NCBI GenBank assembly: GCA_013298125.1
Contig: JAAFJP010000028.1
Span: 1 to 64,000 of the forward strand
DNA: 64,000 nucleotides
From: Cytophagales bacterium
GTDB taxonomy: Bacteria > Bacteroidota > Bacteroidia > Cytophagales > Spirosomataceae
Direction of reading: 5' to 3'
A program made the position numbers and the translations under genes. The notes below the pieces were generated by a model that was not told the DNA's origin, did not search any database, and saw only the letters and a program-made list of their open reading frames with translations. Below, piece after piece: positions 1-64,000 of this stretch (position 1 is the stretch's first letter; the number at the start of each line of letters is the position of its first letter).

Positions 1-684
1 ACTCGACCCTGACCCTGCCGAAATGTTGGACAGCTTTTTTGTAACAAACTGAAAGGATTTTTCAGCATCATTAAAGCCCATTATTGCCTGTTGAAAACCT
101 GCCACGGCATCCGCTCCAAACATTTTTCCCGTGGGGGTTTTGGATAGCTTATTGATGTACTTTTCGGACGTTGCTTGATTGCCAGTATATTGAGTTATTC
201 CGAAACGATTTCGCTCATATTCGTAACCCTTATCCGAAAACTGACCGCCAATTTCTGCCACTTTTTTAATAGCCATTACGCCCGCTAATCCTGCCATAAC
301 ATACGGATTACTCGCTAAACCAAGCAAGCCACCACCACCCGAACCGCTACCAGTTGGGGCATTAAATCCGCTCTGATTGTTTGCGTTTGGATTGGCTAAC
401 CTTTGAACTCTGGAAAGTCCATCGTAACGAGTTCTAAGCCTATTTACTTGATTTTCAGCACTTCTTAGCTGTCGGGTATCTACTGACATGGTTCGTCTGG
501 TTTCAAGTCCACGGGTGGACAATCCTATACGATTCACTATGCCACCAATACCGCTAAACTGTTTCTCAAAATCTCTCATTCGTTTCTCCATCGTGTCAAA
601 GCCACGTTCTACATTATTCACCATTTTATTAAATGGAGAAGTAACATAGTCTTTCATTTTGAACTCAATTCCGTAAGATTCCAT
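1..684 (-). CDS. Phage tail tape-measure-like protein, partial (N-terminal 228 residues)
   Basis: The frame is open from an ATG at 682-684 to the window edge, so the C-terminal part lies outside. The visible protein starts MESYGIEFKMKDYVTSPFNK, continues with heptad-rich helical sequence (residues 20-95), then has a Gly/Ser-rich linker around residue 115 and a hydrophobic Ala/Gly segment (residues 125-145). This layout is typical of the N-terminal part of phage tail tape-measure proteins, which set tail length and are usually very long. Its position, in line with an integrase and an excisionase-like gene, supports a prophage or phage-derived element. The family call rests on architecture and context, not on a diagnostic motif. 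A secreted or structural coiled-coil protein is the alternative. Confidence 0.55.
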   Translation of the reverse strand, partial: MESYGIEFKMKDYVTSPFNKMVNNVERGFDTMEKRMRDFEKQFSGIGGIVNRIGLSTRGLETRRTMSVDTRQLRSAENQVNRLRTRYDGLSRVQRLANPNANNQSGFNAPTGSGSGGGGLLGLASNPYVMAGLAGVMAIKKVAEIGGQFSDKGYEYERNRFGITQYTGNQATSEKYINKLSKTPTGKMFGADAVAGFQQAIMGFNDAEKSFQFVTKKLSNISAGSGSS

Positions 685-707
685 AATACTATTTGGGGTT
701 AAAGTTT

Positions 708-1157
708 CTAAATTATACCGTTTCTGTTCTTCACATCTTGGACAAGTTCCAACGCTTTTTCAAGATGTTTCATTGACTCATCAAACGCTAAAAATGCGGC
801 TTCGTCTGTGGACAGGTCGGGACTTTTGGCAATAGCTTTGAACTGTGCAAAACATACCATCACGCTTGCCATAGCTTCACAATGAGAATAAAACCCGTCT
901 ATATGCTGAGGGATTCTTTTGAGTGGAAATGCAAACAATTCTCTTTTATAGATTTTCGATTGGTGCTTTAATTGTGGAGCAATCAACGTACTTTTAAAAC
1001 TCCTAAAAGGGTTATAAGTATAAAAATCTGTCTCCCATAGCTGAATGATACTTTCGAGTGTTGAGAGTTCATCTATTGCGTTTTTAATTGCATTCTCCTG
1101 TGAGAATAAAAGCCTACTGAGGTTTAAGTATTCCCGTGTTGATGATTGGCGTTTCAT
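708..1157 (-). CDS. Hypothetical helical protein of the prophage/integrative element
   Basis: 149 residues with an ATG start at 1155-1157. The sequence is helical and soluble with no signal peptide or membrane segment; its N-terminal part is rich in Ser/Leu and the rest alternates charged and hydrophobic residues. I recognise no family. It sits 23 bases upstream of the tape-measure-like gene and 4 bases downstream of the HTH gene, so the three are probably one minus-strand transcription unit. In tailed phages the gene just before the tape measure often encodes a tail assembly chaperone, but nothing in the sequence proves that here. Confidence 0.55.
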   Translation of the reverse strand: MKRQSSTREYLNLSRLLFSQENAIKNAIDELSTLESIIQLWETDFYTYNPFRSFKSTLIAPQLKHQSKIYKRELFAFPLKRIPQHIDGFYSHCEAMASVMVCFAQFKAIAKSPDLSTDEAAFLAFDESMKHLEKALELVQDVKNRNGII

Positions 1158-1161
1158 GGTT

Positions 1162-1464
1162 TTACGACTTCTTTTTAGCGTGTATAGCCTTTAAAGCCAA
1201 AAGCACTTCGCTACGTTTATACCGTACACCACGACCAAGCCTATAAGGAATTAATAAGCCTTTTTTGCCATGCTCAACACAGGTAGGTTTGGTTATTCCT
1301 AAAAAGTCGCAAACTTCATCCTGAGTCATAATTTTCTCCTCATCGTTGGGGGTCGGGGGCGGGGGAGTGAATGATTTTAGACGGGTTTCTATAATTCCAT
1401 CTATTTCATTTAGAAGTGTTACGAAGTCAATTTGTTGCACCTGTAACATTTTGGGGGTTGTCAT
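1162..1464 (-). CDS. Excisionase-like helix-turn-helix DNA-binding protein
   Basis: 100 residues from the ATG at 1462-1464. A TTG 15 bases further upstream is in frame but lies inside the terminator hairpin of the preceding gene, so I reject it. After a Pro-rich linker (about residues 33-38) comes a MerR/HTH_17-type winged helix: MTQDEVCDFLGITKPTCVEH, then LIPYRLGRGVRYKRSEV. This is the pattern of helix-turn-helix proteins annotated as excisionase family (substrate recognition FLGIT, wing R-x-G-R-x-V-R-Y). Such proteins direct excision or act as small regulators in integrative elements. The tyrosine recombinase two genes upstream on the same strand fits that role. Confidence 0.75.
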   Translation of the reverse strand: MTTPKMLQVQQIDFVTLLNEIDGIIETRLKSFTPPPPTPNDEEKIMTQDEVCDFLGITKPTCVEHGKKGLLIPYRLGRGVRYKRSEVLLALKAIHAKKKS

Positions 1465-1502
1465 AAAAAAAGCCGTCAAACGTTGTATTTCGTTTGACGG
1501 CT
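1465..1502 (-). terminator. Rho-independent terminator after the 1587-2312 gene
   Basis: Perfect 12-bp stem AGCCGTCAAACG (1471-1482) / CGTTTGACGGCT (1491-1502) with an 8-nt loop. On the minus strand it is followed by a T run (A run 1465-1470 on the plus strand). It ends the transcript of the upstream coiled-coil gene. Confidence 0.8.
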
Positions 1503-1586
1503 CAAAGTTCTATAAAATAAAATCTGATTATTAAATTTGACTTTTTGCGTTAAATTTTACCTTGTAATGTACTGATATTTAGACAA

Positions 1587-2312
1587 TTATAGATTATTTT
1601 TTTCTTTAAACTTGCGTACTATTTCGATATTTTCAGATACAGCCGTTTTAAACGTCTTTTCCTTTATTTCAAAAAGTTTCATTGAGTTATTTTGGGCTTT
1701 AACTTCTGGTTCTCCATTTTTTAATCTTTCTAAATAATCTAATACCATATTTTTATCCCTGATGATTGTTTCTAATTTTTTAGTCTTTTTTTCTTGATTT
1801 TTAACAAGGGCGTTTTGTGGGTTTATATCCTCTAATTCCTCAATCCTACTCTCAATATTATTATAGTGGTGAACGTTTGCCAAATCCATTGCAAGCATAT
1901 TTAAAGCCTTATTCATCGTTAAATTTCTACTTTCTAAATCAATTCTTTTGCCCTCTAAATACTCTTGCTTAAAATGTAATTTATCAACTGTCCAAATATC
2001 TATAAAAGCGTTTTTTAATACTTCTATTTCGGACAATATAGACTTTGAGCGTTTTATATTATTTTCGAGTGAACTTTCAATTATATCTAAGTGGCTTCTA
2101 AGCTCCTCCTCCATTCGTTCCCATTGTCGAGAATTAGGAATAAATACACTTTCATGCTCCCGCTCAAAAACCTCCTCTTCTATTCCGTCAATCCATAAAT
2201 CCCCGTTCTTTTGAAAATATGCTTTTTTACCTAAAAATTCCTTTGATACCTCATTTTCATACTGTACCATATCGTCAAAAATAAATTCTATGTAACTATC
2301 TAAGGTTTTCAT
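1587..2312 (-). CDS. Hypothetical coiled-coil protein
   Basis: 241 residues, ATG at 2310-2312, no signal peptide. The sequence is highly charged with Glu/Lys/Asn-rich heptads over roughly residues 70-235, so it is expected to form long helices or coiled coils. The N-terminal 60 residues contain Tyr and Trp (DLWIDGIEEEVFE) and may form a small globular part. I recognise no family. It lies between the recombinase and a strong terminator and is transcribed in the same direction, so it is probably cargo or an accessory gene of the integrative element. Confidence 0.6.
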   Translation of the reverse strand: MKTLDSYIEFIFDDMVQYENEVSKEFLGKKAYFQKNGDLWIDGIEEEVFEREHESVFIPNSRQWERMEEELRSHLDIIESSLENNIKRSKSILSEIEVLKNAFIDIWTVDKLHFKQEYLEGKRIDLESRNLTMNKALNMLAMDLANVHHYNNIESRIEELEDINPQNALVKNQEKKTKKLETIIRDKNMVLDYLERLKNGEPEVKAQNNSMKLFEIKEKTFKTAVSENIEIVRKFKEKNNL

Positions 2313-2382
2313 AATATTATGTTTTCAAGCGGAGGAAACGCCATAAAACGCCATTCCTCCACGTGGTTAAGGATTGGTTAAA

Positions 2383-3798
2383 TTATTGGTGATTTCGCAT
2401 AATTTCAGCGTGTTCATTTTTAGACACCTTGACATATCCCCAGAATACCTTTTCGTCTGATTGCCCCATCATTGACATTATAGACTTGATAGGTACGCCT
2501 TTTTTATACTGATTGGTCGCAAATGTTCGCCTACTACTGTGAGCCGATATTAAATCCCATCTTGGTAATACCTCCTCTTTACCGTGTGGATTTAGTCGGG
2601 TGTACGTTTCGTGAAGACTTGGGGCTAACTGTGCCACCTCTTTAAGATATTCGTTATAATTTTGATTGCTGATTGGCGGAGGAAAACCGCTATTGTACTT
2701 ATAGAAAATTCCCATAACTACTTGATTCATAGGAATAATGACTTTACTTTTTTCTTTTTTTCGTGCCTTGCCTTTGGTAGCAATGATTTCAAGATTGAAG
2801 CCAGTACCAGACTTTTTCACATTATCAGCATCAAGTTTAACAAGGTCAGAAAAACGCAAGCCTGTATTCGCTCCTATCATAAACATATCCCTCACCTTGT
2901 CTAATTTCAAATTGTCGAACAAATCCAAGTCGTGCAACTCTGATACTTCATGTTCTGATAATGCTATTTCATCTGCAACGGACGTAATGGTCTTAAATCC
3001 CTTTGACTGATACGCAAGATTTTTATTTGTCCCGTGTTCGGTTGCTTCGTGGAGAAATGTTTTGAGTGTCTTGATATGCTTTCCCATCGTTGAAGGGGCG
3101 TAACCTTTTTCATTAGACATATAGCTAATATACTCATTGTAGAACTTCATATCCACGACATCAAAATCTAAATTATACTCATTATCCTCATTAAATTCTA
3201 TCAGGACTTTTTGGGTAGTGCGGTAAACTATTGTAGTCGCTTTGTTGATTCTGATTCCATCTACTAACCTTTTTCCGTTTTCTGAGTCTTGGATAAACGT
3301 TTCTATGAAGTCAAATAAATTTACTTTATCATCCTCTGGGGTGAGGTAGTTAAATAGGGCTTGTACTAATTCGTCTTTTGATATTAACCGATTTTCTTTC
3401 TTTGATTCTACGATTAACGTACTCATAAAGTCGTTTATATCGGTTGCAAATTGTTCTACTTCACTTTTTCCATTGAGGTAGGATATAATTTCGCTTTTCA
3501 TTATATCCTTACTTAGATGCAGTCTTTCATCGACAAAGGATTTTAGGCTATTTAGATAATTATTTGTGAAGGTTGCCACGTCCTGACCATTAGCACCTGT
3601 GAGCAAATTTTTAGGTAGTGTTACTTGCGGAAATCCTACACTTGTTTTCACTTCACATTTATTAGAGTCCCAATGTTTGGGCAAAACTTTAATTCCAGTT
3701 CCTACCACCAATTGCTCTTGCCCATACCTCAATCCAAGATATATGATTTCTGACTTTTTGGAAGTAGCTTTGCGTAAATAGAAAAACGCTTTTGCCAT
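2383..3798 (-). CDS. Tyrosine recombinase/integrase (Bacteroidota phage or ICE type)
   Basis: 471 residues from the ATG at 3796-3798 (MAKAFFYLRKATSKK). A TTG 14 codons upstream is also in frame but this ATG gives the usual start of the family. Order of parts: N-terminal arm-binding domain (residues 1-90), SAM-like core-binding domain (about 150-270), C-terminal catalytic domain. Catalytic residues are visible: Arg in GANTGLRFSDL, His and Arg in SAHSSRRTFATN, and the Tyr nucleophile in VFWGYVKVSK; the residue before the Tyr motif is Trp where many relatives have His. It catalyses integration and excision. It sits at the edge of the element with its start facing the att-like site at 4001-4035. 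Repeated TGGTTAAG-type words flank it (2363-2382 and 3858-3880) and could be arm-type binding sites. Confidence 0.9.
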   Translation of the reverse strand: MAKAFFYLRKATSKKSEIIYLGLRYGQEQLVVGTGIKVLPKHWDSNKCEVKTSVGFPQVTLPKNLLTGANGQDVATFTNNYLNSLKSFVDERLHLSKDIMKSEIISYLNGKSEVEQFATDINDFMSTLIVESKKENRLISKDELVQALFNYLTPEDDKVNLFDFIETFIQDSENGKRLVDGIRINKATTIVYRTTQKVLIEFNEDNEYNLDFDVVDMKFYNEYISYMSNEKGYAPSTMGKHIKTLKTFLHEATEHGTNKNLAYQSKGFKTITSVADEIALSEHEVSELHDLDLFDNLKLDKVRDMFMIGANTGLRFSDLVKLDADNVKKSGTGFNLEIIATKGKARKKEKSKVIIPMNQVVMGIFYKYNSGFPPPISNQNYNEYLKEVAQLAPSLHETYTRLNPHGKEEVLPRWDLISAHSSRRTFATNQYKKGVPIKSIMSMMGQSDEKVFWGYVKVSKNEHAEIMRNHQ

Positions 3799-4000
3799 GT
3801 GTTCGATTTGTGATTTAGTAATTTTGTATTCGACACACAAATATAGTTAAATTCAAATTGGTTAAGCACATGGTTAAGCATTTTTCTTTATCAAAACAGC
3901 ATTTAACTTGTATTAATTTAAACTCAAATTGAAAATTATTTTCATAAGTTGTTTAAATTCAGATATTTATATAAGTTTTTAGGCTTTACAGAAAATAGGC

Positions 4001-4059
4001 GTTTTAAGGGTCGTTAGTCCCGTCCAGACCGCAAATAGCACTTCTTTTGAAGTGCTATT
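4001..4059. repeat. att-like sequence, copy 1, with adjacent hairpin
   Basis: The core TCCCGTCCAGACCGC (4018-4032), preceded by TTTTAAGGG, matches 14 of 15 bases of a second copy at 15210-15224. It lies just outside the integrase promoter side, where element boundaries normally fall. It is followed by a perfect hairpin AATAGCACTTC / GAAGTGCTATT (4034-4044, 4049-4059). I read it as a duplicated attachment core, possibly the 3' end of an RNA gene with its terminator. No intact tRNA precedes it. Confidence 0.5.
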
Positions 4060-4125
4060 CGTGTTTTAGGAGGTTACTGGTAGGTGTTTTTTAGAGATTT
4101 TTGTTTTTTGAGGCTGATTTTCTAT

Positions 4126-4156
4126 TTTGGGAGTTGGCTTTTTTGTTTTACATTTG
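4126..4156 (+). promoter_or_regulatory. Promoter of the hsdRMS operon
   Basis: TTTG (4126-4129), 19-nt spacer, TACATTTG (4149-4156). This is an exact match to the Bacteroidota vegetative consensus TTTG-N19-TAnnTTTG. It sits 28 bases before the hsdR ATG, and no plus-strand gene lies directly upstream. Confidence 0.75.
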
Positions 4157-4184
4157 AATTCTATTTAAAATCAAACATACCTAT

Positions 4185-7100
4185 ATGGCTTTTAACGAAA
4201 ACACCCGTGTAAAAATCCCCGCAATACTTCACCTTTGTCGCCTTGGATATACCTATTTGTCTCTGAAAGAATTGGAGACCGAAAGCTCTACAAACATTCT
4301 TACTGATATTTTCACGGCGAGTATTCTTCGGATTAATCCTTCCTTAGAGCCTTCACAAACCAAGCGTATTTTTGAAGATGTTTCTCTCGTACTCGAAAAT
4401 GAGGATTTGGGAAAGGCTTTCTATGAAAAAATTACGGCTACTTCGGGCGTGAGATTAATTGACTTTAAAAATTTTGATAATAATTCGTTTCACGTTGTTA
4501 CGGAATATACTTTCAAAAATGGGGAAGATGAATTTCGCCCAGATATTACGCTGTTTATCAATGGTATGCCTTTGGCAATTATTGAGGTAAAAAAGCCTGA
4601 TAACGAACGTGGGATTCTTGCTGAAACTGACAGGATGCGGGATTCTCGAAATAAAAATAAAAAATTCCGAAAGTTTATCAATCAGTTTCAATTATTAGTT
4701 TTTTCTAATAATATGGAATATGACTCAGAGGCAATTGTGTCAATTCAAGGGGCTTTTTATGCCACAAGTTCCTATTCAGATGTACGAATTAATACTTTTA
4801 GAGAAGAACATACTTTCGACCTTGATACCTTACTAAAACCAGAAGATGATGATTTAGAAACCTTTGTTTTGAAAGATAACAACCTCAATGTTATCAAACA
4901 TTCTGATGAGTTTATTACCAACAAAGATACCAATACGCCCACTAATCGAATTCTTACTTCTTTGTTCAATAGGGAAAGATTTGAGTTTTTGCTCAGGTTC
5001 GGGATTGCATACGTGAAGGGAGAGAAAGGACTCGAAAAACACATCATGCGTTATCCTCAATTGTTTGCGACCAAAGCCATCGAAGCAACCATTGAAAGAG
5101 GTGAGAAAAAAGGTATTATTTGGCATACACAAGGAAGCGGGAAAACGGCTTTGGCTTTCTTCAATACTCATTATTTAACTGATTATTACCAACGTAAAAA
5201 TATTGTTCCCAAATTCTATTTCATCGTTGATAGACTTGATTTATTAGACCAAGCCGTTAGAGAGTTTAACAGTCGAGGGTTGAAAGTTCATACGGTAAAT
5301 TCAAAAGAAGAATTAATTACTGATTTTCAGGCTAAAAAAGCTATTCATAATATAACAGGACAACGAGAAATTACGGTTGTCAATATCCAAAAATTCAAGG
5401 AAGAAACCCATGTCCTCAAAACGGATGATTATGACTTAAATACACAACGTATCTACTTTTTGGACGAAGTACACCGCAGTTATAATCCTTCTGGAAGTTT
5501 CTTGGCTAATCTTTTCAATGCTGATAAAAATGCTATCATCATCGGACTCACAGGTACGCCTTTGATTGCCACCGATAGACGCTCAAAAGATACATTCGGG
5601 AATTATATTCACAAATTTTATTACAACCAATCCATTGCCGATGGTTATACCCTCAAATTGATTCGTGAGGGAATTGAAACGCAGTACAAAATGCAGTTGG
5701 CAGAGATTCTGAAAGAATTAAATATTCAGAAAGGAGGCATCGAAAAGAGGCAAATCTACGCCCATGAGCGTTTTGTTGAGCCTATGTTAAAATACATCGT
5801 TGATGATTTTGAGAATAGTCAAATCAAATTTGGCAAGCAAAATATTGGGGCAATGGTGGTTTGTGATAGTTCGGAACAGGCAGAACAATTATTCAAGATT
5901 TTCAATGAAAAATACGTTGTTCCAAGAATCGTCTCAATGGCTCAGTTTAAGAGTCAGTACCCGATGGCAGCCGAGGATTCTTCTGAATATAAACTACCTA
6001 AACCGCTTACAGGGGCTTTGATTTTGCATGATGCTGGCTCAAAAGATGAAATAAAGAAACAGATTCAGGATTTCAAAGAAGGAAGAATAGATTTTCTTTT
6101 CGTTTATCAGATGCTCCTGACGGGTTTTGATGCTCCACGCTTGAAAAAACTCTACATTGGACGTATCGTAAAAGACCATAATCTCTTGCAAACCCTTACC
6201 CGTGTAAACCGTCCATATAAGGACTTTCGATTTGGGTTTGTGGTGGATTTTGCGGATATTCAGAAAGAATTTGATGCCACCAACAAAGCCTATTTTGATG
6301 AACTTCAAGACGTTACAGGCGATGAGTTAGAAACGTATTCTAATCTCTTCAAATCCAAAGAAGAAATTGAGGCGGAAATCAAGGAAATCAAAGAATTATT
6401 GTTTCATTTTGACTTGAAAAATCGTGAACTTTTTTCACGACAAATTCAACAGATTCAAGACAAAAAACAGATTTTGGATATAAGAAAGGCTTTGGCTAAT
6501 CTGAAAAATATCTATAATCTTATCCGTCTGTATGGTCATTTTGATTTACTCGATAAAACAGATTTTCGTCTCTTCAATGACCTATACAAAGAAGCTGACA
6601 GGCACGTGGCTACCCTTAATCAAAAAGAAGCCATCGAAAATGATTCTGAAAATACCAATCTGTTGAACGTGGCTCTCGAAAACATCCTCTTTATGTTTCG
6701 GAAAGTCTCGGAGAATGAGTTAATTTTGGCTGATAAGCTGAAAGATACGCTTCGTAAAACTCGGGAAGAAATGGCTCATAATTTTGACCGAAACGACCCC
6801 GTTTTTGTCTCACTTTTTGAGGAATTGAAACGACTTTTCAAAAATAAAAAATTAGATGAAGTCTCTCAGGACGAAATGACCGCCAACATCGGAGCTTTGA
6901 AAATTATCTACAACAAAGCTCTCGAAATCAATCGGAAGAATAATCTATTGAAAGCCAAATACGATAACGATACTAAGTACGTCCGTGTACATAAGCGTAT
7001 TGTGGAACAAGGCAAAATCTCTAAGCGTGAGTCAGAAATCCACGAAACCCTCACGCTTATCAAACAGGAAGCTGACGATAAAGTGTTGTTAAACAATCGA

Positions 7101-7262
7101 ATAATGGATAATGAAGGCTATTTTGAGCAAATGATTCAGAGGTCTGTTATCCAAAACTTCAAAAAATCAACCATTAAATTAGAACCCGATTCTGCCCGAT
7201 TTGTCAATCATGCCATCGTGACAGAATACACAAATGAATTTTTAGGAAAAACCCCATGGTAA
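4185..7262 (+). CDS. hsdR: Type I restriction endonuclease subunit R (HsdR)
   Basis: 1025 residues, the normal length of HsdR. It is the motor and nuclease subunit of the type I restriction complex: it translocates unmethylated DNA using ATP and cleaves it at a distance. An N-terminal PD-(D/E)xK nuclease domain is visible (RPDITLF near residue 118, then IIEVKK near 133). The SF2 helicase core follows: Walker A TQGSGKT near 316, DEVHRS (motif II) near 426, and QTLTRVNRPY (motif VI). The C-terminal third is helical and should contact the methylase. The stop overlaps the hsdM start by 7 bases, indicating translational coupling. The frame looks intact. Confidence 0.95.
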   Translation: MAFNENTRVKIPAILHLCRLGYTYLSLKELETESSTNILTDIFTASILRINPSLEPSQTKRIFEDVSLVLENEDLGKAFYEKITATSGVRLIDFKNFDNNSFHVVTEYTFKNGEDEFRPDITLFINGMPLAIIEVKKPDNERGILAETDRMRDSRNKNKKFRKFINQFQLLVFSNNMEYDSEAIVSIQGAFYATSSYSDVRINTFREEHTFDLDTLLKPEDDDLETFVLKDNNLNVIKHSDEFITNKDTNTPTNRILTSLFNRERFEFLLRFGIAYVKGEKGLEKHIMRYPQLFATKAIEATIERGEKKGIIWHTQGSGKTALAFFNTHYLTDYYQRKNIVPKFYFIVDRLDLLDQAVREFNSRGLKVHTVNSKEELITDFQAKKAIHNITGQREITVVNIQKFKEETHVLKTDDYDLNTQRIYFLDEVHRSYNPSGSFLANLFNADKNAIIIGLTGTPLIATDRRSKDTFGNYIHKFYYNQSIADGYTLKLIREGIETQYKMQLAEILKELNIQKGGIEKRQIYAHERFVEPMLKYIVDDFENSQIKFGKQNIGAMVVCDSSEQAEQLFKIFNEKYVVPRIVSMAQFKSQYPMAAEDSSEYKLPKPLTGALILHDAGSKDEIKKQIQDFKEGRIDFLFVYQMLLTGFDAPRLKKLYIGRIVKDHNLLQTLTRVNRPYKDFRFGFVVDFADIQKEFDATNKAYFDELQDVTGDELETYSNLFKSKEEIEAEIKEIKELLFHFDLKNRELFSRQIQQIQDKKQILDIRKALANLKNIYNLIRLYGHFDLLDKTDFRLFNDLYKEADRHVATLNQKEAIENDSENTNLLNVALENILFMFRKVSENELILADKLKDTLRKTREEMAHNFDRNDPVFVSLFEELKRLFKNKKLDEVSQDEMTANIGALKIIYNKALEINRKNNLLKAKYDNDTKYVRVHKRIVEQGKISKRESEIHETLTLIKQEADDKVLLNNRIMDNEGYFEQMIQRSVIQNFKKSTIKLEPDSARFVNHAIVTEYTNEFLGKTPW

Positions 7263-8884
7263 CACAAGATTTTACAGTAAAAACAAAAGAATTAATTGAT
7301 AACCTCAAATCCGTTTGTACGTCTTACGGACTCGGAAATGATGGAAACGAGTTCAAAATCATTACGCAGGTTTTCTTGTATAAATTTATGAACGATAAGT
7401 TTGGCTATGATGTCAAACAGATTGATGAAAAACTCAAAAGTGCAGAAAGTTGGGAACAAACCATTCTGACCTTTTCGGATGATGAATACGAAATGCTATT
7501 GATGGAGTTGAAGCCCGACAGTGCTAAACTCAAACGTGACCACTTTCTTTCAACCCTTTTTGACCGTCAGAACCAACCAGAATTTGCCAAACTTTTTGAC
7601 GATACCCTTCGTGATATTGCGATTTACAACAACGATATTTTCTCGGTAAAGACAGGTACAGGCTCTAAAATCACTCTTTTTGATGAATTGAGTAACTATA
7701 TTTCAGACAGTTCACAACGAGATAATTTTTGCCGTGCTATCGTCAATCAGTTGATTACTTTCAATTTTGAAAAAGTCTTTGACCAAAAATTTGACTTCTT
7801 CTCGACCATCTTTGAATATCTCATTAAAGACTACAACAAAGACGGTGGCGGTAAATACGCCGAATATTATACGCCCCAAGCCGTTGCCAAAATCATGGCA
7901 GAAATTTTGGTCGAAAATGCTCCTAAAAACGTTACTTGCTATGACCCCTCGGCGGGTTCGGGGCAGTTATTGATGAGCCTCGCCCACCAAATTGGCGATG
8001 ACCGCTGTTCGATTTATTCGCAAGATATTTCCCAAAAATCATCGGGGATGTTGCGGCTCAATTTGGTACTGAATAATTTGGTACATTCTATCCAAAACAT
8101 CATTCAGGGCAATACTATCAAAGAACCTTATCATAAAGACAAAGAGGGTAACCTGAGAAAGTTTGACTACGTAGTCTCGAATCCGCCTTTCAAATTAGAT
8201 TTTAGTGATTATCACGAAGACCTCAACGCCAAAACCAACAATGAGCGTTTCTTTGCGGGTGTGCCTAATATTCCGAATAAAGACAAGGATAAAATGTCAA
8301 TCTATTTGCTTTTTATTCAGCATATTATGTACTCGCTGACCACAAAAGGCAGAGCCGCCATCGTTGTGCCAACGGGTTTTATAACGGCTCAGAGTGGCAT
8401 TGAACGCAAGATTCGGGAGAAATTAGTGAATGATAAAATGCTACGGGGCGTAGTATCGATGCCCAGCAATATTTTTGCTACGACAGGAACAAACGTCTCG
8501 ATTTTGTTCTTGGATGCTGCCAATACCAAAGGCGATATTGTGTTGATGGATGCCTCCAAACTCGGCACTACGGTAAAGGATGGCAAAAATCAAAAAACGC
8601 TACTCTCGCACCAAGAAGAACAGAAAATTATTGACACCTTCAACCGCCACGAAGCCGTTGAGGATTTTTCGGTGGTGTTGAGCTACGAACAAATTGCCGA
8701 AAAGAATTACTCGTTTAGTGCGGGGCAATATTTTGAAGTAAAAATTGAATATACTGACATTACCGCCGATGAATTTAAAGAAAAAATGGACGGTTTTAAA
8801 GGGAATTTGAGCAAGCTCTTTGCAGAATCAAAAAGCCTTGAAACAGAAATACAAAAGCAATTGGAGGGGCTGAAATATGAGTAA
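7256..8884 (+). CDS. hsdM: Type I restriction-modification DNA methyltransferase subunit M (HsdM)
   Basis: 542 residues. An N-terminal helical HsdM_N domain (about 1-150) is followed by the N6-adenine methylase fold: S-adenosylmethionine motif I DPSAGSGQLL near residue 229 and the catalytic motif IV NPPF near 309. With HsdS it methylates adenine in the target site, and with HsdR added it forms the restriction complex. Its ATG overlaps the end of hsdR. Its last codons are ATGAGTAA, which once overlapped the start of hsdS directly; that junction is now separated from the present hsdS by 320 bases carrying a decayed second copy of the hsdM tail. Confidence 0.95.
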   Translation: MVTQDFTVKTKELIDNLKSVCTSYGLGNDGNEFKIITQVFLYKFMNDKFGYDVKQIDEKLKSAESWEQTILTFSDDEYEMLLMELKPDSAKLKRDHFLSTLFDRQNQPEFAKLFDDTLRDIAIYNNDIFSVKTGTGSKITLFDELSNYISDSSQRDNFCRAIVNQLITFNFEKVFDQKFDFFSTIFEYLIKDYNKDGGGKYAEYYTPQAVAKIMAEILVENAPKNVTCYDPSAGSGQLLMSLAHQIGDDRCSIYSQDISQKSSGMLRLNLVLNNLVHSIQNIIQGNTIKEPYHKDKEGNLRKFDYVVSNPPFKLDFSDYHEDLNAKTNNERFFAGVPNIPNKDKDKMSIYLLFIQHIMYSLTTKGRAAIVVPTGFITAQSGIERKIREKLVNDKMLRGVVSMPSNIFATTGTNVSILFLDAANTKGDIVLMDASKLGTTVKDGKNQKTLLSHQEEQKIIDTFNRHEAVEDFSVVLSYEQIAEKNYSFSAGQYFEVKIEYTDITADEFKEKMDGFKGNLSKLFAESKSLETEIQKQLEGLKYE

Positions 8885-9204
8885 AAAGAATGACTACAAA
8901 ACTGCAACGCAGCGTAGCAGTTTTGGTAATTAAAGTCAAAAGCAAATCAGCAGACAGCTTCTGTTGATTTGACAAATTCAAAAAATATATGGAAATACTC
9001 CCTAAACATACGAATTTTTAATAAGTGAGAAGCCTTCTCACTTATTGATTATACAGATTTGACAACTTTTTAAAAGTTGTCAAATCTCGATATACCCGAA
9101 ACGATTAGGTAATACAAAAAATAAAATAATCATAAAAATGCACAAAGCAAATAGCCCGCAAAACAATAATACAAAAGCAAGGGGAGGGAATGAGATATGA
9201 GTAA
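8841..9204 (+). repeat. Duplicated hsdM-hsdS junction enclosing four hairpins
   Basis: The last codons of hsdM plus ATGAGTAA (8851-8884) recur exactly 320 bases later at 9171-9204 with 29 of 34 bases identical. The second copy still reads QKQ-EG-YE in the hsdM frame before stopping, so it is a decayed hsdM tail. Between them lie an 18-codon frame from ATG 8877 and four inverted repeats: CAAAACTGC 8897-8925, CAAATCA 8943-8971, a perfect 12-bp stem 9020-9046, and a perfect 15-bp stem with a 1-nt centre 9056-9086. No long gene is present in this gap. It looks like a scar from replacement of an earlier hsdS. Confidence 0.7.
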
Positions 9205-10423
9205 GGCAATAAAGTTAAAAAATATAGCATCTTATTCTAACACAAGAATAAAGATTTCAGAAGTTACGCTTAATGATTTTATTACAACAGATAGTTTGCT
9301 TCAAAATAAAGCGGGAATTACAAAAGCTACTAATTTACCCCCACAAAATGGAGCAATGCCAGCTTATGAAGAAGGTAATATTTTGATAGGAAATATTCGT
9401 CCTTATTTAAAAAAAATATGGTTTGCAGATAGAAATGGAGGTGCTTCTGCGGATGTTTTAGTATTGAATGTAGATGAAAATTATGAGCCTAAATATGTGT
9501 ACTACGCACTATTTAGAGATGATTTTTTTGACCACATGATGAAGGGGTCAAAAGGTACAAAAATGCCAAGAGGTGATAAAAATCAAGTGTTAGAGTTTTT
9601 AATTCCCGATTTCAACCTCCCAACCCAACAAAAAATAGCCTCCGTTCTATCCAGTTTAGATGCCAAAATAGAACTCAATAACCGCATCAATGCCGAATTG
9701 GAAGCAATGGCAAAAACGCTGTATGATTACTGGTTTGTACAGTTTGATTTTCCAAGCCCCCCAACCCCCAGTAGGGGAGAAAATGAAGGAAAACCCTACA
9801 AATCAAGCGGTGGGGCAATGGTTTGGAGTGATGAGTTGAAAAGGGAGATTCCTGCGGGGTGGGAGGTGAAAACATTATTAGATATTGCTACCTATACAAA
9901 TGGATTAGCTTGTCAAAAATTTAGACCTGTAAATGATGATTATCTGAGGGTTATCAAAATCAGAGAAATGAAAGATGGATTCTCTGAAAGCTCCGAATTT
10001 GTACGTTCTGATATACCAGAAAAAGTAATTGTTGAAAATGGGGACATATTATTTTCATGGTCTGCATCATTAGAAGTCATCATTTGGGCAAAAGGTAGAG
10101 GTGCTTTGAATCAACATATTTTTAAAGTAACATCAAACAAATACCCTAAATCATTTTACTATTTTCAATTAGCAAACTACTTACAGCATTTCAAGATGCT
10201 TGCTGAAAATCGTAAAACTACAATGGGACACATTACACAAGAACATTTACAACAAAGTAGAATTGCTGTGCCTTCAAATAATGAATTGATTGAAAAGTTA
10301 GATAAAAAAATATCTCCAATTTTAGACAAACAGATAGCAATTGAACAAGAAAACCAACACTTATCTACTTTACGAGATTGGTTATTACCGATGTTGATGA
10401 ATGGGCAAGTGGTGGTGGAATGA
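9197..10423 (+). CDS. hsdS: Type I restriction enzyme specificity subunit S (HsdS)
   Basis: 408 residues with two target recognition domains separated by conserved helices. TRD1 covers about residues 1-140; the central conserved region reads QQKIASVLSSLDAKIELNNR around 150-185 and continues to the TLYDYWFVQFDFP segment. TRD2 covers about 215-350. The distal conserved helix ends in LRDWLLPMLMNGQ. HsdS determines the bipartite DNA target for both methylation and cleavage. The ATG at 9197 follows a GGGGAGGG stretch. It is the third gene of the operon and is separated from hsdM by the duplicated junction described above, which suggests that this specificity gene was exchanged. The frame is intact. 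Confidence 0.93.
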   Translation: MSKAIKLKNIASYSNTRIKISEVTLNDFITTDSLLQNKAGITKATNLPPQNGAMPAYEEGNILIGNIRPYLKKIWFADRNGGASADVLVLNVDENYEPKYVYYALFRDDFFDHMMKGSKGTKMPRGDKNQVLEFLIPDFNLPTQQKIASVLSSLDAKIELNNRINAELEAMAKTLYDYWFVQFDFPSPPTPSRGENEGKPYKSSGGAMVWSDELKREIPAGWEVKTLLDIATYTNGLACQKFRPVNDDYLRVIKIREMKDGFSESSEFVRSDIPEKVIVENGDILFSWSASLEVIIWAKGRGALNQHIFKVTSNKYPKSFYYFQLANYLQHFKMLAENRKTTMGHITQEHLQQSRIAVPSNNELIEKLDKKISPILDKQIAIEQENQHLSTLRDWLLPMLMNGQVVVE

Positions 10424-10469
10424 TGATAAAAAGTATAAATATTCTCCACATAAAATCGTAAAATTCATT

Positions 10470-12338
10470 ATGAACCAAAGAATAAAAAACAAAATTGAAG
10501 CCACCGATAAAAGCATTAGTAATCTACTGAAAAATCAAAAATTTACGATTGACTATTTTCAAAGGGAATACCGTTGGCAAGAAAAACACATGAAATCGTT
10601 GGTAGAAGACCTTACCAATACCTTCTTAAAGTCATACAATGAAGGCGATAGACGTAGTGATGTTCCAAATTATCAGAGCTATTATTTGGGTCCAGTTGTG
10701 TTTAATACCAATGTAGAGAGCAATAAAAAATCTATTATTGATGGTCAGCAAAGGATTACATCTTTGACTTTGATTTTAATTTATCTAAATCACTTACAGA
10801 AAGATAATTCTCAGAAAGTACCAATCAGTGACCTGATTTTTTCGGAAAGATATGGCGAAAAATCCTTTAATATGTCTGACGAATCACGTGAAGAGTGTTT
10901 GTCGGCATTGTTTGAGACAGGGCATTATTTCACAAAAGAGGGTGACGAAGAAAGTACAATTAACATCAAAGAGCGTTATGATGATATTGAAGAGAGTTTT
11001 CCAGAAGAGATAGATGCTTTTCGTTTACCTTTTTTTATAGATTGGCTCATTGAAAATGTAGTAATCGTTGAGATAACCGCCTATTCGGATGATAATGCCT
11101 ACACTATTTTTGAAACCATGAATGACCGAGGGTTGAATTTGACTCCAACGGAAATGTTGAAAGGTTATATATTATCAAAAATAACAGATAAAGAGAAACG
11201 AACAGAAATCAATAAACTTTGGAAAATTGAAATCCAGAAACTCCATGAATACGGAGACATAACCTCACAAAGTTTTTTTCAGGCATGGTTTAGGTCTAAA
11301 TATGCCGTCACGATGAGAGCGGGAAAGGTAGGCTCAGAGAATCAAGATTTTGAGTTGATAGGTTCACGGTTTCATAGTTGGTTCAAGGATAAGCACAAAG
11401 AATTATTCAATCTCAATACTTCCGATGATTTTTATTTGTACTTCAAAAGGCAGTTTCCTTTCTTTGTAAAATGGTATTTGAAAAGCCGTAAAAGACAGGA
11501 AGAATACCATGCCGACACACCACATCTCCACTATATTTATCACTGTGGTATTGCCGAATCATTGCAAGAGCCACTATTATTATCTCCGATAGAATATTCT
11601 GATAGTGAAGACATTATTTTGAAAAAAATGGATTATGTCGCTCGATACATTGAAACATTTACGGTGAGACGAAGTGTCAATTATCGTAAATATGGGCAAA
11701 CGGCAATTAAATATTCTATGTTCAATACCATCAAAATTATCAGAGATAATAATTTGGATGCTTTGAGTCATCATCTTGTGGCAGAAGTTGGGAAAATTTC
11801 TGAACAATTTAGCTCTATGCAGAGGTTTGGGTTGCACATGATGAACAGAAAGTTTATCAAACATTTATTGTCAAGGATTTCAAGTTTTGTTGATAATTTG
11901 GTTGGGAAAGATAGCAATTACGTAACGTACAGAGAGCCAAGCGGTAAATTATTTGAAATTGAACATATTTGGGCTAATAAATTTGAAGAGCATCTTGACG
12001 AGTTTTCACAGCAAGATGAATTTAGGCATTATCGTAACTTAATAGGAGCTTTAATACTTTTACCTCATGGCACAAATCAATCGTTTAATAGCGATAGATA
12101 TAATGCAAAAGTTGAATATTACATCAGGGAAAACACGTATGCACAGACTTTGCACCCGCATTATTATGTACGAAACCCTAATTTTTTAAATTCTCCAATC
12201 GTTCAAGAATTAGGTTTTAAATACCATTTGGAGTTTAGAAGAAACGATATAGAAGAACGCCAAGCCTTAGCACAACGCATCTGTGAAAGAATTTGGTCGA
12301 TTGATTTTTATGGAGGGAATAATCTTTTTAGGGATTAG
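10470..12338 (+). CDS. DUF262/DUF1524 (GmrSD-like) protein in the hsd locus
   Basis: 622 residues from the ATG at 10470; a longer frame overlapping the end of hsdS lacks a better start. The N-terminal DUF262 domain has the ParB/Srx-like signature IIDGQQRITSL near residue 90, a nucleotide-binding motif. The C-terminal DUF1524 domain has a His-Me (HNH-like) nuclease signature: EIEHIWAN near residue 495, followed by NLIGALILLP and NQSFNSDRY. Proteins with both domains include the type IV restriction enzyme GmrSD and several phage-defence genes that ride in type I R-M operons. It starts 46 bases after hsdS and is probably cotranscribed, so a defence nuclease against modified DNA, or an accessory to the R-M system, is likely. 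Its substrate is not visible from sequence. Confidence 0.85.
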   Translation: MNQRIKNKIEATDKSISNLLKNQKFTIDYFQREYRWQEKHMKSLVEDLTNTFLKSYNEGDRRSDVPNYQSYYLGPVVFNTNVESNKKSIIDGQQRITSLTLILIYLNHLQKDNSQKVPISDLIFSERYGEKSFNMSDESREECLSALFETGHYFTKEGDEESTINIKERYDDIEESFPEEIDAFRLPFFIDWLIENVVIVEITAYSDDNAYTIFETMNDRGLNLTPTEMLKGYILSKITDKEKRTEINKLWKIEIQKLHEYGDITSQSFFQAWFRSKYAVTMRAGKVGSENQDFELIGSRFHSWFKDKHKELFNLNTSDDFYLYFKRQFPFFVKWYLKSRKRQEEYHADTPHLHYIYHCGIAESLQEPLLLSPIEYSDSEDIILKKMDYVARYIETFTVRRSVNYRKYGQTAIKYSMFNTIKIIRDNNLDALSHHLVAEVGKISEQFSSMQRFGLHMMNRKFIKHLLSRISSFVDNLVGKDSNYVTYREPSGKLFEIEHIWANKFEEHLDEFSQQDEFRHYRNLIGALILLPHGTNQSFNSDRYNAKVEYYIRENTYAQTLHPHYYVRNPNFLNSPIVQELGFKYHLEFRRNDIEERQALAQRICERIWSIDFYGGNNLFRD

Positions 12339-12424
12339 ATGTACCTAATTTATAAATGAATTCAAAGAGCTTTGAGGAGTGATAATAATTGACATAAGAT
12401 ATAGAAGTCGGAGTCAGCATAAAG

Positions 12425-12462
12425 ACGGGTTACAGGAGATTTGATTCTGTAACCCGTTTTTG
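12425..12462 (+). terminator. Terminator of the hsd operon
   Basis: Perfect 11-bp stem ACGGGTTACAG (12425-12435) / CTGTAACCCGT (12447-12457) followed by TTTTTG. It closes the hsdRMS-DUF262 transcript. Confidence 0.8.
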
Positions 12463-12467
12463 TTTCA

Positions 12468-12491
12468 AAAAGTGCATCTTGATACACTTTT
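12468..12491 (+). promoter_or_regulatory. Putative HipB operator
   Basis: Inverted repeat AAAAGTGCAT-CTTG-ATACACTTTT with 9 of 10 arm bases matching, 60 bases upstream of the hipB ATG. HipB-type repressors bind such palindromes to autoregulate their operon. A weak -7-like TATATTTA follows at 12516-12523. Confidence 0.5.
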
Positions 12492-12550
12492 CGCTATTCA
12501 TAAAGAAATTTATCTTATATTTACACCAATAAACGCAATATGATGCACAA

Positions 12551-12754
12551 ATGAATAAAGAAAATTTAGGCTTAATCATCAAAGAAAGAAGAAAAATCTT
12601 GAAAATTCGGCAAGAGGATTTGGCTGAAATTTCGGATGTGGCTTTGCGTACCATTGTTTTGGTAGAACGTGGTGAGGGGAATCCTTCTTTGGAAACTTTG
12701 CTCAAAATCTCGGAAGTTTTGGGTATGGAACTTCAATTAAATGTGAAATTATGA
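12551..12754 (+). CDS. hipB: HipB-like antitoxin/repressor (XRE helix-turn-helix)
   Basis: 67 residues, all one XRE-type helix-turn-helix domain: LGLIIKERRKILKIRQEDLA (helices 1-2), then the recognition segment with SDVALRTIVLVERGEGNPSL. This is the sequence class of HipB antitoxins, which repress the hip operon and hold the HipA-type kinase inactive. The stop overlaps the next ATG (ATGA at 12751), so it is translationally coupled to hipS. The palindrome at 12468-12491 is a likely binding site. Because the toxin downstream is destroyed, this gene may survive only as a regulator. Confidence 0.85.
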   Translation: MNKENLGLIIKERRKILKIRQEDLAEISDVALRTIVLVERGEGNPSLETLLKISEVLGMELQLNVKL

Positions 12755-13074
12755 GAAAGGCAATCGTAAATATTAAGGGAATTTCTGCAGGAATTTTAGC
12801 AGAAAATGAGTCGGGTTTTGAGTTTAAATACGACGATATTTACTTTCAAAATCCTGCACAACGAGCTGTAAGTGTGACCATGCCCAAAACGCAACAAACT
12901 TATACTCATCCATCGCTTTTCCCAGTTTTTTATAATATGCTACCCGAAGGAGCAAACAAAGAAATGATTTGTCGTTCACTACGAATTGATGAAAATGATT
13001 TCTTTGGACTATTACTTGCCACTGCCCAATATGACACTATTGGAGCGATAACCATTACACCCATCAATGAGTGA
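12751..13074 (+). CDS. HipS-like protein (HipA N-terminal subdomain)
   Basis: 107 residues corresponding to the small N-terminal subdomain of HipA kinases (couple_hipA family): GISAGILAENESGFEF, then SVTMPKTQQTYTHPSLFPVF and LPEGANKEMICRSL. In single-chain HipA this part is fused to the kinase. In tripartite HipBST systems it is a separate protein, HipS, that acts as antitoxin to the kinase HipT. Here it ends with its own stop right where HipT should begin, so this was a HipBST-type operon. The reading frame is intact. Its binding partner is missing locally. Confidence 0.8.
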   Translation: MRKAIVNIKGISAGILAENESGFEFKYDDIYFQNPAQRAVSVTMPKTQQTYTHPSLFPVFYNMLPEGANKEMICRSLRIDENDFFGLLLATAQYDTIGAITITPINE

Positions 13075-13217
13075 TTCTCTTCTTTTTTCAGCAAGATTAC
13101 TCACAGACCCATCAACTAATAGTTAATTCTTTTCTCTCGGAGGAATTAAGAAAAATGTACAGTGACTTATACTTTGATAAATTGAAACGGTTGGGGTATT
13201 CTTATTTGAAAGTGTGA
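13071..13217 (+). pseudogene. 3' remnant of the hipT/hipA kinase gene
   Basis: After the hipS stop an open frame without a proper start encodes SFLSEELRKMYSDLYFDKLK and ends YSYLKV. This resembles the extreme C-terminus of HipA/HipT kinases (S-F-L-S-E-E-x-K-x-x-Y followed by an R/K-L-x-R-L helix). Everything else, including the ATP-binding and catalytic parts, is absent: about 45 codons remain of an expected 300. The gene was therefore deleted internally and cannot make a kinase. The identification rests on this short C-terminal signature and on position behind hipB-hipS. Confidence 0.6.
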
Positions 13218-13238
13218 GGAAATTGAGAGAGAAAATAG

Positions 13239-13274
13239 ACAGGTCATAGAATGGGATTCTATGACCTGTTTTTG
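13239..13274 (+). terminator. Terminator of the hip remnant operon
   Basis: Perfect 14-bp stem ACAGGTCATAGAAT (13239-13252) / ATTCTATGACCTGT (13256-13269) with loop GGG, followed by TTTTGC. It insulates the hip remnant from the next toxin-antitoxin pair. Confidence 0.85.
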
Positions 13275-13287
13275 CTTCTATAACAAT

Positions 13288-13344
13288 AAATGTCAAGTTT
13301 TTTGTATTAAAAACTTGACATTTATCTAATATAGTTTATCTTTG
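13288..13344 (+). promoter_or_regulatory. Promoter and operator of the AbiE-type operon; leaderless start
   Basis: A perfect inverted repeat AAATGTCAAGTTTTT (13288-13302) / AAAAACTTGACATTT (13309-13323) overlaps the -33 element TTG (13315-13317). After 19 bases comes the -7 element TATCTTTG (13337-13344). The antitoxin ATG is at 13350, five bases past the -7 box, so the transcript should be leaderless or almost so. AbiEi-type antitoxins are known autoregulators, and this palindrome is the natural operator. Confidence 0.65.
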
Positions 13345-13349
13345 TAACT

Positions 13350-14078
13350 ATGAATATTGCGACCCAAATAGCTACAAATATCAACTTAATACCCGAAGGG
13401 AAAACTTTTGGATATTCGCAGCTTAATATTGCCCTTCAAGACTTTACAACTGCCGCAAAAGCCATTGAAAGATTATACAAAAAAGGGATTATTAAAAAAC
13501 TATCAAAGGGTGTTTTTTATAAACCTAAACAATCCATTTTTGGAGAACTACGTCCTTCCGAGAGTGAGATTTTAAAAGATTTTCTTTATAAAGATGGTAA
13601 GCGAATAGCTTATATTACAGGGTCTTATCTCTATAATAGATTGGGGCTTACCACTCAATTAACCCACATAGTCAGAGTAGCATCCTTTTCAAAAACTATC
13701 TACATTAATAGAGGGAATATCGTTGCGAAGCCTGTGAAGAGTTATGCTTTGGTAACAGAAGAAAATTATCAGTTATTAGGCATTTTAGATGCTTTCAAAG
13801 ACATTAAAATTATTCCAGATGTAGATTTTGATGAAGCACTGGGCAGGTTAAGCCGTATTATTTCAAATTTAGAAGATAGAGGAGCATTAAGCGAATTGGT
13901 TAGATATGCACTGGTCTATCCACCACGTGCCAGAGCATTACTGGGGGCATTATTAGAGTTTAAAAAACTTTTTCAATATACAGAATCCTTAAAAAATAGT
14001 TTAAACCCTTTTACGGAAATTAACATAGGGATTTCTCCTACGCTTTTACCCACTGTTATAAACTGGAATATCAAATGA
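13350..14078 (+). CDS. AbiEi-type antitoxin/transcriptional regulator (DUF6088-like)
   Basis: 242 residues. The N-terminal 60 residues form a winged helix (GYSQLNIALQDFTTAAKAIE, then RLYKKGIIKKLSKGVFYKP, where the wing leads into a Tyr-Lys-Pro typical of AbiEi-like antitoxins). The C-terminal domain is mixed alpha/beta with AYITGSYLYNRLGLTTQLTH. These proteins repress their own operon and neutralise the nucleotidyltransferase toxin by a type IV mechanism. The stop overlaps the start of the toxin gene (ATGA at 14075). A palindrome directly upstream overlaps the promoter. The frame is intact even though the toxin frame is broken. Confidence 0.85.
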   Translation: MNIATQIATNINLIPEGKTFGYSQLNIALQDFTTAAKAIERLYKKGIIKKLSKGVFYKPKQSIFGELRPSESEILKDFLYKDGKRIAYITGSYLYNRLGLTTQLTHIVRVASFSKTIYINRGNIVAKPVKSYALVTEENYQLLGILDAFKDIKIIPDVDFDEALGRLSRIISNLEDRGALSELVRYALVYPPRARALLGALLEFKKLFQYTESLKNSLNPFTEINIGISPTLLPTVINWNIK

Positions 14079-15053
14079 CATTACACAACAATTCAGATTT
14101 ATTTAAAAAAGCGATTTTACGGACATCTGAGCAACTAAATATCTCAGAACTTTACATTGAAAAAGACTATTGGGTAACGTATGCAATTCGCACAATCTTT
14201 CAAGATGAAATCGGCAAATATACCGTGTTCAAAGGAGGTACAGCTCTGTTGAAATGTGATGGAATGATTCAAAGATTTTCAGAAGACATTGACTTAGTGA
14301 TACTTAGGGAAGGCAATGAAACCAGTAATCAATTAGGTAATAGAGTCAAAAGGATAAGCAAAGTGGTCAAAGATATTTTGGCGGAAGTTGCAGTAGATAA
14401 TATAACTCAGAAAATGGGTATGAATCGTAAAACGGCACACGAATACCCTAAAATATTTGATGGTGAATTTGGAGAAATAAGAAATATCATTGTTGTAGAA
14501 GCCACATGGTTAGGGTATTTTGAGCCTTATGTGAGTAGAAAAGTAAGTACGTTTATCTATCAAATGATGCAGGGTGTTGGTCAAGAAGGTATTGCCGAAC
14601 AATATGGATTGATGCCGTTTGATGTTTTGGTATTAGACCCCAGACGTACATTTTGTGAGAAAATTATGAGTTTGGTTCGCTTTTCATATACTGATAATCC
14701 AGTCGTTGATTTAGGGTTCAAAGTTCGCCATCCTTACGATTTGCATAAGTTGTTAGAAATTGAAAGAAATCAAATCATTTTTCTATTCAAAGGACTTTGA
14801 CACAATGCTTCTGAGAGTGGCAAATGATGATGTGAAGAGTTATAAAAATAATAATTCATGGCTTCAATTTCACCCAAGTAAAGCTCTAATTTTTGCGGAT
14901 ACTGAAACCGTCTGGAAGTCTCTAAAAGAATCTTACAATGGCACATTTAGAAACTTAGTTTTTGGTAATTTTCCGAAGGATAAAGAGGTTTTAGAAACGC
15001 TTTTGAAGATTAGGGATAGACTTTTAATGATTGTTTGGGAGGTTAGTGTGTAA
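14075..15053 (+). pseudogene. AbiEii-type nucleotidyltransferase toxin, frameshifted
   Basis: The first frame (14075-14800) carries the nucleotidyltransferase core: VFKGGTALLKCDGMIQRFSE near residues 52-71 and DIDLVI just after it, the GGT-S/A-L and D-x-D motifs of the AbiEii/AbiGii family. It shifts near 14762-14771, where GAAAGAAATC probably replaces GAAGAAATC. The rest of the protein continues in the +1 frame (EIKSFFYSKDFDTMLLRVAN) to 15053. No real start lies before the second part (only TTG). One extra A in a short A run explains the break, so it could be natural inactivation or a sequencing error. If repaired the toxin would be about 325 residues, a normal family length. Confidence 0.8.
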
Positions 15054-15136
15054 CAGTTAAATAAAATAGCATTTCTAAGTCTGTATCAGGAATAATATTT
15101 TCAAGAAAAAAATAAACGAATTACCACAATTTTGCA

Positions 15137-15274
15137 CTATTTTTGGTACTCAAATTGCTACCAGAGCCTTAAAATATAGCTAAAAGTCTGTTATTTAAGG
15201 GGTTGTGTACTCCCGTTCAGACCGCCGAAGTAAAAATTAAAGTGCTGACTATTGGATAGTTAGCACTTTTTTTG
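15137..15274. repeat. att-like sequence, copy 2, with terminator-like hairpin
   Basis: TCCCGTTCAGACCGC (15210-15224), preceded by TTTAAGGG, repeats the core at 4018-4032 with one mismatch. Upstream at 15148-15165 is an imperfect palindrome GGTACTCAAATTGCTACC that could be an arm-type recombinase site. Downstream is a 14-bp hairpin AAAGTGCTGACTAT / ATAGTTAGCACTTT (15239-15269) with a T run, like the hairpin behind copy 1. The two copies bracket the 11-kb defence island. Confidence 0.5.
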
Positions 15275-15325
15275 TGGCTTAGAAATAAAAATCCCCACAA
15301 GAAAAATCTCGCAGGGATTCCAACC

Positions 15326-17557
15326 TCAATCCACTAATAACCCCGTAACCGCCGCCGTATTTCTCGCCCACGTGAGGTCATAAATTTCGTCTGCATCTTT
15401 GGTCTCAATAATTGTTAAACCTTGGGCTTCTGCCTTGATTTTCAACAAGTTACCGATACTTAATTTGGCATCTAATTTATTCAAAATGGCTTCTACGTTT
15501 TGGGTATCTAAGCCCTGTACAACTTGTCCGTGGAAGGTCATTTCTAACCAAATAATTTCACGAGTCGCTACTTTCAATACACCAAACACCAAGCCTTTTG
15601 CTAAATTTTGCGTGATTCTCACTTGGTGTTGCACACACGAAGGGTCGTAGGCAACGCCAGTACGCTCCGAGATTTTCATTGGAAATTGGCTATTCATCCA
15701 ACCTACCACCAAATTTGGCGTGATGCTCCCCGCACTGTACGCATTACACGTAAAGGTTACGTATTTTGCCCCAGCATTCGCTAATTCGTTGATATTCAAT
15801 TCGATATATTCGGCAGTACCAATTTTATTTGGAATGCTACGAATATCTCCGCTATGTTTACAACCCGTAGTACGCAAGTTACTGTATGAACAATAATCAG
15901 TATAGCTTTCGTAAGCAATGTTACAGCTCAAATCCATATCCAAATGTTGGGCAGGTAAGCCTTCGCCCCACTGCATAAACAAACGGACGGTATCACCCTC
16001 GACGGCAAAACGTGTTCCCATCAATGCCGATGGCAAGTCCTGAACATTGTCTGAACGGTCACCGATTGACACTGGCATTTTGAAAAGATTTGGTTCGATA
16101 TACATCGTTTTGTTGGCATTTTCGATGTTCATAAAACGATTCATCATCGCTGATAAACACAAATCTTCTACCTTAGTTTTCATCAAATCCAATTGCACTT
16201 GGTCATAAATCGACAATAATTGATTAGCTGGAATTCGTTTAGAAACCCCACCCAATGGCTTCACAGAGCGATTTTGTGATTTATTGAAATAGTTTTGGGC
16301 GTACATATTCAACGTAAAAACCAAACGAGCTGGCACTTTGTCAATCACTTGTTCAAATGCCTTTACCGTATCATCCGCCCCAAACCAAAGCATATTCGCA
16401 AACAACGAACGGGCAAATAATCCTGGGCGTTGTTTCAACAAATTAAAGGTTTTGTCGGCATCCATTCGTAAACGAAATTCATTTACTCGACCTTGAAAAA
16501 CCGTATAATTTTCGTTGTAAAAAACATCTAAAATCTCGTTCAAATGTTGGAAACCGTCTCTTTTGGCGTATTCCGACAAACGCAAAGCACGAATAAAGCG
16601 TACCCACATACCACGTTTTGGGTGCATGATTTCGCAAGCAGCTTTTGCGTCAATGGTTAAATTATTCAACCATTTTGCCACCATCAAACCTTCTTTACGA
16701 GTGTATTTTAACTTCAATTCTTGTTTTTTAGACAAAGAAGCCGAAGCACTCACATCAAGTGGGTTATAGATGTGTGCATGATTGCTTTTAGTACGTTTCA
16801 CAATCGTTTTTGGCTCAATGATTTGTAAAAAACCAGTATGTTTAAACCATAAATATCGTAAAATATCCGTTGGCGAAGTGAATAAATCATTCGCTTTATC
16901 TGACTGATTATTAGCCACATATACATCTATCACCGCCATTAACGTTTCTTTCATTCCGATAGTAACTTCTGGCATTGGCAATTCGGTCAAAAGGATTTTT
17001 AGACTATCCATTTGGGTGGCATCCAAAGCCGTTTTTGACGATAATAAATCTTTCAAAAATACCGAAGCATCTTCTTCCGACCATAAAGTCAAATGTTTTT
17101 TCTTTGAACCTTGTCCAGTTTTTTCAATCTTTCCGAACTCAAAAGGCGTTCCACAAAATGGACAACCATTGTAGCGTTCTAATGGAAAAGTATTGGCAGG
17201 AATTGTGTGTCCGCAAGCTAATTGCGTACCTTTTCCACCAAAAATATTAGTATAAAAAGTAAGAATATGGTCGATTACGGATTCGCCCGTAGGCACGTCC
17301 CAACCTTTCACCAAAGGAGTCCAGTTTTTGTTTACGCCCATTTTTTGACGAAAAATCTCTAACAATTTTGCTTGAAAAACTGGCGTAGTTCCGTTCAAGG
17401 CAATCAATAAATCTTCGGAAACGGTATAGCCCAAGTTTCCGAGATTGGCAACCAAAACAGATGTCGTTCCTCGAAGGATTTTCGAGTCATTTTTGATGTC
17501 TGTTTTTGCAATAAAAATTGCTGATTGACGAAGGCTAACGCTTAATAAATTTTCCAT
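15326..17557 (-). CDS. RING-like zinc-finger and TerD-like domain protein (MXAN_6230/SCO0854-like)
   Basis: 743 residues, ATG at 17555-17557, no signal peptide, so cytoplasmic. Residues 1-110 are helical (NLGYTVSEDLLIAL). A treble zinc ligand cluster follows: Cys115, His117, Cys132 and Cys135 in ACGHTIP and GCPFCGTPF, like prokaryotic RING/zinc-ribbon fingers. Residues 260-450 are all-helical repeats that could form a HEAT-like solenoid. Residues about 530-700 resemble a TerD fold, with LDMDLSCNIAYES, KHSGDIRS and a YIELNINEL strand. The layout matches the family I know as MXAN_6230/SCO0854 RING domain proteins; the function is unknown, and TerD proteins belong to calcium-linked stress systems. 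The gene follows the tRNA-like RNA array on the same strand and ends toward the defence island. Confidence 0.7.
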   Translation of the reverse strand: MENLLSVSLRQSAIFIAKTDIKNDSKILRGTTSVLVANLGNLGYTVSEDLLIALNGTTPVFQAKLLEIFRQKMGVNKNWTPLVKGWDVPTGESVIDHILTFYTNIFGGKGTQLACGHTIPANTFPLERYNGCPFCGTPFEFGKIEKTGQGSKKKHLTLWSEEDASVFLKDLLSSKTALDATQMDSLKILLTELPMPEVTIGMKETLMAVIDVYVANNQSDKANDLFTSPTDILRYLWFKHTGFLQIIEPKTIVKRTKSNHAHIYNPLDVSASASLSKKQELKLKYTRKEGLMVAKWLNNLTIDAKAACEIMHPKRGMWVRFIRALRLSEYAKRDGFQHLNEILDVFYNENYTVFQGRVNEFRLRMDADKTFNLLKQRPGLFARSLFANMLWFGADDTVKAFEQVIDKVPARLVFTLNMYAQNYFNKSQNRSVKPLGGVSKRIPANQLLSIYDQVQLDLMKTKVEDLCLSAMMNRFMNIENANKTMYIEPNLFKMPVSIGDRSDNVQDLPSALMGTRFAVEGDTVRLFMQWGEGLPAQHLDMDLSCNIAYESYTDYCSYSNLRTTGCKHSGDIRSIPNKIGTAEYIELNINELANAGAKYVTFTCNAYSAGSITPNLVVGWMNSQFPMKISERTGVAYDPSCVQHQVRITQNLAKGLVFGVLKVATREIIWLEMTFHGQVVQGLDTQNVEAILNKLDAKLSIGNLLKIKAEAQGLTIIETKDADEIYDLTWARNTAAVTGLLVD

Positions 17558-17578
17558 TTTTTGAATTGTGAGTATTTT

Positions 17579-17647
17579 AAACTTAGAGGTTTGGAGGATT
17601 AGAGAAGAGAAAAATTAATAACTCTAATCCTCTAAATCTCTAAGTTT
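17579..17647 (-). repeat. Long hairpin repeat, copy 1
   Basis: Arms of 26 bases starting AAACTTAGAGGTTTGGAGG pair with the arm ending in CTCTAAGTTT, with only two mismatches. It lies between the RNA array and the RING/TerD gene. A close relative lies at 20513-20581, after the WYL gene, so the two copies frame the cassette. It could act as a processing or termination element. Confidence 0.65.
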
Positions 17648-17657
17648 AAATATTTGA

Positions 17658-17728
17658 AAATCAGGTAATTAAGTTTCTGAGTTCTACCAAAGAGAGTTTT
17701 TTGAAGTAAGAAACTTTTGACCTAAATT
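17658..17728 (-). ncRNA. Structured RNA element E (Y-RNA-like hairpin, tRNA-derived loop)
   Basis: On the minus strand: lower stem AATTTAGGT / ACCTGATTT (one mismatch), internal loop CAA opposite AATT, upper stem AAGTTTCT / AGAAACTT (8 bp, perfect), then TTACTTC opening an apical loop that contains CTTTGGTAGAAC, similar to a tRNA D arm. The order lower stem ending GGT, CAA, upper stem, TTACTTC, AATT, ACC is the same as in elements A and D. The last element of the array before the RING/TerD gene. Confidence 0.55.
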
Positions 17729-17735
17729 GTTTTTG

Positions 17736-17817
17736 AATTAATGGTAATTAGAAGACTTTTTGGAGTCGATGACCCGCAAGCCATATCGAAGAAGTAAGTC
17801 TTCTTTGACCATTAATT
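17736..17817 (-). ncRNA. Structured RNA element D (Y-RNA-like hairpin, tRNA-derived loop)
   Basis: The cleanest unit. On the minus strand the lower stem AATTAATGGT / ACCATTAATT is a perfect 10 bp, the internal loop is CAA against AATT, and the upper stem AGAAGACTT / AAGTCTTCT is a perfect 9 bp. The apical part starts TTACTTC and contains GCGGGTCATCGACTCC, which resembles a tRNA T arm. It starts 3 bases after the split tRNA-like element. The repeated secondary structure with different stem sequences in A, D and E implies that structure is what is conserved. Confidence 0.6.
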
Positions 17818-17820
17818 TTG

Positions 17821-18015
17821 CGAAACAGGCAGGATTCGAACCTGCGACCCACGGCGTGAAAGGCTATGGAGTAAGTATTGATTGACCTGAAAATTATCAA
17901 ACTTAGGACTTGAACCTAAAAACCTCCGAGGAGATTCTTACCGAGAGAAGTAAGTTTAATTTGACCTGATAATTTCAAAACTTTTCGTTGCTCTATCCAA
18001 CTGAGCTACTGTTTC
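17821..18015 (-). ncRNA. tRNA-like RNA interrupted by a 121-nt insertion
   Basis: Minus strand, 5' end at 18015. Acceptor GAAACAG pairs with CTGTTTC (7 bp, discriminator G, no encoded CCA). D arm GCTC / GAGC with loop AGTTGGATA. T arm GCAGG-TTCGAAT-CCTGC. Anticodon arm ATAGC-CTTTCAC-GCCGT (one mismatch) with a UUC loop triplet. Without the insertion (17868-17988) these pieces total exactly 74 nt, the length of a normal tRNA. The insertion sits between tRNA positions 26 and 27, not in the anticodon loop. It contains a second T-arm-like hairpin TTAGG-TTCAAGT-CCTAA, a variable-arm-like stem AATCTC / GAGGTT, a long stem GAAATTATC / GATAATTTTC, and two copies of GGTCAA followed by TTACTYC. It is probably not a functional translation tRNA. 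Confidence 0.7.
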
Positions 18016-18020
18016 ATTTT

Positions 18021-18092
18021 TCAAAAGAGGTAATTGACAATTTTGATTTCGTGGAAGGAAGTTGAAGTAAAATAATCTTGACCAGCTTTTGA
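18021..18092 (-). ncRNA. Structured RNA element A (Y-RNA-like hairpin)
   Basis: First element of the array on the minus strand. Lower stem TCAAAAG / CTTTTGA (7 bp) continued by GGT / ACC after a small internal loop, then CAA against AATT, and upper stem GATTATTTT / AAAATTGTC with one mismatch. TTACTTC opens the apical loop. The layout is the same as in elements D and E. It ends 5 bases before the tRNA-like element. I find no convincing Bacteroidota promoter directly upstream; TAATTTTT near 18138 is the best partial match. Confidence 0.5.
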
Positions 18093-18158
18093 TGATACAA
18101 AGTTGGAAAGCCAGTACGCAGTCTATTTGCGTAGATAAAAATTAATTGAAAAATATTT

Positions 18159-18207
18159 TTAATTCACGATTTGCAAATTGCAAATCGTGAATTAATTTGT
18201 ATATTTG
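18159..18207 (+). promoter_or_regulatory. 37-bp perfect palindrome overlapping the promoter of the HTH-NTase pair
   Basis: TTAATTCACGATTTGCAA (18159-18176) is perfectly complementary to 18178-18195, with a single central base. The plus-strand promoter is TTG (18178-18180), 19 bases, TATATTTG (18200-18207), so the right arm covers the -33 element. The first ATG is at 18230. The site lies between the divergent RNA array and the HTH gene and may control both. Confidence 0.65.
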
Positions 18208-18229
18208 AAGCGAAATAAAGAACACGATT

Positions 18230-18784
18230 ATGAAAAAGCACAATGGAATGCGTCCACAAGATGTTGTTATTATTTTGAAAATAATTTCATCTTCAATAAC
18301 AAAAAATAAATTAGACGATAGTAAAAGTGAGGTTTTGAATAATAAAAATATTGCCAAAAACTTACAAATGAGTGAGGCTGAAATTTCAGAATCACTGAGG
18401 AGGTCTGAATATGCAGGACTTATTACAGATAAAATTACCAAAAAAGTAAATCAAAGAGCTTTCTTGGATTTTTTACTTTATGGGATAAAATATGTCTTTC
18501 CTGTACACCCAGGGGCATTAGTGCGTGGAGTTCCGACGGCACATTCAGCGTTACCTATGAAAGATAAAATTGTCTCGGATGAATTATTTGTTTGGCAACA
18601 TCCAGAGGGTATAGTAAGAGGACAAGCCATAGAACCGCTTTATCATACTGTTCCCAAAATTGTTGAAGAAGACCCAAAACTGTATGAATTATTGGCTTTG
18701 GTTGATTGCATACGCACAGGTACTTCAAGAATAAACAATATTGCAGTAAAAGAATTAGAAAATAGAATATTGAACGGATGGTAA
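18230..18784 (+). CDS. Winged-helix HTH protein, probable antitoxin/repressor of the NTase pair
   Basis: 184 residues. The N-terminal part contains a MarR-like winged helix: PQDVVIILKIISSS, then NKNIAKNLQMSEAEISESLR (recognition helix) and EYAGLITDKITKKV (wing). The C-terminal 100 residues are mixed, with LVRGVPTAHSALPMK and LYELLALVDCIRTGTSRINN. It overlaps the next gene by 7 bases (ATGGTAA), so the two are coupled. A DNA-binding protein followed by a nucleotidyltransferase is the arrangement of type IV AbiE-like and MenAT-like toxin-antitoxin modules. The palindrome over its promoter is a natural operator. I cannot name a precise family. Confidence 0.7.
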   Translation: MKKHNGMRPQDVVIILKIISSSITKNKLDDSKSEVLNNKNIAKNLQMSEAEISESLRRSEYAGLITDKITKKVNQRAFLDFLLYGIKYVFPVHPGALVRGVPTAHSALPMKDKIVSDELFVWQHPEGIVRGQAIEPLYHTVPKIVEEDPKLYELLALVDCIRTGTSRINNIAVKELENRILNGW

Positions 18785-19473
18785 ATAGTTTTAAAAATAT
18801 AGTCAGAATTAAAGTATTGGCGGAGGCTTTTTCTAAGTTGAAAAATAAAGTTGTTTTTGTCGGTGGTGCAGTCGTGGAATTATATTGTGATGACTCCGCA
18901 AGAGGAGAGGTCAGACCAACTGACGATGTTGATGTGGTTGTCGAAATTGTAAATTTAGGCTCTTACGCAACTCTGGAAGAAGATTTGAGAGCAATTGGTT
19001 TCAATCATGATATGTTTTCATCTGTTATGTGTCGTTATAAATATCACGATATTGTGATTGACATAGTGCCTACTGATGAACACATTTTAGGCTTCACTAA
19101 TATTTGGTATAAAGACGGATTACAGAATAGTATTTCGTTTGATTTGGAGGATAATTTAACAATCCAGATTTTTACTTTACCATATTTTTTAGGTTCAAAA
19201 TTCGAGGCACTAAAATCTGACCGACACGGCAAAGATTATCGGTATAACAGTGATTTTGAAGACATTATCTATATTTTTGATAATCGAATAAATATCAAAA
19301 ACGAGCTTATTGAATGTACAGATGAAGTCAAAATTTATTTACAAAAAAGTATTTCAGAACTTATGAAACGCCCTTATATTGAAGAAGAAATAGTCTCAAA
19401 TTTAGAATATTCCTCTTCTAATCAACGGAAAGATAGAGTTATATCAATTTGGGAATCATTCATAAAGTCATAA
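18778..19473 (+). CDS. Nucleotidyltransferase, probable toxin partner
   Basis: 231 residues. The N-terminal half has the nucleotidyltransferase signature: VFVGGAVVELY near residue 25, then RPTDDVDVVVE near residue 47, giving the GG and D-x-D metal-binding pair of the pol-beta superfamily, as in AbiEii/MNT proteins. A third acidic position may be Asp in YHDIVIDIVPT. The C-terminal half is helical and contains SKFEALKSDRHGKDYRYNSD, found in such NTases. Related toxins modify tRNA 3' ends or other targets. The neighbourhood of a tRNA-like RNA array makes tRNA an attractive substrate, but that is inference. The frame is intact, unlike the AbiEii gene at 14075. Confidence 0.75.
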   Translation: MVNSFKNIVRIKVLAEAFSKLKNKVVFVGGAVVELYCDDSARGEVRPTDDVDVVVEIVNLGSYATLEEDLRAIGFNHDMFSSVMCRYKYHDIVIDIVPTDEHILGFTNIWYKDGLQNSISFDLEDNLTIQIFTLPYFLGSKFEALKSDRHGKDYRYNSDFEDIIYIFDNRINIKNELIECTDEVKIYLQKSISELMKRPYIEEEIVSNLEYSSSNQRKDRVISIWESFIKS

Positions 19474-19491
19474 TAAATCCACCCGCAAACC

Positions 19492-20496
19492 ATGCCCGCA
19501 AACCGCAACGCCCTCATTCGCTATAAAACCATTGATGCTTGTCTGAAAAACCGATTCAGAAAATGGACTTTGGAAGATATAATCCAGAAAGTGTCTGATA
19601 CGCTCTATGAATATGAGGGCATAGACAAGGACATTAGCAAGAGGACTATCCAGAACGATATTCAGATGATGCGGAGTGATAAATTGGGCTATTTTGCTCC
19701 AATCGTGGTTTTGGATAAAAAATATTATACCTACGAAGACCCAAATTACAGCATTACCAACACACCCATTTCTGAAAATGACCTTTCCAGAATGAACGAA
19801 GCCGTGGAAATGCTGAAACAATTTAAAGGTTTTTCGCACTTTGAACAACTCAATGAAGTCGTCCAGAAATTAGAAGACCACGTGTATTCTACGGGTAAAA
19901 AGAAGAGTTCAGTGATTGATTTTGAGAAGAACGATAGCTTGAAAGGACTGTCGTATTTGGATATTTTGTATCAATCTGTGGTTCAGAAAAAGGCTATCCA
20001 AATGACTTATCAATCCTTCACGGCTCGTGAGGCAAACGTATTTTTCTTTCACGTTTGGTGGTTAAAAGAGTTCAAAAATCGTTGGTTTGCCGTGGGCGTA
20101 CGCAAAGAAAACGGCGGATTATCAAACTTGGCTTTGGATAGAATTATTGATGTAAGTTTATCAGACGAAATACCCTACATAGAAAACGAAAGCATGACTC
20201 CCGATGAATTTTACAAAGACATCATCGGCGTAACCGTAACCAATCTCCGCCCCATGAAATTAAAGTTATTTGTAGAAAAATCGCACGCTCCTTATGTGGA
20301 AACCAAACCACTGCATCATTCTCAACAAGTATTAGAAAGGACAGACAATGGCATCATCATCCAGATTCAAGTACAACACAATTATGAGTTAGAAAGAGAG
20401 ATTTTGGGCTTCGGAGAAATCATGAAAGTCCTTGAACCAGAGGGGTTTATGAAGAAGATTAAGCAAAGATTGGGGAGGGCTGGGGCAAATTATTGA
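19492..20496 (+). CDS. WYL-domain transcriptional regulator
   Basis: 334 residues. An N-terminal winged helix (about 5-75: YKTIDACLKNRFRKWTLEDI, then DISKRTIQNDIQMMRSDKLG) is followed by a WYL domain: AIQMTYQSFTA near residue 165, then HVWWLKEFKNRWFAVGVRKE, where the Trp-Tyr-Leu stretch varies to WWL, and a C-terminal WCX extension. WYL proteins are ligand-sensing (often nucleic-acid- or nucleotide-sensing) regulators common in phage-defence and RNA-repair loci. It lies 18 bases after the NTase gene and is probably cotranscribed with it. The stop is followed by the second copy of the long hairpin repeat. It is a likely regulator of the cassette, though its ligand is unknown. Confidence 0.88.
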   Translation: MPANRNALIRYKTIDACLKNRFRKWTLEDIIQKVSDTLYEYEGIDKDISKRTIQNDIQMMRSDKLGYFAPIVVLDKKYYTYEDPNYSITNTPISENDLSRMNEAVEMLKQFKGFSHFEQLNEVVQKLEDHVYSTGKKKSSVIDFEKNDSLKGLSYLDILYQSVVQKKAIQMTYQSFTAREANVFFFHVWWLKEFKNRWFAVGVRKENGGLSNLALDRIIDVSLSDEIPYIENESMTPDEFYKDIIGVTVTNLRPMKLKLFVEKSHAPYVETKPLHHSQQVLERTDNGIIIQIQVQHNYELEREILGFGEIMKVLEPEGFMKKIKQRLGRAGANY

Positions 20497-20512
20497 GAAT
20501 TAAAAAATAGGT

Positions 20513-20581
20513 AAACTTAGAGGTTTAGAGAATTAGAGAGAAGGTAAAATATTAACTTTAATCCTCTATCTCTCTAAGTTT
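20513..20581. repeat. Long hairpin repeat, copy 2
   Basis: AAACTTAGAGGTTTAGAG at the left pairs with CTCTCTAAGTTT at the right in an imperfect stem of about 26 bp. It is closely similar to 17579-17647 and lies between the convergent WYL and GNAT genes, where it overlaps the GNAT stop. A bidirectional terminator role is likely. Confidence 0.6.
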
Positions 20582-21021
20582 AATTGAAACTCTTTCCTCA
20601 TCTTAAAATGTGGTATCACTCCAAACAGTAAATACGAGTCCCCGATAATTTCATAACCAATTGAAAGATAAAACTTTACAGCATTTTCACGGGCATCGAG
20701 GACAATTTCTTGAATGCCTTTTTGTTGGGCAATATCTTCTAAATAACTCATCAATAATTTACCCACTCCTCTTCCCTGCACTTCGGGCGAAACTGCCACG
20801 CAACGTACTTGTCCTTGTGTGGGCGTATTGGTCTGCATACGAGCAACACCTACGATTTGTTGGGTTTCATCATCTATCACCATCGCATGGTCGGCTTGGT
20901 CTTCATCGGTCAAGACTTCACTCCCTTTCAATTGTCCCCAAGGTTCACGAAGGACTTTGAAGCGGAGGTCGTAATATTGCTCCCATTCTGTGGAAGTAGC
21001 TGGTATTCTGATGGTTAGCAT
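20566..21021 (-). CDS. GNAT family N-acetyltransferase
   Basis: 151 residues, one GNAT domain. Acetyl-CoA-binding motif A is clear: VRCVAVSPEVQGRGVGKLLM near residues 72-91 (Q-x-x-G-x-G pattern as QGRGVG). The N-terminal RIPATSTEWEQYYDLRFKVL with REPWGQ and the C-terminal NAVKFYLSIGYEIIGDSYLL are typical of the ElaA-like branch. Substrate not predictable. Not obviously in an operon; it is convergent with the WYL gene. Confidence 0.9.
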   Translation of the reverse strand: MLTIRIPATSTEWEQYYDLRFKVLREPWGQLKGSEVLTDEDQADHAMVIDDETQQIVGVARMQTNTPTQGQVRCVAVSPEVQGRGVGKLLMSYLEDIAQQKGIQEIVLDARENAVKFYLSIGYEIIGDSYLLFGVIPHFKMRKEFQLNLER

Positions 21022-21027
21022 AATATT

Positions 21028-21152
21028 TAAGGAGAAAGGAAAAAAGGAGGAATGGAGGAAAGGAAGAATGGCGAAAGGGGGAAAATATTCTTACGTTTAC
21101 CGTTTCTCCCTTTTCCCCTTCTTCCTCTCCTCCCTAACTCCCTTCTCCTAAA
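21028..21152. repeat. Imperfect purine/pyrimidine inverted repeat
   Basis: A purine-rich left half (GGAGAAAGGAAAAAAGGAGG and following) faces a pyrimidine-rich right half (CCGTTTCTCCCTTTTCCCC and following), forming a long imperfect stem between two minus-strand genes. A similar element lies at 47128-47214. It may work as a terminator for the lipoprotein gene's neighbours; no gene is present. Confidence 0.5.
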
Positions 21153-21154
21153 AA

Positions 21155-21940
21155 TCAAAGTTCTGTTACCTCTCCCGCAACACCTAATTCCAAAAATAAG
21201 CGTTGCCAGTAGGCTGAAATGGCTGGATTGTTTTTCTTGCGTGAGGCAGTTGGTTCAAAGGGTTTTGCGATAAATATTTGGGCTAAACCGATATTGGTCA
21301 AATTGGGTTTCATGTTTACTACATCTTCTCTTGCCCAACCCACAGCCGCCGCATCGTCCACGGGTGGGTTTGTATGAAAATCCCTTCTGTTCTCGGCTCT
21401 CATACTTTCTACCATGTCTGACAGGAAATATACCTTAACGTTATATCCCTTCGCAACTGCCTTATCAATCAAAGGAAGTGCTGCCCAAAGGTCGGTGTTA
21501 TCTTTACTCGAAGAGGTATTCTGAGAAGCCAATTGAGCAAAAACAATTTTCTTGAAAATACTTTTTTCTTTCTCCAAAGACATCCCATATTCTGTGCTAA
21601 TTGCCTCAGAATCAGTCGAACTTGCTCCTGCCAAATCGCCTTTTTCTGTTTTGCAAACCACCTCGGCAGCTTTGCCTTTGCCTGTGTTTTCATGCACAAA
21701 ATATACTTCTAATTTATCCCCCTTTGCCTTTACGTTTTCATCAATAAGCTGGCTAATGATTTTGGTATATTTTTCATTAACAAATTTTTTATTGACATTC
21801 ACGCTCACTGATTTGTCAATAAAAATCATAGAGCAAGTCTTTGCTTCATCGACTTCTTGGTATTTTTGACCCGCATCCGAACAGCTCAGAATCAGAGTGG
21901 AAGGAATAATTACGAAATAATACTTTAAATGATTTTTCAT
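21155..21940 (-). CDS. VWA-domain lipoprotein
   Basis: 261 residues with a lipoprotein signal: hydrophobic FVIIPSTLILSC with the lipobox Cys at residue 20. A von Willebrand A-like domain follows: the MIDAS start SMIFIDKSVSVNVN (D-x-S-x-S), a central region with GMSLEKEKSIFKKIVFAQLA, and YNVKVYFLSDMVES, the usual strand-and-Asp segment. It is exported and anchored in a membrane, probably facing the periplasm, and should bind a divalent metal and a protein partner. The partner is not visible. Neighbours are unrelated in direction or function. Confidence 0.75.
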   Translation of the reverse strand: MKNHLKYYFVIIPSTLILSCSDAGQKYQEVDEAKTCSMIFIDKSVSVNVNKKFVNEKYTKIISQLIDENVKAKGDKLEVYFVHENTGKGKAAEVVCKTEKGDLAGASSTDSEAISTEYGMSLEKEKSIFKKIVFAQLASQNTSSSKDNTDLWAALPLIDKAVAKGYNVKVYFLSDMVESMRAENRRDFHTNPPVDDAAAVGWAREDVVNMKPNLTNIGLAQIFIAKPFEPTASRKKNNPAISAYWQRLFLELGVAGEVTEL

Positions 21941-22217
21941 GGATTTTTTGACATTGGTAAAATGTCGTATTTTAAATTTGTTAAGAAATAGTTGATTCAG
22001 ATTAGTTTATAATACACCTATTTATTGACAGTATATTCCCCTAATTCCTAATCTTCAAATCCCTAACCGAACGTCGGTCGCCCTAAACAGTGGTTAATTT
22101 TGGATGCAAAATAATCAGATTATTCTAACAATCGTAATGGATTGAGGTTTATTCATTAATTTTAAGCCAAAATTTATGATAACCGATACCAATAACGGAT
22201 AATTGGTAGCAAATTAT

Positions 22218-22376
22218 ATGAATCGAAATCAAAAAATATTCAGATGGGTCTTTGTAATTTTTACGCTTACGATGGCAGCTATTGCGATACAGATGGGTAT
22301 GAACACCACCGCCCCGTGGAACAAGAAAAAATCCGTTGAGCGAGCCTGGGGTGGTGATACGTTAAAGGGAAAGTAA
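22218..22376 (+). CDS. Small single-pass membrane protein
   Basis: 52 residues. A basic N-terminus (MNRNQKIFRW) is followed by one transmembrane segment VFVIFTLTMAAIAIQMG and a basic tail with APWNKKKSVERAW. The hydrophobic segment, clean ATG and TAA and the Pro-Trp-x-Lys-Lys tail make a real gene likely, although the frame is short. I know similar small proteins with a PW(E/N)KKK motif from Cytophagales, but no function. The gene stands alone, about 100 bases before the outer-membrane-barrel gene. Confidence 0.6.
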   Translation: MNRNQKIFRWVFVIFTLTMAAIAIQMGMNTTAPWNKKKSVERAWGGDTLKGK

Positions 22377-22475
22377 TTAATTTTTAATGTTCATTGAAAA
22401 ACTCATAGGGGTTAATTCTCTATTATTTGTCATTCTATCAAAATTTAAAATCATTTTTCGATAAAAAACTCGCTA

Positions 22476-23357
22476 ATGAAAATCCAAACTACACTCTCGC
22501 TTTTATTCTGTTTCTTCTTGTGTTATGCTGCACACTCCCAAGATTACTATCGGGTAGATTCTACTAAAAAACAGGCTCAGAATACTCCTCTGATGCAAAT
22601 TAAGCTCAAAGATGGTACCGTCTTAAAAGGCATTATCAGAAGTCAGAATCAGCAAGTAGTTAAGATTGAGACCCAAAATTTAGGTACAGTTGATGTGAAT
22701 ATGCAAAATGTAGTCTCTATTACCTCTGCTACTGAAAACTCCTCAACTGATGAGTGGTATATCAGTCCCAATCAATATTTTTACAGCAACTCAGCGTTTA
22801 TGCTCAAAGAGAAGGCTGTTGAACTCCAAAATATTTATGGGCTTTACAATAACTTTGAGTTTGGAATTTCTAAGAATTTTTCGTTGAGTGTTGGAGGAAT
22901 TCTTATTCCTACATTTTCGGCTTTTCCACTATTGTTCGGGGCGAAATATGGTACACCAATTGGAAAAGATGTAGGTTTTTTCGTATCTTCAAAAAACGTT
23001 GCCATCTTAGGCGGTGGTACTGGATTTATAGGAGCTATCTCACCTGGTATCACCCTTGGAAATTCTTTAAATAATATCTCTTTAAGTACAAGTTGGTTTT
23101 ATGCAACAGGTTCTGGAATTACCTCTACCCCTTCAATTTCATTAGCTGGGAGTTTCAAAATAGGTGAAAAAGCTGCCTTTGTTACAGATAACCTTTTACT
23201 GAGTGGTGTCAGTAGTTCTGCTATTACCTATAGCTTTGGACTAAAAACATTTGGAAGAAGACAATCTTTTGGATTTGGGCTGGTTGGTTTTGCAGGTGGA
23301 AACAGCGGTTATGCTCTCCCCTATATCAGAGCTAATTTTAATCTATCAAAACGGTAA
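22476..23357 (+). CDS. Secreted outer-membrane beta-barrel-like protein
   Basis: 293 residues with a signal peptide (MKIQTTLSLLFCFFLCYAAH, cleavage near AHSQ). Residues 40-85 form a small beta domain with LKDGTVLKGIIRSQNQQVVK, similar to SH3/Sm-like domains found before barrels. From about residue 95 the sequence alternates polar and hydrophobic residues with many Gly and ends in aromatic/basic RANFNLSKR, consistent with a small outer-membrane barrel of about eight strands. The function is unknown. The stop lies two bases from the convergent FGE-like gene. Confidence 0.7.
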   Translation: MKIQTTLSLLFCFFLCYAAHSQDYYRVDSTKKQAQNTPLMQIKLKDGTVLKGIIRSQNQQVVKIETQNLGTVDVNMQNVVSITSATENSSTDEWYISPNQYFYSNSAFMLKEKAVELQNIYGLYNNFEFGISKNFSLSVGGILIPTFSAFPLLFGAKYGTPIGKDVGFFVSSKNVAILGGGTGFIGAISPGITLGNSLNNISLSTSWFYATGSGITSTPSISLAGSFKIGEKAAFVTDNLLLSGVSSSAITYSFGLKTFGRRQSFGFGLVGFAGGNSGYALPYIRANFNLSKR

Positions 23358-23359
23358 AA

Positions 23360-24163
23360 TTATTGAGAAATATCTTTCACACATCTAAATCCCACGTGCA
23401 TCAAACCCGTCTCTGGACTTGTGGTTGAAGTATTGCCTATCTTAAAACCATGACATACATTTGGGTCGCAGAGATATGAGCCTCCGCATTGTAGTTTTTC
23501 GCTGGGTTTTTCGGGGTCATTGTCTTGTACCCATTGCCAAACATTCCCGCCAATGTCCGATAGTCCGAGTTTATTTTCGCCAAAAAATCCTACGGGCGAA
23601 GTCGTCAAAAAACCATCTTCATTTGAATTATACTGAGGAAATGAGCCTTGCCAGAAGTTGGCTTTGTACTTCCCGTTTTCGATAGCTTTTTCTCCCCAAG
23701 CATAAGTTTTGAACTTCTCTTCGGCATTATTGGCAGCAAAGTCGTACTCTATTTTTGTGGGCAAACGCTTCTTTGCCCATTGGCAATACGCCACAGCATC
23801 ATTCCAAGAAACTTGCGTAACTGGATGATTATCAGGGGCTTTACCCTTCGCATCGGGGTATTGCCAATTCGCTCCTTTCACCAAACTCCACTCACCCGTT
23901 TTGAAATCGAATACACCAGAATCTCCAAATTTTTCTGACTCAGTTTTGTAATGAGTAGCCTCCACAAAATCACGAAATTGTGCGACAGTTACAGGTGTTT
24001 TGTCAATGAAGTAAGGTTTGATATTGTCGTTACCTTGTACGTATGCCATGCCTTCAAAGGCTTGGATTTGGGGTTTTATTTTTTGTTGTAAAATAAAAAA
24101 TACACTAAAAAATAACACAACAGAAATCGACAGAATGGTAATTTTACTACGCATATTTTTCAA
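23360..24163 (-). CDS. Formylglycine-generating enzyme (SUMF1/FGE family)
   Basis: 267 residues with an N-terminal membrane anchor (ITILSISVVLFFSVFFIL). The FGE-sulfatase fold runs from about residue 38 (GMAYVQGN) to the end: YFIDKTPVTVAQFRDFV, HPVTQVSWNDAVAYCQWAKK, RLPTKIEYDFAA, and LGLSDIGGNVWQWVQD. Both active-site cysteines are present in GGSYLCDPNVCHG (Cys232 and Cys237), which many non-catalytic SUMF1 relatives lack. It should therefore convert the Cys of sulfatases into formylglycine. It overlaps the upstream sulfatase gene by 4 bases, and that enzyme is its obvious substrate. Confidence 0.9.
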   Translation of the reverse strand: MKNMRSKITILSISVVLFFSVFFILQQKIKPQIQAFEGMAYVQGNDNIKPYFIDKTPVTVAQFRDFVEATHYKTESEKFGDSGVFDFKTGEWSLVKGANWQYPDAKGKAPDNHPVTQVSWNDAVAYCQWAKKRLPTKIEYDFAANNAEEKFKTYAWGEKAIENGKYKANFWQGSFPQYNSNEDGFLTTSPVGFFGENKLGLSDIGGNVWQWVQDNDPEKPSEKLQCGGSYLCDPNVCHGFKIGNTSTTSPETGLMHVGFRCVKDISQ

Positions 24164-25683
24164 TAATTTCCTCTATTTTGATGGTCAAAACGTTTCTGGA
24201 TAATTCTATTCAAAGGAATTTGCATTCCGCCAGTAGCTTCAAGCCAGTCAAAAACTTGGTCTCTGAGCTGATGAGCAATTTCTTGATGTTCTTTACTTCT
24301 TATCAAATTATTAATTTCCATTGGGTCTGTTTGCAAATCGTACAGTTCGTTTGTATCCCAGACCCCGTGATAATAAATATACTTATAACGTTCAGTCCTC
24401 ACACCAAAACAAGTAGGGGTTTGAGGAAAATCTGTCTCCCAATAATACTCATAAAACGCCTTATCTTTCCAAACAGAACTTTGTTTTTTGAGAATATTCA
24501 GGAATGAATTTCCCTGCATTTGGCTTGGCGTGGCTTGATTGGCATAAGCTAATAACGTAGGGGCAATATCAATATTTTGAATCACTTGCTCTACTTCTGT
24601 TTTGGGTTGAATAATTGATGGACAGCGAATCAACAGTGGTACTCGCATAGATTCTTCGTACATATGACGTTTATCAATTAGCCCTCTTTCGCCAAAACTG
24701 AAACCATTATCACCCATATACACTACCATTGTGTTTTCATCTAATCCATTGATTTTCAGCCATTCCAATAATTTCCCTACGCTTTCATCTACTCCCAATA
24801 GGGTTTCAAAATATTGGTGATAAAAATCATTGAATCCAATTTTTCCATGATACAAGTAGTCCACTCCATGCCAACTATACCGCTGATTTTTCACCCATTT
24901 GGGCATATCAATAATGTTGGCTTTCCCAAAAATTGATTGCGTTAATTTATCCTTTTCTCCTCCCCAATTTTTACTCGAATCAGTAGCGGTTAAATACATC
25001 GAAGCGGGATAATTAATGCTTTGATTTTTATAAATATCTTTATGTCTTTGGGTAGGTTCAAAACTGGCGTGAACAGCTTTATGAGACAAATATATAAAAA
25101 ATGGTTTATCTTTTTTAACGGTATTGAGCCAATCAAGAGCGTAATTAGTCAATAAATCTGTGATGTGTGTACTATCGGTATGCTTGACTTGCTTGCCATT
25201 TATATTAAACGTGGGATGATAATATTCTCCTTGTCCTTTGAAACTCAACCAATAATCAAAACCTTTTTGGGGAGCATCGTCCGTATTTCCCATGTGCCAT
25301 TTCCCTAAAAATGCTGTTTGATAACCCGCCTGTTGGAGGTATTGCGGAAAGAATTTCAGTTGGTTAGGAAGAGGAGCGAAATTATCAACCACTTTGTGTG
25401 TATGTGCATATTGACCTGTGAGAATACTCGCCCTACTCGGTGAACACAAAGCCGTACTAACACAGGCATTCTTGACATGAGCCCCCTCCTTGGCTAATTT
25501 ATCCAAATTCGGTGTTTTCAGTCCCGCAATGGTGTTCATAAAACCCATCGCATCAAAACGGTGGTCATCTGCCAAGATGAATATAATGTTTTTAGGTTTG
25601 GTTTTAAATTTAGTGTTATTGCTTTGTGCTGATATTTCATTGCAAGACAACAAAAATACCATTAGAAGAAAAGCGTCTTTCAT
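24160..25683 (-). CDS. Sulfatase (Cys-type, arylsulfatase family)
   Basis: 507 residues with a lipoprotein-like signal (LLMVFLLSC, Cys14). The alkaline-phosphatase-like sulfatase domain begins with KNIIFILADDHRFDAMGF (metal-binding Asp pair 39-40). The modification motif is LCSPSRASILTG with Cys80 as the residue converted to formylglycine. Other landmarks are FLGKWHMG, FIYLSHKAVHASFEP, MGDNGFSFGERG with the C-terminal metal ligands, and KRHMYEESMRVPLLIR. It hydrolyses sulfate esters, probably from polysaccharides in the periplasm or at the cell surface. The FGE maturation enzyme is encoded just downstream with overlapping stop and start. Confidence 0.93.
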   Translation of the reverse strand: MKDAFLLMVFLLSCNEISAQSNNTKFKTKPKNIIFILADDHRFDAMGFMNTIAGLKTPNLDKLAKEGAHVKNACVSTALCSPSRASILTGQYAHTHKVVDNFAPLPNQLKFFPQYLQQAGYQTAFLGKWHMGNTDDAPQKGFDYWLSFKGQGEYYHPTFNINGKQVKHTDSTHITDLLTNYALDWLNTVKKDKPFFIYLSHKAVHASFEPTQRHKDIYKNQSINYPASMYLTATDSSKNWGGEKDKLTQSIFGKANIIDMPKWVKNQRYSWHGVDYLYHGKIGFNDFYHQYFETLLGVDESVGKLLEWLKINGLDENTMVVYMGDNGFSFGERGLIDKRHMYEESMRVPLLIRCPSIIQPKTEVEQVIQNIDIAPTLLAYANQATPSQMQGNSFLNILKKQSSVWKDKAFYEYYWETDFPQTPTCFGVRTERYKYIYYHGVWDTNELYDLQTDPMEINNLIRSKEHQEIAHQLRDQVFDWLEATGGMQIPLNRIIQKRFDHQNRGNY

Positions 25684-25779
25684 AGTTTCTGTATTGATTA
25701 TTTTTCAAAATTAGAGGTTTTATTTGAAAGAAGGTTTAGAAGATAGTTTGTATTTTGCATATAAAAAATCTGTTTTATT

Positions 25780-26271
25780 ATGCGAAACGTAATCATCATT
25801 TTAGGTTCACCCAATTCTCCAAAAGGCAGGCTTCATAAAATAGCCATCGGAAGGGTAAATAAATGCCTCGAAATTTTTAATCCTGAAACGGATATGATTC
25901 TGTGTACTGGTGGTTTTGGGTCGCATTTTAATACAACAGAAAAGCCTCATGCAGCGTATTTGAAGCGATATTTGATGAGAAAAGGAATTGCAGAAAGCTA
26001 TTTCCTACCTTTTGCACTTTCGAGTAATACTGTCGAAGATGCTACCAAATCAAAGGCAATTTTATTAGAAAATACTTTTAAAAAAGTAACCATCATCACT
26101 ACCGAATATCATTTACGAAGGGTACAATTAATTTTTGATGAAATATTGGAGGGCATAGAAAAAACGTATGTTCCCGTTCCAAATAATATCTCAAAAAGTA
26201 TTTTTCAAAAATTTGAAAAACATGAAGATAAAGCGGTTGAGGGGATTTTGAGGGATGGATTGTATTATTGA
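25780..26271 (+). CDS. YdcF/SanA/ElyC-like DUF218 protein
   Basis: 163 residues. DUF218 signature: NVIIILGSPNSPKGRLHK at the N-terminus, ILCTGGFGSHFN near 47-58, SSNTVEDATKSKAIL near residue 85-100 (the E-x-A-x-x-T/S region), and ITTEYHLRRVQLIFDEIL near 106-125. The family is proposed to act in envelope biogenesis or vancomycin sensitivity; the enzyme reaction is not established. It lacks the N-terminal membrane segments of SanA and ElyC, so this is a short soluble form. It stands alone. Confidence 0.85.
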   Translation: MRNVIIILGSPNSPKGRLHKIAIGRVNKCLEIFNPETDMILCTGGFGSHFNTTEKPHAAYLKRYLMRKGIAESYFLPFALSSNTVEDATKSKAILLENTFKKVTIITTEYHLRRVQLIFDEILEGIEKTYVPVPNNISKSIFQKFEKHEDKAVEGILRDGLYY

Positions 26272-26350
26272 TAGAAGTAATCGAAGAACTTTATATTAGT
26301 GATATTTTTAAACTAATGTTCAGAAAACTTTAAATTGTCTTATTCTTATT

Positions 26351-26470
26351 TCAGAACACGCTTGCGAAACGCCGTACCGTTAAGATTAGTAGAATTAACA
26401 AGATTAATCATAAAAATCCTGTAAATCCTAAAATCGTGTTCTGACGGGGTCGTACAGACGGGGTTACCTA
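26351..26470. repeat. Intergenic inverted repeat
   Basis: TCAGAACACG (26351-26360) pairs with CGTGTTCTGA (26435-26444) around about 75 bases of AT-rich sequence, between a plus-strand and a minus-strand gene. It may be a weak bidirectional terminator. No gene is seen. Confidence 0.4.
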
Positions 26471-26500
26471 AACAAATTGTTGTCTTTCAAACACTAATAT

Positions 26501-26920
26501 CTACAAATCCTTCACAAAATGTAAACTATTAATTTGAAATTCTTTGTTCAAATATAAACGATGTGCCGTGTGTCGGGATGGACCAGAATCAAGCGAAATA
26601 CAATCGTAACCTTTTGATATAGCTATATTTACCACAAAATCTAACAAGGCACTTGCGTGTCCTTTTCCTCTTACTTTATCAGAAGTTGTGAGGTCATCAA
26701 TATAGATTTGCTTGCCGTTAAAAAGCATCTGCAAATACCGAAAACCAATCGCTGATACTACCTCTCCATCTTCTTCGATATAAGCAATTTGGTAGCCCTC
26801 CGAAAGCATTTCAGTTACTTTTTCTACGAATGTATCTTCCTGTAAATGAGGGCGTAAGAGACTAAAAACGTACCAACATTTTTTGATTTCTGATGCAGTT
26901 TGGGCGAATTGTATGTTCAT
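26501..26920 (-). CDS. GNAT family N-acetyltransferase
   Basis: 139 residues from the ATG at 26918-26920 (MNIQFAQTASEIKKCWYVFS); a longer frame would need a TTG start. The GNAT core is visible: YQIAYIEEDGEVVSAIGFRY, IDDLTTSDKVRGKGHASALL (motif A, R-G-K-G-x-A), and CISLDSGPSRHTAHRLYLNK (motif B with the conserved Tyr region). Substrate unknown. The Arg-Gly-Lys-Gly phosphate-binding loop is intact, so it should be active. Confidence 0.9.
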   Translation of the reverse strand: MNIQFAQTASEIKKCWYVFSLLRPHLQEDTFVEKVTEMLSEGYQIAYIEEDGEVVSAIGFRYLQMLFNGKQIYIDDLTTSDKVRGKGHASALLDFVVNIAISKGYDCISLDSGPSRHTAHRLYLNKEFQINSLHFVKDL

Positions 26921-26967
26921 GGTTATGATTAAAAATTGATGTTTCAACTATAATTTGTGTGGGAACT

Positions 26968-27000
26968 AACGTCGTGGAGGTTCAAAACCTCCACGACGTT
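26968..27000. repeat. Perfect short palindrome (15-bp arms)
   Basis: AACGTCGTGGAGGTT (26968-26982), loop CAA, perfect complementary arm (26986-27000). It lies just downstream of the 27018-28415 gene and has no T run. The same design (15-bp arms beginning AACG, 3-nt loop) recurs at 39382-39414, so it may be a dispersed palindrome family. Confidence 0.6.
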
Positions 27001-27017
27001 CCTACTAATTAAAACAA

Positions 27018-28415
27018 TTATTCTTCCGAAAAATCCTCCGAAATCAATTTCCTCAATTGCTGATGCGGACGAAGATTTGGGCGTTTTGAAAATATCGCTT
27101 TATCACTCGAAGAGTTTTTAGCTTTATGAGCTAAGGTGCTGGTATCAAAATAGTTATCTCTCACAAATTGGTTTACTTCGTCTTCGTTAATTACTTCTCG
27201 CACCATTGAGCCTTTCCCGAATCCATCGTTATACGCTCCGATTCTTGCATCGGTTTCTGCCAAACGAGTTTCGTTTTCGATGGCTTTTATTTCTTCTTGC
27301 AAAGCCTGTTTTTGACTTTGTAATGACTCTAAACTTGGCAATAATTTTAGGTCGTTTTCTAAAATGTTTTTCTGAACGATTTGTTCGGCTAATTCTGTTT
27401 CAATTGCCTGTAATTCAGTCGTTAAGCGTTTTTGTTCTTTGCGTAAGCGTTTGAGTTTAGGGTCGATTTGTAACCATCTTTGCCAGTAACATTGTAACAC
27501 TGGAAAGGCAATTCCCAAACAAATTGCACCTGCCAAAGCAAACAAAATCCCAGATAAAACAAATGATGCCAAAGCCCAAGGACTATTGACCAATTTCTCG
27601 TTCAAAGCATCAAAAACTTTCATCTTTGATTCTATCTGAGCAGTAACTTCGGGTGGTAATGCTGCCGATGGATTCAGAGGGTCAAGTATCTGATTTTGAA
27701 GCTGTTTGATAGATTTATTGACAGATTCTTTCATCTTGTCAGTCTTGTAGGCTTCGTACCTGAACCATCCCAAAATAAACAAAGTCACCACCGCAAATAC
27801 AACTGTTACGCCCTTGAACCACGCATATACACGCTTCGCACGGGGCGTTGGATTATCTGAATATGGATTCTCAATTAGACGTTCGTAAGCGGGTTTTAAC
27901 AAGACTGAAACCATCGCCAGACCAACCGCAAAAGCCCATGCTTCAAAGTTGTTGCGGATGTTTAGTGCGTAGGCTACGATTTCGTGAGAGATAATCAAAT
28001 CACCCGCCACGAAAGAAAGTCCAGCGAAGAGATAAATAAACCCCGCAAAGAGTGAATATTTATGACCAACAGAATGCCTTTTATCTGAAAATTGTTGAAT
28101 GAAATTCTGATTTTCAGTTACTTGACTATCAATTCTATCTTTGTTTTTACCTGCCAAATTTACCTTCAAAATACGGTCTTGGAGAGCATCGTACGATTCT
28201 TTGAAACGAACTTTTACATGGTCAATGACTTTTTCTAAGTCAGAAAGTTCATGCTTTTTTTCGCCTAACTGACGACTAAGCCACTCAAAATTAACCTGCG
28301 ATGACAAATAGCCTTCGTAAGTATTTTTATCAACCGATTCTAAACCGCTGTGATAGCCGTGTTGAAAATCGTAATTTTCGGTATGGGATTGTTCGTTGTT
28401 TTCGTTATTATTCAT
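27018..28415 (-). CDS. Membrane protein with coiled coils and four TM segments
   Basis: 465 residues. An N-terminal cytoplasmic coiled coil (about 40-110) leads to predicted TM segments near residues 121-141 (SLFAGFIYLFAGLSFVAGDL), 159-173, 203-219 and 280-308, and a long second coiled coil (315-400). The C-terminal 65 residues are polar. No signal peptide and no known domain. The gene at 29861-30931 has the same order of parts (coiled coil, four TM, coiled coil) but little direct sequence similarity. The two lie on the same strand around a secreted protein, so they may form one membrane assembly. Confidence 0.65.
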   Translation of the reverse strand: MNNNENNEQSHTENYDFQHGYHSGLESVDKNTYEGYLSSQVNFEWLSRQLGEKKHELSDLEKVIDHVKVRFKESYDALQDRILKVNLAGKNKDRIDSQVTENQNFIQQFSDKRHSVGHKYSLFAGFIYLFAGLSFVAGDLIISHEIVAYALNIRNNFEAWAFAVGLAMVSVLLKPAYERLIENPYSDNPTPRAKRVYAWFKGVTVVFAVVTLFILGWFRYEAYKTDKMKESVNKSIKQLQNQILDPLNPSAALPPEVTAQIESKMKVFDALNEKLVNSPWALASFVLSGILFALAGAICLGIAFPVLQCYWQRWLQIDPKLKRLRKEQKRLTTELQAIETELAEQIVQKNILENDLKLLPSLESLQSQKQALQEEIKAIENETRLAETDARIGAYNDGFGKGSMVREVINEDEVNQFVRDNYFDTSTLAHKAKNSSSDKAIFSKRPNLRPHQQLRKLISEDFSEE

Positions 28416-28455
28416 TGTATTTCTGTAAGTCCGTAAATTATGTAATTTGTTCAGT

Positions 28456-28486
28456 TAAATTGTCGTGCCAGTGGCACGACAATTTA
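28456..28486. repeat. Perfect palindrome upstream of the coiled-coil membrane gene
   Basis: TAAATTGTCGTGCCA (28456-28470) and its perfect complement (28472-28486) with one central base. It lies 41 bases before the start of the gene ending at 27018, so it could be an operator, or a cruciform-type terminator of the gene at 28564. Confidence 0.55.
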
Positions 28487-28563
28487 GTCATAAATTCTTT
28501 TCAATACTTATAAAAGTAGTCGTTTAAAAGAATATAAACAATTGATATACAAATACTTACACA

Positions 28564-29805
28564 TTATAACTGATGTTTTTTATAGTATTCTTTTATATAG
28601 TACAATAACACTTCGTTATCCCTCTGATTAGGAGCCGTTTTGTATAATTTTAAAAGGTCGGAATCATTTTTAAGTAAATTTTCAAGATATGGTTTATCCA
28701 CCGTTGAATATGTTTCAGTCTTGAAATTTAATGTTTTACAGCCACCAGGCTCTCCTGCCATCGAACTGCCTATTAATCCTCCCATTAACCCTCCTGCTAT
28801 AGCACCAGTGGTAGCATAACTGTTTTGTCTATTTATGCTGAGAGATGAAGCATTATTCCATACAATCATATTCCCAAATATATAAGTCTTCACAAAAGAC
28901 CTATATTGGTTGTATCTGTAAGTATTCATATAGAAATTTTTTCCGTCAGAAAAGCAAAAATAATTTCCTTTTAATTGTTTATGGGTACTTGAATATATTT
29001 TGAATACCTCTGCCTCTGGTTCAATAACGAAATTACCTACAACGTCTGGTTGGTTCTTTTTAAAACTGTCAAAAGAATTATATATACCATATTTTCGAGG
29101 AATATTAAGCGATACTTCCTCAGAAGTATTGGTGGAATATGATTCTATGGTTAGCCCAAACTTCTTTGCTTCTTTATCAAACTCCATGTCCATTTCAACC
29201 TCTGTATTAGATACAATAGTTGTGTCTGACCCCACCACTTTTTTCTGAATATTCTTATTTAGGTAATTTTCAAATTGAGATAATGTTTTTTCTATACATA
29301 CTCTCATTTTCATCATATTTGATTGAATTGTCCCTTTTCCTGCTTCTACGAATAATTCTGTGGAATAAATTGGGGCAAATTTATCACGTTCTTGTTTCAA
29401 AAGAGTTATTGATAATCCAACACGTCCATTATTCCTAATATTTCCTTCTACACCAGATATTTCTAAATCTGTTACCATTAAACCATAGGGTACTTGTGTA
29501 TTCTTTGATTTTTCATCCAGCTTACTCATCCGAATTAAATCGTTGAAGGTTGGTATTAACCCATCTTGAAATACTACATCCATTTTTTCTTCACCATTTG
29601 CACCTCGCTTATAAATAAATCCTATGCGTGAAGTATCTGATGTCCGACCATCTACAATTTTAGAGATATAAAAATTTTCACGGACAGGTATCGTGATTCT
29701 TAAATTAGAGTCATTTTTGTCAATTTTTAATACATATTTTTGTTGTGCTTTTGATGTCAGAGATAAGCAAAAAAATATTACGATTAGTAGCTTTATTTTA
29801 TTCAT
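28564..29805 (-). CDS. Secreted protein with a glycine-zipper segment
   Basis: 413 residues with a signal peptide (LLIVIFFCLSLTSKAQ). Most of the chain is beta-rich and polar. Near residue 345-360 is a glycine-zipper-like segment AIAGGLMGGLIGSSMAGEPGG-type, preceded by YATTG. Such segments can insert into membranes or promote oligomerisation. I recognise no family. It lies on the minus strand between two coiled-coil membrane genes and may be their exported partner. Confidence 0.6.
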   Translation of the reverse strand: MNKIKLLIVIFFCLSLTSKAQQKYVLKIDKNDSNLRITIPVRENFYISKIVDGRTSDTSRIGFIYKRGANGEEKMDVVFQDGLIPTFNDLIRMSKLDEKSKNTQVPYGLMVTDLEISGVEGNIRNNGRVGLSITLLKQERDKFAPIYSTELFVEAGKGTIQSNMMKMRVCIEKTLSQFENYLNKNIQKKVVGSDTTIVSNTEVEMDMEFDKEAKKFGLTIESYSTNTSEEVSLNIPRKYGIYNSFDSFKKNQPDVVGNFVIEPEAEVFKIYSSTHKQLKGNYFCFSDGKNFYMNTYRYNQYRSFVKTYIFGNMIVWNNASSLSINRQNSYATTGAIAGGLMGGLIGSSMAGEPGGCKTLNFKTETYSTVDKPYLENLLKNDSDLLKLYKTAPNQRDNEVLLYYIKEYYKKHQL

Positions 29806-29860
29806 TTTTGTAAGTTTTAGTAATTTAATATCCGTATGTTTTCAAATTTGTAATCTGTTT

Positions 29861-30931
29861 TTATAACTTCTCCCCATCCCCCAAAATCCCCTTCATCTGC
29901 CTACCACTCAACCGATTACGATATTGGCTTGCCAAATGATATTCACTCTCAAAAACCTTGATTAGCATATCTCTTTGGGCTTTTATTTTGGAGTTTTGGG
30001 TACTGAGTTTGGTTAATTCGGGTAGTACATTTTGCTTATCTTGGCGGTATTTTTCGATTTCGGTTTTGTATGTTGAAATCTCATTTTCCCAATCTGCCAC
30101 CTTCTTGATTTTATCTTTTTGTAATTGATTTCTTTTCTGAAAAATACTCAAATCGTCTTTCAAAACGGTGAGATTTCCTAATAATAATTTTCCCGAAAAC
30201 ATAAACAGAAAGAAAATAAAAGCAAATAGAGCATATGATTTCAAGGCGGGCTGGGTTGCATAAATCTGTGCAAATACAAAGAAAGCCGAAGCCAAAGGCA
30301 TTCCGATTTCTTCTAAAACTCTTCGCCAAGAACTTGTTTTATCATCATCGTGTAAGAAGGAAATTCTCCCGAACAGATTAAACATCCCTGCCCAAAATAC
30401 GCCCATCGCAATTAGTCCACTTTGTTGAAAGTGCCCACGCAGAGATTCTTCAATCAGGAAGTAGTTTCCTACGGCAATTCCAAAAGCTAAAAGCAATCCT
30501 ACGATGGTACGGGGTAAATGATGTTGTTCGGTAAACTCCTGATTTTTAAGCTCTTCTATTTTTATTTCTAATTCTTTGACTAAACTTTCCTTTTCGTTTA
30601 TCCAATAATTCAGTTCCCCAATTTTCTCTTCTTTTTGTTCGATAACACGGTCAGTTTCAGCGGTTTGTTGAGCAAAATAATGTCGAATAATGGACACCTT
30701 TTCATCAGGATTTGAGCCTGACAAACCATAAATTACGCCTTCGTCTCGTAGGATGTCATTGTTGATGAGCCAGTCGGGTTCGTTGGTGCGTGCGTATGGT
30801 TCGGTGGGTATATACGAGTCGGTATATTCAAGTTCAGACGTAACTTCCTCAACCACAGGCGTTTCGACCACGACAGTATCAGTGATTGTTTTTTTACGAA
30901 AGAGATTTTTTATGGAATCAAAAACAGACAT
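29861..30931 (-). CDS. Membrane protein with coiled coils and four TM segments (second)
   Basis: 356 residues. The N-terminal 75 residues are polar, with an acidic stretch PVVEEVTSELEYTDSY. A coiled coil spans about 90-132. TM segments are expected near 141-160 (RTIVGLLLAFGIAVGNYFLI), 171-190, 210-226 and 231-252, then a second coiled coil at 258-330 and a basic tail. No recognised domain. The layout is the same as in the 27018-28415 protein, which suggests distant paralogy or a shared complex. It is the first gene of this minus-strand group. Confidence 0.65.
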   Translation of the reverse strand: MSVFDSIKNLFRKKTITDTVVVETPVVEEVTSELEYTDSYIPTEPYARTNEPDWLINNDILRDEGVIYGLSGSNPDEKVSIIRHYFAQQTAETDRVIEQKEEKIGELNYWINEKESLVKELEIKIEELKNQEFTEQHHLPRTIVGLLLAFGIAVGNYFLIEESLRGHFQQSGLIAMGVFWAGMFNLFGRISFLHDDDKTSSWRRVLEEIGMPLASAFFVFAQIYATQPALKSYALFAFIFFLFMFSGKLLLGNLTVLKDDLSIFQKRNQLQKDKIKKVADWENEISTYKTEIEKYRQDKQNVLPELTKLSTQNSKIKAQRDMLIKVFESEYHLASQYRNRLSGRQMKGILGDGEKL

Positions 30932-31153
30932 AAGATTGGGAGTATTTTAGGAGTAACGAAATTGAGAAAAAATATTGTACTCTCCAACGAAAATATGAGG
31001 AATGGTCGTTTAGTTATTTTAATTTTGTAATACTTGAAGTATTGTAGTTTACATAAATAAAAGCCGATAGTGACACCAATATGGAGATGTTTATCAATGC
31101 TCTTAACCTTATTTTGGAAAATTCAAGAAGTAAAACCCCTTAAAAAAACGTAG

Positions 31154-32227
31154 ATGTTTGCTCAATTACATCACCCTCATCAGACCCTCAAAGGCGAAAC
31201 ATTAGACCAATACCTCACAATGGGTTGGTTTAGGATGGGGCAAACTATTTTTACGACTAATTTCCTGAAATATAACGGACAAATATTCAGTGCTATCTGG
31301 CTCAGGATTGATTTAACGACCTTTTTGCCCAGTAAAACCCAACAAAAACTTGCGAAACTCAATGCTAAATTTAAGGTAGAAATCAAGCCTTTGACCGACC
31401 TTAGCCCTGAACATTTAATCCTCTATAACAAATATCGAACTTCCGTTTCTTTCGATGCTCCCGAGTCCCTGCATCATGTCTTGTACGAAGACAGTTTCAA
31501 CGATTTTTTTGAGTCTCAACAGGTTTGTATTTATGACAAAGATAAACTCATTGCTTGTGGGATTTTTGATGTGGGACAAGATGCTTCAATGGGTATTGTC
31601 TGTTTTTATGACCCTGATTATCAGAAACATAGCCTTGGGAAATATTTGATGTTGCAGAAAATAAATTTCTCAAAACAACAAGGTATGAGCTATTTTTACC
31701 CAGGGTATTTTGCTCCTAATCATTCGGTTTTTGACTATAAATTAGAACTCTCTAAAACCTCTCTCGAATTTTTTGAAATCAAAAATAATCTTTGGAAACC
31801 CTTTGAGGAATATGAGTATGAAGAAACGCCTTTGGCAGAAATGACGCAAAAATTAGAGGAACTTTCCGTATGCCTGACCCAACGAAATTTTGAACATTCT
31901 ATCCTCAAATACGAGTATTTTGATACCGAACTTAACGATTCAATGAGAGGAGCTGGACTTTTGGATTTCCCCATATTTTTGCACTGTTTTGAGCGAAATA
32001 CGAACAAATCTAATCCTGTAATTGTCTATGACATCATCTCTCGGCATTATCATTTAGTCATTTGTGATGTCGCTTACACGCTTAATAATCAGGTGTTTAA
32101 GGTTGATTATTATACTCAAAATGTTATAATGATGACTCAACATCTCTTCGCAACCGAGTCGGCGGAGGCAATGGCTTTGGTAGCTTCGAGGTCATTGTTG
32201 AAAGTGGCGGGAGTATTGAATATTTAA
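31154..32227 (+). CDS. Arginyltransferase-like GNAT-fold protein (ATE/Bpt type)
   Basis: 357 residues, soluble. Landmarks of the C-terminal domain of arginyl/leucyl-tRNA-protein transferases are visible: MGWFRMGQTIF near 22-32, ACGIFDVGQDASMGIVCFYD near 131-150, DYQKHSLGKYLMLQKINFSK near 152-171 (acyl-CoA-like phosphate loop S-L-G-K-Y), and GMSYFYPGYFAPNHSVFDYK. The Cys-rich N-terminal zinc motif of ATE1 is absent, as in many Bacteroidota members. If it is active it adds an amino acid from aminoacyl-tRNA to protein N-termini (N-degron pathway). The C-terminal 120 residues are unique. Confidence 0.75.
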   Translation: MFAQLHHPHQTLKGETLDQYLTMGWFRMGQTIFTTNFLKYNGQIFSAIWLRIDLTTFLPSKTQQKLAKLNAKFKVEIKPLTDLSPEHLILYNKYRTSVSFDAPESLHHVLYEDSFNDFFESQQVCIYDKDKLIACGIFDVGQDASMGIVCFYDPDYQKHSLGKYLMLQKINFSKQQGMSYFYPGYFAPNHSVFDYKLELSKTSLEFFEIKNNLWKPFEEYEYEETPLAEMTQKLEELSVCLTQRNFEHSILKYEYFDTELNDSMRGAGLLDFPIFLHCFERNTNKSNPVIVYDIISRHYHLVICDVAYTLNNQVFKVDYYTQNVIMMTQHLFATESAEAMALVASRSLLKVAGVLNI

Positions 32228-32285
32228 GGTGAAACGATTGATTTTTTTGTAGATTTGTGTAGAAATAATTAAATCTAAACATCTT

Positions 32286-32894
32286 ATGAAAACTAAAACT
32301 CTTTTTCGTAATACCCTAAGCGGTCTTATTCTTGCTATCTCTTTTTGGGGTTGCCAAACTATTGACTTGGAAGAAGAACTTTATAATACTACCTATGAAA
32401 AATTTCATGGTAAATATAAAATTGTTCGTTGTACTTCTGATAAACCTGTTGATATAAATTTAGATGGTTTAGCATCAACTGAAATAGACAAAGAAATTCC
32501 AGACTTAGAATATTCTTATCTTTCATTACGTATTCTAAAAAGAACTTTACCAATTGGGGATGGGAGTTATGTTTTTGAAATGGGTTGGCAAGAACAATTA
32601 TTTGTTAATGGAATACAACCCGAAGAATATAAACCTGAAAAGCACTATTCATTTAGTTACGCAAATCAATTTTCAGTTTGTCGTTGTACTTTTTCTTCCG
32701 ATTTTAAAAAAATTAATGTTAAAAAATATTCAGATTATGACATCAACGAATATAGGTGGGTTTTGCCAGAATCTGTAATAGTTAGAAATGATGGATTGAT
32801 TGAAGTGATTTTTACAAAAAGACTTTATACAAGCAAAGGAGTTCAAAGCGTTAGAATAACAACTCTTTATGAGCGTTTCACTAAAAAAGCATAG
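32286..32894 (+). CDS. Hypothetical lipoprotein
   Basis: 202 residues with a lipoprotein signal: LFRNTLSGLILAISFWGC, lipobox Cys at residue 23. The mature part is beta-rich with a Cys pair in FSVCRCTFSSDF near residue 137 and ends with repeated Arg/Thr strands. It resembles small outer-membrane-associated lipoproteins of Bacteroidota, but I recognise no family. It lies 23 bases upstream of gldG on the same strand, so it may be cotranscribed with it. Confidence 0.65.
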   Translation: MKTKTLFRNTLSGLILAISFWGCQTIDLEEELYNTTYEKFHGKYKIVRCTSDKPVDINLDGLASTEIDKEIPDLEYSYLSLRILKRTLPIGDGSYVFEMGWQEQLFVNGIQPEEYKPEKHYSFSYANQFSVCRCTFSSDFKKINVKKYSDYDINEYRWVLPESVIVRNDGLIEVIFTKRLYTSKGVQSVRITTLYERFTKKA

Positions 32895-32917
32895 TTTTCC
32901 ATTGCATTACAACCATA

Positions 32918-34579
32918 ATGAAAAATAAACTAATCCAAATTCTTCTCGTAGTAGCTGCCGTTATTGGCTTGAATGTCCTTGCTAACCGCTTTTTTTTCAG
33001 AATTGACCTTACCGAAGAGAAACGTTTTACCATTAATGAAGCCACCAAAAACCTCCTCCAAAACCTTGATGATGAGGTGTATATAAAGGTGTATCTCACG
33101 GGCAAGGGCATCCCTGCAGGCTTCAAACGCCTTGAAAATGCCGTGCGGGAGACTTTGGATGAGTTTCAGATTCATGGTGGTACAAAAATAAAATATGCCT
33201 TCATTGACCTTAATACTGAAATCAAAGACGAAGCCGCCCGTAATGAGAAGATTATAGAATTGGCTAAAAAAGGTATTCCACCTACCAACGTAACGGCAAA
33301 AGAAGATGGTCGCCAGACGAAGATTTTGGTTGTGCCAGGGGCGGTAATTTCGTACAAAGACAAAGAAATTGCTACGCTTTTGTTGAAGGGAAATAAAATG
33401 GCTTCACCCCAAGAAATCCTCAATCAGTCGTATGAGGGCGTGGAATTTCAGTTAGCCTCTACTATCAAAACCATTACAGCATCTCAGAAAAAGAAGATTG
33501 GTATTTTTGTTAATTATTCAAGACTCCCTGCCGTCAATCAGTTGGATTTGATTGGGGCTATGAAGAAAAATTACGAACTCTATCCCGTCGATTTACGTCA
33601 GTCTCCTACATTGGATGGGTTGGACGGTATCTTAGTCATGAAACCCGACCAGATGTTTAATGATGAGGATAAATACAAAATCGACCAGTTTATTATTAAT
33701 GGTGGCAAAGCCCTATTTTTCATTGATGCCGTCAAGGTTGATTCTGTTGCGAGAGAAGGAAATATGGCTCAGGTACAAAGTGTTGGGCTGGAAGATTTAT
33801 TGTTTAAATACGGTGTACGTCTCAATCCAACCTTGATAAAAGATGCTCAGATGTGTGCCGCCATTCCTTTGGACGTAGGTAATTTTGGGAATAAAGCCAA
33901 GATAGAACTCACACCATGGCAATATTATCCATTAATCAATACATTCGGTAAGTCACCCATTGTCAAGAACTTAGATGCGGTTTACACCAAATATGCAGGA
34001 ACATTAGACACCGTGCGAGCAAATGGAATCACGAAAACTCCTCTTTTGATGACATCTCAATACACGCAGATATTGAACGCACCCGCCATCATGAGCTATA
34101 ATTTTGCCAATAAAGAATTAAAAGCGGAACAGTACAAAGCGGGCGTACAAACGGTTGGGGTTTTATTAGAAGGCAAATTTGAGTCCTTATTCAAAAACAG
34201 AATTTTACCCTCAGACCCACGGGCATCGACCTTCAAGTCAGAAGGGAAACCCTCTAAAATCGTGGTATGTTCAGACGGAGATATTCCAGTTAATGATTTT
34301 GATAGAAAACAAAATACGCCTCTGCCTTTGGGTTTTGATAAATATTCGGGCAATACCTTTGCCAATAAAGATTTTGTGATGAACGCCATTGACTATCTTT
34401 TGGATGATAACGGAGTCATCACTGCCCGTAACAAAGAAATCGTATTACGCCCATTAGACAAGGTAGCCCTACAAGACGAACGGGAATATTGGCAAGGAAT
34501 TAATTTGATTATTCCTGTGGTGGTGTTGGTATTGGCGGGTTTGTTGAAAGGTTTTTTGCGGAAGAGGAAGTATGCGTAG
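32918..34579 (+). CDS. gldG: Gliding-motility-associated ABC transporter substrate-binding protein GldG
   Basis: 553 residues, the usual GldG length. An N-terminal signal-anchor (LIQILLVVAAVIGLNVLANR) is followed by RIDLTEEKRFTINEATKNLL, the highly conserved start of GldG, then the ABC-2-associated periplasmic domain (QTKILVVPGAVISYKDKE; GKALFFIDAVKVDSV). A single C-terminal TM segment (NLIIPVVVLVLAGLLKGFL) ends in basic residues. GldG works with GldF and the ATPase GldA in gliding. No gldF lies next to it in this window, so it is encoded elsewhere. Confidence 0.92.
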   Translation: MKNKLIQILLVVAAVIGLNVLANRFFFRIDLTEEKRFTINEATKNLLQNLDDEVYIKVYLTGKGIPAGFKRLENAVRETLDEFQIHGGTKIKYAFIDLNTEIKDEAARNEKIIELAKKGIPPTNVTAKEDGRQTKILVVPGAVISYKDKEIATLLLKGNKMASPQEILNQSYEGVEFQLASTIKTITASQKKKIGIFVNYSRLPAVNQLDLIGAMKKNYELYPVDLRQSPTLDGLDGILVMKPDQMFNDEDKYKIDQFIINGGKALFFIDAVKVDSVAREGNMAQVQSVGLEDLLFKYGVRLNPTLIKDAQMCAAIPLDVGNFGNKAKIELTPWQYYPLINTFGKSPIVKNLDAVYTKYAGTLDTVRANGITKTPLLMTSQYTQILNAPAIMSYNFANKELKAEQYKAGVQTVGVLLEGKFESLFKNRILPSDPRASTFKSEGKPSKIVVCSDGDIPVNDFDRKQNTPLPLGFDKYSGNTFANKDFVMNAIDYLLDDNGVITARNKEIVLRPLDKVALQDEREYWQGINLIIPVVVLVLAGLLKGFLRKRKYA

Positions 34580-34584
34580 GGAGA

Positions 34585-34625
34585 TAAAAAAGCCGTTTCA
34601 GACAATCTGAAACGGCTTTTTTTAT
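34585..34625. terminator. Bidirectional terminator between gldG and secA
   Basis: Perfect 12-bp stem AGCCGTTTCAGA (34591-34602) / TCTGAAACGGCT (34606-34617) with A run before and T run after. It serves the convergent gldG and secA genes. Confidence 0.9.
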
Positions 34626-34638
34626 CTCCAAAAATTCT

Positions 34639-37600
34639 CTACGCAATCACAATCGCTGTCCCTTTCTCAACGTCCTGTTCCACAGTTTTGTACTTGACAT
34701 TTTCTTTCACAGAACCGTCTCTGTATTGAACTGTAACACGTTGATTTCTGTCGGCAATTTTCACGGCTTGACGTGGGGCTATTTTCTCAACTGTTCTGCC
34801 TGCACTTGGGTCGTGGTAGTCTTGTTCGTCGCCTCTGCCACCTGCCAAACCACCAATCAATGACGAAAGTGCATCATCTTTTTGGGTTTGTAATTTTGGT
34901 TGTGGAGCTTGTCTTGCTTGTTGTTTTGGAGCTTGGGCTTCTTGAATTTCTGGCATATCGGCTTTCATCAAGAAACTCACGGTGTCGATGTTGATTCTAC
35001 TCAAAAAGCGTTCAAACAACTTCACGGCTTCAAATTTATAAATCAGCAAAGGGTCTTTTTGTTCGTAAGAAGCATTTTGAACGGATTGTTTCAAATCGTC
35101 CATATCTCTCAAATGCTCTTTCCACTCTTGGTCAATCAAACTCAAAGCAATAGATTTCTCCATTTCTTGAATCAATTTACGTCCGTTGGTATCAATCGTT
35201 TCCTTCGCCTCCGCATACATTTGCGACATCATATTTCCACTCACGATAGGCACTTGCATACCTGTATATCCGTGTGAGATTGCCTCTTTCGCAAAATTGA
35301 CTACTTTATTCATCAATCCTTTGTTTTTGGCTTGGTAATGATTCTCGGCAGCTTCGTACAAACGGGTTGTACGTTGCTGGGTATTTAATTTAGAAATTTC
35401 TTCTCTCGAAAATGGAGGAATTATGCCTAATATTTCGATACAACGCAATTCCAATTCATCATAACTCGCATTATTTTGGACTAATTCAGAACAAACGTCA
35501 TAGGTATTATTGGCAATATCCAAAGCCAAACGTTCTCCGAAAAGGGCATTTTGACGACGTTTATAAATGGCATTTCTTTGGTAATTCATCACGTCATCGT
35601 ATTCCAAAAGGCGTTTACGAATCCCAAAGTTATTTTCTTCTACTTTCTTCTGAGCTCTTTCTACCGAAGACGTAATCATCGAATGTTGAATCACCTCGCC
35701 TTCTTCCATACCCATTCTATCCATGACCTTTGCGATACGGTCTGAACCAAATTTACGCATCAAATCATCTTCCAACGAAAGGAAGAACTGGGTCGAACCC
35801 ACATCTCCCTGACGACCCGAACGCCCACGCAACTGTCTGTCCACACGGCGAGATTCGTGTCTTTCCGTACCCACAATCGCTAATCCACCCGCATTACGAG
35901 AATCTGGGGACAATTTAATATCCGTTCCACGACCTGCCATGTTGGTTGCAATCGTCACTTTTCCAGATTGTCCAGCCTCCGCCACGATGTCTGCCTCACG
36001 AGCGTGTTGCTTGGCATTCAGGACGTTATGTTGAATTTTACGGATGGATAACATTCTACTCAACAACTCAGAGTTATCAACCGAAGTCGTACCCACTAAT
36101 ACTGGACGACCATTATCCACTAATTCTTGAATTTCATCGGCAACGGCATTGTATTTTTCACGAACGGTTTTGTAAACTTTATCTTCGTGGTCAAATCTTG
36201 AAATTTTACGGTTGGTCGGAATTGTTACTACGTCCAATTTATAAATCGTCCAGAATTCACCCGCTTCCGTTTCCGCCGTACCCGTCATACCACATAATTT
36301 GTGATACATTCTGAAAAAGTTTTGGAGCGTAATCGTCGCATAGGTTTGCGTAGCATCTTCAATATTTACGCTTTCTTTGGCTTCAATGGCTTGGTGCAAA
36401 CCGTCAGAATAACGACGACCTTCCATGATACGACCCGTTGATTCATCTACGATTTTCACTTTTCCATCGTTTTCGTCCACAATATATTCAACGTTTTTCT
36501 CGAACAAAGAATACGCTTTCAACAACTGGCTAACGGTATGGATTCTTTGGGTTTTGGCAGAATAATCACGAATGATTGCCTCCTTCTGAATCAGTCTTTC
36601 TTGTTCGGTAATATCCGCTTTTTTCTCGATAGCATTCAAGTCAATTGAGAGGTCAGGAATCACGAAGAAATCAGGATTTTCGACCATACGAGTCATAAAC
36701 CCTAAACCTTTTTCAGTCATTTCTACCTGATTATTTTTCTCTTCAATCGTGAACATCAAAGGAGCATCGGCTTCTGGCATCAATTTCTGATTTTCAGCCA
36801 AATAGATGTTCTCCGTCTCCTGCATGATTTGCTTGATACCCGTCTCAGAGAGGTATTTAATCACAGGGCGAGATTTTGGAAAACCTCTAAAGGCACGGAA
36901 TAAAGCCAATCCACCCGCTTTTTTATCACCAGCGGCAATCAGTTTTTTAGCTTCTACCAAGAAATCTTGTACTAATTTTTTCTGTTGCTCCACCATGCGA
37001 GCCACCAAAGGATTGAAGGCATCAAACTCTTGTTCATCCCCACGAGCCATTGGTCCAGAGATAATCAAAGGTGTACGAGCATCATCAATCAAAACCGAAT
37101 CGACCTCATCGACCATCGCAAAATGGTGCTTGCGTTGTACTTGCTCTTCGGGTGTGCGAGCCATGTTGTCACGGAGATAATCGAAACCAAATTCGTTGTT
37201 CGTTCCGTAAGTAATATCCGCTAAATAAGCCTGACGGCGTTCGTCTGTATTAGGTTCGTGTTTGTCTATACAATCAACGGTCAAACCATGAAATTCAAAC
37301 AGTGGGGCATTCCATTCAGAGTCACGTTTTGCCAAATAATCATTGACCGTAACCAAGTGAACACCTTGTCCGCCAAGAGCATTGAGGTAGGAGGGAAGCG
37401 TCGAAACCAAAGTCTTTCCTTCACCCGTTGCCATCTCTGCAATTTTTCCTTGGTGTAACACCACGCCACCAATCAACTGCACGTCATAGTGAATCATATT
37501 CCACACAATTTCATTACCCGCTGCCATCCATTTGTTATGCCAAATGGCGGTTTCTCCTACGATTTCGACGTTTTTCTTTTTGGCAGCAATAAATTTATCA

Positions 37601-38016
37601 TGCACCGTTGCGGTTACTTCTAATTTTTCATTCTCCGTAAAACGTCTTGCCGTTTCCTTCACGACGGCAAAGGCACGTGGGAGAATTTCTAATAAAACAA
37701 CTTCTAATTGTTTATTACGGTCAGTTCCAAGAGTATCAATTTGGTTGAAAATAGTTTCCTTAGCATCCACTGACATTTCAGGGTTGGCTTCGATTTCCAT
37801 TTTCAAATCAGAAATATCTGCATCAATTTTTGCAAGATTCTTTTTGATAATTTCTTTTAACTCAGCGGTTTGTTGGCGGAGTTGTTCGTCAGAGAGGTTA
37901 CGTAATTTTGAATATTCGGCATTGGTTTTCTCAACGTAAGGCATCAATTCTTTGATGTCACGGTCAGACTTTGTGCCAAACATTTTGGTAACGGCTTTGG
38001 TGATGTAATTTATCAT
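34639..38016 (-). CDS. secA: Protein translocase ATPase SecA
   Basis: 1125 residues from the ATG at 38014-38016 (MINYITKAVTKMFGTKSDRD); an upstream extension needs a TTG. Walker A is MATGEGKTLVSTLP and Walker B DEVDSVLIDDARTPLI; the second NBD shows GTTSVDNSELLSRML and NMAGRGTDIKL, with the RQLRGRSGRQGD finger of motif VI. The preprotein cross-linking domain has insertions that give the longer Bacteroidota form. The C-terminus is basic/polar and lacks the usual Cys-x-Cys zinc motif. It drives export through SecYEG. Codon use and integrity are normal for a housekeeping gene. Confidence 0.97.
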   Translation of the reverse strand: MINYITKAVTKMFGTKSDRDIKELMPYVEKTNAEYSKLRNLSDEQLRQQTAELKEIIKKNLAKIDADISDLKMEIEANPEMSVDAKETIFNQIDTLGTDRNKQLEVVLLEILPRAFAVVKETARRFTENEKLEVTATVHDKFIAAKKKNVEIVGETAIWHNKWMAAGNEIVWNMIHYDVQLIGGVVLHQGKIAEMATGEGKTLVSTLPSYLNALGGQGVHLVTVNDYLAKRDSEWNAPLFEFHGLTVDCIDKHEPNTDERRQAYLADITYGTNNEFGFDYLRDNMARTPEEQVQRKHHFAMVDEVDSVLIDDARTPLIISGPMARGDEQEFDAFNPLVARMVEQQKKLVQDFLVEAKKLIAAGDKKAGGLALFRAFRGFPKSRPVIKYLSETGIKQIMQETENIYLAENQKLMPEADAPLMFTIEEKNNQVEMTEKGLGFMTRMVENPDFFVIPDLSIDLNAIEKKADITEQERLIQKEAIIRDYSAKTQRIHTVSQLLKAYSLFEKNVEYIVDENDGKVKIVDESTGRIMEGRRYSDGLHQAIEAKESVNIEDATQTYATITLQNFFRMYHKLCGMTGTAETEAGEFWTIYKLDVVTIPTNRKISRFDHEDKVYKTVREKYNAVADEIQELVDNGRPVLVGTTSVDNSELLSRMLSIRKIQHNVLNAKQHAREADIVAEAGQSGKVTIATNMAGRGTDIKLSPDSRNAGGLAIVGTERHESRRVDRQLRGRSGRQGDVGSTQFFLSLEDDLMRKFGSDRIAKVMDRMGMEEGEVIQHSMITSSVERAQKKVEENNFGIRKRLLEYDDVMNYQRNAIYKRRQNALFGERLALDIANNTYDVCSELVQNNASYDELELRCIEILGIIPPFSREEISKLNTQQRTTRLYEAAENHYQAKNKGLMNKVVNFAKEAISHGYTGMQVPIVSGNMMSQMYAEAKETIDTNGRKLIQEMEKSIALSLIDQEWKEHLRDMDDLKQSVQNASYEQKDPLLIYKFEAVKLFERFLSRINIDTVSFLMKADMPEIQEAQAPKQQARQAPQPKLQTQKDDALSSLIGGLAGGRGDEQDYHDPSAGRTVEKIAPRQAVKIADRNQRVTVQYRDGSVKENVKYKTVEQDVEKGTAIVIA

Positions 38017-38321
38017 TATACTGGGTTTTGTGCTAATTATGAAAACTGATGCAACCAATTGAGAGGTTTGCCCGTCTTTAAAATGAAAATACTTGCAAAT
38101 TTAGTTCATTCAGATGAATTTATTTTAAAGGTTTTGGATTTTAAAACGGTCAATGACAATAGAACTTGCGATAAACAGACAAATAGGATAATGCAAACCC
38201 GTGGTCTCGTAGACGCTTAGCTGTTCCTACGGATATTATCATAATAATTTTGGGCATACTCTAAAGGTTTTAAACTGAGTAATTGCTACCTTGCATCTTT
38301 TATCACTCATCAATTTAAACC

Positions 38322-39089
38322 ATGAACGCAAATCAAATTTTTAGCCTCGAAGGTAAAGTCGCACTTATTACAGGGGCATCAAAAGGAATAGGAGAAGCCA
38401 TTGCAAGATTTTATGCCGCTTGTGGAGCAAAAGTCATTATCAACTCTCGTAAACAAGAAGAATTAGATAAAGTAGCCGAAGACATCCGCTCTCAGGGAGG
38501 CGAATGTACAGGTATAGCCGCCAATGCAGGAGACATCGCAGGGTGCAAAGCCTTAATCGAAAAAGCCGTAGAATTATACGGAGGAATAGATGTTTTGGTC
38601 AATAATGCCGCTACGAATCCTGTTTATGGTCCAGTTTTGAATGCTGAGGAATGGGCATTTGATAAGATTATGAATATCAACGTAAAAGCCCCTTTTGAAT
38701 TGAGCAAAATGGTGCATCCTATCATGAAACAACGTGGAGGAGGTTCGGTTATCAATATCAGCTCTATTGCAGGTATCACCCCAGACCCAGGTTTGGGTTT
38801 GTATTCAGTATCAAAAGCGGCTTTGAATATGCTCACAAAAGTGACTGCAAAAGAATGGGGCGTTGATGGTATTAGAGTAAACTCAATCTGCCCAGGTTTA
38901 ATCAAAACTAAGTTTTCGGAAGCCCTTTGGCAAAACGAGAACATACTAAATCATTTTGTAAAAAAACTTCCCATCGCCCGTATGGGAACAGTAGAAGAAA
39001 TTGCAGGATTAGCTCTTTTCTTAGCCTCTGAGGCATCAGGGTATTGTACAGGGGGCGTTTATACTGCCGATGGTGGGACTACGATTTAG
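38322..39089 (+). CDS. Short-chain dehydrogenase/reductase (SDR)
   Basis: 255 residues, one classical SDR domain. NAD(P)-binding TGASKGIG near residues 18-25, NNAATNP near 90, catalytic Ser in INISSIAGIT and YSVSK near residue 160, and IRVNSICPGLIKTKF after it. The C-terminal GYCTGGVYTADGGTTI is the typical end of FabG-like enzymes. Substrate not predictable; glucose/3-oxoacyl reductase-like members share this sequence pattern. It stands alone upstream of a terminator. Confidence 0.93.
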   Translation: MNANQIFSLEGKVALITGASKGIGEAIARFYAACGAKVIINSRKQEELDKVAEDIRSQGGECTGIAANAGDIAGCKALIEKAVELYGGIDVLVNNAATNPVYGPVLNAEEWAFDKIMNINVKAPFELSKMVHPIMKQRGGGSVINISSIAGITPDPGLGLYSVSKAALNMLTKVTAKEWGVDGIRVNSICPGLIKTKFSEALWQNENILNHFVKKLPIARMGTVEEIAGLALFLASEASGYCTGGVYTADGGTTI

Positions 39090-39214
39090 TTTTATGAGTA
39101 GGCAGTAAAATTTAGTTTGCAGTAGGCAGTATGCGAAAATATCTAAGTATTTACAATACGATAGTTAGGTATGAATTTAGACAAATCTAACCTTTTTTTA
39201 CTAAATACTTAAAA

Positions 39215-39254
39215 TCAAAAAAGCCTCTTCAAAATCAATTGGAGAGGCTTTTTT
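39215..39254 (+). terminator. Terminator of the SDR gene
   Basis: AAGCCTCT (39221-39228) and AGAGGCTT (39243-39250) with a 14-nt loop, followed by a T run and preceded by an A run. It probably works on both strands. Confidence 0.75.
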
Positions 39255-39273
39255 GCGTAGCAAAAAATGGTTC

Positions 39274-39506
39274 TCTGACAGTTTTTGTGGATAAACATCG
39301 TAGGGGCGGTATTGCATACGCCCTCGGACGAAATGGGCGTATGCGATACCAATGCTGTCAATTTAAGAAATCTGCCCGACTAACGCTGGTAGGGTTTTGA
39401 ACCCTACCAGCGTTCAAACGGGTTTTTTAAATATATTTTGACAAAAGTAAATCCTTAAGTTGACAGCATTGGTATGCGATACGCCCCTACCACAAAAATT
39501 GTCAGA
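39274..39506. repeat. Nested composite palindrome (about 233 bases)
   Basis: Outer arms TCTGACAGTTTTTGTGG (39274-39290) / CCACAAAAATTGTCAGA (39490-39506). Within are GGGCGTATGCGATACCAATG (from 39335) and its complement (to 39486), each continuing into CTGTCAA. At the centre is a perfect 15-bp hairpin AACGCTGGTAGGGTT (39382-39396) / 39400-39414. The region 39090-39517 has no gene. It could fold almost entirely into one long structure between the SDR and CBM48 genes. Confidence 0.7.
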
Positions 39507-39517
39507 CTACCAAAATT

Positions 39518-39820
39518 TTAAAGCACCACTACTGAATTCTCATCAACCGATACACCGCTTGGCACATACTTATCTGCCGCTTCGTCATTAATCCACACGT
39601 CGTTATCTACTAAATAACGGAACGCAAATTCTTTCCCTTTTTCTAATTCAACTGATGCTTTGAAAGCACCGTCTTTCTGCTTTTTCAAAGCCGTTGGATT
39701 CCACTCGTTGAAATCTCCTAACAAACTCACTGATTTTGCACCATTTACCGCATCTGCAGATACTTCAAATGTTACTTTACAAACTGGTTTACTTTTAGAA
39801 TACGTCTTGCTAATTGCCAT
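39518..39820 (-). CDS. CBM48/isoamylase-N-like glycogen-binding protein
   Basis: 100 residues, a single early-set beta-sandwich: CKVTFEVSADAVNGAKSVSL, then LLGDFNEWNPTALKKQKDGA near residues 37-56 (the W-N-P carbohydrate-binding pattern of CBM48), and FRYLVDNDVWINDEAADKYV. In larger enzymes this domain binds glycogen or starch; here it is free-standing and small. It may target glycogen metabolism or act as a binding subunit. No signal peptide, so cytoplasmic. The neighbours give no further clue. Confidence 0.85.
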   Translation of the reverse strand: MAISKTYSKSKPVCKVTFEVSADAVNGAKSVSLLGDFNEWNPTALKKQKDGAFKASVELEKGKEFAFRYLVDNDVWINDEAADKYVPSGVSVDENSVVVL

Positions 39821-40216
39821 GATTGTTAATTGTTTAAGATTAGTTATTTATACTTAAAGATTAATTGCTAATGGTTTTTATATTGCAAATATTCAAAAAA
39901 TATTTTTATAAATACCTAATAATCAATAGGTTAATTTATAATTTTATTGAAATATTTATATTTTATAAAATAATAAGTAAAAATTAGTATATGAAAATAT
40001 GAGAAATTATATTTTGATTTCGTTTCATATACCCCGATTAATTATAGAAACCCTATGACTTGAATGAGTATTTCTGTGAGCCATCATTATTGAAATTTAC
40101 TACCCTGCCCTATGAGTATAATCACCCCATTTTATCATCTTATTAATAGATTCCACTTGAATAATTATATTTAAAGGATTATATTTACATAGATAATTTT
40201 GAAATACTTTAAAACA
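39821..40216. other. Gene-free AT-rich gap
   Basis: Nothing recognisable beyond very AT-rich sequence and a partial -7-like element (TATATTTA near 40187). It separates the divergent CBM48 and DUF1553 genes and so must contain promoters for both. Confidence 0.5.
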
Positions 40217-43200
40217 ATGATAATCAGAAGATTAACTCATATTTTACTCATCCTATCCAGTATTATTTTGGCAAGTTGTGGAGGCAATGAAATTCCTGCT
40301 GAGGTGGCAGCTTATGAAGATAAGTTACCCGAAACTATTGACTATAATTTACACATCAAACCCATTCTTTCGGACAGGTGTTTCAAGTGCCATGGACCTG
40401 ATAAAACCAAGATTGAAGCGGGGCTACAATTAGCTTCTTTTGAAGGTGCAACGGAAAAACTCAAAAGTGGTCAAACAGCCATTGTTGCGGGCAATATCAG
40501 TAAAAGTGAATTGGTCAAAAGAATCCTCTCGCACGACCCCGAGGACATGATGCCCACGCCTAAGTCTAACCTTACACTCACAGGCGAAGAAAAAGCATTG
40601 CTCATTAAGTGGATAAAACAAGGGGCAGAATACAAAGAACATTGGTCTTTTGCGAAGATTGAAAATCCAGATATTCCAGAAGTTAAAGAAAGCCAATGGG
40701 TTAAAAATCCGATTGATAATTTTGTTTTACAGAAATTAGAAGAAAAAAAAATCAAACATTCTGAGCAAGCGGATAAAGAAACGTTGCTGAGAAGAGTGTC
40801 GATGGATATTACGGGACTACCACCAACTGTGAAGGAATTAGATGATTTTTTGAAAGATAAATCACCCAATGCGTATGAGAAAGTGGTGGATAGATTATTG
40901 AAATCACCGCATTACGGAGAAAAAATTGGCGTTGAATGGTTGGATTTAGGACGTTATGCCGACTCACATGGGTATCAGGACGACGGTATGCGAAATGTGT
41001 CTCCGTGGAGAGATTGGGTAATCAATTCATTCAATAAAAATTTGCCTTATGATAAATTTGTAACCTATCAATTGGCGGGAGATTTATTACCAAATTCAAC
41101 TCGTGAACAAAAATTAGCCACGTGTTTTCTTCGTAATCACCCTCAGACCCAAGAAGGCGGAGTCGTAGATGAAGAATATCGTACCGAATACGTAATTGAC
41201 CGTGTGGGAATGTTTGGCAAGGCATTTTTAGGTTTGACGGTAGAATGTGCCAGATGCCACGACCACAAATATGACCCCATTGCCCAGAAGGAATTTTATC
41301 AGCTTTCTGCCTTTTTCAACAATAATAATGAAACGGGCATTATCCCTTACAATGGTGAAGCATCGCCCTCGGTGCAATTGCCAACGCCAGAAGTTGAGAA
41401 AAAATTAGCTTATATTAAGGCTAAAATTGCCCCTTATAATCGTGCGGTTCAACCATATCAGCCTGTGTATAAGCAAGGTTTTGAAAAATGGCTTGTAGAG
41501 GCTCAAAAAAATCCAGCGAAATATGCGGTGAGCAATAAAGATTTAGTAGCTCATTTTCCTTTTGAAAGAAATTTCGTCAAGCCAAAGCCTAAGAATCTTA
41601 AAGAAGAATATAATCCTTGGGCTCAAAGTGAATACTACTATAAGAATACAGCAATTGACAGTGTGTTTGGTAAATTATCGGGTGATTGGGACAGACGACC
41701 AAAGTTTATTAAAGGTAAAATTGGTAATGGATTGTTGTTAAGAGGTGAATCAGGCGTTGATTTTCATAAGTCATTAGATTTTGAAAGAAATCAACCTTTT
41801 TCTATTAGTCTCTGGATAAATCCTTTGAAGAAAGGTGATAGTGGTCCGATTTACAACAGTTCCAACGGTGAATTTGAGGGTTTCAGAGGGTATCGTTGCT
41901 GGCTTCAAAAAGATGGTACTTTGCAAGTATCATTTAGTTATGTTTATCCCTCAAACTGTATTGATATTATCACAACTGATAAAGTTACCTATAAGCAATG
42001 GCAGAATCTCACGCTCACGTACGATGGTAGTAGCAAGGCTTCGGGCATTAAGATTTTCATGAATGGTTCTGAGATGAAAACTACTGTTTTGACCGATAAT
42101 CTAACCAAATCTATGGTTTACGGTGAAAACAAATCACACTGGGGTTCTTGGACTGATTTTACGTTAATGATGGGTAAAGAGTTCAGAGAAACGATGGATA
42201 ATTTTGCGGTGGATGAATTCAAGATTTATACCCGTCAATTAGCCCCTATCGAAGTACAAGGCATTGCAAAGAATGCAGAACAGATTTCGAGTATCTTGAA
42301 AACGCCTCGAAAAGATTGGACAGAAGCCCGAGAGAGAGCATTATTTGATTATTATCGACTCAATTTTGACCCTCATTTTGATGCGTATTCTCGTAATTTA
42401 AAGAAACTCAGAGGCATCGAAACGGAGACTGTTACTGACGTAAGAGAGGTTATGACAATGAGTGAGCGAGCGGTACCACGCAAGACTTTCATTCTCAATC
42501 GTGGGGCGTATGATGCTCTGGGTGAGGAAGTTAGCTATGGTGTTATTAATAAAATTTTACCTTTTGAAGATAAATTCCCCCGCAATCGTGAGGGGTTGGC
42601 TCAGTGGCTTTTAGATGAGAGAAATCCCTTGTTTGCCCGTGTAACAGTCAATCGTTTTTGGCAAACTTATTTTGGGTACGGTCTTTCAAGAACCAGTGAT
42701 GATTTTGGTAATCAGGGTGAAATGCCTACACATCCAGAGTTGTTGGATTGGTTAGCAACGCAATTTAGGGAATCAGGTTGGGACGTAAAAGCCATACAAA
42801 AACTGATTGTGATGTCAGCAACTTATCAACAATCTTCTTTGAAAAGAAAAGATTTGATGGAAATAGATTCTGACAATAAACTCTTAGCTCGTGGATCAAG
42901 TTATCGTTATTCTCACGAACAAATTAGGGATGCTGTTTTAGCTGGTAGTGGTTTGTTAGTTCCTAAAATTGGTGGACCAAGTGTTTATCCCTACCAACCC
43001 GCAGGAATTTGGGAAGCCTTGGCAACTCGTAATGCCACTTCCTACAAACAAAATCACGGTGATTCGTTATACAGAAGAGGAATGTACACCATTTGGAAAC
43101 GTTCATCACCTCCCCCTTCTGCCATTACGTTTGATGCTCCTGAACGATATTTTTGTGTGGTGAAACGTCAGAAAACATCAACGCCACTTCAATCGTTGGT

Positions 43201-43528
43201 AATGATGAACGACCCACAGTATAACGAAGCGGCAAGAAAATTGGCAGAAAGAATGATGCGAGAAGGAGGCACAACGCCAGAGGGACGTATCACGTTGGCA
43301 TACAAAGCGATGGAATCTCGTTACCCAAGAAAAGAGGAGGTAAATATTCTGAAACAGATGTATCAGGAAGAATTAGCCGATATTCAAAAACGCCCACAAA
43401 GAGTCAAGGAATTATTGAGCGTTGGAGAAGCAGAAGTTGATAAAACCCTGAATCAGAATGAATTAGCGGCAAATACAGTGTTGGCAATGACATTGATAAA
43501 TTTTGATGGAACGGTTATCAAAAGGTAG
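40217..43528 (+). CDS. PSCyt1-DUF1549-LamG-DUF1553 protein (planctomycete-type cytochrome-associated)
   Basis: 1103 residues from the ATG at 40217; a TTG 18 bases upstream is less likely. Lipoprotein signal with Cys21 (LLILSSIILASC). PSCyt1 domain with the haem-binding motif CFKCH (Cys55, Cys58, His59). DUF1549 follows (about 140-400: NFVLQKLEEKKIKHSEQADK, and LGRYADSHGYQDDG). A LamG-like concanavalin domain spans about 480-690. DUF1553 forms the C-terminus (about 770-1090: LAQWLLDERNPLFARVTVNR). Such proteins pair with DUF1501 proteins and often with sulfatases in polysaccharide-degrading bacteria; the biochemical role is unproven. It precedes such a DUF1501 gene by 92 bases. Confidence 0.9.
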   Translation: MIIRRLTHILLILSSIILASCGGNEIPAEVAAYEDKLPETIDYNLHIKPILSDRCFKCHGPDKTKIEAGLQLASFEGATEKLKSGQTAIVAGNISKSELVKRILSHDPEDMMPTPKSNLTLTGEEKALLIKWIKQGAEYKEHWSFAKIENPDIPEVKESQWVKNPIDNFVLQKLEEKKIKHSEQADKETLLRRVSMDITGLPPTVKELDDFLKDKSPNAYEKVVDRLLKSPHYGEKIGVEWLDLGRYADSHGYQDDGMRNVSPWRDWVINSFNKNLPYDKFVTYQLAGDLLPNSTREQKLATCFLRNHPQTQEGGVVDEEYRTEYVIDRVGMFGKAFLGLTVECARCHDHKYDPIAQKEFYQLSAFFNNNNETGIIPYNGEASPSVQLPTPEVEKKLAYIKAKIAPYNRAVQPYQPVYKQGFEKWLVEAQKNPAKYAVSNKDLVAHFPFERNFVKPKPKNLKEEYNPWAQSEYYYKNTAIDSVFGKLSGDWDRRPKFIKGKIGNGLLLRGESGVDFHKSLDFERNQPFSISLWINPLKKGDSGPIYNSSNGEFEGFRGYRCWLQKDGTLQVSFSYVYPSNCIDIITTDKVTYKQWQNLTLTYDGSSKASGIKIFMNGSEMKTTVLTDNLTKSMVYGENKSHWGSWTDFTLMMGKEFRETMDNFAVDEFKIYTRQLAPIEVQGIAKNAEQISSILKTPRKDWTEARERALFDYYRLNFDPHFDAYSRNLKKLRGIETETVTDVREVMTMSERAVPRKTFILNRGAYDALGEEVSYGVINKILPFEDKFPRNREGLAQWLLDERNPLFARVTVNRFWQTYFGYGLSRTSDDFGNQGEMPTHPELLDWLATQFRESGWDVKAIQKLIVMSATYQQSSLKRKDLMEIDSDNKLLARGSSYRYSHEQIRDAVLAGSGLLVPKIGGPSVYPYQPAGIWEALATRNATSYKQNHGDSLYRRGMYTIWKRSSPPPSAITFDAPERYFCVVKRQKTSTPLQSLVMMNDPQYNEAARKLAERMMREGGTTPEGRITLAYKAMESRYPRKEEVNILKQMYQEELADIQKRPQRVKELLSVGEAEVDKTLNQNELAANTVLAMTLINFDGTVIKR

Positions 43529-43620
43529 TTATTAAGTTTTAATTTTCTAAGTTGTTAAAAATTGCAAGTCAATTCAACAGCTTAATATTAACAACTTATC
43601 AACTTAAAAATTAGCAACTT

Positions 43621-45057
43621 ATGAAAAATCACATACAAGAAGTAGAACATCAATTAAGCCGTCGTGAATTTTTATTCAAGTCGGGCTTGACGCTTGGGGC
43701 AGCGGCTTTGGGGTCGTTGTTGAATCCTTTGGAGGCTCTTGCGGGCGATGGATTGAAGGGTCCACATTTTGCCCCGAAAGCTAAAAGAGTCATCTATTTA
43801 TTTCAATCGGGTGCACCTTCCCAATTGGATTTATTTGATTATAAGCCCAAATTGAAGCAAATGTTTGGGCAACAATTGCCAGAGTCGGTTCGTAATGGGC
43901 AACGACTTACGGGAATGTCTGCTTCACAAAAATCGTTTCCTTTGGCAATCGGTAAAGTTCCTTTTCATCAACACGGGCAATCTCGTGCGTGGATTAGCGA
44001 CTATTTGCCTTATCACCACCAAATTGCAGATGAAGTAACGTTCATTAAAACGATGAATACGGAGGCAATCAACCATGACCCTGCCGTAACATTTTTCCAA
44101 ACGGGAAATCAACAAGCGGGTCGTCCGAGTATTGGTTCTTGGATATCATATGGTTTAGGTTCTGATAATAAAAATCTTCCGAACTTCTGCGTGTTATTAT
44201 CTCGTTCAAATAACGGTGACCAGCCACTCTACGCAAAATTATGGGGAAATGGTTTCTTACCCTCTGAGCATCAGGGCGTTATGTTTAGGTCGGGCAAAGA
44301 CCCTGTTTTGTATCTGAACGACCCCAACGGTATGGACAGAACCGCTCGCAGAAGAATGTTGGACTATTTAGGAAAATTACAACATGAGCAATTTAATCAC
44401 GTAAAAGACGTAGAAATAAATTCGAGGGTGAGTCAGTACGAAATGGCGTACAGAATGCAAACCTCCGTTCCTGAGACTTTGGACATTTCAAAAGAACCTA
44501 AATACATTTTTGATATGTACGGAGAAGATTCTCGCAAATCTGGGACATTTGCCGCTAACTGTCTATTAGCCAGAAAATTAGCTGAGAAAGATGTGAAGTT
44601 TATTCAGTTATATCATCAAGGTTGGGACCATCACGGAAATTTACCTTCTGAAATGGCAAAAATCACCAAAGACGTTGATCAGGCTTCGGCAGCTTTATTG
44701 AAAGATTTAAAGCAAAGAGGAATGTTAGACGATACGCTCGTGGTTTGGGGGGGAGAATTTGGACGTACAAATTATTCACAAGGGAAATTATCACCCGAAA
44801 ACTTCGGACGTGATCACCACCCAAGATGTTTCACGGTTTGGATGGCAGGTGCGGGAGTAAAGAAAGGATTTACTTTTGGAGAAACTGATGAATTTGGCTA
44901 TAACGTAGCCAAAGACCCCGTACACGTACACGATTTCCAAGCGACCATCATGCACCTCATGGGCATCGACCACGAAAAAATGACTTTCAAACATCAAGGT
45001 CGTCGTTACCGTTTGACGGATGTAGCGGGTAAGGTGGTGAAGCCTGTTTTGGTTTGA
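43621..45057 (+). CDS. DUF1501 domain protein (Tat-exported), partner of DUF1553
   Basis: 478 residues. A Tat-type signal SRREFLFKSGLTLG (residues 13-26) and hydrophobic AAALGSLL precede DUF1501. The domain is alkaline-phosphatase/sulfatase-like: KRVIYLFQSGAPSQLDLFDY near 58-77, SWISYGLGS, KFIQLYHQGWDHHGNLPSEM, and VVWGGEFGRTNYSQG near 375-390 with likely metal ligands, followed by the HHPRCFT stretch. The family always pairs with DUF1553 or DUF1800 genes; the substrate is unknown. The operon with the upstream gene is likely. A second DUF1501 protein, of another subtype, lies at 56262. Confidence 0.9.
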   Translation: MKNHIQEVEHQLSRREFLFKSGLTLGAAALGSLLNPLEALAGDGLKGPHFAPKAKRVIYLFQSGAPSQLDLFDYKPKLKQMFGQQLPESVRNGQRLTGMSASQKSFPLAIGKVPFHQHGQSRAWISDYLPYHHQIADEVTFIKTMNTEAINHDPAVTFFQTGNQQAGRPSIGSWISYGLGSDNKNLPNFCVLLSRSNNGDQPLYAKLWGNGFLPSEHQGVMFRSGKDPVLYLNDPNGMDRTARRRMLDYLGKLQHEQFNHVKDVEINSRVSQYEMAYRMQTSVPETLDISKEPKYIFDMYGEDSRKSGTFAANCLLARKLAEKDVKFIQLYHQGWDHHGNLPSEMAKITKDVDQASAALLKDLKQRGMLDDTLVVWGGEFGRTNYSQGKLSPENFGRDHHPRCFTVWMAGAGVKKGFTFGETDEFGYNVAKDPVHVHDFQATIMHLMGIDHEKMTFKHQGRRYRLTDVAGKVVKPVLV

Positions 45058-45062
45058 TGATA

Positions 45063-45231
45063 GGTAATTGGGGAATTGGTTTGTTGGGAATTAATAACTG
45101 GTATTTATCATGTTGAACGGAGTGAAAAATCTGTTTGAGACTTATTACCAGATATTTCACTTAATCTACCAATGAACCAATTCCCAATTTCCCCAATAAA
45201 CCAATTCCCCAATTTCCAAGTAAACCAATCT
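45063..45231. repeat. Imperfect inverted repeat between DUF1501 and S41 genes
   Basis: AATTGGGGAATTGGTTT at the left and several copies of AACCAATTCCCCAATT-type words at the right give a long imperfect stem between the convergent genes. The right part contains CCAATAAACC, a word shared with the repeats at 53942 and 56064. Confidence 0.5.
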
Positions 45232-46569
45232 CTATTTTCTCGGTAACTCAAATAAAGTCATTTTAACCCTTTCCTTCGCAATTTTCTCATTCGCTAAATT
45301 TAACTCGGCACTTACACGTTCAGCACTTGGGACAGACTGCAATACACCCGTTTTGATGTAATTCAAAGCTGTTTTCAGACAGGCTTCTTCGGGGTCGCCA
45401 AAGTCACGGGTAAGGTCATCTGTTTGGGTTTTGTCAGGCGTAAATCCTTCAAAGAAATCACTAAATCCTACTGAGTTTACGTTTTTGATGGCAACTGGAA
45501 AAACGTAATGTCCCATCACAGGAAAGCCATAATAACCCACAGGTTTTCCGTGAGAAACGCTTCCGATGAGTTTAACGTTCATGACAGGCTTCAATCCGTT
45601 GATAAGTTCTTCACTTGCCGATGCCGTTCCGCTGGTCGTAATGATAGATACTCGGCTTAATTTCAGTCCGTTAGCTGATGAAATGAAATTAGTAGTCTTA
45701 TTATATTTTGTATTTTTATTATTATGAACCGATTGTACAAAGACCTTTCCGACTGCCGAAGAAGGAGCAATCAAATTCCCCAGATAACTCGAAACCAAGC
45801 CATATCCACCGCCATTATATCGTAAATCAAGGACTAATTCTGTTACATTTTTTGACTTAAAATCTGCGAAAACTTTATCTAATTCATTCAAAGTTGTTTG
45901 AGCCGTTTGATTGCCAATGGCTTCACCCAGAAACGAATCAAAATTAAAATAACCTACATTGTTTCCATTCACGGTAAATACCTTTGGATTGATGATAAAG
46001 TCAGCTTTGTATGCCGCCGCATTGAGCGTAAGCGTCTGTTGAGTGCCATCTGGTTTTTGGAAAGTAATGGTTTGTGAAGCCTTGCCCAATTCCGTATTCA
46101 GTGCTGTCAAGTTGGCTCTTGTAGCATCTACATTATTGACTTTCAAGGCTTTCCATCCTCTTTTGATACCTGCCTTTCCTGCGGGAGACTGTGAATAAAC
46201 CAATTTTACCCGCAAGTCATCATCAGCCGCAAATTTGTACTCTGCCCCAACGTCTAAACTACTACCACTCACGATGTCATCCCATTGTTTTTTTTCAATC
46301 ACAAAACTCCAACGGTCTTGATATTTAGCATTCACAAAGGGGCTATAAGTCCTGAGTTTATTCATAACATCAGTTGGAGTGGAGTAGGAGAGAGGCTTGA
46401 AAACATCGTATTTGGGCAAATTATCTACCCATAAATAAAACTGTTCAGAATAGTAAAATGCACTATCTCGAAGGTCAGCATTGGGGTTGGTATCTGTTGT
46501 TTTTTTACAAGAAGATAAGCCTACAAAAAGGAGGAAAATAAAGGCGATAAATTTAGTTTTTGATGACAT
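45232..46569 (-). CDS. S41 family peptidase (C-terminal processing type), lipoprotein
   Basis: 445 residues with lipobox LFVGLSSC (Cys21). An N-terminal lid helix region is followed by a PDZ-like domain (about 110-185: LVYSQSPAGKAGIKRGWKAL) and the tail-specific protease core. The catalytic Ser lies in ITTSGTASASEELING (near residue 315) and the Lys is expected about 25 residues later. FINFDSF-like GYFNFDSFLGEAI and LVLDLRYNGGGY are conserved family segments. It should cleave proteins in the periplasm or at the outer membrane. Convergent with the DUF1501 gene. Confidence 0.9.
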   Translation of the reverse strand: MSSKTKFIAFIFLLFVGLSSCKKTTDTNPNADLRDSAFYYSEQFYLWVDNLPKYDVFKPLSYSTPTDVMNKLRTYSPFVNAKYQDRWSFVIEKKQWDDIVSGSSLDVGAEYKFAADDDLRVKLVYSQSPAGKAGIKRGWKALKVNNVDATRANLTALNTELGKASQTITFQKPDGTQQTLTLNAAAYKADFIINPKVFTVNGNNVGYFNFDSFLGEAIGNQTAQTTLNELDKVFADFKSKNVTELVLDLRYNGGGYGLVSSYLGNLIAPSSAVGKVFVQSVHNNKNTKYNKTTNFISSANGLKLSRVSIITTSGTASASEELINGLKPVMNVKLIGSVSHGKPVGYYGFPVMGHYVFPVAIKNVNSVGFSDFFEGFTPDKTQTDDLTRDFGDPEEACLKTALNYIKTGVLQSVPSAERVSAELNLANEKIAKERVKMTLFELPRK

Positions 46570-46590
46570 GATTTTGAAGTTTTGATAATT

Positions 46591-46682
46591 TCACCTTACC
46601 CCCAGCCCCTCTCCTCGAAGAGAGGGGAGTAAGCGGACGAATACTCCCCTCTCATTAAGGAGAGGGGGCGGGGGTGAGGTGA
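46591..46682. repeat. REP-like palindrome, C/G-rich (copy 1)
   Basis: TCACCTTACCCCCAGCCCC at the left and GGGGGCGGGGGTGAGGTGA at the right, with inner CTCTCCTCGAAGAGAGGGGA-type arms. It lies between the divergently transcribed S41 and membrane-protein genes. A near-identical design occurs at 59742-59833. Confidence 0.65.
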
Positions 46683-46780
46683 TAGTTTTCATATAAACGA
46701 TTTTGTATAGCATTTAAGTTTTCGTTTTCTGAAAAATATTTACTAAATTGATAATCAACCATTTAAAAGAACTGTCAATC

Positions 46781-47146
46781 ATGCAAAAAAATCATTACAC
46801 ATCAATCTTGGGGCAATTTGTCTATGTTATCATAGCGGGTATTTCGCTTTTATTTTTCCCTAATTTTTTGTTGGGAATTTTTGGATTAGAACCAACAAAT
46901 GAAATCTGGATTCGAGTTTTGGGAATGTTGGTGTTAGCATTGTCATTTTATTACTATGCCATGTACAAAAATGGAGGGAAAGAGATAATTCGTTCTACGG
47001 TTCAAGGGCGACTATTCTTCTGTGCTGGATTAGTGGCTTTCGTAATTTTAGGAATGGCAAAACCTGTTTTAATAGGCTTTGCTTTGGCAGAAACTGGTTT
47101 AGCTTTGTGGACTCTTTCCGAAATAAGAGGAGGAGGAAAGGAATAA
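46781..47146 (+). CDS. Small four-TM membrane protein
   Basis: 121 residues from the ATG at 46781 (MQKNHYTSILGQFVYVII); an upstream in-frame TTG is rejected. Four hydrophobic segments are visible at about residues 8-32, 40-60, 72-92 and 96-115. It resembles small uncharacterised integral membrane proteins of Bacteroidota with the pattern NFLLGIFGLEPTNEIWIRVL. No function can be inferred. Its end overlaps a purine-rich inverted repeat. Confidence 0.7.
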   Translation: MQKNHYTSILGQFVYVIIAGISLLFFPNFLLGIFGLEPTNEIWIRVLGMLVLALSFYYYAMYKNGGKEIIRSTVQGRLFFCAGLVAFVILGMAKPVLIGFALAETGLALWTLSEIRGGGKE

Positions 47147-47214
47147 AGGAGACAAGAGGAATGGAAGAATCGTTTTCCATTCCTCCCTTTCTCCCGTCTC
47201 CTTTTCTCCTTAAA
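47128..47214. repeat. Imperfect purine/pyrimidine inverted repeat
   Basis: GGAGGAGGAAAGGAATAAAGG at the left (starting in the last codons of the membrane protein) faces CCTCCCTTTCTCCCGTCTCC at the right. It is similar in composition to 21028-21152 and is probably a bidirectional terminator between the convergent genes. Confidence 0.5.
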
Positions 47215-48045
47215 TTATTCTGCAAGCTGAAAACTAATCGGCAAGGTAAATTTCACGGAAACCGCTCTACCCGACTGTCTCCCTGGCGACCAATGAGGCA
47301 TCAATTTTACGACCCTTTGGGCTTCTTCGTCACAACCAAAACCGATGCCTTTCAATACATCCACACTACGAATTGCACCGTCTTGACCCACTACAAACTG
47401 CATATAGACCTTTCCTGAAACATTTGCATTGACCGCTGGGGTAGGATAATGGAGATTTTTTTGTAAGAATTTTATCAAGGCGTTCATACCTCCTGCAAAT
47501 TCTGGATTTTGTTCAACTGATAAGAAAACCTTATCTTTTTCTTCTGTTTCAACAGCAACAGGCATATCAACTTCTTTACCTTTTACTGCATCTGGGTCAT
47601 CCACAGGAATTTCTGTTACTTCACCGTCCTGATTTTTATCACCAATTTTAGCATCAGTAGTGTTTAATAAATCTTGGTCTGGAATTGGTGGAATTTCCTC
47701 ATCTGTATCAACAATCTCAAAATTTCTGAAATCAATCATTTTAACCTTTACCTCTTCAACTTTTGGAGGTGGGGGAGTTACTGGCTCGATTGGTTTTACT
47801 TCTTCTAATGGGGGTTCAATAATATCTATTACATTAGCAACCACTACTATTTTTTCTCTATCATCCACCTTCGCCCAAAGCATAGGCGTAACGACAGCTA
47901 ATCCAAAGACACTAACGCCAATCAAAAGAGATTTTTTGATAACATTCTGATAATCAGTTCGTAACGAATAAGCTCCGTAGCTTTTGTTACGATTTTGGAA
48001 GACGATATCCTCCAATGTTGCGGGTACTTCTTGGTGATTTTGCAT
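47215..48045 (-). CDS. TonB-family energy transducer
   Basis: 276 residues. N-terminal cytoplasmic NRNKSYGAYSLRTDYQN (a conserved Bacteroidota TonB start) precedes one TM segment (about 38-56, LLIGVSVFGLAVVTPMLW). A Pro-rich spacer (PPLEEVKPIEPVTPPPPKVE) and acidic stretch span the periplasm. The C-terminal TonB domain is complete: AGGMNALIKFLQKNLHYPTP, GKVYMQFVVGQDGAIRSVDV, and GFGCDEEAQRVVKLMPHWSP. It transmits proton-motive force from ExbBD to outer-membrane receptors. It is the last gene of the BlaI/BlaR1/ExbD cluster. Confidence 0.92.
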   Translation of the reverse strand: MQNHQEVPATLEDIVFQNRNKSYGAYSLRTDYQNVIKKSLLIGVSVFGLAVVTPMLWAKVDDREKIVVVANVIDIIEPPLEEVKPIEPVTPPPPKVEEVKVKMIDFRNFEIVDTDEEIPPIPDQDLLNTTDAKIGDKNQDGEVTEIPVDDPDAVKGKEVDMPVAVETEEKDKVFLSVEQNPEFAGGMNALIKFLQKNLHYPTPAVNANVSGKVYMQFVVGQDGAIRSVDVLKGIGFGCDEEAQRVVKLMPHWSPGRQSGRAVSVKFTLPISFQLAE

Positions 48046-48143
48046 GATTAATAATTGTTTAAGATGAAACTAATTTTTTAGTTGATTTGATTTTTAAAAA
48101 TCCCCACGGGTAGGGTGGGGGAGGGGATGTTTCTGTCTATGTG

Positions 48144-48258
48144 ACTCAGTCTGAACTTGGATTCGTTGGATTTATGGATTGATTGGATTTTGGAAGAATA
48201 AGTTTTACATCTAATCCTAAAAATCCTTTAATCTGACGAATCCAAATTCAGACTGAGT
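48144..48258. repeat. Imperfect inverted repeat
   Basis: ACTCAGTCTGAACTTGGATT (48144-48163) pairs with a right arm ending ACTGAGT (48252-48258) around AATCC/GGATT-rich sequence. It separates the two TonB-like genes and may end the upstream transcript. Confidence 0.55.
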
Positions 48259-48269
48259 TGTCAGAAAAT

Positions 48270-48674
48270 CTATTCACTCAAAAGCATACAAGGAATGGGC
48301 AATCTGAAAATACTTCTTACGTTTTTATCTTTCTGTTTTGCAGGAATCCATTTTGGCGATAATTTTAGAACTCTAATAACCTCTTCATCTAAACCCATTC
48401 CAATGCTTTTTGTAACATTAAAATTGCTTAGAATACCATCCCTTTCAACGATAAATTCAACATAAATTTTACCAGGTACACCAGCTTTTGCAGCTTTCTC
48501 TGGATATTTTAAATTCTTTGTTAAAAATTTAGATAATTCTCTCATACCTCCTTGAAATTCAGCCTGTTGGTCAGGTTTTTCAATGATTTTAAGCGAATCA
48601 GGATTTTTATTCTGAGCAACTCCAATGTTAATTTTACAGAAAAATATCAATAGAAAGATAAGCCACTTCTTCAT
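48270..48674 (-). CDS. Short secreted TonB C-terminal domain protein
   Basis: 134 residues: a signal peptide or anchor (LIFLLIFFCKINIGVAQ) directly followed by a TonB C-terminal domain: EFQGGMRELSKFLTKNLKYP, GKIYVEFIVERDGILSNFNV, and GMGLDEEVIRVLKLSPKWIP. It lacks the Pro-rich spacer and the usual cytoplasmic start, so it cannot span the periplasm alone. It lies one base from the stop side of the plug-like gene upstream and is part of the same minus-strand operon. It may be a decoy or modulator of energy transduction, which is inference. Confidence 0.85.
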   Translation of the reverse strand: MKKWLIFLLIFFCKINIGVAQNKNPDSLKIIEKPDQQAEFQGGMRELSKFLTKNLKYPEKAAKAGVPGKIYVEFIVERDGILSNFNVTKSIGMGLDEEVIRVLKLSPKWIPAKQKDKNVRSIFRLPIPCMLLSE

Positions 48675-48675
48675 T

Positions 48676-49047
48676 TCATTTCTTTTTCAAAGTAACCACA
48701 ATTGCACCATCTTTTGCTTTTTCGCCGTACCTCATAATGGCATTTTCTCCTTTGTAAACTTCCATTTTCTCAACATCTTTTGGGTCAATTCCTTTTAGAT
48801 CAAATTCGTTCATTTCTTTGCCCTCAATCATGACGAGAGGCTTTTTTGAGCCGTCAAGACCATTTTTTGATTTATTCGAGCTAACAATATTATCACTACT
48901 GATGATAACTCCATCCTTAGTTTTGAATTGCAAAACTGGGGGTAACTTAGGGCTACCTTTTACTAATGAATCCGAATCTGATTTTTGTGCTAATCCCGCC
49001 GTACACTTGTACAGGATGATTAAGGTAGTGATGATTGCTTTTTTCAT
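48676..49047 (-). CDS. Small secreted TonB-receptor plug-like protein
   Basis: 123 residues with a signal peptide (KAIITTLIILYKCTAGLAQ). The C-terminal half resembles a TonB-dependent receptor plug: KPLVMIEGKEMNEFDLKGID, then PKDVEKMEVYKGENAIMRYG, and AKDGAIVVTLKKK. Without a barrel it is a free plug-like domain. In M56/BlaR1 clusters such small plug domains are common. It overlaps the upstream M56-TonB gene by 4 bases (ATGA), so it is coupled to it. Confidence 0.8.
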   Translation of the reverse strand: MKKAIITTLIILYKCTAGLAQKSDSDSLVKGSPKLPPVLQFKTKDGVIISSDNIVSSNKSKNGLDGSKKPLVMIEGKEMNEFDLKGIDPKDVEKMEVYKGENAIMRYGEKAKDGAIVVTLKKK

Positions 49048-50384
49048 TCTGATAATTGGAAATTAATTGGAACAATAAATGTACTTCTTACGACTTCGCC
49101 TTTATGAATTCCAGGGTTCCATTTTGGAATAGATTTTAAAACTCTCATAGCCTCTTCATCACAACCGTAACCAATACCTTTAAGCGTTTTGAAATCACTT
49201 GTAGTGCCATCTTTATTTACAACAAATTGGGTATAAACTTTTCCTTTAATATTTGCTTTCTGAGCTTCGACGGGATATTTTAAATTTTCTTGTAAATATT
49301 TTCCAAATGCTTCCATTCCACCAGGAAACTCAGCTTGTTGGTCTATACTATCATAAGTTGAATCAGGCATACTATTTCCTCTCGTCACCTCATCTGCCAA
49401 ATCAGGGCTAACTATCAAGGCATCAGATAAATCTAAATCCTCATCAGCCAATACCTCAGTGGCTGTTTTCGAAGGTTTTACGACGACTTCTCCCAGATTT
49501 CCTTCCGCAAATTCTTCTACTTTTTCTTCAATTTTCGCTAATTGTTTGCTCGCTAATGTTGCCGATGATACCACAATCATCAACATAAAAAGGGGAGCAA
49601 TTAAACCATATTTCAACATGGCGGTTTGGGTTGAACGTTCTTTTTGTAACATTTTGATACGTAGTTTTAGTAATGATTGATTGAAAAAATTATTCGTCAG
49701 CGGAATTGCCTGTACCCCAAATTGTTCTTGAAAAAGCAAGAGGGCGTAGTCGGCTTTTGAGGCTTCGTTTCGACTCGCTACTTCGTCGGCAATAAACTCG
49801 TGAATGTGCTTGATGGAACTTTTATAGAGATACACCACAGGATTAAACCAGTTGAAAATCGCAATTAATTCAAACAGCATCACATCGGCGGAATGTAACT
49901 GACGAATATGCACAAATTCGTGCTTCATAATGGTAGAACGGTTTTTTAATTCCTTACTTACAAACAACACATTAAAGAATGAAAAAGCCTGTTTTGAGTC
50001 TTTCTGAACGATTTTACGCTTCATCATCTTACCCAAGAAAACTAAATTTCCTCCAAAACGAGCAATCCCAATCAGGATTCCCACGATGTAAAAAACTGCC
50101 ATAAAATCCCCCAACGTAAGCGTATGAGCCTGTTCGCTTGCCTGTACGTAAAATACCTGCGGGTCATAAAACGTGGTGATAGTCTGAGAAATTTGTTCTG
50201 TAACGAACCAACCCCGCACCCATTCCGATTGCATCAAGGGAATAAAAAATGCCAACGCCGCCGATGCCACCAAGTAGCCCCGATTGAGGTTAAAGAAGGT
50301 TTCTGTACGCAAAAGCATACGATAAAAACCATAAAACAGAATCAAATAAAGATTCACTTGGAGGAGGTAGTTGAGCCAGTTCAT
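49044..50384 (-). CDS. M56/BlaR1-type metallopeptidase fused to a TonB C-terminal domain
   Basis: 446 residues from the ATG at 50382-50384 (MNWLNYLLQVNLYLILFYGF); a 19-codon extension needs a TTG. Membrane segments lie near residues 5-25, 34-50, 94-112 and 275-295. The zinc peptidase motif HEFVH (His155-His159) is in TIMKHEFVHIRQLHSADVML, with ELIAIFNWFNPV after it. After residue 360 comes a TonB C-terminal domain: EFPGGMEAFGKYLQENLKYP and GYGCDEEAMRVLKSIPKWNP. BlaR1-type proteins sense a signal and cleave the BlaI repressor. The TonB fusion suggests a link to outer-membrane energisation or sensing. A BlaI gene lies upstream on the same strand. Confidence 0.92.
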   Translation of the reverse strand: MNWLNYLLQVNLYLILFYGFYRMLLRTETFFNLNRGYLVASAALAFFIPLMQSEWVRGWFVTEQISQTITTFYDPQVFYVQASEQAHTLTLGDFMAVFYIVGILIGIARFGGNLVFLGKMMKRKIVQKDSKQAFSFFNVLFVSKELKNRSTIMKHEFVHIRQLHSADVMLFELIAIFNWFNPVVYLYKSSIKHIHEFIADEVASRNEASKADYALLLFQEQFGVQAIPLTNNFFNQSLLKLRIKMLQKERSTQTAMLKYGLIAPLFMLMIVVSSATLASKQLAKIEEKVEEFAEGNLGEVVVKPSKTATEVLADEDLDLSDALIVSPDLADEVTRGNSMPDSTYDSIDQQAEFPGGMEAFGKYLQENLKYPVEAQKANIKGKVYTQFVVNKDGTTSDFKTLKGIGYGCDEEAMRVLKSIPKWNPGIHKGEVVRSTFIVPINFQLSE

Positions 50385-50566
50385 TTGTTCAATGATTGAA
50401 TGATAAAATGAGTGAATGTTTTTAAAATTTTCAATGTGCAATGTTCAATATACAATGTTCAAGTGGGTAGGAGTTCAACTACTTGAACATTGAGCATTGA
50501 TTATTGTGAATTGAAAATTAGATTTCTTACTTGTTGTTAATCAAGTAGTTACAGTTTGCACCACCC

Positions 50567-50647
50567 TTGAACATCCCCCTACCCCCTTCAAAGGGGGATT
50601 TACCATTAGTGCAAGTCCCCCTTTGAAGGGGGTAGGGGGATGTTCAA
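50567..50647. repeat. REP-like palindrome with perfect 32-bp arms
   Basis: TTGAACATCCCCCTACCCCC (from 50567) through 50598 is perfectly complementary to 50616-50647, with a 17-nt loop. It lies between the ExbD and M56 genes, upstream of the latter. Pyrimidine tract and length fit a dispersed palindromic element rather than a terminator. An imperfect inverted repeat also precedes it at 50430-50520. Confidence 0.7.
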
Positions 50648-50721
50648 TGGTATTTGAAATGTCCAAAAAATGAAATTAACGATAACTATCTGATAATCAG
50701 TACATAATAAGTCTAATATTC

Positions 50722-51222
50722 CTACTTTTTTAAACTTATTAGTTCCTTATCCTCAGAGGTTAGCGAAACAATAGCGTAATGCTTATTATTCGTAATCGTC
50801 ATTTCGTCTAATAGATCAACCATATTACGATATTTTGCTTTGTCTGTCGATTTGATAATTACGGTAAAGACATCGCCAATTTTGCGTTTATAATCAAACA
50901 AAACCTGACGGATTCCATTATCCGAAAAGTCGGTTGTGTGTACTTCTGGGTTACATTCTGTGCCTTGGTAGTAATGTACTTTGTTGTCTCCGTCAATTAC
51001 TACATTTAGAGATTGAGAACATTTTACAGGTGAATGACCTTCATCCACAGGCATATTCAGTTGCATGGTCACGGGTTTCATCAGCGAAGTCGTGAGCATA
51101 AAAAAGGTAATTAACAGAAAGCCCAAATCTACCATCGGAGTCATGTCGATTTTGGTTGATAGCTTGTGGCTACGGGCTTTTTTGCCTTTTGCGGCTTGGT
51201 CGGATGCAGATATTTCAGCCAT
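50722..51222 (-). CDS. ExbD/TolR-family biopolymer transport protein
   Basis: 166 residues from the ATG at 51220-51222 (MAEISASDQAAKGKKARSHK). A basic N-terminus is followed by TKIDMTPMVDLGFLLITFFM (residues 24-43), with the conserved Asp32 at the start of the single TM segment that couples to proton flow. The periplasmic domain follows, with NVVIDGDNKVHYYQGTECNP and NKHYAIVSLTSEDKELI. It works with an ExbB/TolQ-type motor, which is not encoded here. It lies in the BlaI-M56-TonB cluster and should energise TonB. The Pro-Val-Asp pattern is normal for the Bacteroidota form. Confidence 0.9.
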   Translation of the reverse strand: MAEISASDQAAKGKKARSHKLSTKIDMTPMVDLGFLLITFFMLTTSLMKPVTMQLNMPVDEGHSPVKCSQSLNVVIDGDNKVHYYQGTECNPEVHTTDFSDNGIRQVLFDYKRKIGDVFTVIIKSTDKAKYRNMVDLLDEMTITNNKHYAIVSLTSEDKELISLKK

Positions 51223-51394
51223 AAAGTGTATCACGGATTTCCAAATCCGTATGGGAAAATTGTTAGTTCTCAATTAGATTTTTAAGGGTGTAGAACCATT
51301 TTAATTTCTATTTTATGTACTCAGTAATGTTATTAATTTTCGTAGAATAATTTTATTTTTTCTAAAATAAAGACAATTTTAAATATAAATACCC

Positions 51395-51882
51395 CTATTG
51401 TTCAATGATGAGAATCTTATCCGTTTTCTTAAAATTATTATTTTGACAAGTTTTATAGAGTTCATTAATTATCCCATCCATTTTTTTAGGAGGATACATT
51501 GACTTTAAATACTTGCGTTTACCATTGTGATAAACTATAATTGTATAAACGGGACTATCGCAGCAAGTTGCTTGTTTGTAGTTTACCGTATCAATGCCAA
51601 TTTCTTTAATTAGACTGTCAATTTTATGGAAATTTACATCACTAATTTTTCCAGTAAAATATCCCATTTTTTGCTTATCTAATCCATAATCGCCTGTCTT
51701 GTTATAAACTGTTTCTGCAAAAAGGTATGCAAATTGGTCTCTGTTAATCTCTAAATGATATACAAGACAACTTCCAAAACAATGTGAACTGTGAAAAATT
51801 ATTTTATCAAGTTTAAATTTTTCATCTTTCTTTTTACAAGAAAAAAAGCAAATACGGTTAGTACAATGATGATATACTTCAT
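51395..51882 (-). pseudogene. Frameshifted lipoprotein gene
   Basis: The ATG at 51880-51882 begins a good lipoprotein signal MKYIIIVLTVFAFF. A run of 7 T (51841-51847 on the plus strand is the A run) breaks the frame; with 8 T the sequence would read on as SCKKKDEKFKLDKIIFHSSH and continue without interruption to the stop at 51395. The downstream part (90 codons from MGYFTGKISDVNF) includes a Cys pair in KQATCCDSPVYTII. I know no family. One missing T in a homopolymer could be inactivation, phase variation or a sequencing error. Confidence 0.65.
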
Positions 51883-51974
51883 ATTAATTCTACGTTTATA
51901 GGATGCAGAAGGTAACATAATTCCATATCAATACTCAAATTATTTTTGAGCTGATAAAACTTACGACTTCTGAC

Positions 51975-52364
51975 TTACGACTGCTTTTCTTCTTCCTCCT
52001 TCATCTTATTAATCATCGCCAAAATCTCATCGGCATCTTTTACGTCAATTTTCCCTTTTTTGGAGAAAAAAGAAAACAGACTCGAAAACGAATTTTCAAA
52101 GTAGCCTTCTACCAATTTCTCGGTGGCAAAAGAACTGTAATTCTCCTTACTCACAATCGGAAAATACTCGTGCGACTTCCCGTAGGCATTATGACTGACG
52201 AACCCTTTTTCCTGCAAAATTCTAATAATCGTCGAAACTGTGTTATAGGCAGGTTTGGGTTCGGGCAATTCGTCCAACACATCTTTGACGAATCCTTTTT
52301 CTATTTGCCAAAGCACCTGCATAATTTGCTCTTCGGCTTTGGTTAGTTCTCTTTCTGGTTGCAT
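51975..52364 (-). CDS. BlaI/MecI/CopY-family repressor
   Basis: 129 residues from the ATG at 52362-52364 (MQPERELTKAEEQIMQVLWQ); the extra 14 codons upstream need a TTG. The winged helix spans about 5-75: VKDVLDELPEPKPAYNTVST (recognition helix with the typical Pro-x-Tyr-Asn-Thr-Val) and IIRILQEKGFVSHNAYGKSH (wing). The C-terminal dimerisation helices follow, with EGYFENSFSSLFSFFSKKGK, where the BlaR1-sensitive cleavage site would lie. It is the upstream gene of the cluster ending in TonB, and tandem palindromes cover its promoter. Confidence 0.92.
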   Translation of the reverse strand: MQPERELTKAEEQIMQVLWQIEKGFVKDVLDELPEPKPAYNTVSTIIRILQEKGFVSHNAYGKSHEYFPIVSKENYSSFATEKLVEGYFENSFSSLFSFFSKKGKIDVKDADEILAMINKMKEEEEKQS

Positions 52365-52403
52365 GATTTTAATTGTATTTTGATACCTTTTAATATTGTT
52401 TAT

Positions 52404-52449
52404 CAAAGATAAAACTAATATTTTAGTTTACAAACTATTTTCTTAGTTT
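52404..52449 (-). promoter_or_regulatory. blaI promoter with two tandem BlaI operators
   Basis: On the minus strand the promoter is TTTG (52431-52434), 19 bases, TATCTTTG (52404-52411). Operator 1, AAACTAATATTTTAGTTT (52412-52429), fills the spacer exactly. Operator 2, AAACTATTTTCTTAGTTT (52432-52449), overlaps the -33 element and extends upstream. Both share AAACTA-N6-TAGTTT and their centres are 20 bp apart, two helical turns. This is the arrangement expected for BlaI dimers binding side by side and repressing their own promoter. Confidence 0.8.
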
Positions 52450-52470
52450 TTTGTAAAAATATTTTTTTTG

Positions 52471-52508
52471 GGCATAAAAAAAGCTCAGCAAATTTTGCTG
52501 AGCTTTTA
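52471..52508. terminator. Bidirectional terminator
   Basis: AAGCTCAGCAAA (52481-52492) and TTTGCTGAGCTT (52494-52505) form a perfect 12-bp stem with a 1-nt loop, A run before and TTTT after. It ends the minus-strand gene at 52529. Confidence 0.85.
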
Positions 52509-52528
52509 AAAAAATCAATTTTTCAATA

Positions 52529-53026
52529 TTATTTTCCTCCGAAGAAATATCCTAAGTTAAATCCGATTGAAGGTATTACACCATCATAAGTAACTGTACC
52601 AGTACCTTTTGAACCAGCAATCCAATATGATGGTCCGATGCTTGCCTCAATAGTGAAACTATCACCTAATAGCCATTGGTAACCAATTTGTCCACCAATT
52701 GAGAAAGCTGAGTAACTAAAATCTCCAAAATCTTTTTGCTTAAATGAACCATACTGAACTTCTGGGGCTACGAAAAAACCTGCTGGAAAATCTTTGCTTG
52801 AAGAAAGATACTTACGGTACTGTAAGCCTAATCCAAATCCAGATACAGAAGATCTTGAATAAAAAGAGGCACTTCCGTAAAGTGAACTTTTCTCCCCTAA
52901 TTGATGCTCATAACCTGCATTGATAACACCAAATGCTAATGAGATAGGAGATACTTTAATAACTTGTGCAGAAGCTACTGCGTTAATCGCAAAAATAGTG
53001 ATTAATGTTAGTACGATTTTTTTCAT
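52529..53026 (-). CDS. Small outer-membrane beta-barrel protein
   Basis: 165 residues. Signal peptide MKKIVLTLITIFAINAVASA. The mature part is a set of alternating beta strands rich in Gly, Ser and aromatic residues (VINAGYEHQLGEKSSLYGSA, FGLGLQYRKYLS, SIGGQIGYQWLLGDSFTIEA) and ends GFNLGYFFGGK, typical of the C-terminal aromatic of small eight-strand barrels (OmpW/DUF3575-like). Probably a structural or stress-related surface protein. Confidence 0.8.
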   Translation of the reverse strand: MKKIVLTLITIFAINAVASAQVIKVSPISLAFGVINAGYEHQLGEKSSLYGSASFYSRSSVSGFGLGLQYRKYLSSSKDFPAGFFVAPEVQYGSFKQKDFGDFSYSAFSIGGQIGYQWLLGDSFTIEASIGPSYWIAGSKGTGTVTYDGVIPSIGFNLGYFFGGK

Positions 53027-53159
53027 TGTGATTTTTGTTAAAGTTTAAAATTAAGAATTGATTATCTATTGGTTTATAGACGTTCAAATTTAATGCCGTC
53101 ATTTTCCAACTACTATTTAATTTTCATCAAATGTCAGTATGGATTTATTAAACGGTAAA

Positions 53160-53939
53160 TCACTCAAAAAACTTCTTGATGAGTATATCGAAAACTTCGA
53201 TGAGGATGAGGATAATGACAATCCATTCTAAACGAGTGGATTCTCGGTTTTGGAGTAAATCTGTGAAGAGACGGAGGTTATCCTGAACGATTTTGAGTTT
53301 ATAATCAATGTCCTGATACCGCATTTTGAGGTCAAAGGTTTTCTTCAAACCCTTGTCAATTCGCTCCAAATGCTCATTTTCCCAAACGATGTCGGGTGCA
53401 TCGAAAATATAGAGGTTGTCGATGATACTGTTTTTGATGTTGATTGTTCTACCGATAAATTTTAATAAATCTTTCTTAGAATACTTAAATGTACCCGTTT
53501 TTTCGAGTTCGTCGGTTATCTCACGAGAGTCATTAAAAATCTCGAAAGTCAAGTCTTCGTAATGGTCTAAGGCTACTGATTGACCAATATTTAACATCAC
53601 AATTCTGATAGTATCATCCGTGATTTCGGAGACGGTGATAGAGTTATAATTCAACACCACCGATACAGAAGGGTCAGTTTGGAGGTCGAAACTTTCGTCG
53701 TATTTTGCTTCTACTTCGTCCTCAATATAGCCTTTGACAAATTTCAGAAACTCACTTTTTTCTAAATCTGGGAAACTCGCAAAAACCACTATTCCGTAGC
53801 TCAACAGATAGCAATATTTGTTTTCGTCTTGTTTATAAAAAAGTTCAGAATTGTTGAATATCAGCGGTTGGCTGGCATATTCATTTCTGAATTTCTTTAA
53901 ATTAATGACTTCCGATATTTGGTAGGCTTCTATTTTCAT
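53160..53939 (-). CDS. RMD1/DUF155-family protein
   Basis: 259 residues. DUF155 landmarks are visible: YLLSYGIVVFASFPDLEKSE near residues 43-62, RIVMLNIGQSVALDHYEDLT near 111-130, and a C-terminal membrane anchor TRLEWIVIILILIEVFDILI. The domain is known from yeast Rmd1 and related mitochondrial and bacterial proteins, for which the molecular function is still poorly defined. The C-terminal TM anchors it in the inner membrane with the rest facing the cytoplasm. It stands alone. Confidence 0.85.
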   Translation of the reverse strand: MKIEAYQISEVINLKKFRNEYASQPLIFNNSELFYKQDENKYCYLLSYGIVVFASFPDLEKSEFLKFVKGYIEDEVEAKYDESFDLQTDPSVSVVLNYNSITVSEITDDTIRIVMLNIGQSVALDHYEDLTFEIFNDSREITDELEKTGTFKYSKKDLLKFIGRTINIKNSIIDNLYIFDAPDIVWENEHLERIDKGLKKTFDLKMRYQDIDYKLKIVQDNLRLFTDLLQNRESTRLEWIVIILILIEVFDILIKKFFE

Positions 53940-53941
53940 GG

Positions 53942-54028
53942 ATTGGTTACTGGTTATTGGTTTATTGGTTACTGGTTTATTAGTTATTGGAAACCAGTAA
54001 ACCAGTAACCAATAAACCAGTAACTAAT
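53942..54028. repeat. TTGGTTTATTGG-type inverted repeat
   Basis: GGTTACTGGTTATTGGTTTA at the left and CCAGTAACCAATAAACCAG at the right form an imperfect stem between the RMD1 and proA genes. The same words occur at 56064-56126. Confidence 0.55.
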
Positions 54029-55302
54029 TACCATCTCACCTGCCCATCACCCGTAACGACCCATTTTTCAGTGACTAATTTTTCTAAGGCAAAAGGTCCT
54101 CTTGCGTGCAGTTTTTGGGTTGAAATTCCGATTTCTGCCCCAAGTCCAAACTGTCCTCCATCCGTAAATCTGGTTGAGGCATTGGTATAAACTGCCGCTG
54201 CATCAATTTCTTGGATAAATCTATCACAATATCCCTGATTTTTAGAAATAATTGCTTCTGAGTGTCTTGACGAATATTTATTGATATGAGCAATGGCTTC
54301 TGAGAATCCAGCGACAACTTTTACTGAACATTTATAATCTAAAAACTCCCTCCCAAAATCATCCTGAGAGGCTTTTTGGAGATGTGGATAATCAATTTCT
54401 GAGAAGATTTTATGTGAAATTTCATCTGCAAAAACTTCTACATTCCATTTCAAAAAACCGTTTTGAAGCATCGGTAAAAAGGCTTCGGCGATGGCTTCGT
54501 CCACCACTACCGTATCTAAGGCATTACAAACTGATGGTCTTGAAACTTTGGCATTTACTACAATATCAGCCGCTTTTTGTAGGTCGGCGGTTGCTTCTAC
54601 GTAGGTATGACACACGCCCGCACCCGTCTCAATCGTGGGAACGAGTGAGTGTTTACGCACAAACTGAATCAAGGATTCTGAACCACGAGGAATGATTAAA
54701 TCGACGTAACGAGTGGCAGTCAAAAGATCTTTGACCAACTCACGGTCGGGTGGGAGGAGGGTGATACAGTTGGTATCAACGCCAAATTCCCGAAGCACAT
54801 CGTGAATCAAATTGACTAAAAAAGAATTAGTATCAAAAGCATCTGAACCACCTCGTAAAACCACAGCATTTCCAGAACGCAAACACAAAGCGGTAACATC
54901 AACCGTAACGTTGGGGCGAGCTTCATAAATTACTCCCACAACACCCATTGGTACAGCTATCTTTTTGATTTTTAGACCATTACCCAATTCTCGTTCTAAG
55001 ATAATTTGCCCAGAAGGGTCAGTTAGATTTGCCACCTCACGCATACTATCAGCTAAATCTTGGATGCGGGATTCAGTTAATTTTAAGCGGTCATATTTGG
55101 GGTCTGCCAAATCCATACGGAGTAAATCTTTCTGATTTTCAGCGATGATTTTCTTAGTATTTTCTACCAATATTTCAGCTAAACGATTGAGAATACCCTT
55201 CTTTTGGGTATCATCGAGTCGTCTGACTTCGGCAGAAGCGGCGTGTGTTTTCTCTAAAAGCGGTATGATTGTTTTAGGAAGTTCTAAGGTTTCCAATTCC
55301 AT
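54028..55302 (-). CDS. proA: Glutamate-5-semialdehyde dehydrogenase (ProA)
   Basis: 424 residues, normal length for ProA. It reduces gamma-glutamyl phosphate to glutamate semialdehyde in proline synthesis. Landmarks: VPMGVVGVIYEARPNVTVDV near 119-138, LRSGNAVVLRGGSDAFDTN near 140-160, LIIPRGSESLIQFVR, and the catalytic Cys in SRPSVCNALDTVVVDE (near residue 258). RFTDGGQFGLGAEIGISTQ and LHARGPFALEKL are C-terminal hallmarks. No proB is adjacent in this window; the gene stands alone. Confidence 0.96.
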   Translation of the reverse strand: MELETLELPKTIIPLLEKTHAASAEVRRLDDTQKKGILNRLAEILVENTKKIIAENQKDLLRMDLADPKYDRLKLTESRIQDLADSMREVANLTDPSGQIILERELGNGLKIKKIAVPMGVVGVIYEARPNVTVDVTALCLRSGNAVVLRGGSDAFDTNSFLVNLIHDVLREFGVDTNCITLLPPDRELVKDLLTATRYVDLIIPRGSESLIQFVRKHSLVPTIETGAGVCHTYVEATADLQKAADIVVNAKVSRPSVCNALDTVVVDEAIAEAFLPMLQNGFLKWNVEVFADEISHKIFSEIDYPHLQKASQDDFGREFLDYKCSVKVVAGFSEAIAHINKYSSRHSEAIISKNQGYCDRFIQEIDAAAVYTNASTRFTDGGQFGLGAEIGISTQKLHARGPFALEKLVTEKWVVTGDGQVRW

Positions 55303-55477
55303 TTTTCAATATTTTTATATAAATTCATGGCAAGGTAATAATTAAAAATTAAAAGTGTAAAATTAAAAATTTAAAATTCTGATAATCAGTGAGTTATAAT
55401 TTTTGACATTTAATAAAAAATCATATTAATTACATTGTTTAATAAGTTTTTGGAGAGAAGTTTATTTCTCTGAAAGA

Positions 55478-55559
55478 ACTTCTCGAAAGTAGAAATAACT
55501 TTCGAGAAGTATAAAACGACTACTTCACTTCCCGAAAGTTCTTTTTACTTTCGGGAAGT
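55478..55559. repeat. Two tandem near-identical hairpins
   Basis: Stem 1 ACTTCTCGAAAGT (55478-55490) / ACTTTCGAGAAGT (55498-55510) and stem 2 ACTTCCCGAAAGT (55527-55539) / ACTTTCGGGAAGT (55547-55559) each have 13 perfect pairs and differ by one compensated C/T position. They lie in the gene-free gap 55303-55639 between divergent genes. A duplicated element or paired operator is possible. Confidence 0.6.
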
Positions 55560-55639
55560 TCCACGGTCATAGATTTTAGGATAAAAATTAATTCAGAAAA
55601 GTGTATTAATTCCGAAGTAGAAACTTTGGGTTACAGACT

Positions 55640-56062
55640 ATGGAAATCAAAAAAAAATACTCAAACGAAGAAGTAACGGTTGTATGGCAACCTTCAAAAT
55701 GTATTCATTCGGCGATATGTTTTCGTGGGCTACCTCACGTATTCGACCCACGTAAACGCCCTTGGATAACGATGGAAAATGGACAAACCGAAGAAATAAT
55801 TAATCAGATAAAAGCCTGTCCGTCAGGGGCTTTGAGTTATTTTATGAATGACGAAGAAAACAAAGAAAGCCAAGAAACGGTAAGTACCGTAGTGGAAGTT
55901 TTAGAAAACGGTCCTTTGTTGATTTACGGAAATTTAAAGGTCAAAGACAAAGCGGGCAATGAATCCTTGAAGTCTCAAACGACGGCTTTTTGTAGATGTG
56001 GAGCTTCGCAAAATAAACCTTATTGTGATGGTTCACACGTGAGGGTGGCTTTTGAGGGATAG
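55640..56062 (+). CDS. Ferredoxin-like (Fer4_19) and CDGSH iron-sulfur protein
   Basis: 140 residues, two metal domains. The first (about 1-75) is Fer4_19-like: WQPSKCIHSAICFRGLPHVF with Cys22 and Cys28, and KACPSGALSYFM with a third Cys. The second is a CDGSH iron-sulfur domain (about 110-140): FCRCGASQNKPYCDGSHVRV, with the 3Cys-1His ligand set of the 2Fe-2S CDGSH family. It is probably a cytoplasmic redox or cluster-transfer protein. Fusions of this kind are known in many bacteria without a settled role. The gene stands alone. Confidence 0.9.
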   Translation: MEIKKKYSNEEVTVVWQPSKCIHSAICFRGLPHVFDPRKRPWITMENGQTEEIINQIKACPSGALSYFMNDEENKESQETVSTVVEVLENGPLLIYGNLKVKDKAGNESLKSQTTAFCRCGASQNKPYCDGSHVRVAFEG

Positions 56063-56063
56063 T

Positions 56064-56261
56064 TGTGGTTTGATTGGTTTATTGGTTACTGGTTTATTGG
56101 TTACTGGTTTATTGGTTACTGGTTTATTGATTATTAGTGGAAATAAATTCTTTTTTAGGGAACTTACTTTTTTCGAATAGCCTTCCAATAAACCAATAAA
56201 CCAATAAACCAATAAACCAATAAACCAATAAACCAATAAACCAATAAACCAATAAACCAAT
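56064..56261. repeat. Inverted short tandem repeats with nine AAACCAAT units
   Basis: The left half is three and a half copies of TTGGTTACTGGTTTA-like units (56070-56131). The right half is exactly nine tandem copies of AAACCAAT (56190-56261), ending at the stop codon of the DUF1501 gene. The two halves are partly complementary, so a stem-loop could form. The tract length is likely to vary between strains by slipped pairing. The apparent frame inside it is an artefact of the repeats. Confidence 0.8.
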
Positions 56262-57653
56262 CTACGCCATCATAAATCCCAAAGGATTTGCCGTACTATT
56301 GATGTTATAAAATCTTGAAATATTGGGTAAAACCAAAGGTAAATCAGACTTTGAAACACCCAGCCAAATAGCTAACTCTGCGGCTAATTGATCGACGGAC
56401 GTTGTAGGAATAATGCGTCCACGCCCTGTATCAAGCGGATTTCCTTGGTATAAATCTGGATAAGCTCCATAAATTCTTTTGCCATTTACGGCTCCTCCCA
56501 TCACAAATTGATGTCCACCCCAAGCGTGGTCTGAACCGTTTGCATTGGAGGTTAAACTTCGACCAAATTCAGAAGCCGAGAAGAGTGTTACATTGTTTTG
56601 AACGCCCATATCAAACATTAAATCATAAAAAGATTTCATAGCATTGCTCACCACTGGAATCATAGCGTTCATGTTATTGATTACTTCGTCGTGGAAATCC
56701 CAGCCTCCCCATTGCACATAAAATATTTGTCTTTTTACTCCCAATACGTTCCTGCCCGCAATCACTTTGGCAACTTGTCTTAATGAATTTGCCAAACCAC
56801 TCCCGCCCAACGTATCGGCAGGGATTGGCGTGTCAGTAGCTTCTTTAAACTGAACGTAGGCATCCAATGAATTGCGTTTCATTCGGGAGTAAGTTCGGTC
56901 TAAAACATTGTCATAACTTTGGGCTAACTGATTGTCAATGGCACTTTTACGAATAGCATCATAAGGTCCATAACCTCCATATCCTTGTAAGGCTACTGCT
57001 CCATCGGCATTGACAGTATAAGGAACTACTTTATTCCCTACCTGAAAAAGATTGTTTCCAGAGATAGAAATATTCATAGAGACATTAGAACTTTGGTTTG
57101 CACCTACCAATAAATCCGCCGCTTTCCCTGCCCAACCCAAGCCACTTCTTACATCTGGAATTGAGCTTTGCCACTGTTCCTGTTGGTCGGAATGAGAGAA
57201 AATGCCATACGGAAGGAAGGCATTGTTATTATAATCAGCCAAAGTGGTTGGACGTACTAAACTGCCTACATTGGCAATAAAAGATAGTTTTTGATTGTCG
57301 AAAAGCGTTTTCATTCCTGTCATTCCTGGATGCAAACCCAAAGGACGACTTGCCGTATTGAGAGGAGTGATGGGTAATAAAGATGCTTCGGGCAGAGCCA
57401 AATCTTGCCGAACGGTACTATATTCGCTATATGCTGAACCTCGTGGTACAAGCATATTGAAGGAGTCGTTTCCACCTGGTAAAAATACACAAACTAATGC
57501 ACGATAATCCGTGAAGTTTGGTGTGTTTTGTGCTACTGCCGAATTGGTTAATAAAAAATTGGTGAGTGTACTGAGCAATGAAGTTGAACCCACGGCGGCA
57601 CAACTCATTTGTCCCATGAAATCACGGCGATTGATATGATTAGTTTTTGACAT
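56262..57653 (-). CDS. DUF1501 domain protein (Tat-exported), partner of DUF1800
   Basis: 463 residues. Tat-type signal NRRDFMGQMSCAAVG (residues 8-22). DUF1501 hallmarks: RALVCVFLPGGNDSFNMLVP near 50-69, LSFIANVGSLVRPTTLADYN, WAGKAADLLVG, FYVQWGGWDFHDEV, and LFSASEFGRSLTSNANGSDH (metal-binding Glu-Phe-Gly-Arg), then AWGGHQFVMGGAVNGKRIYG. It pairs with the DUF1800 gene 6 bases away (upstream in the transcript), a common operon in Bacteroidota and Planctomycetes with unknown substrate. Confidence 0.9.
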   Translation of the reverse strand: MSKTNHINRRDFMGQMSCAAVGSTSLLSTLTNFLLTNSAVAQNTPNFTDYRALVCVFLPGGNDSFNMLVPRGSAYSEYSTVRQDLALPEASLLPITPLNTASRPLGLHPGMTGMKTLFDNQKLSFIANVGSLVRPTTLADYNNNAFLPYGIFSHSDQQEQWQSSIPDVRSGLGWAGKAADLLVGANQSSNVSMNISISGNNLFQVGNKVVPYTVNADGAVALQGYGGYGPYDAIRKSAIDNQLAQSYDNVLDRTYSRMKRNSLDAYVQFKEATDTPIPADTLGGSGLANSLRQVAKVIAGRNVLGVKRQIFYVQWGGWDFHDEVINNMNAMIPVVSNAMKSFYDLMFDMGVQNNVTLFSASEFGRSLTSNANGSDHAWGGHQFVMGGAVNGKRIYGAYPDLYQGNPLDTGRGRIIPTTSVDQLAAELAIWLGVSKSDLPLVLPNISRFYNINSTANPLGFMMA

Positions 57654-57659
57654 GATTTT

Positions 57660-59672
57660 TCATTTTTGAATATTAAACTCTGCACTTGCTCCGATTAAAT
57701 AAGCTGCCATATCTACACGGGCTTTTTGCCAACCTGCATCTGTGGTAGGAATTTTGAGGAGTGCTTCTCTAATCACTTGAAAATTTCGAGGTTTCAAAGT
57801 TCCTCCAATCATTTTTCTGGAAAGCAATTTTATCATCGCATCGGGATTATTTGCCAAGGCTAATTCTTCTGAAAAATTAAAGGTGAGAGCCTTTGTTGGG
57901 TCGGCAGCACCTCCAAAACGACCTATTTGATAATCAATAGACCTGTAAAGATTGTTTTGTGATTCGAGGGATGTTGCGGCGGTTAATATTTGAAATTCTG
58001 GGGCAAATTTACCCAGACTTGATACCTCTCCTGGGGGTCTGTAATTAGGTAAATAAAAATTAAACACACTTGGCGACTGAAATGGCTCTTGCAGGTAAAG
58101 GTCATACATATAAGTTGCTTGTTCATAATTGCCACTACTGGGTTGAGCATTAAATGTCTTTGCCATGTTCATGAGGGTCATGTAGGGTTCTCTCATTTTT
58201 CCAAAAGTTGGGTCTTCGGTTTTTTCATAGCTACGAGCCTCCTTATCTAATAAAATTGCCTTGACGACTGCCCCCATATCACCTCTAACACCACTACCAT
58301 TATTAGCAAATTTAGCCGCCACCCGACTAATGTATTCTGGCGAAGGATTTGACGTAACAAGTCTCTGAATAAGTAATCTACCTATAAATGGTCCCGTATT
58401 AGGATGGTTGAAAAGATTATCAATGGCAGCATTTATATCCTGCATAGTAGTCCGATTGGCGGGTAAAACTACTCCATTTAATAGCGTTTTGGGGTTAGTA
58501 TCATGGTGAATGTCATAGCCCTTCATTAAGCTGTTAAAATCTTCGGCAGAACTGTCAAAATCTGTCGCATTAACATTTGAAGGTCCTCCGAAAGATAGCC
58601 CCGTGAATACCCGTGCGAACTGTGTGATGTCAGCGTTAGTATAGGTAGGAATGGGTTGTCCATTGAGCAATTTTCGACTCCCATCTTGATTGAGTTCCCA
58701 AAGCCCAATACTGAAAAGTTGCATAATTTCTCGGGCATAATTTTCATCAGGAAAAATATTATTGACAGGGTCGGGCTTACGATTTCTAAAATGACTCAAA
58801 TACACTCCCATACAAGGATGCAAGGTTACATCTAAGAGTAAATCCTTGAAATTCCCGAAAGCCCCATCCATCAAGTGGTCATAATAATTGGCTACTCCTT
58901 CCGAATTTAATAACAGTATGTCCACATTCTGAGAAATAACAAATATTTGCAACAATGAATAGGCAACTCGTTGTCGTAAAATATCGGTAGCGACGACTCC
59001 ACCCCCTGGCGGATTTCTCCTACGCATGAATTGTGTCCACAAGGCAATTTTTGTTTCAGGATGGTATATGGGGTTTCCTGCCAGTCGTTTTGCGGTAATG
59101 ATGGGTTGTAAATACCCTTTTGGGCGAGTTAATTGTTGATTAATCCAAGCCTCAAATCCCAAAGATTTTACTTGTGCTAATTCATCGGGGTCTGCACCAA
59201 ATCCCGCCTGAATCAAGAATCGACTGGCTTCTTCATCATCAGGTAGCGTTTTTTTATCGACCAAGGTAAGTTGTACAAAATTTGACCCTGAGATGGTATA
59301 AGCGGGTGAAGTTTGTAGCGTTACTCTTACGGTTTCGTCACCTTCCGTAAGCTCGTCCGTATCTGGTCTGAGACGAATATAAACCTCTCTACTACCCATC
59401 GGCATCGTTACACTCGACCCCACAGGCGAAGCACCATAATCTACACAAAAAGTGGCAGACCCCGTAATAGTCAGCGGAATAGTGAGAGCTTTTAATCCGC
59501 CTGTTCGTCTAATAACAATCGTGCCTGGCGAAGCCCAACTTTCATAGATTTTATCATTGATTGTGGCAATAGAAACTACGTCTGTGAGGTTATAGAGCGT
59601 AGATTGAGCCTTGATTGCAATGACTAAAAATGTCAATAAAAAAATGGAAAATATTTGTATATATTTTTTCAT
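57660..59672 (-). CDS. DUF1800 domain protein with Calx-beta-like N-terminus
   Basis: 670 residues with a signal peptide (IFSIFLLTFLVIAIKAQ). Residues 25-135 form a Calx-beta-like domain (TIPLTITGSATFCVDYGASP and DTDELTEGDETVRVTLQTSP). DUF1800 follows: EASRFLIQAGFGADPDELAQ, LGFEAWINQQLTRP, NYYDHLMDGAFGNFKDLLLD, DENYAREIMQLFSIGLWELN (conserved D-E-N-Y-A-R-E), and QFARVFTGLSFGGP. It is exported with the downstream DUF1501 protein; this pair is thought to act on the cell surface but has no established reaction. Confidence 0.9.
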   Translation of the reverse strand: MKKYIQIFSIFLLTFLVIAIKAQSTLYNLTDVVSIATINDKIYESWASPGTIVIRRTGGLKALTIPLTITGSATFCVDYGASPVGSSVTMPMGSREVYIRLRPDTDELTEGDETVRVTLQTSPAYTISGSNFVQLTLVDKKTLPDDEEASRFLIQAGFGADPDELAQVKSLGFEAWINQQLTRPKGYLQPIITAKRLAGNPIYHPETKIALWTQFMRRRNPPGGGVVATDILRQRVAYSLLQIFVISQNVDILLLNSEGVANYYDHLMDGAFGNFKDLLLDVTLHPCMGVYLSHFRNRKPDPVNNIFPDENYAREIMQLFSIGLWELNQDGSRKLLNGQPIPTYTNADITQFARVFTGLSFGGPSNVNATDFDSSAEDFNSLMKGYDIHHDTNPKTLLNGVVLPANRTTMQDINAAIDNLFNHPNTGPFIGRLLIQRLVTSNPSPEYISRVAAKFANNGSGVRGDMGAVVKAILLDKEARSYEKTEDPTFGKMREPYMTLMNMAKTFNAQPSSGNYEQATYMYDLYLQEPFQSPSVFNFYLPNYRPPGEVSSLGKFAPEFQILTAATSLESQNNLYRSIDYQIGRFGGAADPTKALTFNFSEELALANNPDAMIKLLSRKMIGGTLKPRNFQVIREALLKIPTTDAGWQKARVDMAAYLIGASAEFNIQK

Positions 59673-59741
59673 AATATCTTGATTTTAAGAAGATATGAGT
59701 TGTGTTCTTAGATTAAAAAACTTAATCTTGCAAGTTTTTAA

Positions 59742-59833
59742 AAGCCTCACCCCCGCCCCCTCTCCCGTGGAGAGGGGAGTGTTCGTCCATTGTTTTCTCC
59801 CCTCTCCACGGGAGAGGGGCGGGGGTGAGGCTT
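59742..59833. repeat. REP-like palindrome, C/G-rich (copy 2)
   Basis: AAGCCTCACCCCCGCCCC at the left pairs with GGGGCGGGGGTGAGGCTT at the right, with inner CTCTCCCGTGGAGAGGGGAG arms; 37 of 38 arm bases pair. It lies between the DUF1800 and T9SS genes. Same design as 46591-46682. Confidence 0.7.
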
Positions 59834-59857
59834 TGCGACATTGTGGATATACTTCCT

Positions 59858-61888
59858 TTAAAAAACTACCCATTTCAGAATTCTCGTTTCAGTTTCCGTA
59901 ATAATATTTACCAAATATATTCCTTGATACAAAGGCTGATTTGGTGTAATTTTTATTTCGTAAGTGTTCATAATCTGAGTTGTTATCGGTAATTCACCGC
60001 CCGTCATGGTATAGACTTTTATGTTGGTTGTCTCTGGATTTTTCATTTTTACAAACACTTCTTTTTCAGACGGATTTGGATATAATTCAACAAATAAATC
60101 CTCATTAACACTCACAATTTCGGTGGCAGTATAATCAATGGTCTCACGGGCTGTTTTTTGTTTTAATCGGTAAAGATTTACGCCAACTAATGGTTTCCTG
60201 TCGTAATATTCATACTCATTTATTTCGGGAAGTAATATGGTTTTGGTCAATGTTCCAATCTCATCAAAAAGTTTTCCATCGGGACTTCTTTCAATGATAA
60301 ATGTAGAAGGAGTATCTTCATTGAGGGTTTTCCATGATAATTTCACTTCTTTTTCATTGGTAAGACTCACACTAAAATTGGTTGCAGTAGCAGGTAACGG
60401 AATTAACCGAAGAGCAATATCATCTAACAAAATCAATTGGTTATTCACGCCAGACTCATAACTAAATCCGATGGTGTGTTCGCCTGAAACAGAAGGTGAA
60501 AAAGTAAAAATTTTGTTAGAATATGAAGTATTTGAGATATTACTGTTTGTACCAATAGTTGTATTCATGGCACTTTCACCCGCTTTTTGTCCATATTTTA
60601 CGTTCAAAGTTCCAGCACTGCCCGTTGCCGAAACCTTGTAAGTCAATTCATAAGTTCTGCCAGCAATAAAATTAAAAGACGGCGTAAATATCCACGATTT
60701 TGAATTGGTAAAAGGCGAACCATTGATTGCCGTCTTAGTGCCAGATGCAGGTGTTAATAAGTTAGTAGTTTGCCAAAAAATATCCGCAAAAGCATTGCTA
60801 CTATTTTGAGTGGTCATAGTCCCGGGCATCGACTTGTCAATGGCATCCTCAAAACCTTCATTATAAGGAAGAGTAGCAAGGACAGAAGTCTTGAAACTCA
60901 ACTTCTTCCAGACAGTTCCGCAAGCACTTTTGATATAAAAGAAATATTCAGTCTTGGGGGATAAATTACTGAAACTTAATTGAGTAAGATTACTAACCGT
61001 TCCCGCAACGGGCTGAACATCAATGTTACTGATAGCGTATTCGTAGTTAGCAGTTCCTTCGGTGGGAGTCCATTTTATGGTTGCGGTAGTGGTGGTAAAA
61101 TCCTGTACCATTAATCCCGAAGGAGGCATACAAGTCTTTGGGGTAAATCTGAAAACTTGCCCAGTTCTTGGTTTTACATCAATGGTCTCTACTTCGGTGA
61201 TTCTATCAACAATTGCTCTCGGACTGGCATTAATCAAGGCAATAAAATTAGTTGAATCATGGTCTGCAACTACAATTTGGGTATTTTCAGAAGTAATGCC
61301 AATGGACGCAGACTTTACCGCAACCCCCGAACCAGCCTCAGAACGATACACAAACTCAATGACATTTGTAGTTTCGTATAATTTAAGCTGAAAAGTAATC
61401 GCCGATGTTCCGTCTTGCCAAATCATATTTTTCCACTGACTCGTAAAAATTCTATTAGGAGCATTTCCTGTGGTTTTGTAACTTATGTCGTTGGCGGTAT
61501 TCAACAATAAATTATCCCAAAAAGGAGCTAAAATGGGTCGGATAGTTGCTTTTAATCCACTAATAGACCTCAATTCGTTGATTTCGTAAGATGGATTGGT
61601 TGTGCTACTCAAAAATGGAGTCCCTAATGAAGCAAACCCATTGGCGTTTAGGTGAATAGTTGAATAGTTAATACCATTATACTGAAAACTGAAACCAATC
61701 GGAATATTATTGGCGAATGACTCATCCAATAAAGGCTTTGTGGGCGAGTATGCTGCCACTAACGGGGCAACTACATCGCCTGTAAGGAGCGTAAAAGTGC
61801 CTGTTGCCGTTGAAAAATCGTAATTTACTTGGGCTTTACCAACCAAACTATACTGCAAAAGCAACAGAAATGAGAGAAATTTTTTCAT
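59858..61888 (-). CDS. Type IX-secreted protein with Fn3-like and sorting domain
   Basis: 676 residues from the ATG at 61886-61888 (MKKFLSFLLLLQYSLVGKAQ); seven extra codons need a TTG. A signal peptide is followed by beta-rich domains, including a Fn3-like domain (CMPPSGLMVQDFTTTTATIK near 252) and a cleaved-adhesin/MAM-like part (SWIFTPSFNFIAGRTYELTY). The C-terminal 80 residues are a T9SS type A sorting domain: VELYPNPSEKEVFVKMKNPE, IKVYTMTGGELPI and GIYLVNIITETETRILKWVV. It is therefore exported to the cell surface by the type IX system. Confidence 0.88.
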   Translation of the reverse strand: MKKFLSFLLLLQYSLVGKAQVNYDFSTATGTFTLLTGDVVAPLVAAYSPTKPLLDESFANNIPIGFSFQYNGINYSTIHLNANGFASLGTPFLSSTTNPSYEINELRSISGLKATIRPILAPFWDNLLLNTANDISYKTTGNAPNRIFTSQWKNMIWQDGTSAITFQLKLYETTNVIEFVYRSEAGSGVAVKSASIGITSENTQIVVADHDSTNFIALINASPRAIVDRITEVETIDVKPRTGQVFRFTPKTCMPPSGLMVQDFTTTTATIKWTPTEGTANYEYAISNIDVQPVAGTVSNLTQLSFSNLSPKTEYFFYIKSACGTVWKKLSFKTSVLATLPYNEGFEDAIDKSMPGTMTTQNSSNAFADIFWQTTNLLTPASGTKTAINGSPFTNSKSWIFTPSFNFIAGRTYELTYKVSATGSAGTLNVKYGQKAGESAMNTTIGTNSNISNTSYSNKIFTFSPSVSGEHTIGFSYESGVNNQLILLDDIALRLIPLPATATNFSVSLTNEKEVKLSWKTLNEDTPSTFIIERSPDGKLFDEIGTLTKTILLPEINEYEYYDRKPLVGVNLYRLKQKTARETIDYTATEIVSVNEDLFVELYPNPSEKEVFVKMKNPETTNIKVYTMTGGELPITTQIMNTYEIKITPNQPLYQGIYLVNIITETETRILKWVVF

Positions 61889-61925
61889 AAAATAGCATTT
61901 ATTAAGCAAGTAGTTTGGTATGTTT

Positions 61926-62714
61926 CTAAAACTTCTTCATATTGAAGAAAGCACCTGGCTTGATGTCAAGCGTGCCTAATAGTTGCAAGATGTTTAGTGT
62001 GGCACTTACACCATTCAAAACCGTTACGGTGTGCTGTGGGTCAATGGTGATTACATCGGTTAAGATAGGTAAACGCCCACAACTCCAAAGCGTTTGGTCG
62101 TTCCAATTACCTGTTTTTGTGGAGTACATATCGGCACAATGAACCAGTTTTATTTCATCAAAATACAAATTTCCCGTTTGCGTTTGATCCAATTTAATGG
62201 TTAATCTTCCAACGGTTTGTTGGTTACCTAAGAAACTCCAATCTATTAGAAAATGAGTCCATTTGTTGGCATCAGCTATAACACTGAAATTTGGGCTTGA
62301 TACGCCTGTGGAGGTAGTAAATGCCTGAATAGTGAGGGGATATGAATTTGTGCTTTCGTTGTAAACCCAAAACTCAAAACCATCTGGATAGTCCACTGTA
62401 TTGAGAGAAGTATTATTATACCTTAAATCTAATAATTGATTTACCGTTGGATTTGTTACTTTTATAGACCGAGAATTGATGAATTGAGGACTTGAATTGG
62501 AGGTATTCAGTGATATTGTCGTTGGAAAAATTTGCCAATTTACATTGAGTGCATCGCCATAAATGGTCTCATCTTGGGTGATGAGTGGATTTGGACAAAT
62601 ATTGCAAGCTACTTTGGCACTTGCAATATTTCTCCTTGCTGATTTTCTTAATTGTGCAATGCTTGAAAATTGCACACAAAAAATGAATGAAAAGATTAGT
62701 ATATTTTTTTTCAT
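61926..62714 (-). CDS. Secreted protein with G8-like C-terminal region
   Basis: 262 residues with a signal peptide (NILIFSFIFCVQFSSIAQ). The central part is beta-sandwich-like (DYPDGFEFWVYNESTNSYPL; HFLIDWSFLGNQQTVGRLTI), followed by a conserved end TKTGNWNDQTLWSCGRLPIL, then IDPQHTVTVLNGVSATLNIL, which is typical of G8-like segments in secreted Bacteroidota proteins. No sorting domain is visible. Its stop lies 37 bases before the T9SS protein's start on the same strand, so cotranscription is likely. Confidence 0.7.
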   Translation of the reverse strand: MKKNILIFSFIFCVQFSSIAQLRKSARRNIASAKVACNICPNPLITQDETIYGDALNVNWQIFPTTISLNTSNSSPQFINSRSIKVTNPTVNQLLDLRYNNTSLNTVDYPDGFEFWVYNESTNSYPLTIQAFTTSTGVSSPNFSVIADANKWTHFLIDWSFLGNQQTVGRLTIKLDQTQTGNLYFDEIKLVHCADMYSTKTGNWNDQTLWSCGRLPILTDVITIDPQHTVTVLNGVSATLNILQLLGTLDIKPGAFFNMKKF

Positions 62715-62828
62715 CTGTGTATGTGTTATTGATATGTTTCAATAAAAATACGACAAAATGAAGGTAAATGTTTGATTTGGATGTAAAAAATAATTCAAAT
62801 GAGTAAACGGTAATATTTTGGAAAATTT

Positions 62829-64000
62829 TTACTTCTTCATCATCCTCATACTCTCAACATGAACATCATCTAACTGATAATCAACTAAATACATTCCAGA
62901 AGAGAGATTTTCGCTGTTTAGTTTTACTTGGTAAGTTTTGGCATTTTTATCTTCATCCAAAACCGTTTTAATCAACCTTCCTGTAAAATCATAAACGTTA
63001 ATTCTGACTCTTCCTTTTCTTGCAACATCATATTCAATCGTCGTTTCTGATTCCGTTGGATTTGGGAAAACTCTCAAAGGAAATTCTTTGGCAATTTCTT
63101 CTTCATTGGCAAGCGGCTGACCAAATACTTTTAGTTGTGCATCTAACCAAACGGTTCTTTGACGAATCCAGTCTTTCATCCAAGCCGTTTCGTTTTCATA
63201 AGTTGCTCCTACGTAATAATTGGGCCATATTTTGAATCCTAATACACCCGTCCATCTATTATTATTTCGTATTCTTGCCTCCTGTAAAACTTTCGCTGTT
63301 GAATCTATCCAACTATTAATTCTATCAGGGCTTAATACACTTTTACTAAGAACCTCCCAACGCTTTGAGGCTTTATATCTAAAAGTAGAATCAACAGAAA
63401 GCCGTTCCCACCAAGTTGGAGAGAGAAAATAAATATCTCCCGAAGGAATCGCCATATCATTTACCTTATACTGCCAACCTGTTGGTTTAAAACCATCATA
63501 ATAATCTGCATTCCCAAACGACAGGTTATAGTCCCAAGCAGGTCCCATTTTTAGTTTACCACCTTTACTGTCTTTATCCTTGTAAAAATAGGTACTCAAA
63601 CGATAACCGTCCACATTTTTAGTGAACTCTGTGATTAGAAAATAGTCCACGAAAGTATCAATATCAACCATATCACGCCAACGGGCTTTGTTATTGAGAT
63701 AATCTGCACTTTTTAAAGATGTCTCAAAATCAGTCACATATTTTTTGATATAGTCGAATTGAGCAGTTGTAATATCTGCTAATTTGGGGTATTCTATCTG
63801 AATTGGAATATTATAGTTCACTCCATTTACAGCCAAAACTGTATTCCAAGTTCTTGATTTTGAGCCTTCGGTTTTATCTATTTTCAAAATATAACCTCCC
63901 GTTACATCATCACCAGTATTATCTGTAATTTTTAATGATGAAACATCCACTCGGTTTTTATCTCTTTTGACTTTTTCCATCAAAATGTAAAGCCCTTCGT
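62829..64000 (-). CDS. CotH-kinase-family T9SS protein, C-terminal part (partial)
   Basis: The frame continues past the window edge, so the N-terminal part is missing; about 390 residues are visible, beginning EGLYILMEKVKRDKNRVDVS. CotH landmarks: LYILMEKVKRDKNRVDV, FVDYFLITEFTKNVDGYRLS, and MGPAWDYNLSFGNADYYDG with the conserved Asp of the kinase-like D-x-x-x-x-F region. A T9SS sorting domain ends the protein: FPLRVFPNPTESETTIEYDV and GMYLVDYQLDDVHVESMRMM. CotH kinases phosphorylate surface proteins in spore formers; in Bacteroidota they are secreted proteins of unknown substrate. Confidence 0.88.
   Translation of the reverse strand, partial: EGLYILMEKVKRDKNRVDVSSLKITDNTGDDVTGGYILKIDKTEGSKSRTWNTVLAVNGVNYNIPIQIEYPKLADITTAQFDYIKKYVTDFETSLKSADYLNNKARWRDMVDIDTFVDYFLITEFTKNVDGYRLSTYFYKDKDSKGGKLKMGPAWDYNLSFGNADYYDGFKPTGWQYKVNDMAIPSGDIYFLSPTWWERLSVDSTFRYKASKRWEVLSKSVLSPDRINSWIDSTAKVLQEARIRNNNRWTGVLGFKIWPNYYVGATYENETAWMKDWIRQRTVWLDAQLKVFGQPLANEEEIAKEFPLRVFPNPTESETTIEYDVARKGRVRINVYDFTGRLIKTVLDEDKNAKTYQVKLNSENLSSGMYLVDYQLDDVHVESMRMMKK

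What the first reader, a model, noticed from the sequence alone, without database searches (positions are those of the whole stretch)
17821..18015. A complete tRNA fold split by 121 nt between positions 26 and 27
On the minus strand the acceptor (GAAACAG/CTGTTTC), D arm, an anticodon arm with a UUC loop triplet and a T arm with TTCGAAT add up to exactly 74 nt once 17868-17988 is removed. The flanks resemble a tRNA-Arg body. The insertion is not in the anticodon loop where group I introns sit, and it carries its own T-arm-like hairpin, a variable-arm-like hairpin and a long closing stem. A tRNA nested within a tRNA-like RNA is not a standard gene.
Basis: partly seen in the sequence, partly recalled or inferred. 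Interest (0 to 1): 0.9.

Follow-up and report, generated by a model that had tools for sequence, protein, structure and literature searches.

The report
tRNA with a Y-RNA hairpin inside
A bacterial tRNA-shaped RNA carries, inside its anticodon arm, the kind of hairpin that Ro60-family RNA-quality-control proteins bind; dozens of related bacteria keep the same arrangement next to a Ro60-like protein gene and often an RNA-repair ligase gene, which points to an undescribed RNA-repair system whose RNA partner is built on a whole tRNA.

Summary
A 195-nt minus-strand element (18015-17821) is a tRNA body interrupted by 121 nt. The insert is two nested Y-RNA-type hairpins (GGTCAA...ACTTACTTC / AATTACC). 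It lies in an array of such Y RNAs directly upstream of a RING-(helical)-TerD gene.

This is a conserved system. All 80 homologous Bacteroidota loci carry the motif upstream. Of 62 non-redundant interrupted tRNAs, 54 regain a perfect anticodon stem when the insert is removed (shuffles: mean 3.6). The stems covary. In 291 genomes a covariance model finds single-Y chimeras in 35, all carrying the protein. The protein's middle domain resembles Ro60 best, moderately. A shared operator precedes the array, the genome's Ro60/tRNA array and rtcB. RtcB flanks the protein gene in 34 of 80 loci.

Best reading: a tRNA-scaffolded Y RNA serving a Ro60-like protein in an RNA-repair regulon. Removal of the insert as a true intron is not excluded, but anticodons differ between close species. 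Expression, protein binding and splicing are untested.

The parts
18115..18133 (.). palindrome TACGCA-N7-TGCGTA, likely operator of the array (a Bacteroidota -7-like ACTTTG follows about 12 nt downstream on the minus strand)
   Evidence: same palindrome upstream of the array in 74 of 80 homologous loci, 0.05 expected from shuffles; exact sites in own genome at the Ro60/tRNA array (two), this array, upstream of rtcB, and one inside a coding gene
18029..18083 (-). Y RNA 1 (simple): GGTCAAGATTATTTTACTTC ... AAAATTGTCAATTACC
   Evidence: motif search of own genome; sequence
17821..18015 (-). tRNA-Y chimera, 195 nt: tRNA body interrupted in the anticodon stem
   Evidence: Rfam tRNA 41 bits; ARAGORN intron mode; energy fold
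17986..18015 (-). 5' part of the tRNA: acceptor 18015-18009, D stem 18006-18003/17993-17990, anticodon-stem nt 27-29 (ACG)
17865..17985 (-). 121-nt insert
17968..17983 (-). outer Y hairpin, 3'-type strand (AAGTTTTGAAATTATC), placed first
   Evidence: pairs with 17874-17887; nested pairing beats sequential pairing in 9 of 9 nested chimeras
17889..17966 (-). inner Y RNA: 5' strand 17966-17947, hairpin AAGAATCTC/GAGGTTTTT, T-arm-like TTAGG-TTCAAGT-CCTAA 17919-17903, 3' strand ending 17889
17868..17887 (-). outer Y hairpin, 5'-type strand (GGTCAATCAATACTTACTCC), placed second
17821..17864 (-). 3' part of the tRNA: anticodon-stem nt 30-31 (GC), loop CTTTCAC 17862-17856, GCCGT 17855-17851, variable loop, T arm 17845-17829, acceptor 17828-17822, discriminator G 17821
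17737..17816 (-). Y RNA 4 (simple, ATTAATGGTCAAAGAAGACTTACTTC ... AAAGTCTTCTAATTACCATTAAT)
17664..17722 (-). Y RNA 5 (simple): GGTCAAAAGTTTCTTACTTC ... AGAAACTTAATTACC
15326..17557 (-). 743-aa protein: RING-like zinc finger (about 115-136), helical domain resembling Ro60 (about 150-500), TerD-like domain (about 515-690); distant relative of NCBIfam MXAN_6230/SCO0854
   Evidence: NCBIfam E 5e-36, below its cut-off; TerD fold Z up to 14.4; Ro60 structures rank 1-4 for the helical domain
19492..20496 (+). WYL-domain regulator, candidate binder of the palindrome (inferred)
   Evidence: Pfam WYL/WCX; homologue within 4 kb of the RING gene in 50 of 80 loci

Best explanation
The element is a tRNA-scaffolded Y RNA. 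The array is probably transcribed on the minus strand from the palindrome-bearing promoter and trimmed by the ordinary tRNA maturation enzymes. This would give a stable L-shaped RNA with tRNA ends and elbow and, branching from the middle of the anticodon stem, a Y-type helix-bulge-helix. That hairpin would be the docking site of the Ro60-like RING/TerD protein encoded next door. The tRNA body would bring this ribonucleoprotein to tRNA-handling factors or mimic tRNA for a tRNA-damaging or tRNA-repairing enzyme. The system belongs to an RNA-repair regulon that also includes rtcB and, in this genome, the canonical Ro60/tRNA array. Shown here: anatomy, covariation, conservation, exclusive co-occurrence with the protein, shared palindrome, linkage to rtcB. 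Inferred: transcription, tRNA-like processing, protein binding, Ro60 homology (moderate), the role in tRNA repair, and the WYL protein as regulator.
For: Motif GGTCAR...TACTTC upstream of the RING gene on the coding strand in 80 of 80 homologous loci, with one other occurrence in the flanks; in the own genome 5 of 7 hits lie in this 400-bp array and the one exact hit elsewhere lies inside a coding gene. Interrupted tRNA bodies with a Y motif in nearly all loci. Y helix, not used for selection: 92% of cells paired, 6 of 8 pairs with two-sided changes; whole structure 97.7% paired against 32-51% when slid. Anticodon stem, not used for selection: 54 of 62 restored, shuffles mean 3.6, maximum 8. 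Covariance model R1: 35 of 291 genomes with chimeras above ordinary tRNAs, all 35 RING-positive, none among 246 RING-negative. Helical domain: the four best VIA-align rows are Ro60 (9nen Z 8.4, 276 residues, 5.2 A; 9nep and 9nfa 7.5; 1yvp 7.2), next row 6.5 over 91 residues. RtcB beside RING in 34 of 80 loci; RtcB in 43 of 45 RING-positive against 108 of 246 RING-negative genomes. A distant RING homologue in Variovorax lies beside rtcR. Same palindrome 62 bp before the own rtcB start codon. Discriminator followed by C, as in the genome's ordinary tRNAs.
Against: No expression or binding data. The protein has no Pfam TROVE match, profile comparison with TROVE proteins shows nothing, Foldseek alone had no significant hit, and Z 8.4 for a helical repeat domain is moderate by the tool's own calibration. 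Retention of a full 5-bp anticodon stem and a 7-nt loop with U33 in most chimeras is more than a mere scaffold needs, and fits an intron at least as well.
Confidence: 0.62

Rival explanations
1. True protein-spliced bacterial tRNA intron. The Y-containing insert is cut out of a pre-tRNA by an unknown (possibly damage-induced) nuclease and the halves are joined by RtcB, releasing a spare tRNA when the RNA-repair regulon is on.
For: Removal gives a perfect tRNA in 54 of 62 chimeras; the spliced 74-mer is a canonical cloverleaf. Anticodon loops look like real isoacceptor loops (Lys, Arg, Glu, Asp, Gly, His, Pro, Met). RtcB linkage and co-occurrence. Stress-induced spare tRNA arrays co-regulated with rtcB exist in Anabaena (PMC10272220).
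Against: On one body, in mostly one genus, the anticodon varies at its central base (TTT 36, TCT 13, other 7 of 56), which a decoding tRNA would not allow. An ordinary tRNA-Glu(UUC) exists in the genome. Split points vary (28/29, 29/30, or in the loop). No bacterial protein-dependent tRNA splicing endonuclease is known (own knowledge). The insert carries the conserved Y motif and seems to be the selected part.
Confidence: 0.15
2. Cis-acting leader: the array is the 5' untranslated region of the RING gene and the protein autoregulates by binding it.
For: Array always directly upstream and in the same orientation (80 of 80); last Y motif usually 70-100 nt before the start codon.
Against: Chimeras also occur far from the RING gene (46 kb away in G421, several prophage-like loci in G440, and G061, G459). 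Full tRNA acceptor, elbow and 3'-end features are unnecessary for a leader. The Ro60 locus of the same genome also has its Y RNAs and tRNAs upstream.
Confidence: 0.12
3. Degenerate tRNA gene into which a Y RNA gene happened to insert, now non-functional.
For: Rfam score of 41 bits is lower than most tRNAs of the genome.
Against: Same architecture with compensatory changes in many genera, nested form conserved between families, strict co-occurrence with the RING protein.
Confidence: 0.03
4. Attachment site: the chimeric tRNA genes are kept mainly because integrases use them as tRNA-type attachment sites.
For: In G440 and G421 chimeras lie next to Phage_integrase genes.
Against: The arrays looked at beside the RING gene show no integrase; the idea does not explain the Y motif, operator or RING/RtcB linkage.
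Confidence: 0.03

Closest known systems
YrlA-type bacterial Y RNAs (Salmonella YrlA, PDB 6CU1)
   Same: Ro-binding-type helix attached to a tRNA-shaped module with T and D arms
   Different: YrlA is a circularly permuted tRNA (PMC11472068). Here the tRNA is not permuted and has open 5' and 3' acceptor ends; the Y hairpin is the permuted part and branches from the anticodon stem. The adjacent protein is not a recognisable TROVE protein.
Ro60/Rsr (TROVE) with Y RNA, including rsr-yrlBA-rtcBA RNA-repair operons (PMC7790460)
   Same: Ring-like helical RNA-binding protein (by fold, moderate), Y RNAs in its upstream region, link with RtcB and tRNA damage
   Different: Protein carries RING and TerD-like domains instead of the vWA domain and has no TROVE sequence signature; regulation probably by a WYL protein, not RtcR
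MXAN_6230/SCO0854 family RING domain protein (NF041916)
   Same: Homologous over much of the length (E 5e-36)
   Different: Below the family cut-off (124 of 600 bits); no RNA partner has been described for that family as far as I know
tRNA introns (bacterial group I; archaeal and eukaryotic splicing-endonuclease introns)
   Same: Intervening sequence in the anticodon arm of a tRNA gene, clean tRNA if removed
   Different: No group I match, wrong position and too short; structured Ro-type motif; anticodon not conserved
Anabaena trn operon with rtcB under TrcR (PMC10272220)
   Same: tRNA array and rtcB under one regulator, induced by translational stress
   Different: No Y motif or interrupted tRNAs reported in the passages read; TrcR is a ribbon-helix-helix protein

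Membership tests
tRNA | cloverleaf with acceptor, D, anticodon and T arms | tested here: met
   met for acceptor, D and T arms as they stand; anticodon arm complete only after removing 121 nt
tRNA | conserved decoding identity (anticodon) | tested here: not met
   anticodon differs on the same body between related species
Y RNA (Ro60-associated) | helix-bulge-helix Ro-binding stem with conserved GGUCAA/ACUUAC and AAUUACC strands | tested here: met
   motif, pairing and covariation; equivalence to Ro-binding stems is by comparison with the Y RNAs beside the own Ro60 gene and own knowledge
Y RNA (Ro60-associated) | bound by a Ro60 protein | not testable with these tools
   genomic linkage only
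YrlA | circularly permuted tRNA-like module closed at the acceptor end | tested here: not met
   5' and 3' acceptor strands are the outer ends of the element
Group I intron | group I catalytic core, insertion in anticodon loop | tested here: not met
   no Rfam group I match; split 29/30 in the stem; 121 nt
Archaeal/eukaryotic tRNA intron | bulge-helix-bulge at exon-intron borders, splicing endonuclease | not tested
   no border motif was modelled; no search for a splicing endonuclease was made
TROVE/Ro60 protein | TROVE sequence signature | tested here: not met
   no Pfam match; profile comparison with 19 TROVE proteins gives probability 0.2%
TROVE/Ro60 protein | HEAT-repeat ring fold of Ro60 | tested here: inconclusive
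   Ro60 structures are the four best VIA-align rows (Z 7.2-8.4 over 261-276 residues), Foldseek not significant
TROVE/Ro60 protein | C-terminal vWA domain | tested here: not met
   C-terminal domain matches TerD structures, Z 14.4 for 3ibz
MXAN_6230/SCO0854 RING protein | score above NCBIfam cut-off | tested here: not met
   124 of 600 bits: a relative, not a member of the equivalog

The most novel reading that the evidence does not exclude
A protein-dependent tRNA splicing or conditional tRNA-release system in Bacteria. Y-RNA-type inserts held by a Ro60-like protein sit in the anticodon stem of tRNA genes and are removed, with RtcB sealing the halves, when the RNA-repair regulon is switched on.
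Probability: 0.13. Interest if true: 0.97.

Novelty: new variant of a known kind. Interest (0 to 1): 0.86.

Why it matters
Bacterial Y RNAs were known to mimic tRNAs, but as permuted mimics whose purpose is unclear. Here the Ro-type motif sits in an intact, non-permuted tRNA body, conserved through much of Bacteroidota, with a new Ro60-like RING/TerD partner and linkage to RtcB. This makes the question of what bacterial Ro/Y complexes do with tRNAs directly testable in culturable Flavobacterium. It also warns annotators: Rfam calls these RNAs tRNA and ARAGORN misses them, so both gene counts and tRNA-intron surveys are affected.

Tried and rejected
Chance fold: rejected by conservation and covariation. 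Group I intron: no Rfam match. Sequential pairing of the four Y strands in the nested form: worse than nested pairing in 9 of 9. Recognisable TROVE sequence in the RING protein: none; PDB sequence search uninformative. Foldseek with the full model and with the domain gave no significant hit. No viral contig carries the single-Y hairpin pattern in the exact form searched. NCBIfam search for the RING family over the phylum is insensitive for this subfamily; the alignment search replaced it. Key papers on YrlA (RNA 2014, Structure 2018, Annu Rev Microbiol 2020) are not in the library, so details of YrlA rest on PMC11472068, PMC7790460 and own knowledge. Literature searches for the RING family with Y RNA, and for tRNA arrays with RtcB or interrupted bacterial tRNAs, found no description of this system.

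Full report
What is in the sequence. On the minus strand at 18015-17821 the window holds a tRNA body interrupted by 121 nt. Rfam's tRNA model finds it at exactly these coordinates (41.0 bits against a cut-off of 29). ARAGORN finds nothing without introns, and tRNA-Glu(ttc) with a 121-nt intron when introns are allowed. Removing 17985-17865 leaves ACGGC-CTTTCAC-GCCGT with all five pairs, so the interruption lies between tRNA positions 29 and 30, inside the anticodon stem. The body is closest to the genome's own tRNA-Arg(UCU) (76% identity), while the loop is that of tRNA-Glu. An ordinary tRNA-Glu(UUC) is present elsewhere in the genome.

What the insert is. It contains two copies of GGTCAA-N6-(C)TTACTYC, and further copies stand on both sides (starts at 18083, 17966, 17887, 17810 and 17722, all minus). 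In the 5.85-Mb genome five of the seven hits of this motif lie in this 400-bp stretch; of the other two, the exact one lies inside a coding gene and the one-mismatch hit was not examined further. Each copy is the 5' strand of a helix-bulge-helix whose 3' strand ends in AATTACC or AATTATC, the form of a Ro60-binding Y RNA stem. In the insert the order is 3' strand, 5' strand, 3' strand, 5' strand. Nested pairing (outer 3' strand with last 5' strand, inner pair within) scores better than sequential pairing in nine of nine nested cases. It also appears in the unconstrained minimum-energy fold of the 195 nt, together with the tRNA acceptor, D and T arms (-49.8 kcal/mol, z -2.8).

Conservation. The gene downstream on the same strand (15326-17557) encodes a 743-aa protein. 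Eighty homologous loci with organism names were fetched from Bacteroidota (Flavobacterium, Emticicia, Niastella, Chitinophaga, Aquimarina, Tenacibaculum, Microscilla, Saprospiraceae and others). All 80 have the Y motif upstream of the gene on the coding strand, up to 11 copies, and there is one other occurrence in the flanks. A strict search for split tRNA bodies found interrupted tRNAs containing the Y motif in nearly every locus: most have a single Y hairpin, about ten the nested form. Hymenobacter and Segatella plasmids have them too.

Structure tests. In an alignment of 29 single-Y chimeras 97.7% of cells pair, against 32-51% when the partners are slid. Eighteen of 27 pairs show two-sided changes, including six of eight pairs of the Y helix. 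The acceptor, D and T stems were selection criteria, so their pairing percentage is partly built in; the Y helix and the anticodon stem were not. For the anticodon stem, 54 of 62 non-redundant chimeras regain at least 4.5 of 5 pairs when the insert is removed, against a mean of 3.6 (maximum 8) with shuffled arms. Splits are mostly at 28/29 (Flavobacterium, GG|ACA-CTTTTAA-TGTCC) or 29/30 (as here); in others the Y hairpin sits in the loop. The anticodon itself is not conserved: of 56 chimeras of the 28/29 type, 36 read TTT, 13 TCT and 7 something else, with U33 in 55. The discriminator is followed by C, as in the genome's ordinary tRNAs, so tRNA-like 3' maturation is plausible (inference).

Co-occurrence. 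A covariance model of the single-Y form was run on 291 genomes of the order. Matches above every ordinary tRNA (61.6 bits and more; the best ordinary tRNA 59.8, a threshold set after seeing the gap) occur in 35 genomes. All 35 are among the 45 that encode the protein, and none among the 246 that do not. Genomes are related, so the Fisher value is not a probability of independent events. The window's own nested form is too long for that model.

The partner protein. It is a distant relative of NCBIfam NF041916, MXAN_6230/SCO0854 RING protein (E 5e-36 but below cut-off). AlphaFold2 models show a TerD-like C-terminal domain (VIA-align Z 14.4 to 3ibz) and a helical middle domain (pLDDT 84). For the middle domain the four best VIA-align rows are all Ro60 (Z 8.4, 7.5, 7.5, 7.2 over 261-276 residues), above unrelated rows at 6.5 and less over about 90 residues. 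Foldseek alone was not significant and no sequence signature of TROVE was found. I treat Ro60 kinship as likely but not shown.

Regulon and neighbours. A palindrome TACGCA-N7-TGCGTA lies upstream of the array (18115-18133) and in 74 of 80 homologous loci, with 0.05 expected. The own genome has five exact sites: two at the canonical Ro60 gene with its array of tRNAs and Y RNAs, one here, one 62 bp before the rtcB start codon, and one inside a coding gene. RtcB lies within 4 kb of the RING gene in 34 of 80 loci and a WYL regulator, homologous to the one at 19492-20496 here, in 50 of 80. RtcB is present in 43 of 45 RING-positive against 108 of 246 other genomes. A distant RING homologue in Variovorax neighbours rtcR. 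In Anabaena a stress-induced tRNA array and rtcB share one repressor (PMC10272220), and in Salmonella Ro60, Y RNAs and rtcBA form an operon responding to damaged tRNAs (PMC7790460).

How it most likely works. The array gives a set of Y RNAs, some of them built into a tRNA body. The body offers tRNA ends and elbow; the Y hairpin, branching from the anticodon stem, docks the Ro60-like RING/TerD protein. The ribonucleoprotein acts in tRNA quality control or repair with RtcB. Anatomy, covariation, co-occurrence and linkage are shown; transcription, processing, binding and function are inferred. The main rival is true splicing: the restored anticodon arm and RtcB linkage favour it, the drifting anticodon and absence of any known bacterial splicing endonuclease speak against it.

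Relation to known things. It works like a tRNA-mimicking Y RNA but is not a YrlA, which is a circularly permuted tRNA closed at the acceptor end (permutation: PMC11472068; closed end: own knowledge); here the tRNA keeps open ends and the Y stem is in the anticodon arm. It is not a group I intron, and by its anticodon drift not a plain decoding tRNA gene. I found no description of this arrangement in the accessible literature; several key papers were not readable, so novelty is judged with that reserve.

Noticed in passing
L022 (own genome C18:28000-40000), TROVE gene at 2826-4451 minus, tRNA array 4566-6576: Canonical Ro60 gene with an upstream array of 11 ARAGORN tRNAs, several of low score, interspersed with Y RNAs whose stem replaces the acceptor stem or holds a permuted T-arm/D-arm module; under the same palindrome as the window's array.
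   Followed up: partly
L246 (own genome C34), palindrome at 3751, rtcB 3813-5357: rtcB has the same TACGCA-N7-TGCGTA palindrome directly before its start codon, suggesting one RNA-repair regulon.
   Followed up: yes
L240, L244, L245 (genome G440) and L239 (G421): Chimeric tRNA-Y genes lie beside phage integrase genes in prophage-like regions, away from the RING gene; they may serve as attachment sites or be carried by the elements.
   Followed up: partly
L162 (Variovorax plasmid): Distant RING-finger homologue beside rtcR, followed by short hairpins with CTTCCTTCTAA that resemble the Y motif.
   Followed up: partly
L106 913-1908: Array with a T4 Rnl2-type RNA ligase gene upstream (Pfam RNA_ligase, T4_Rnl2_C); a homologue also lies in L094.
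   Followed up: partly
window 17576-17650: Near-perfect inverted repeat between the array and the RING gene, with about 30 related copies across the genome: a small mobile or REP-like repeat.
   Followed up: no
window 10401-14800 and 18230-19473: Defence-type neighbours: GmrSD-like type IV restriction protein, HipA N-terminal fragment with a small HTH gene, DUF6088/AbiEii pair, and a second AbiEii-like gene preceded by an HTH-like gene, divergent from the array.
   Followed up: partly
L078, L239, L240, L243: Chimeras with other bodies (Glu/Gln-like D arms such as TCGTTTAACGGTTAGGACG, or GGGTCAG...CTGACCC), so the Y insertion is found in more than one tRNA lineage.
   Followed up: no
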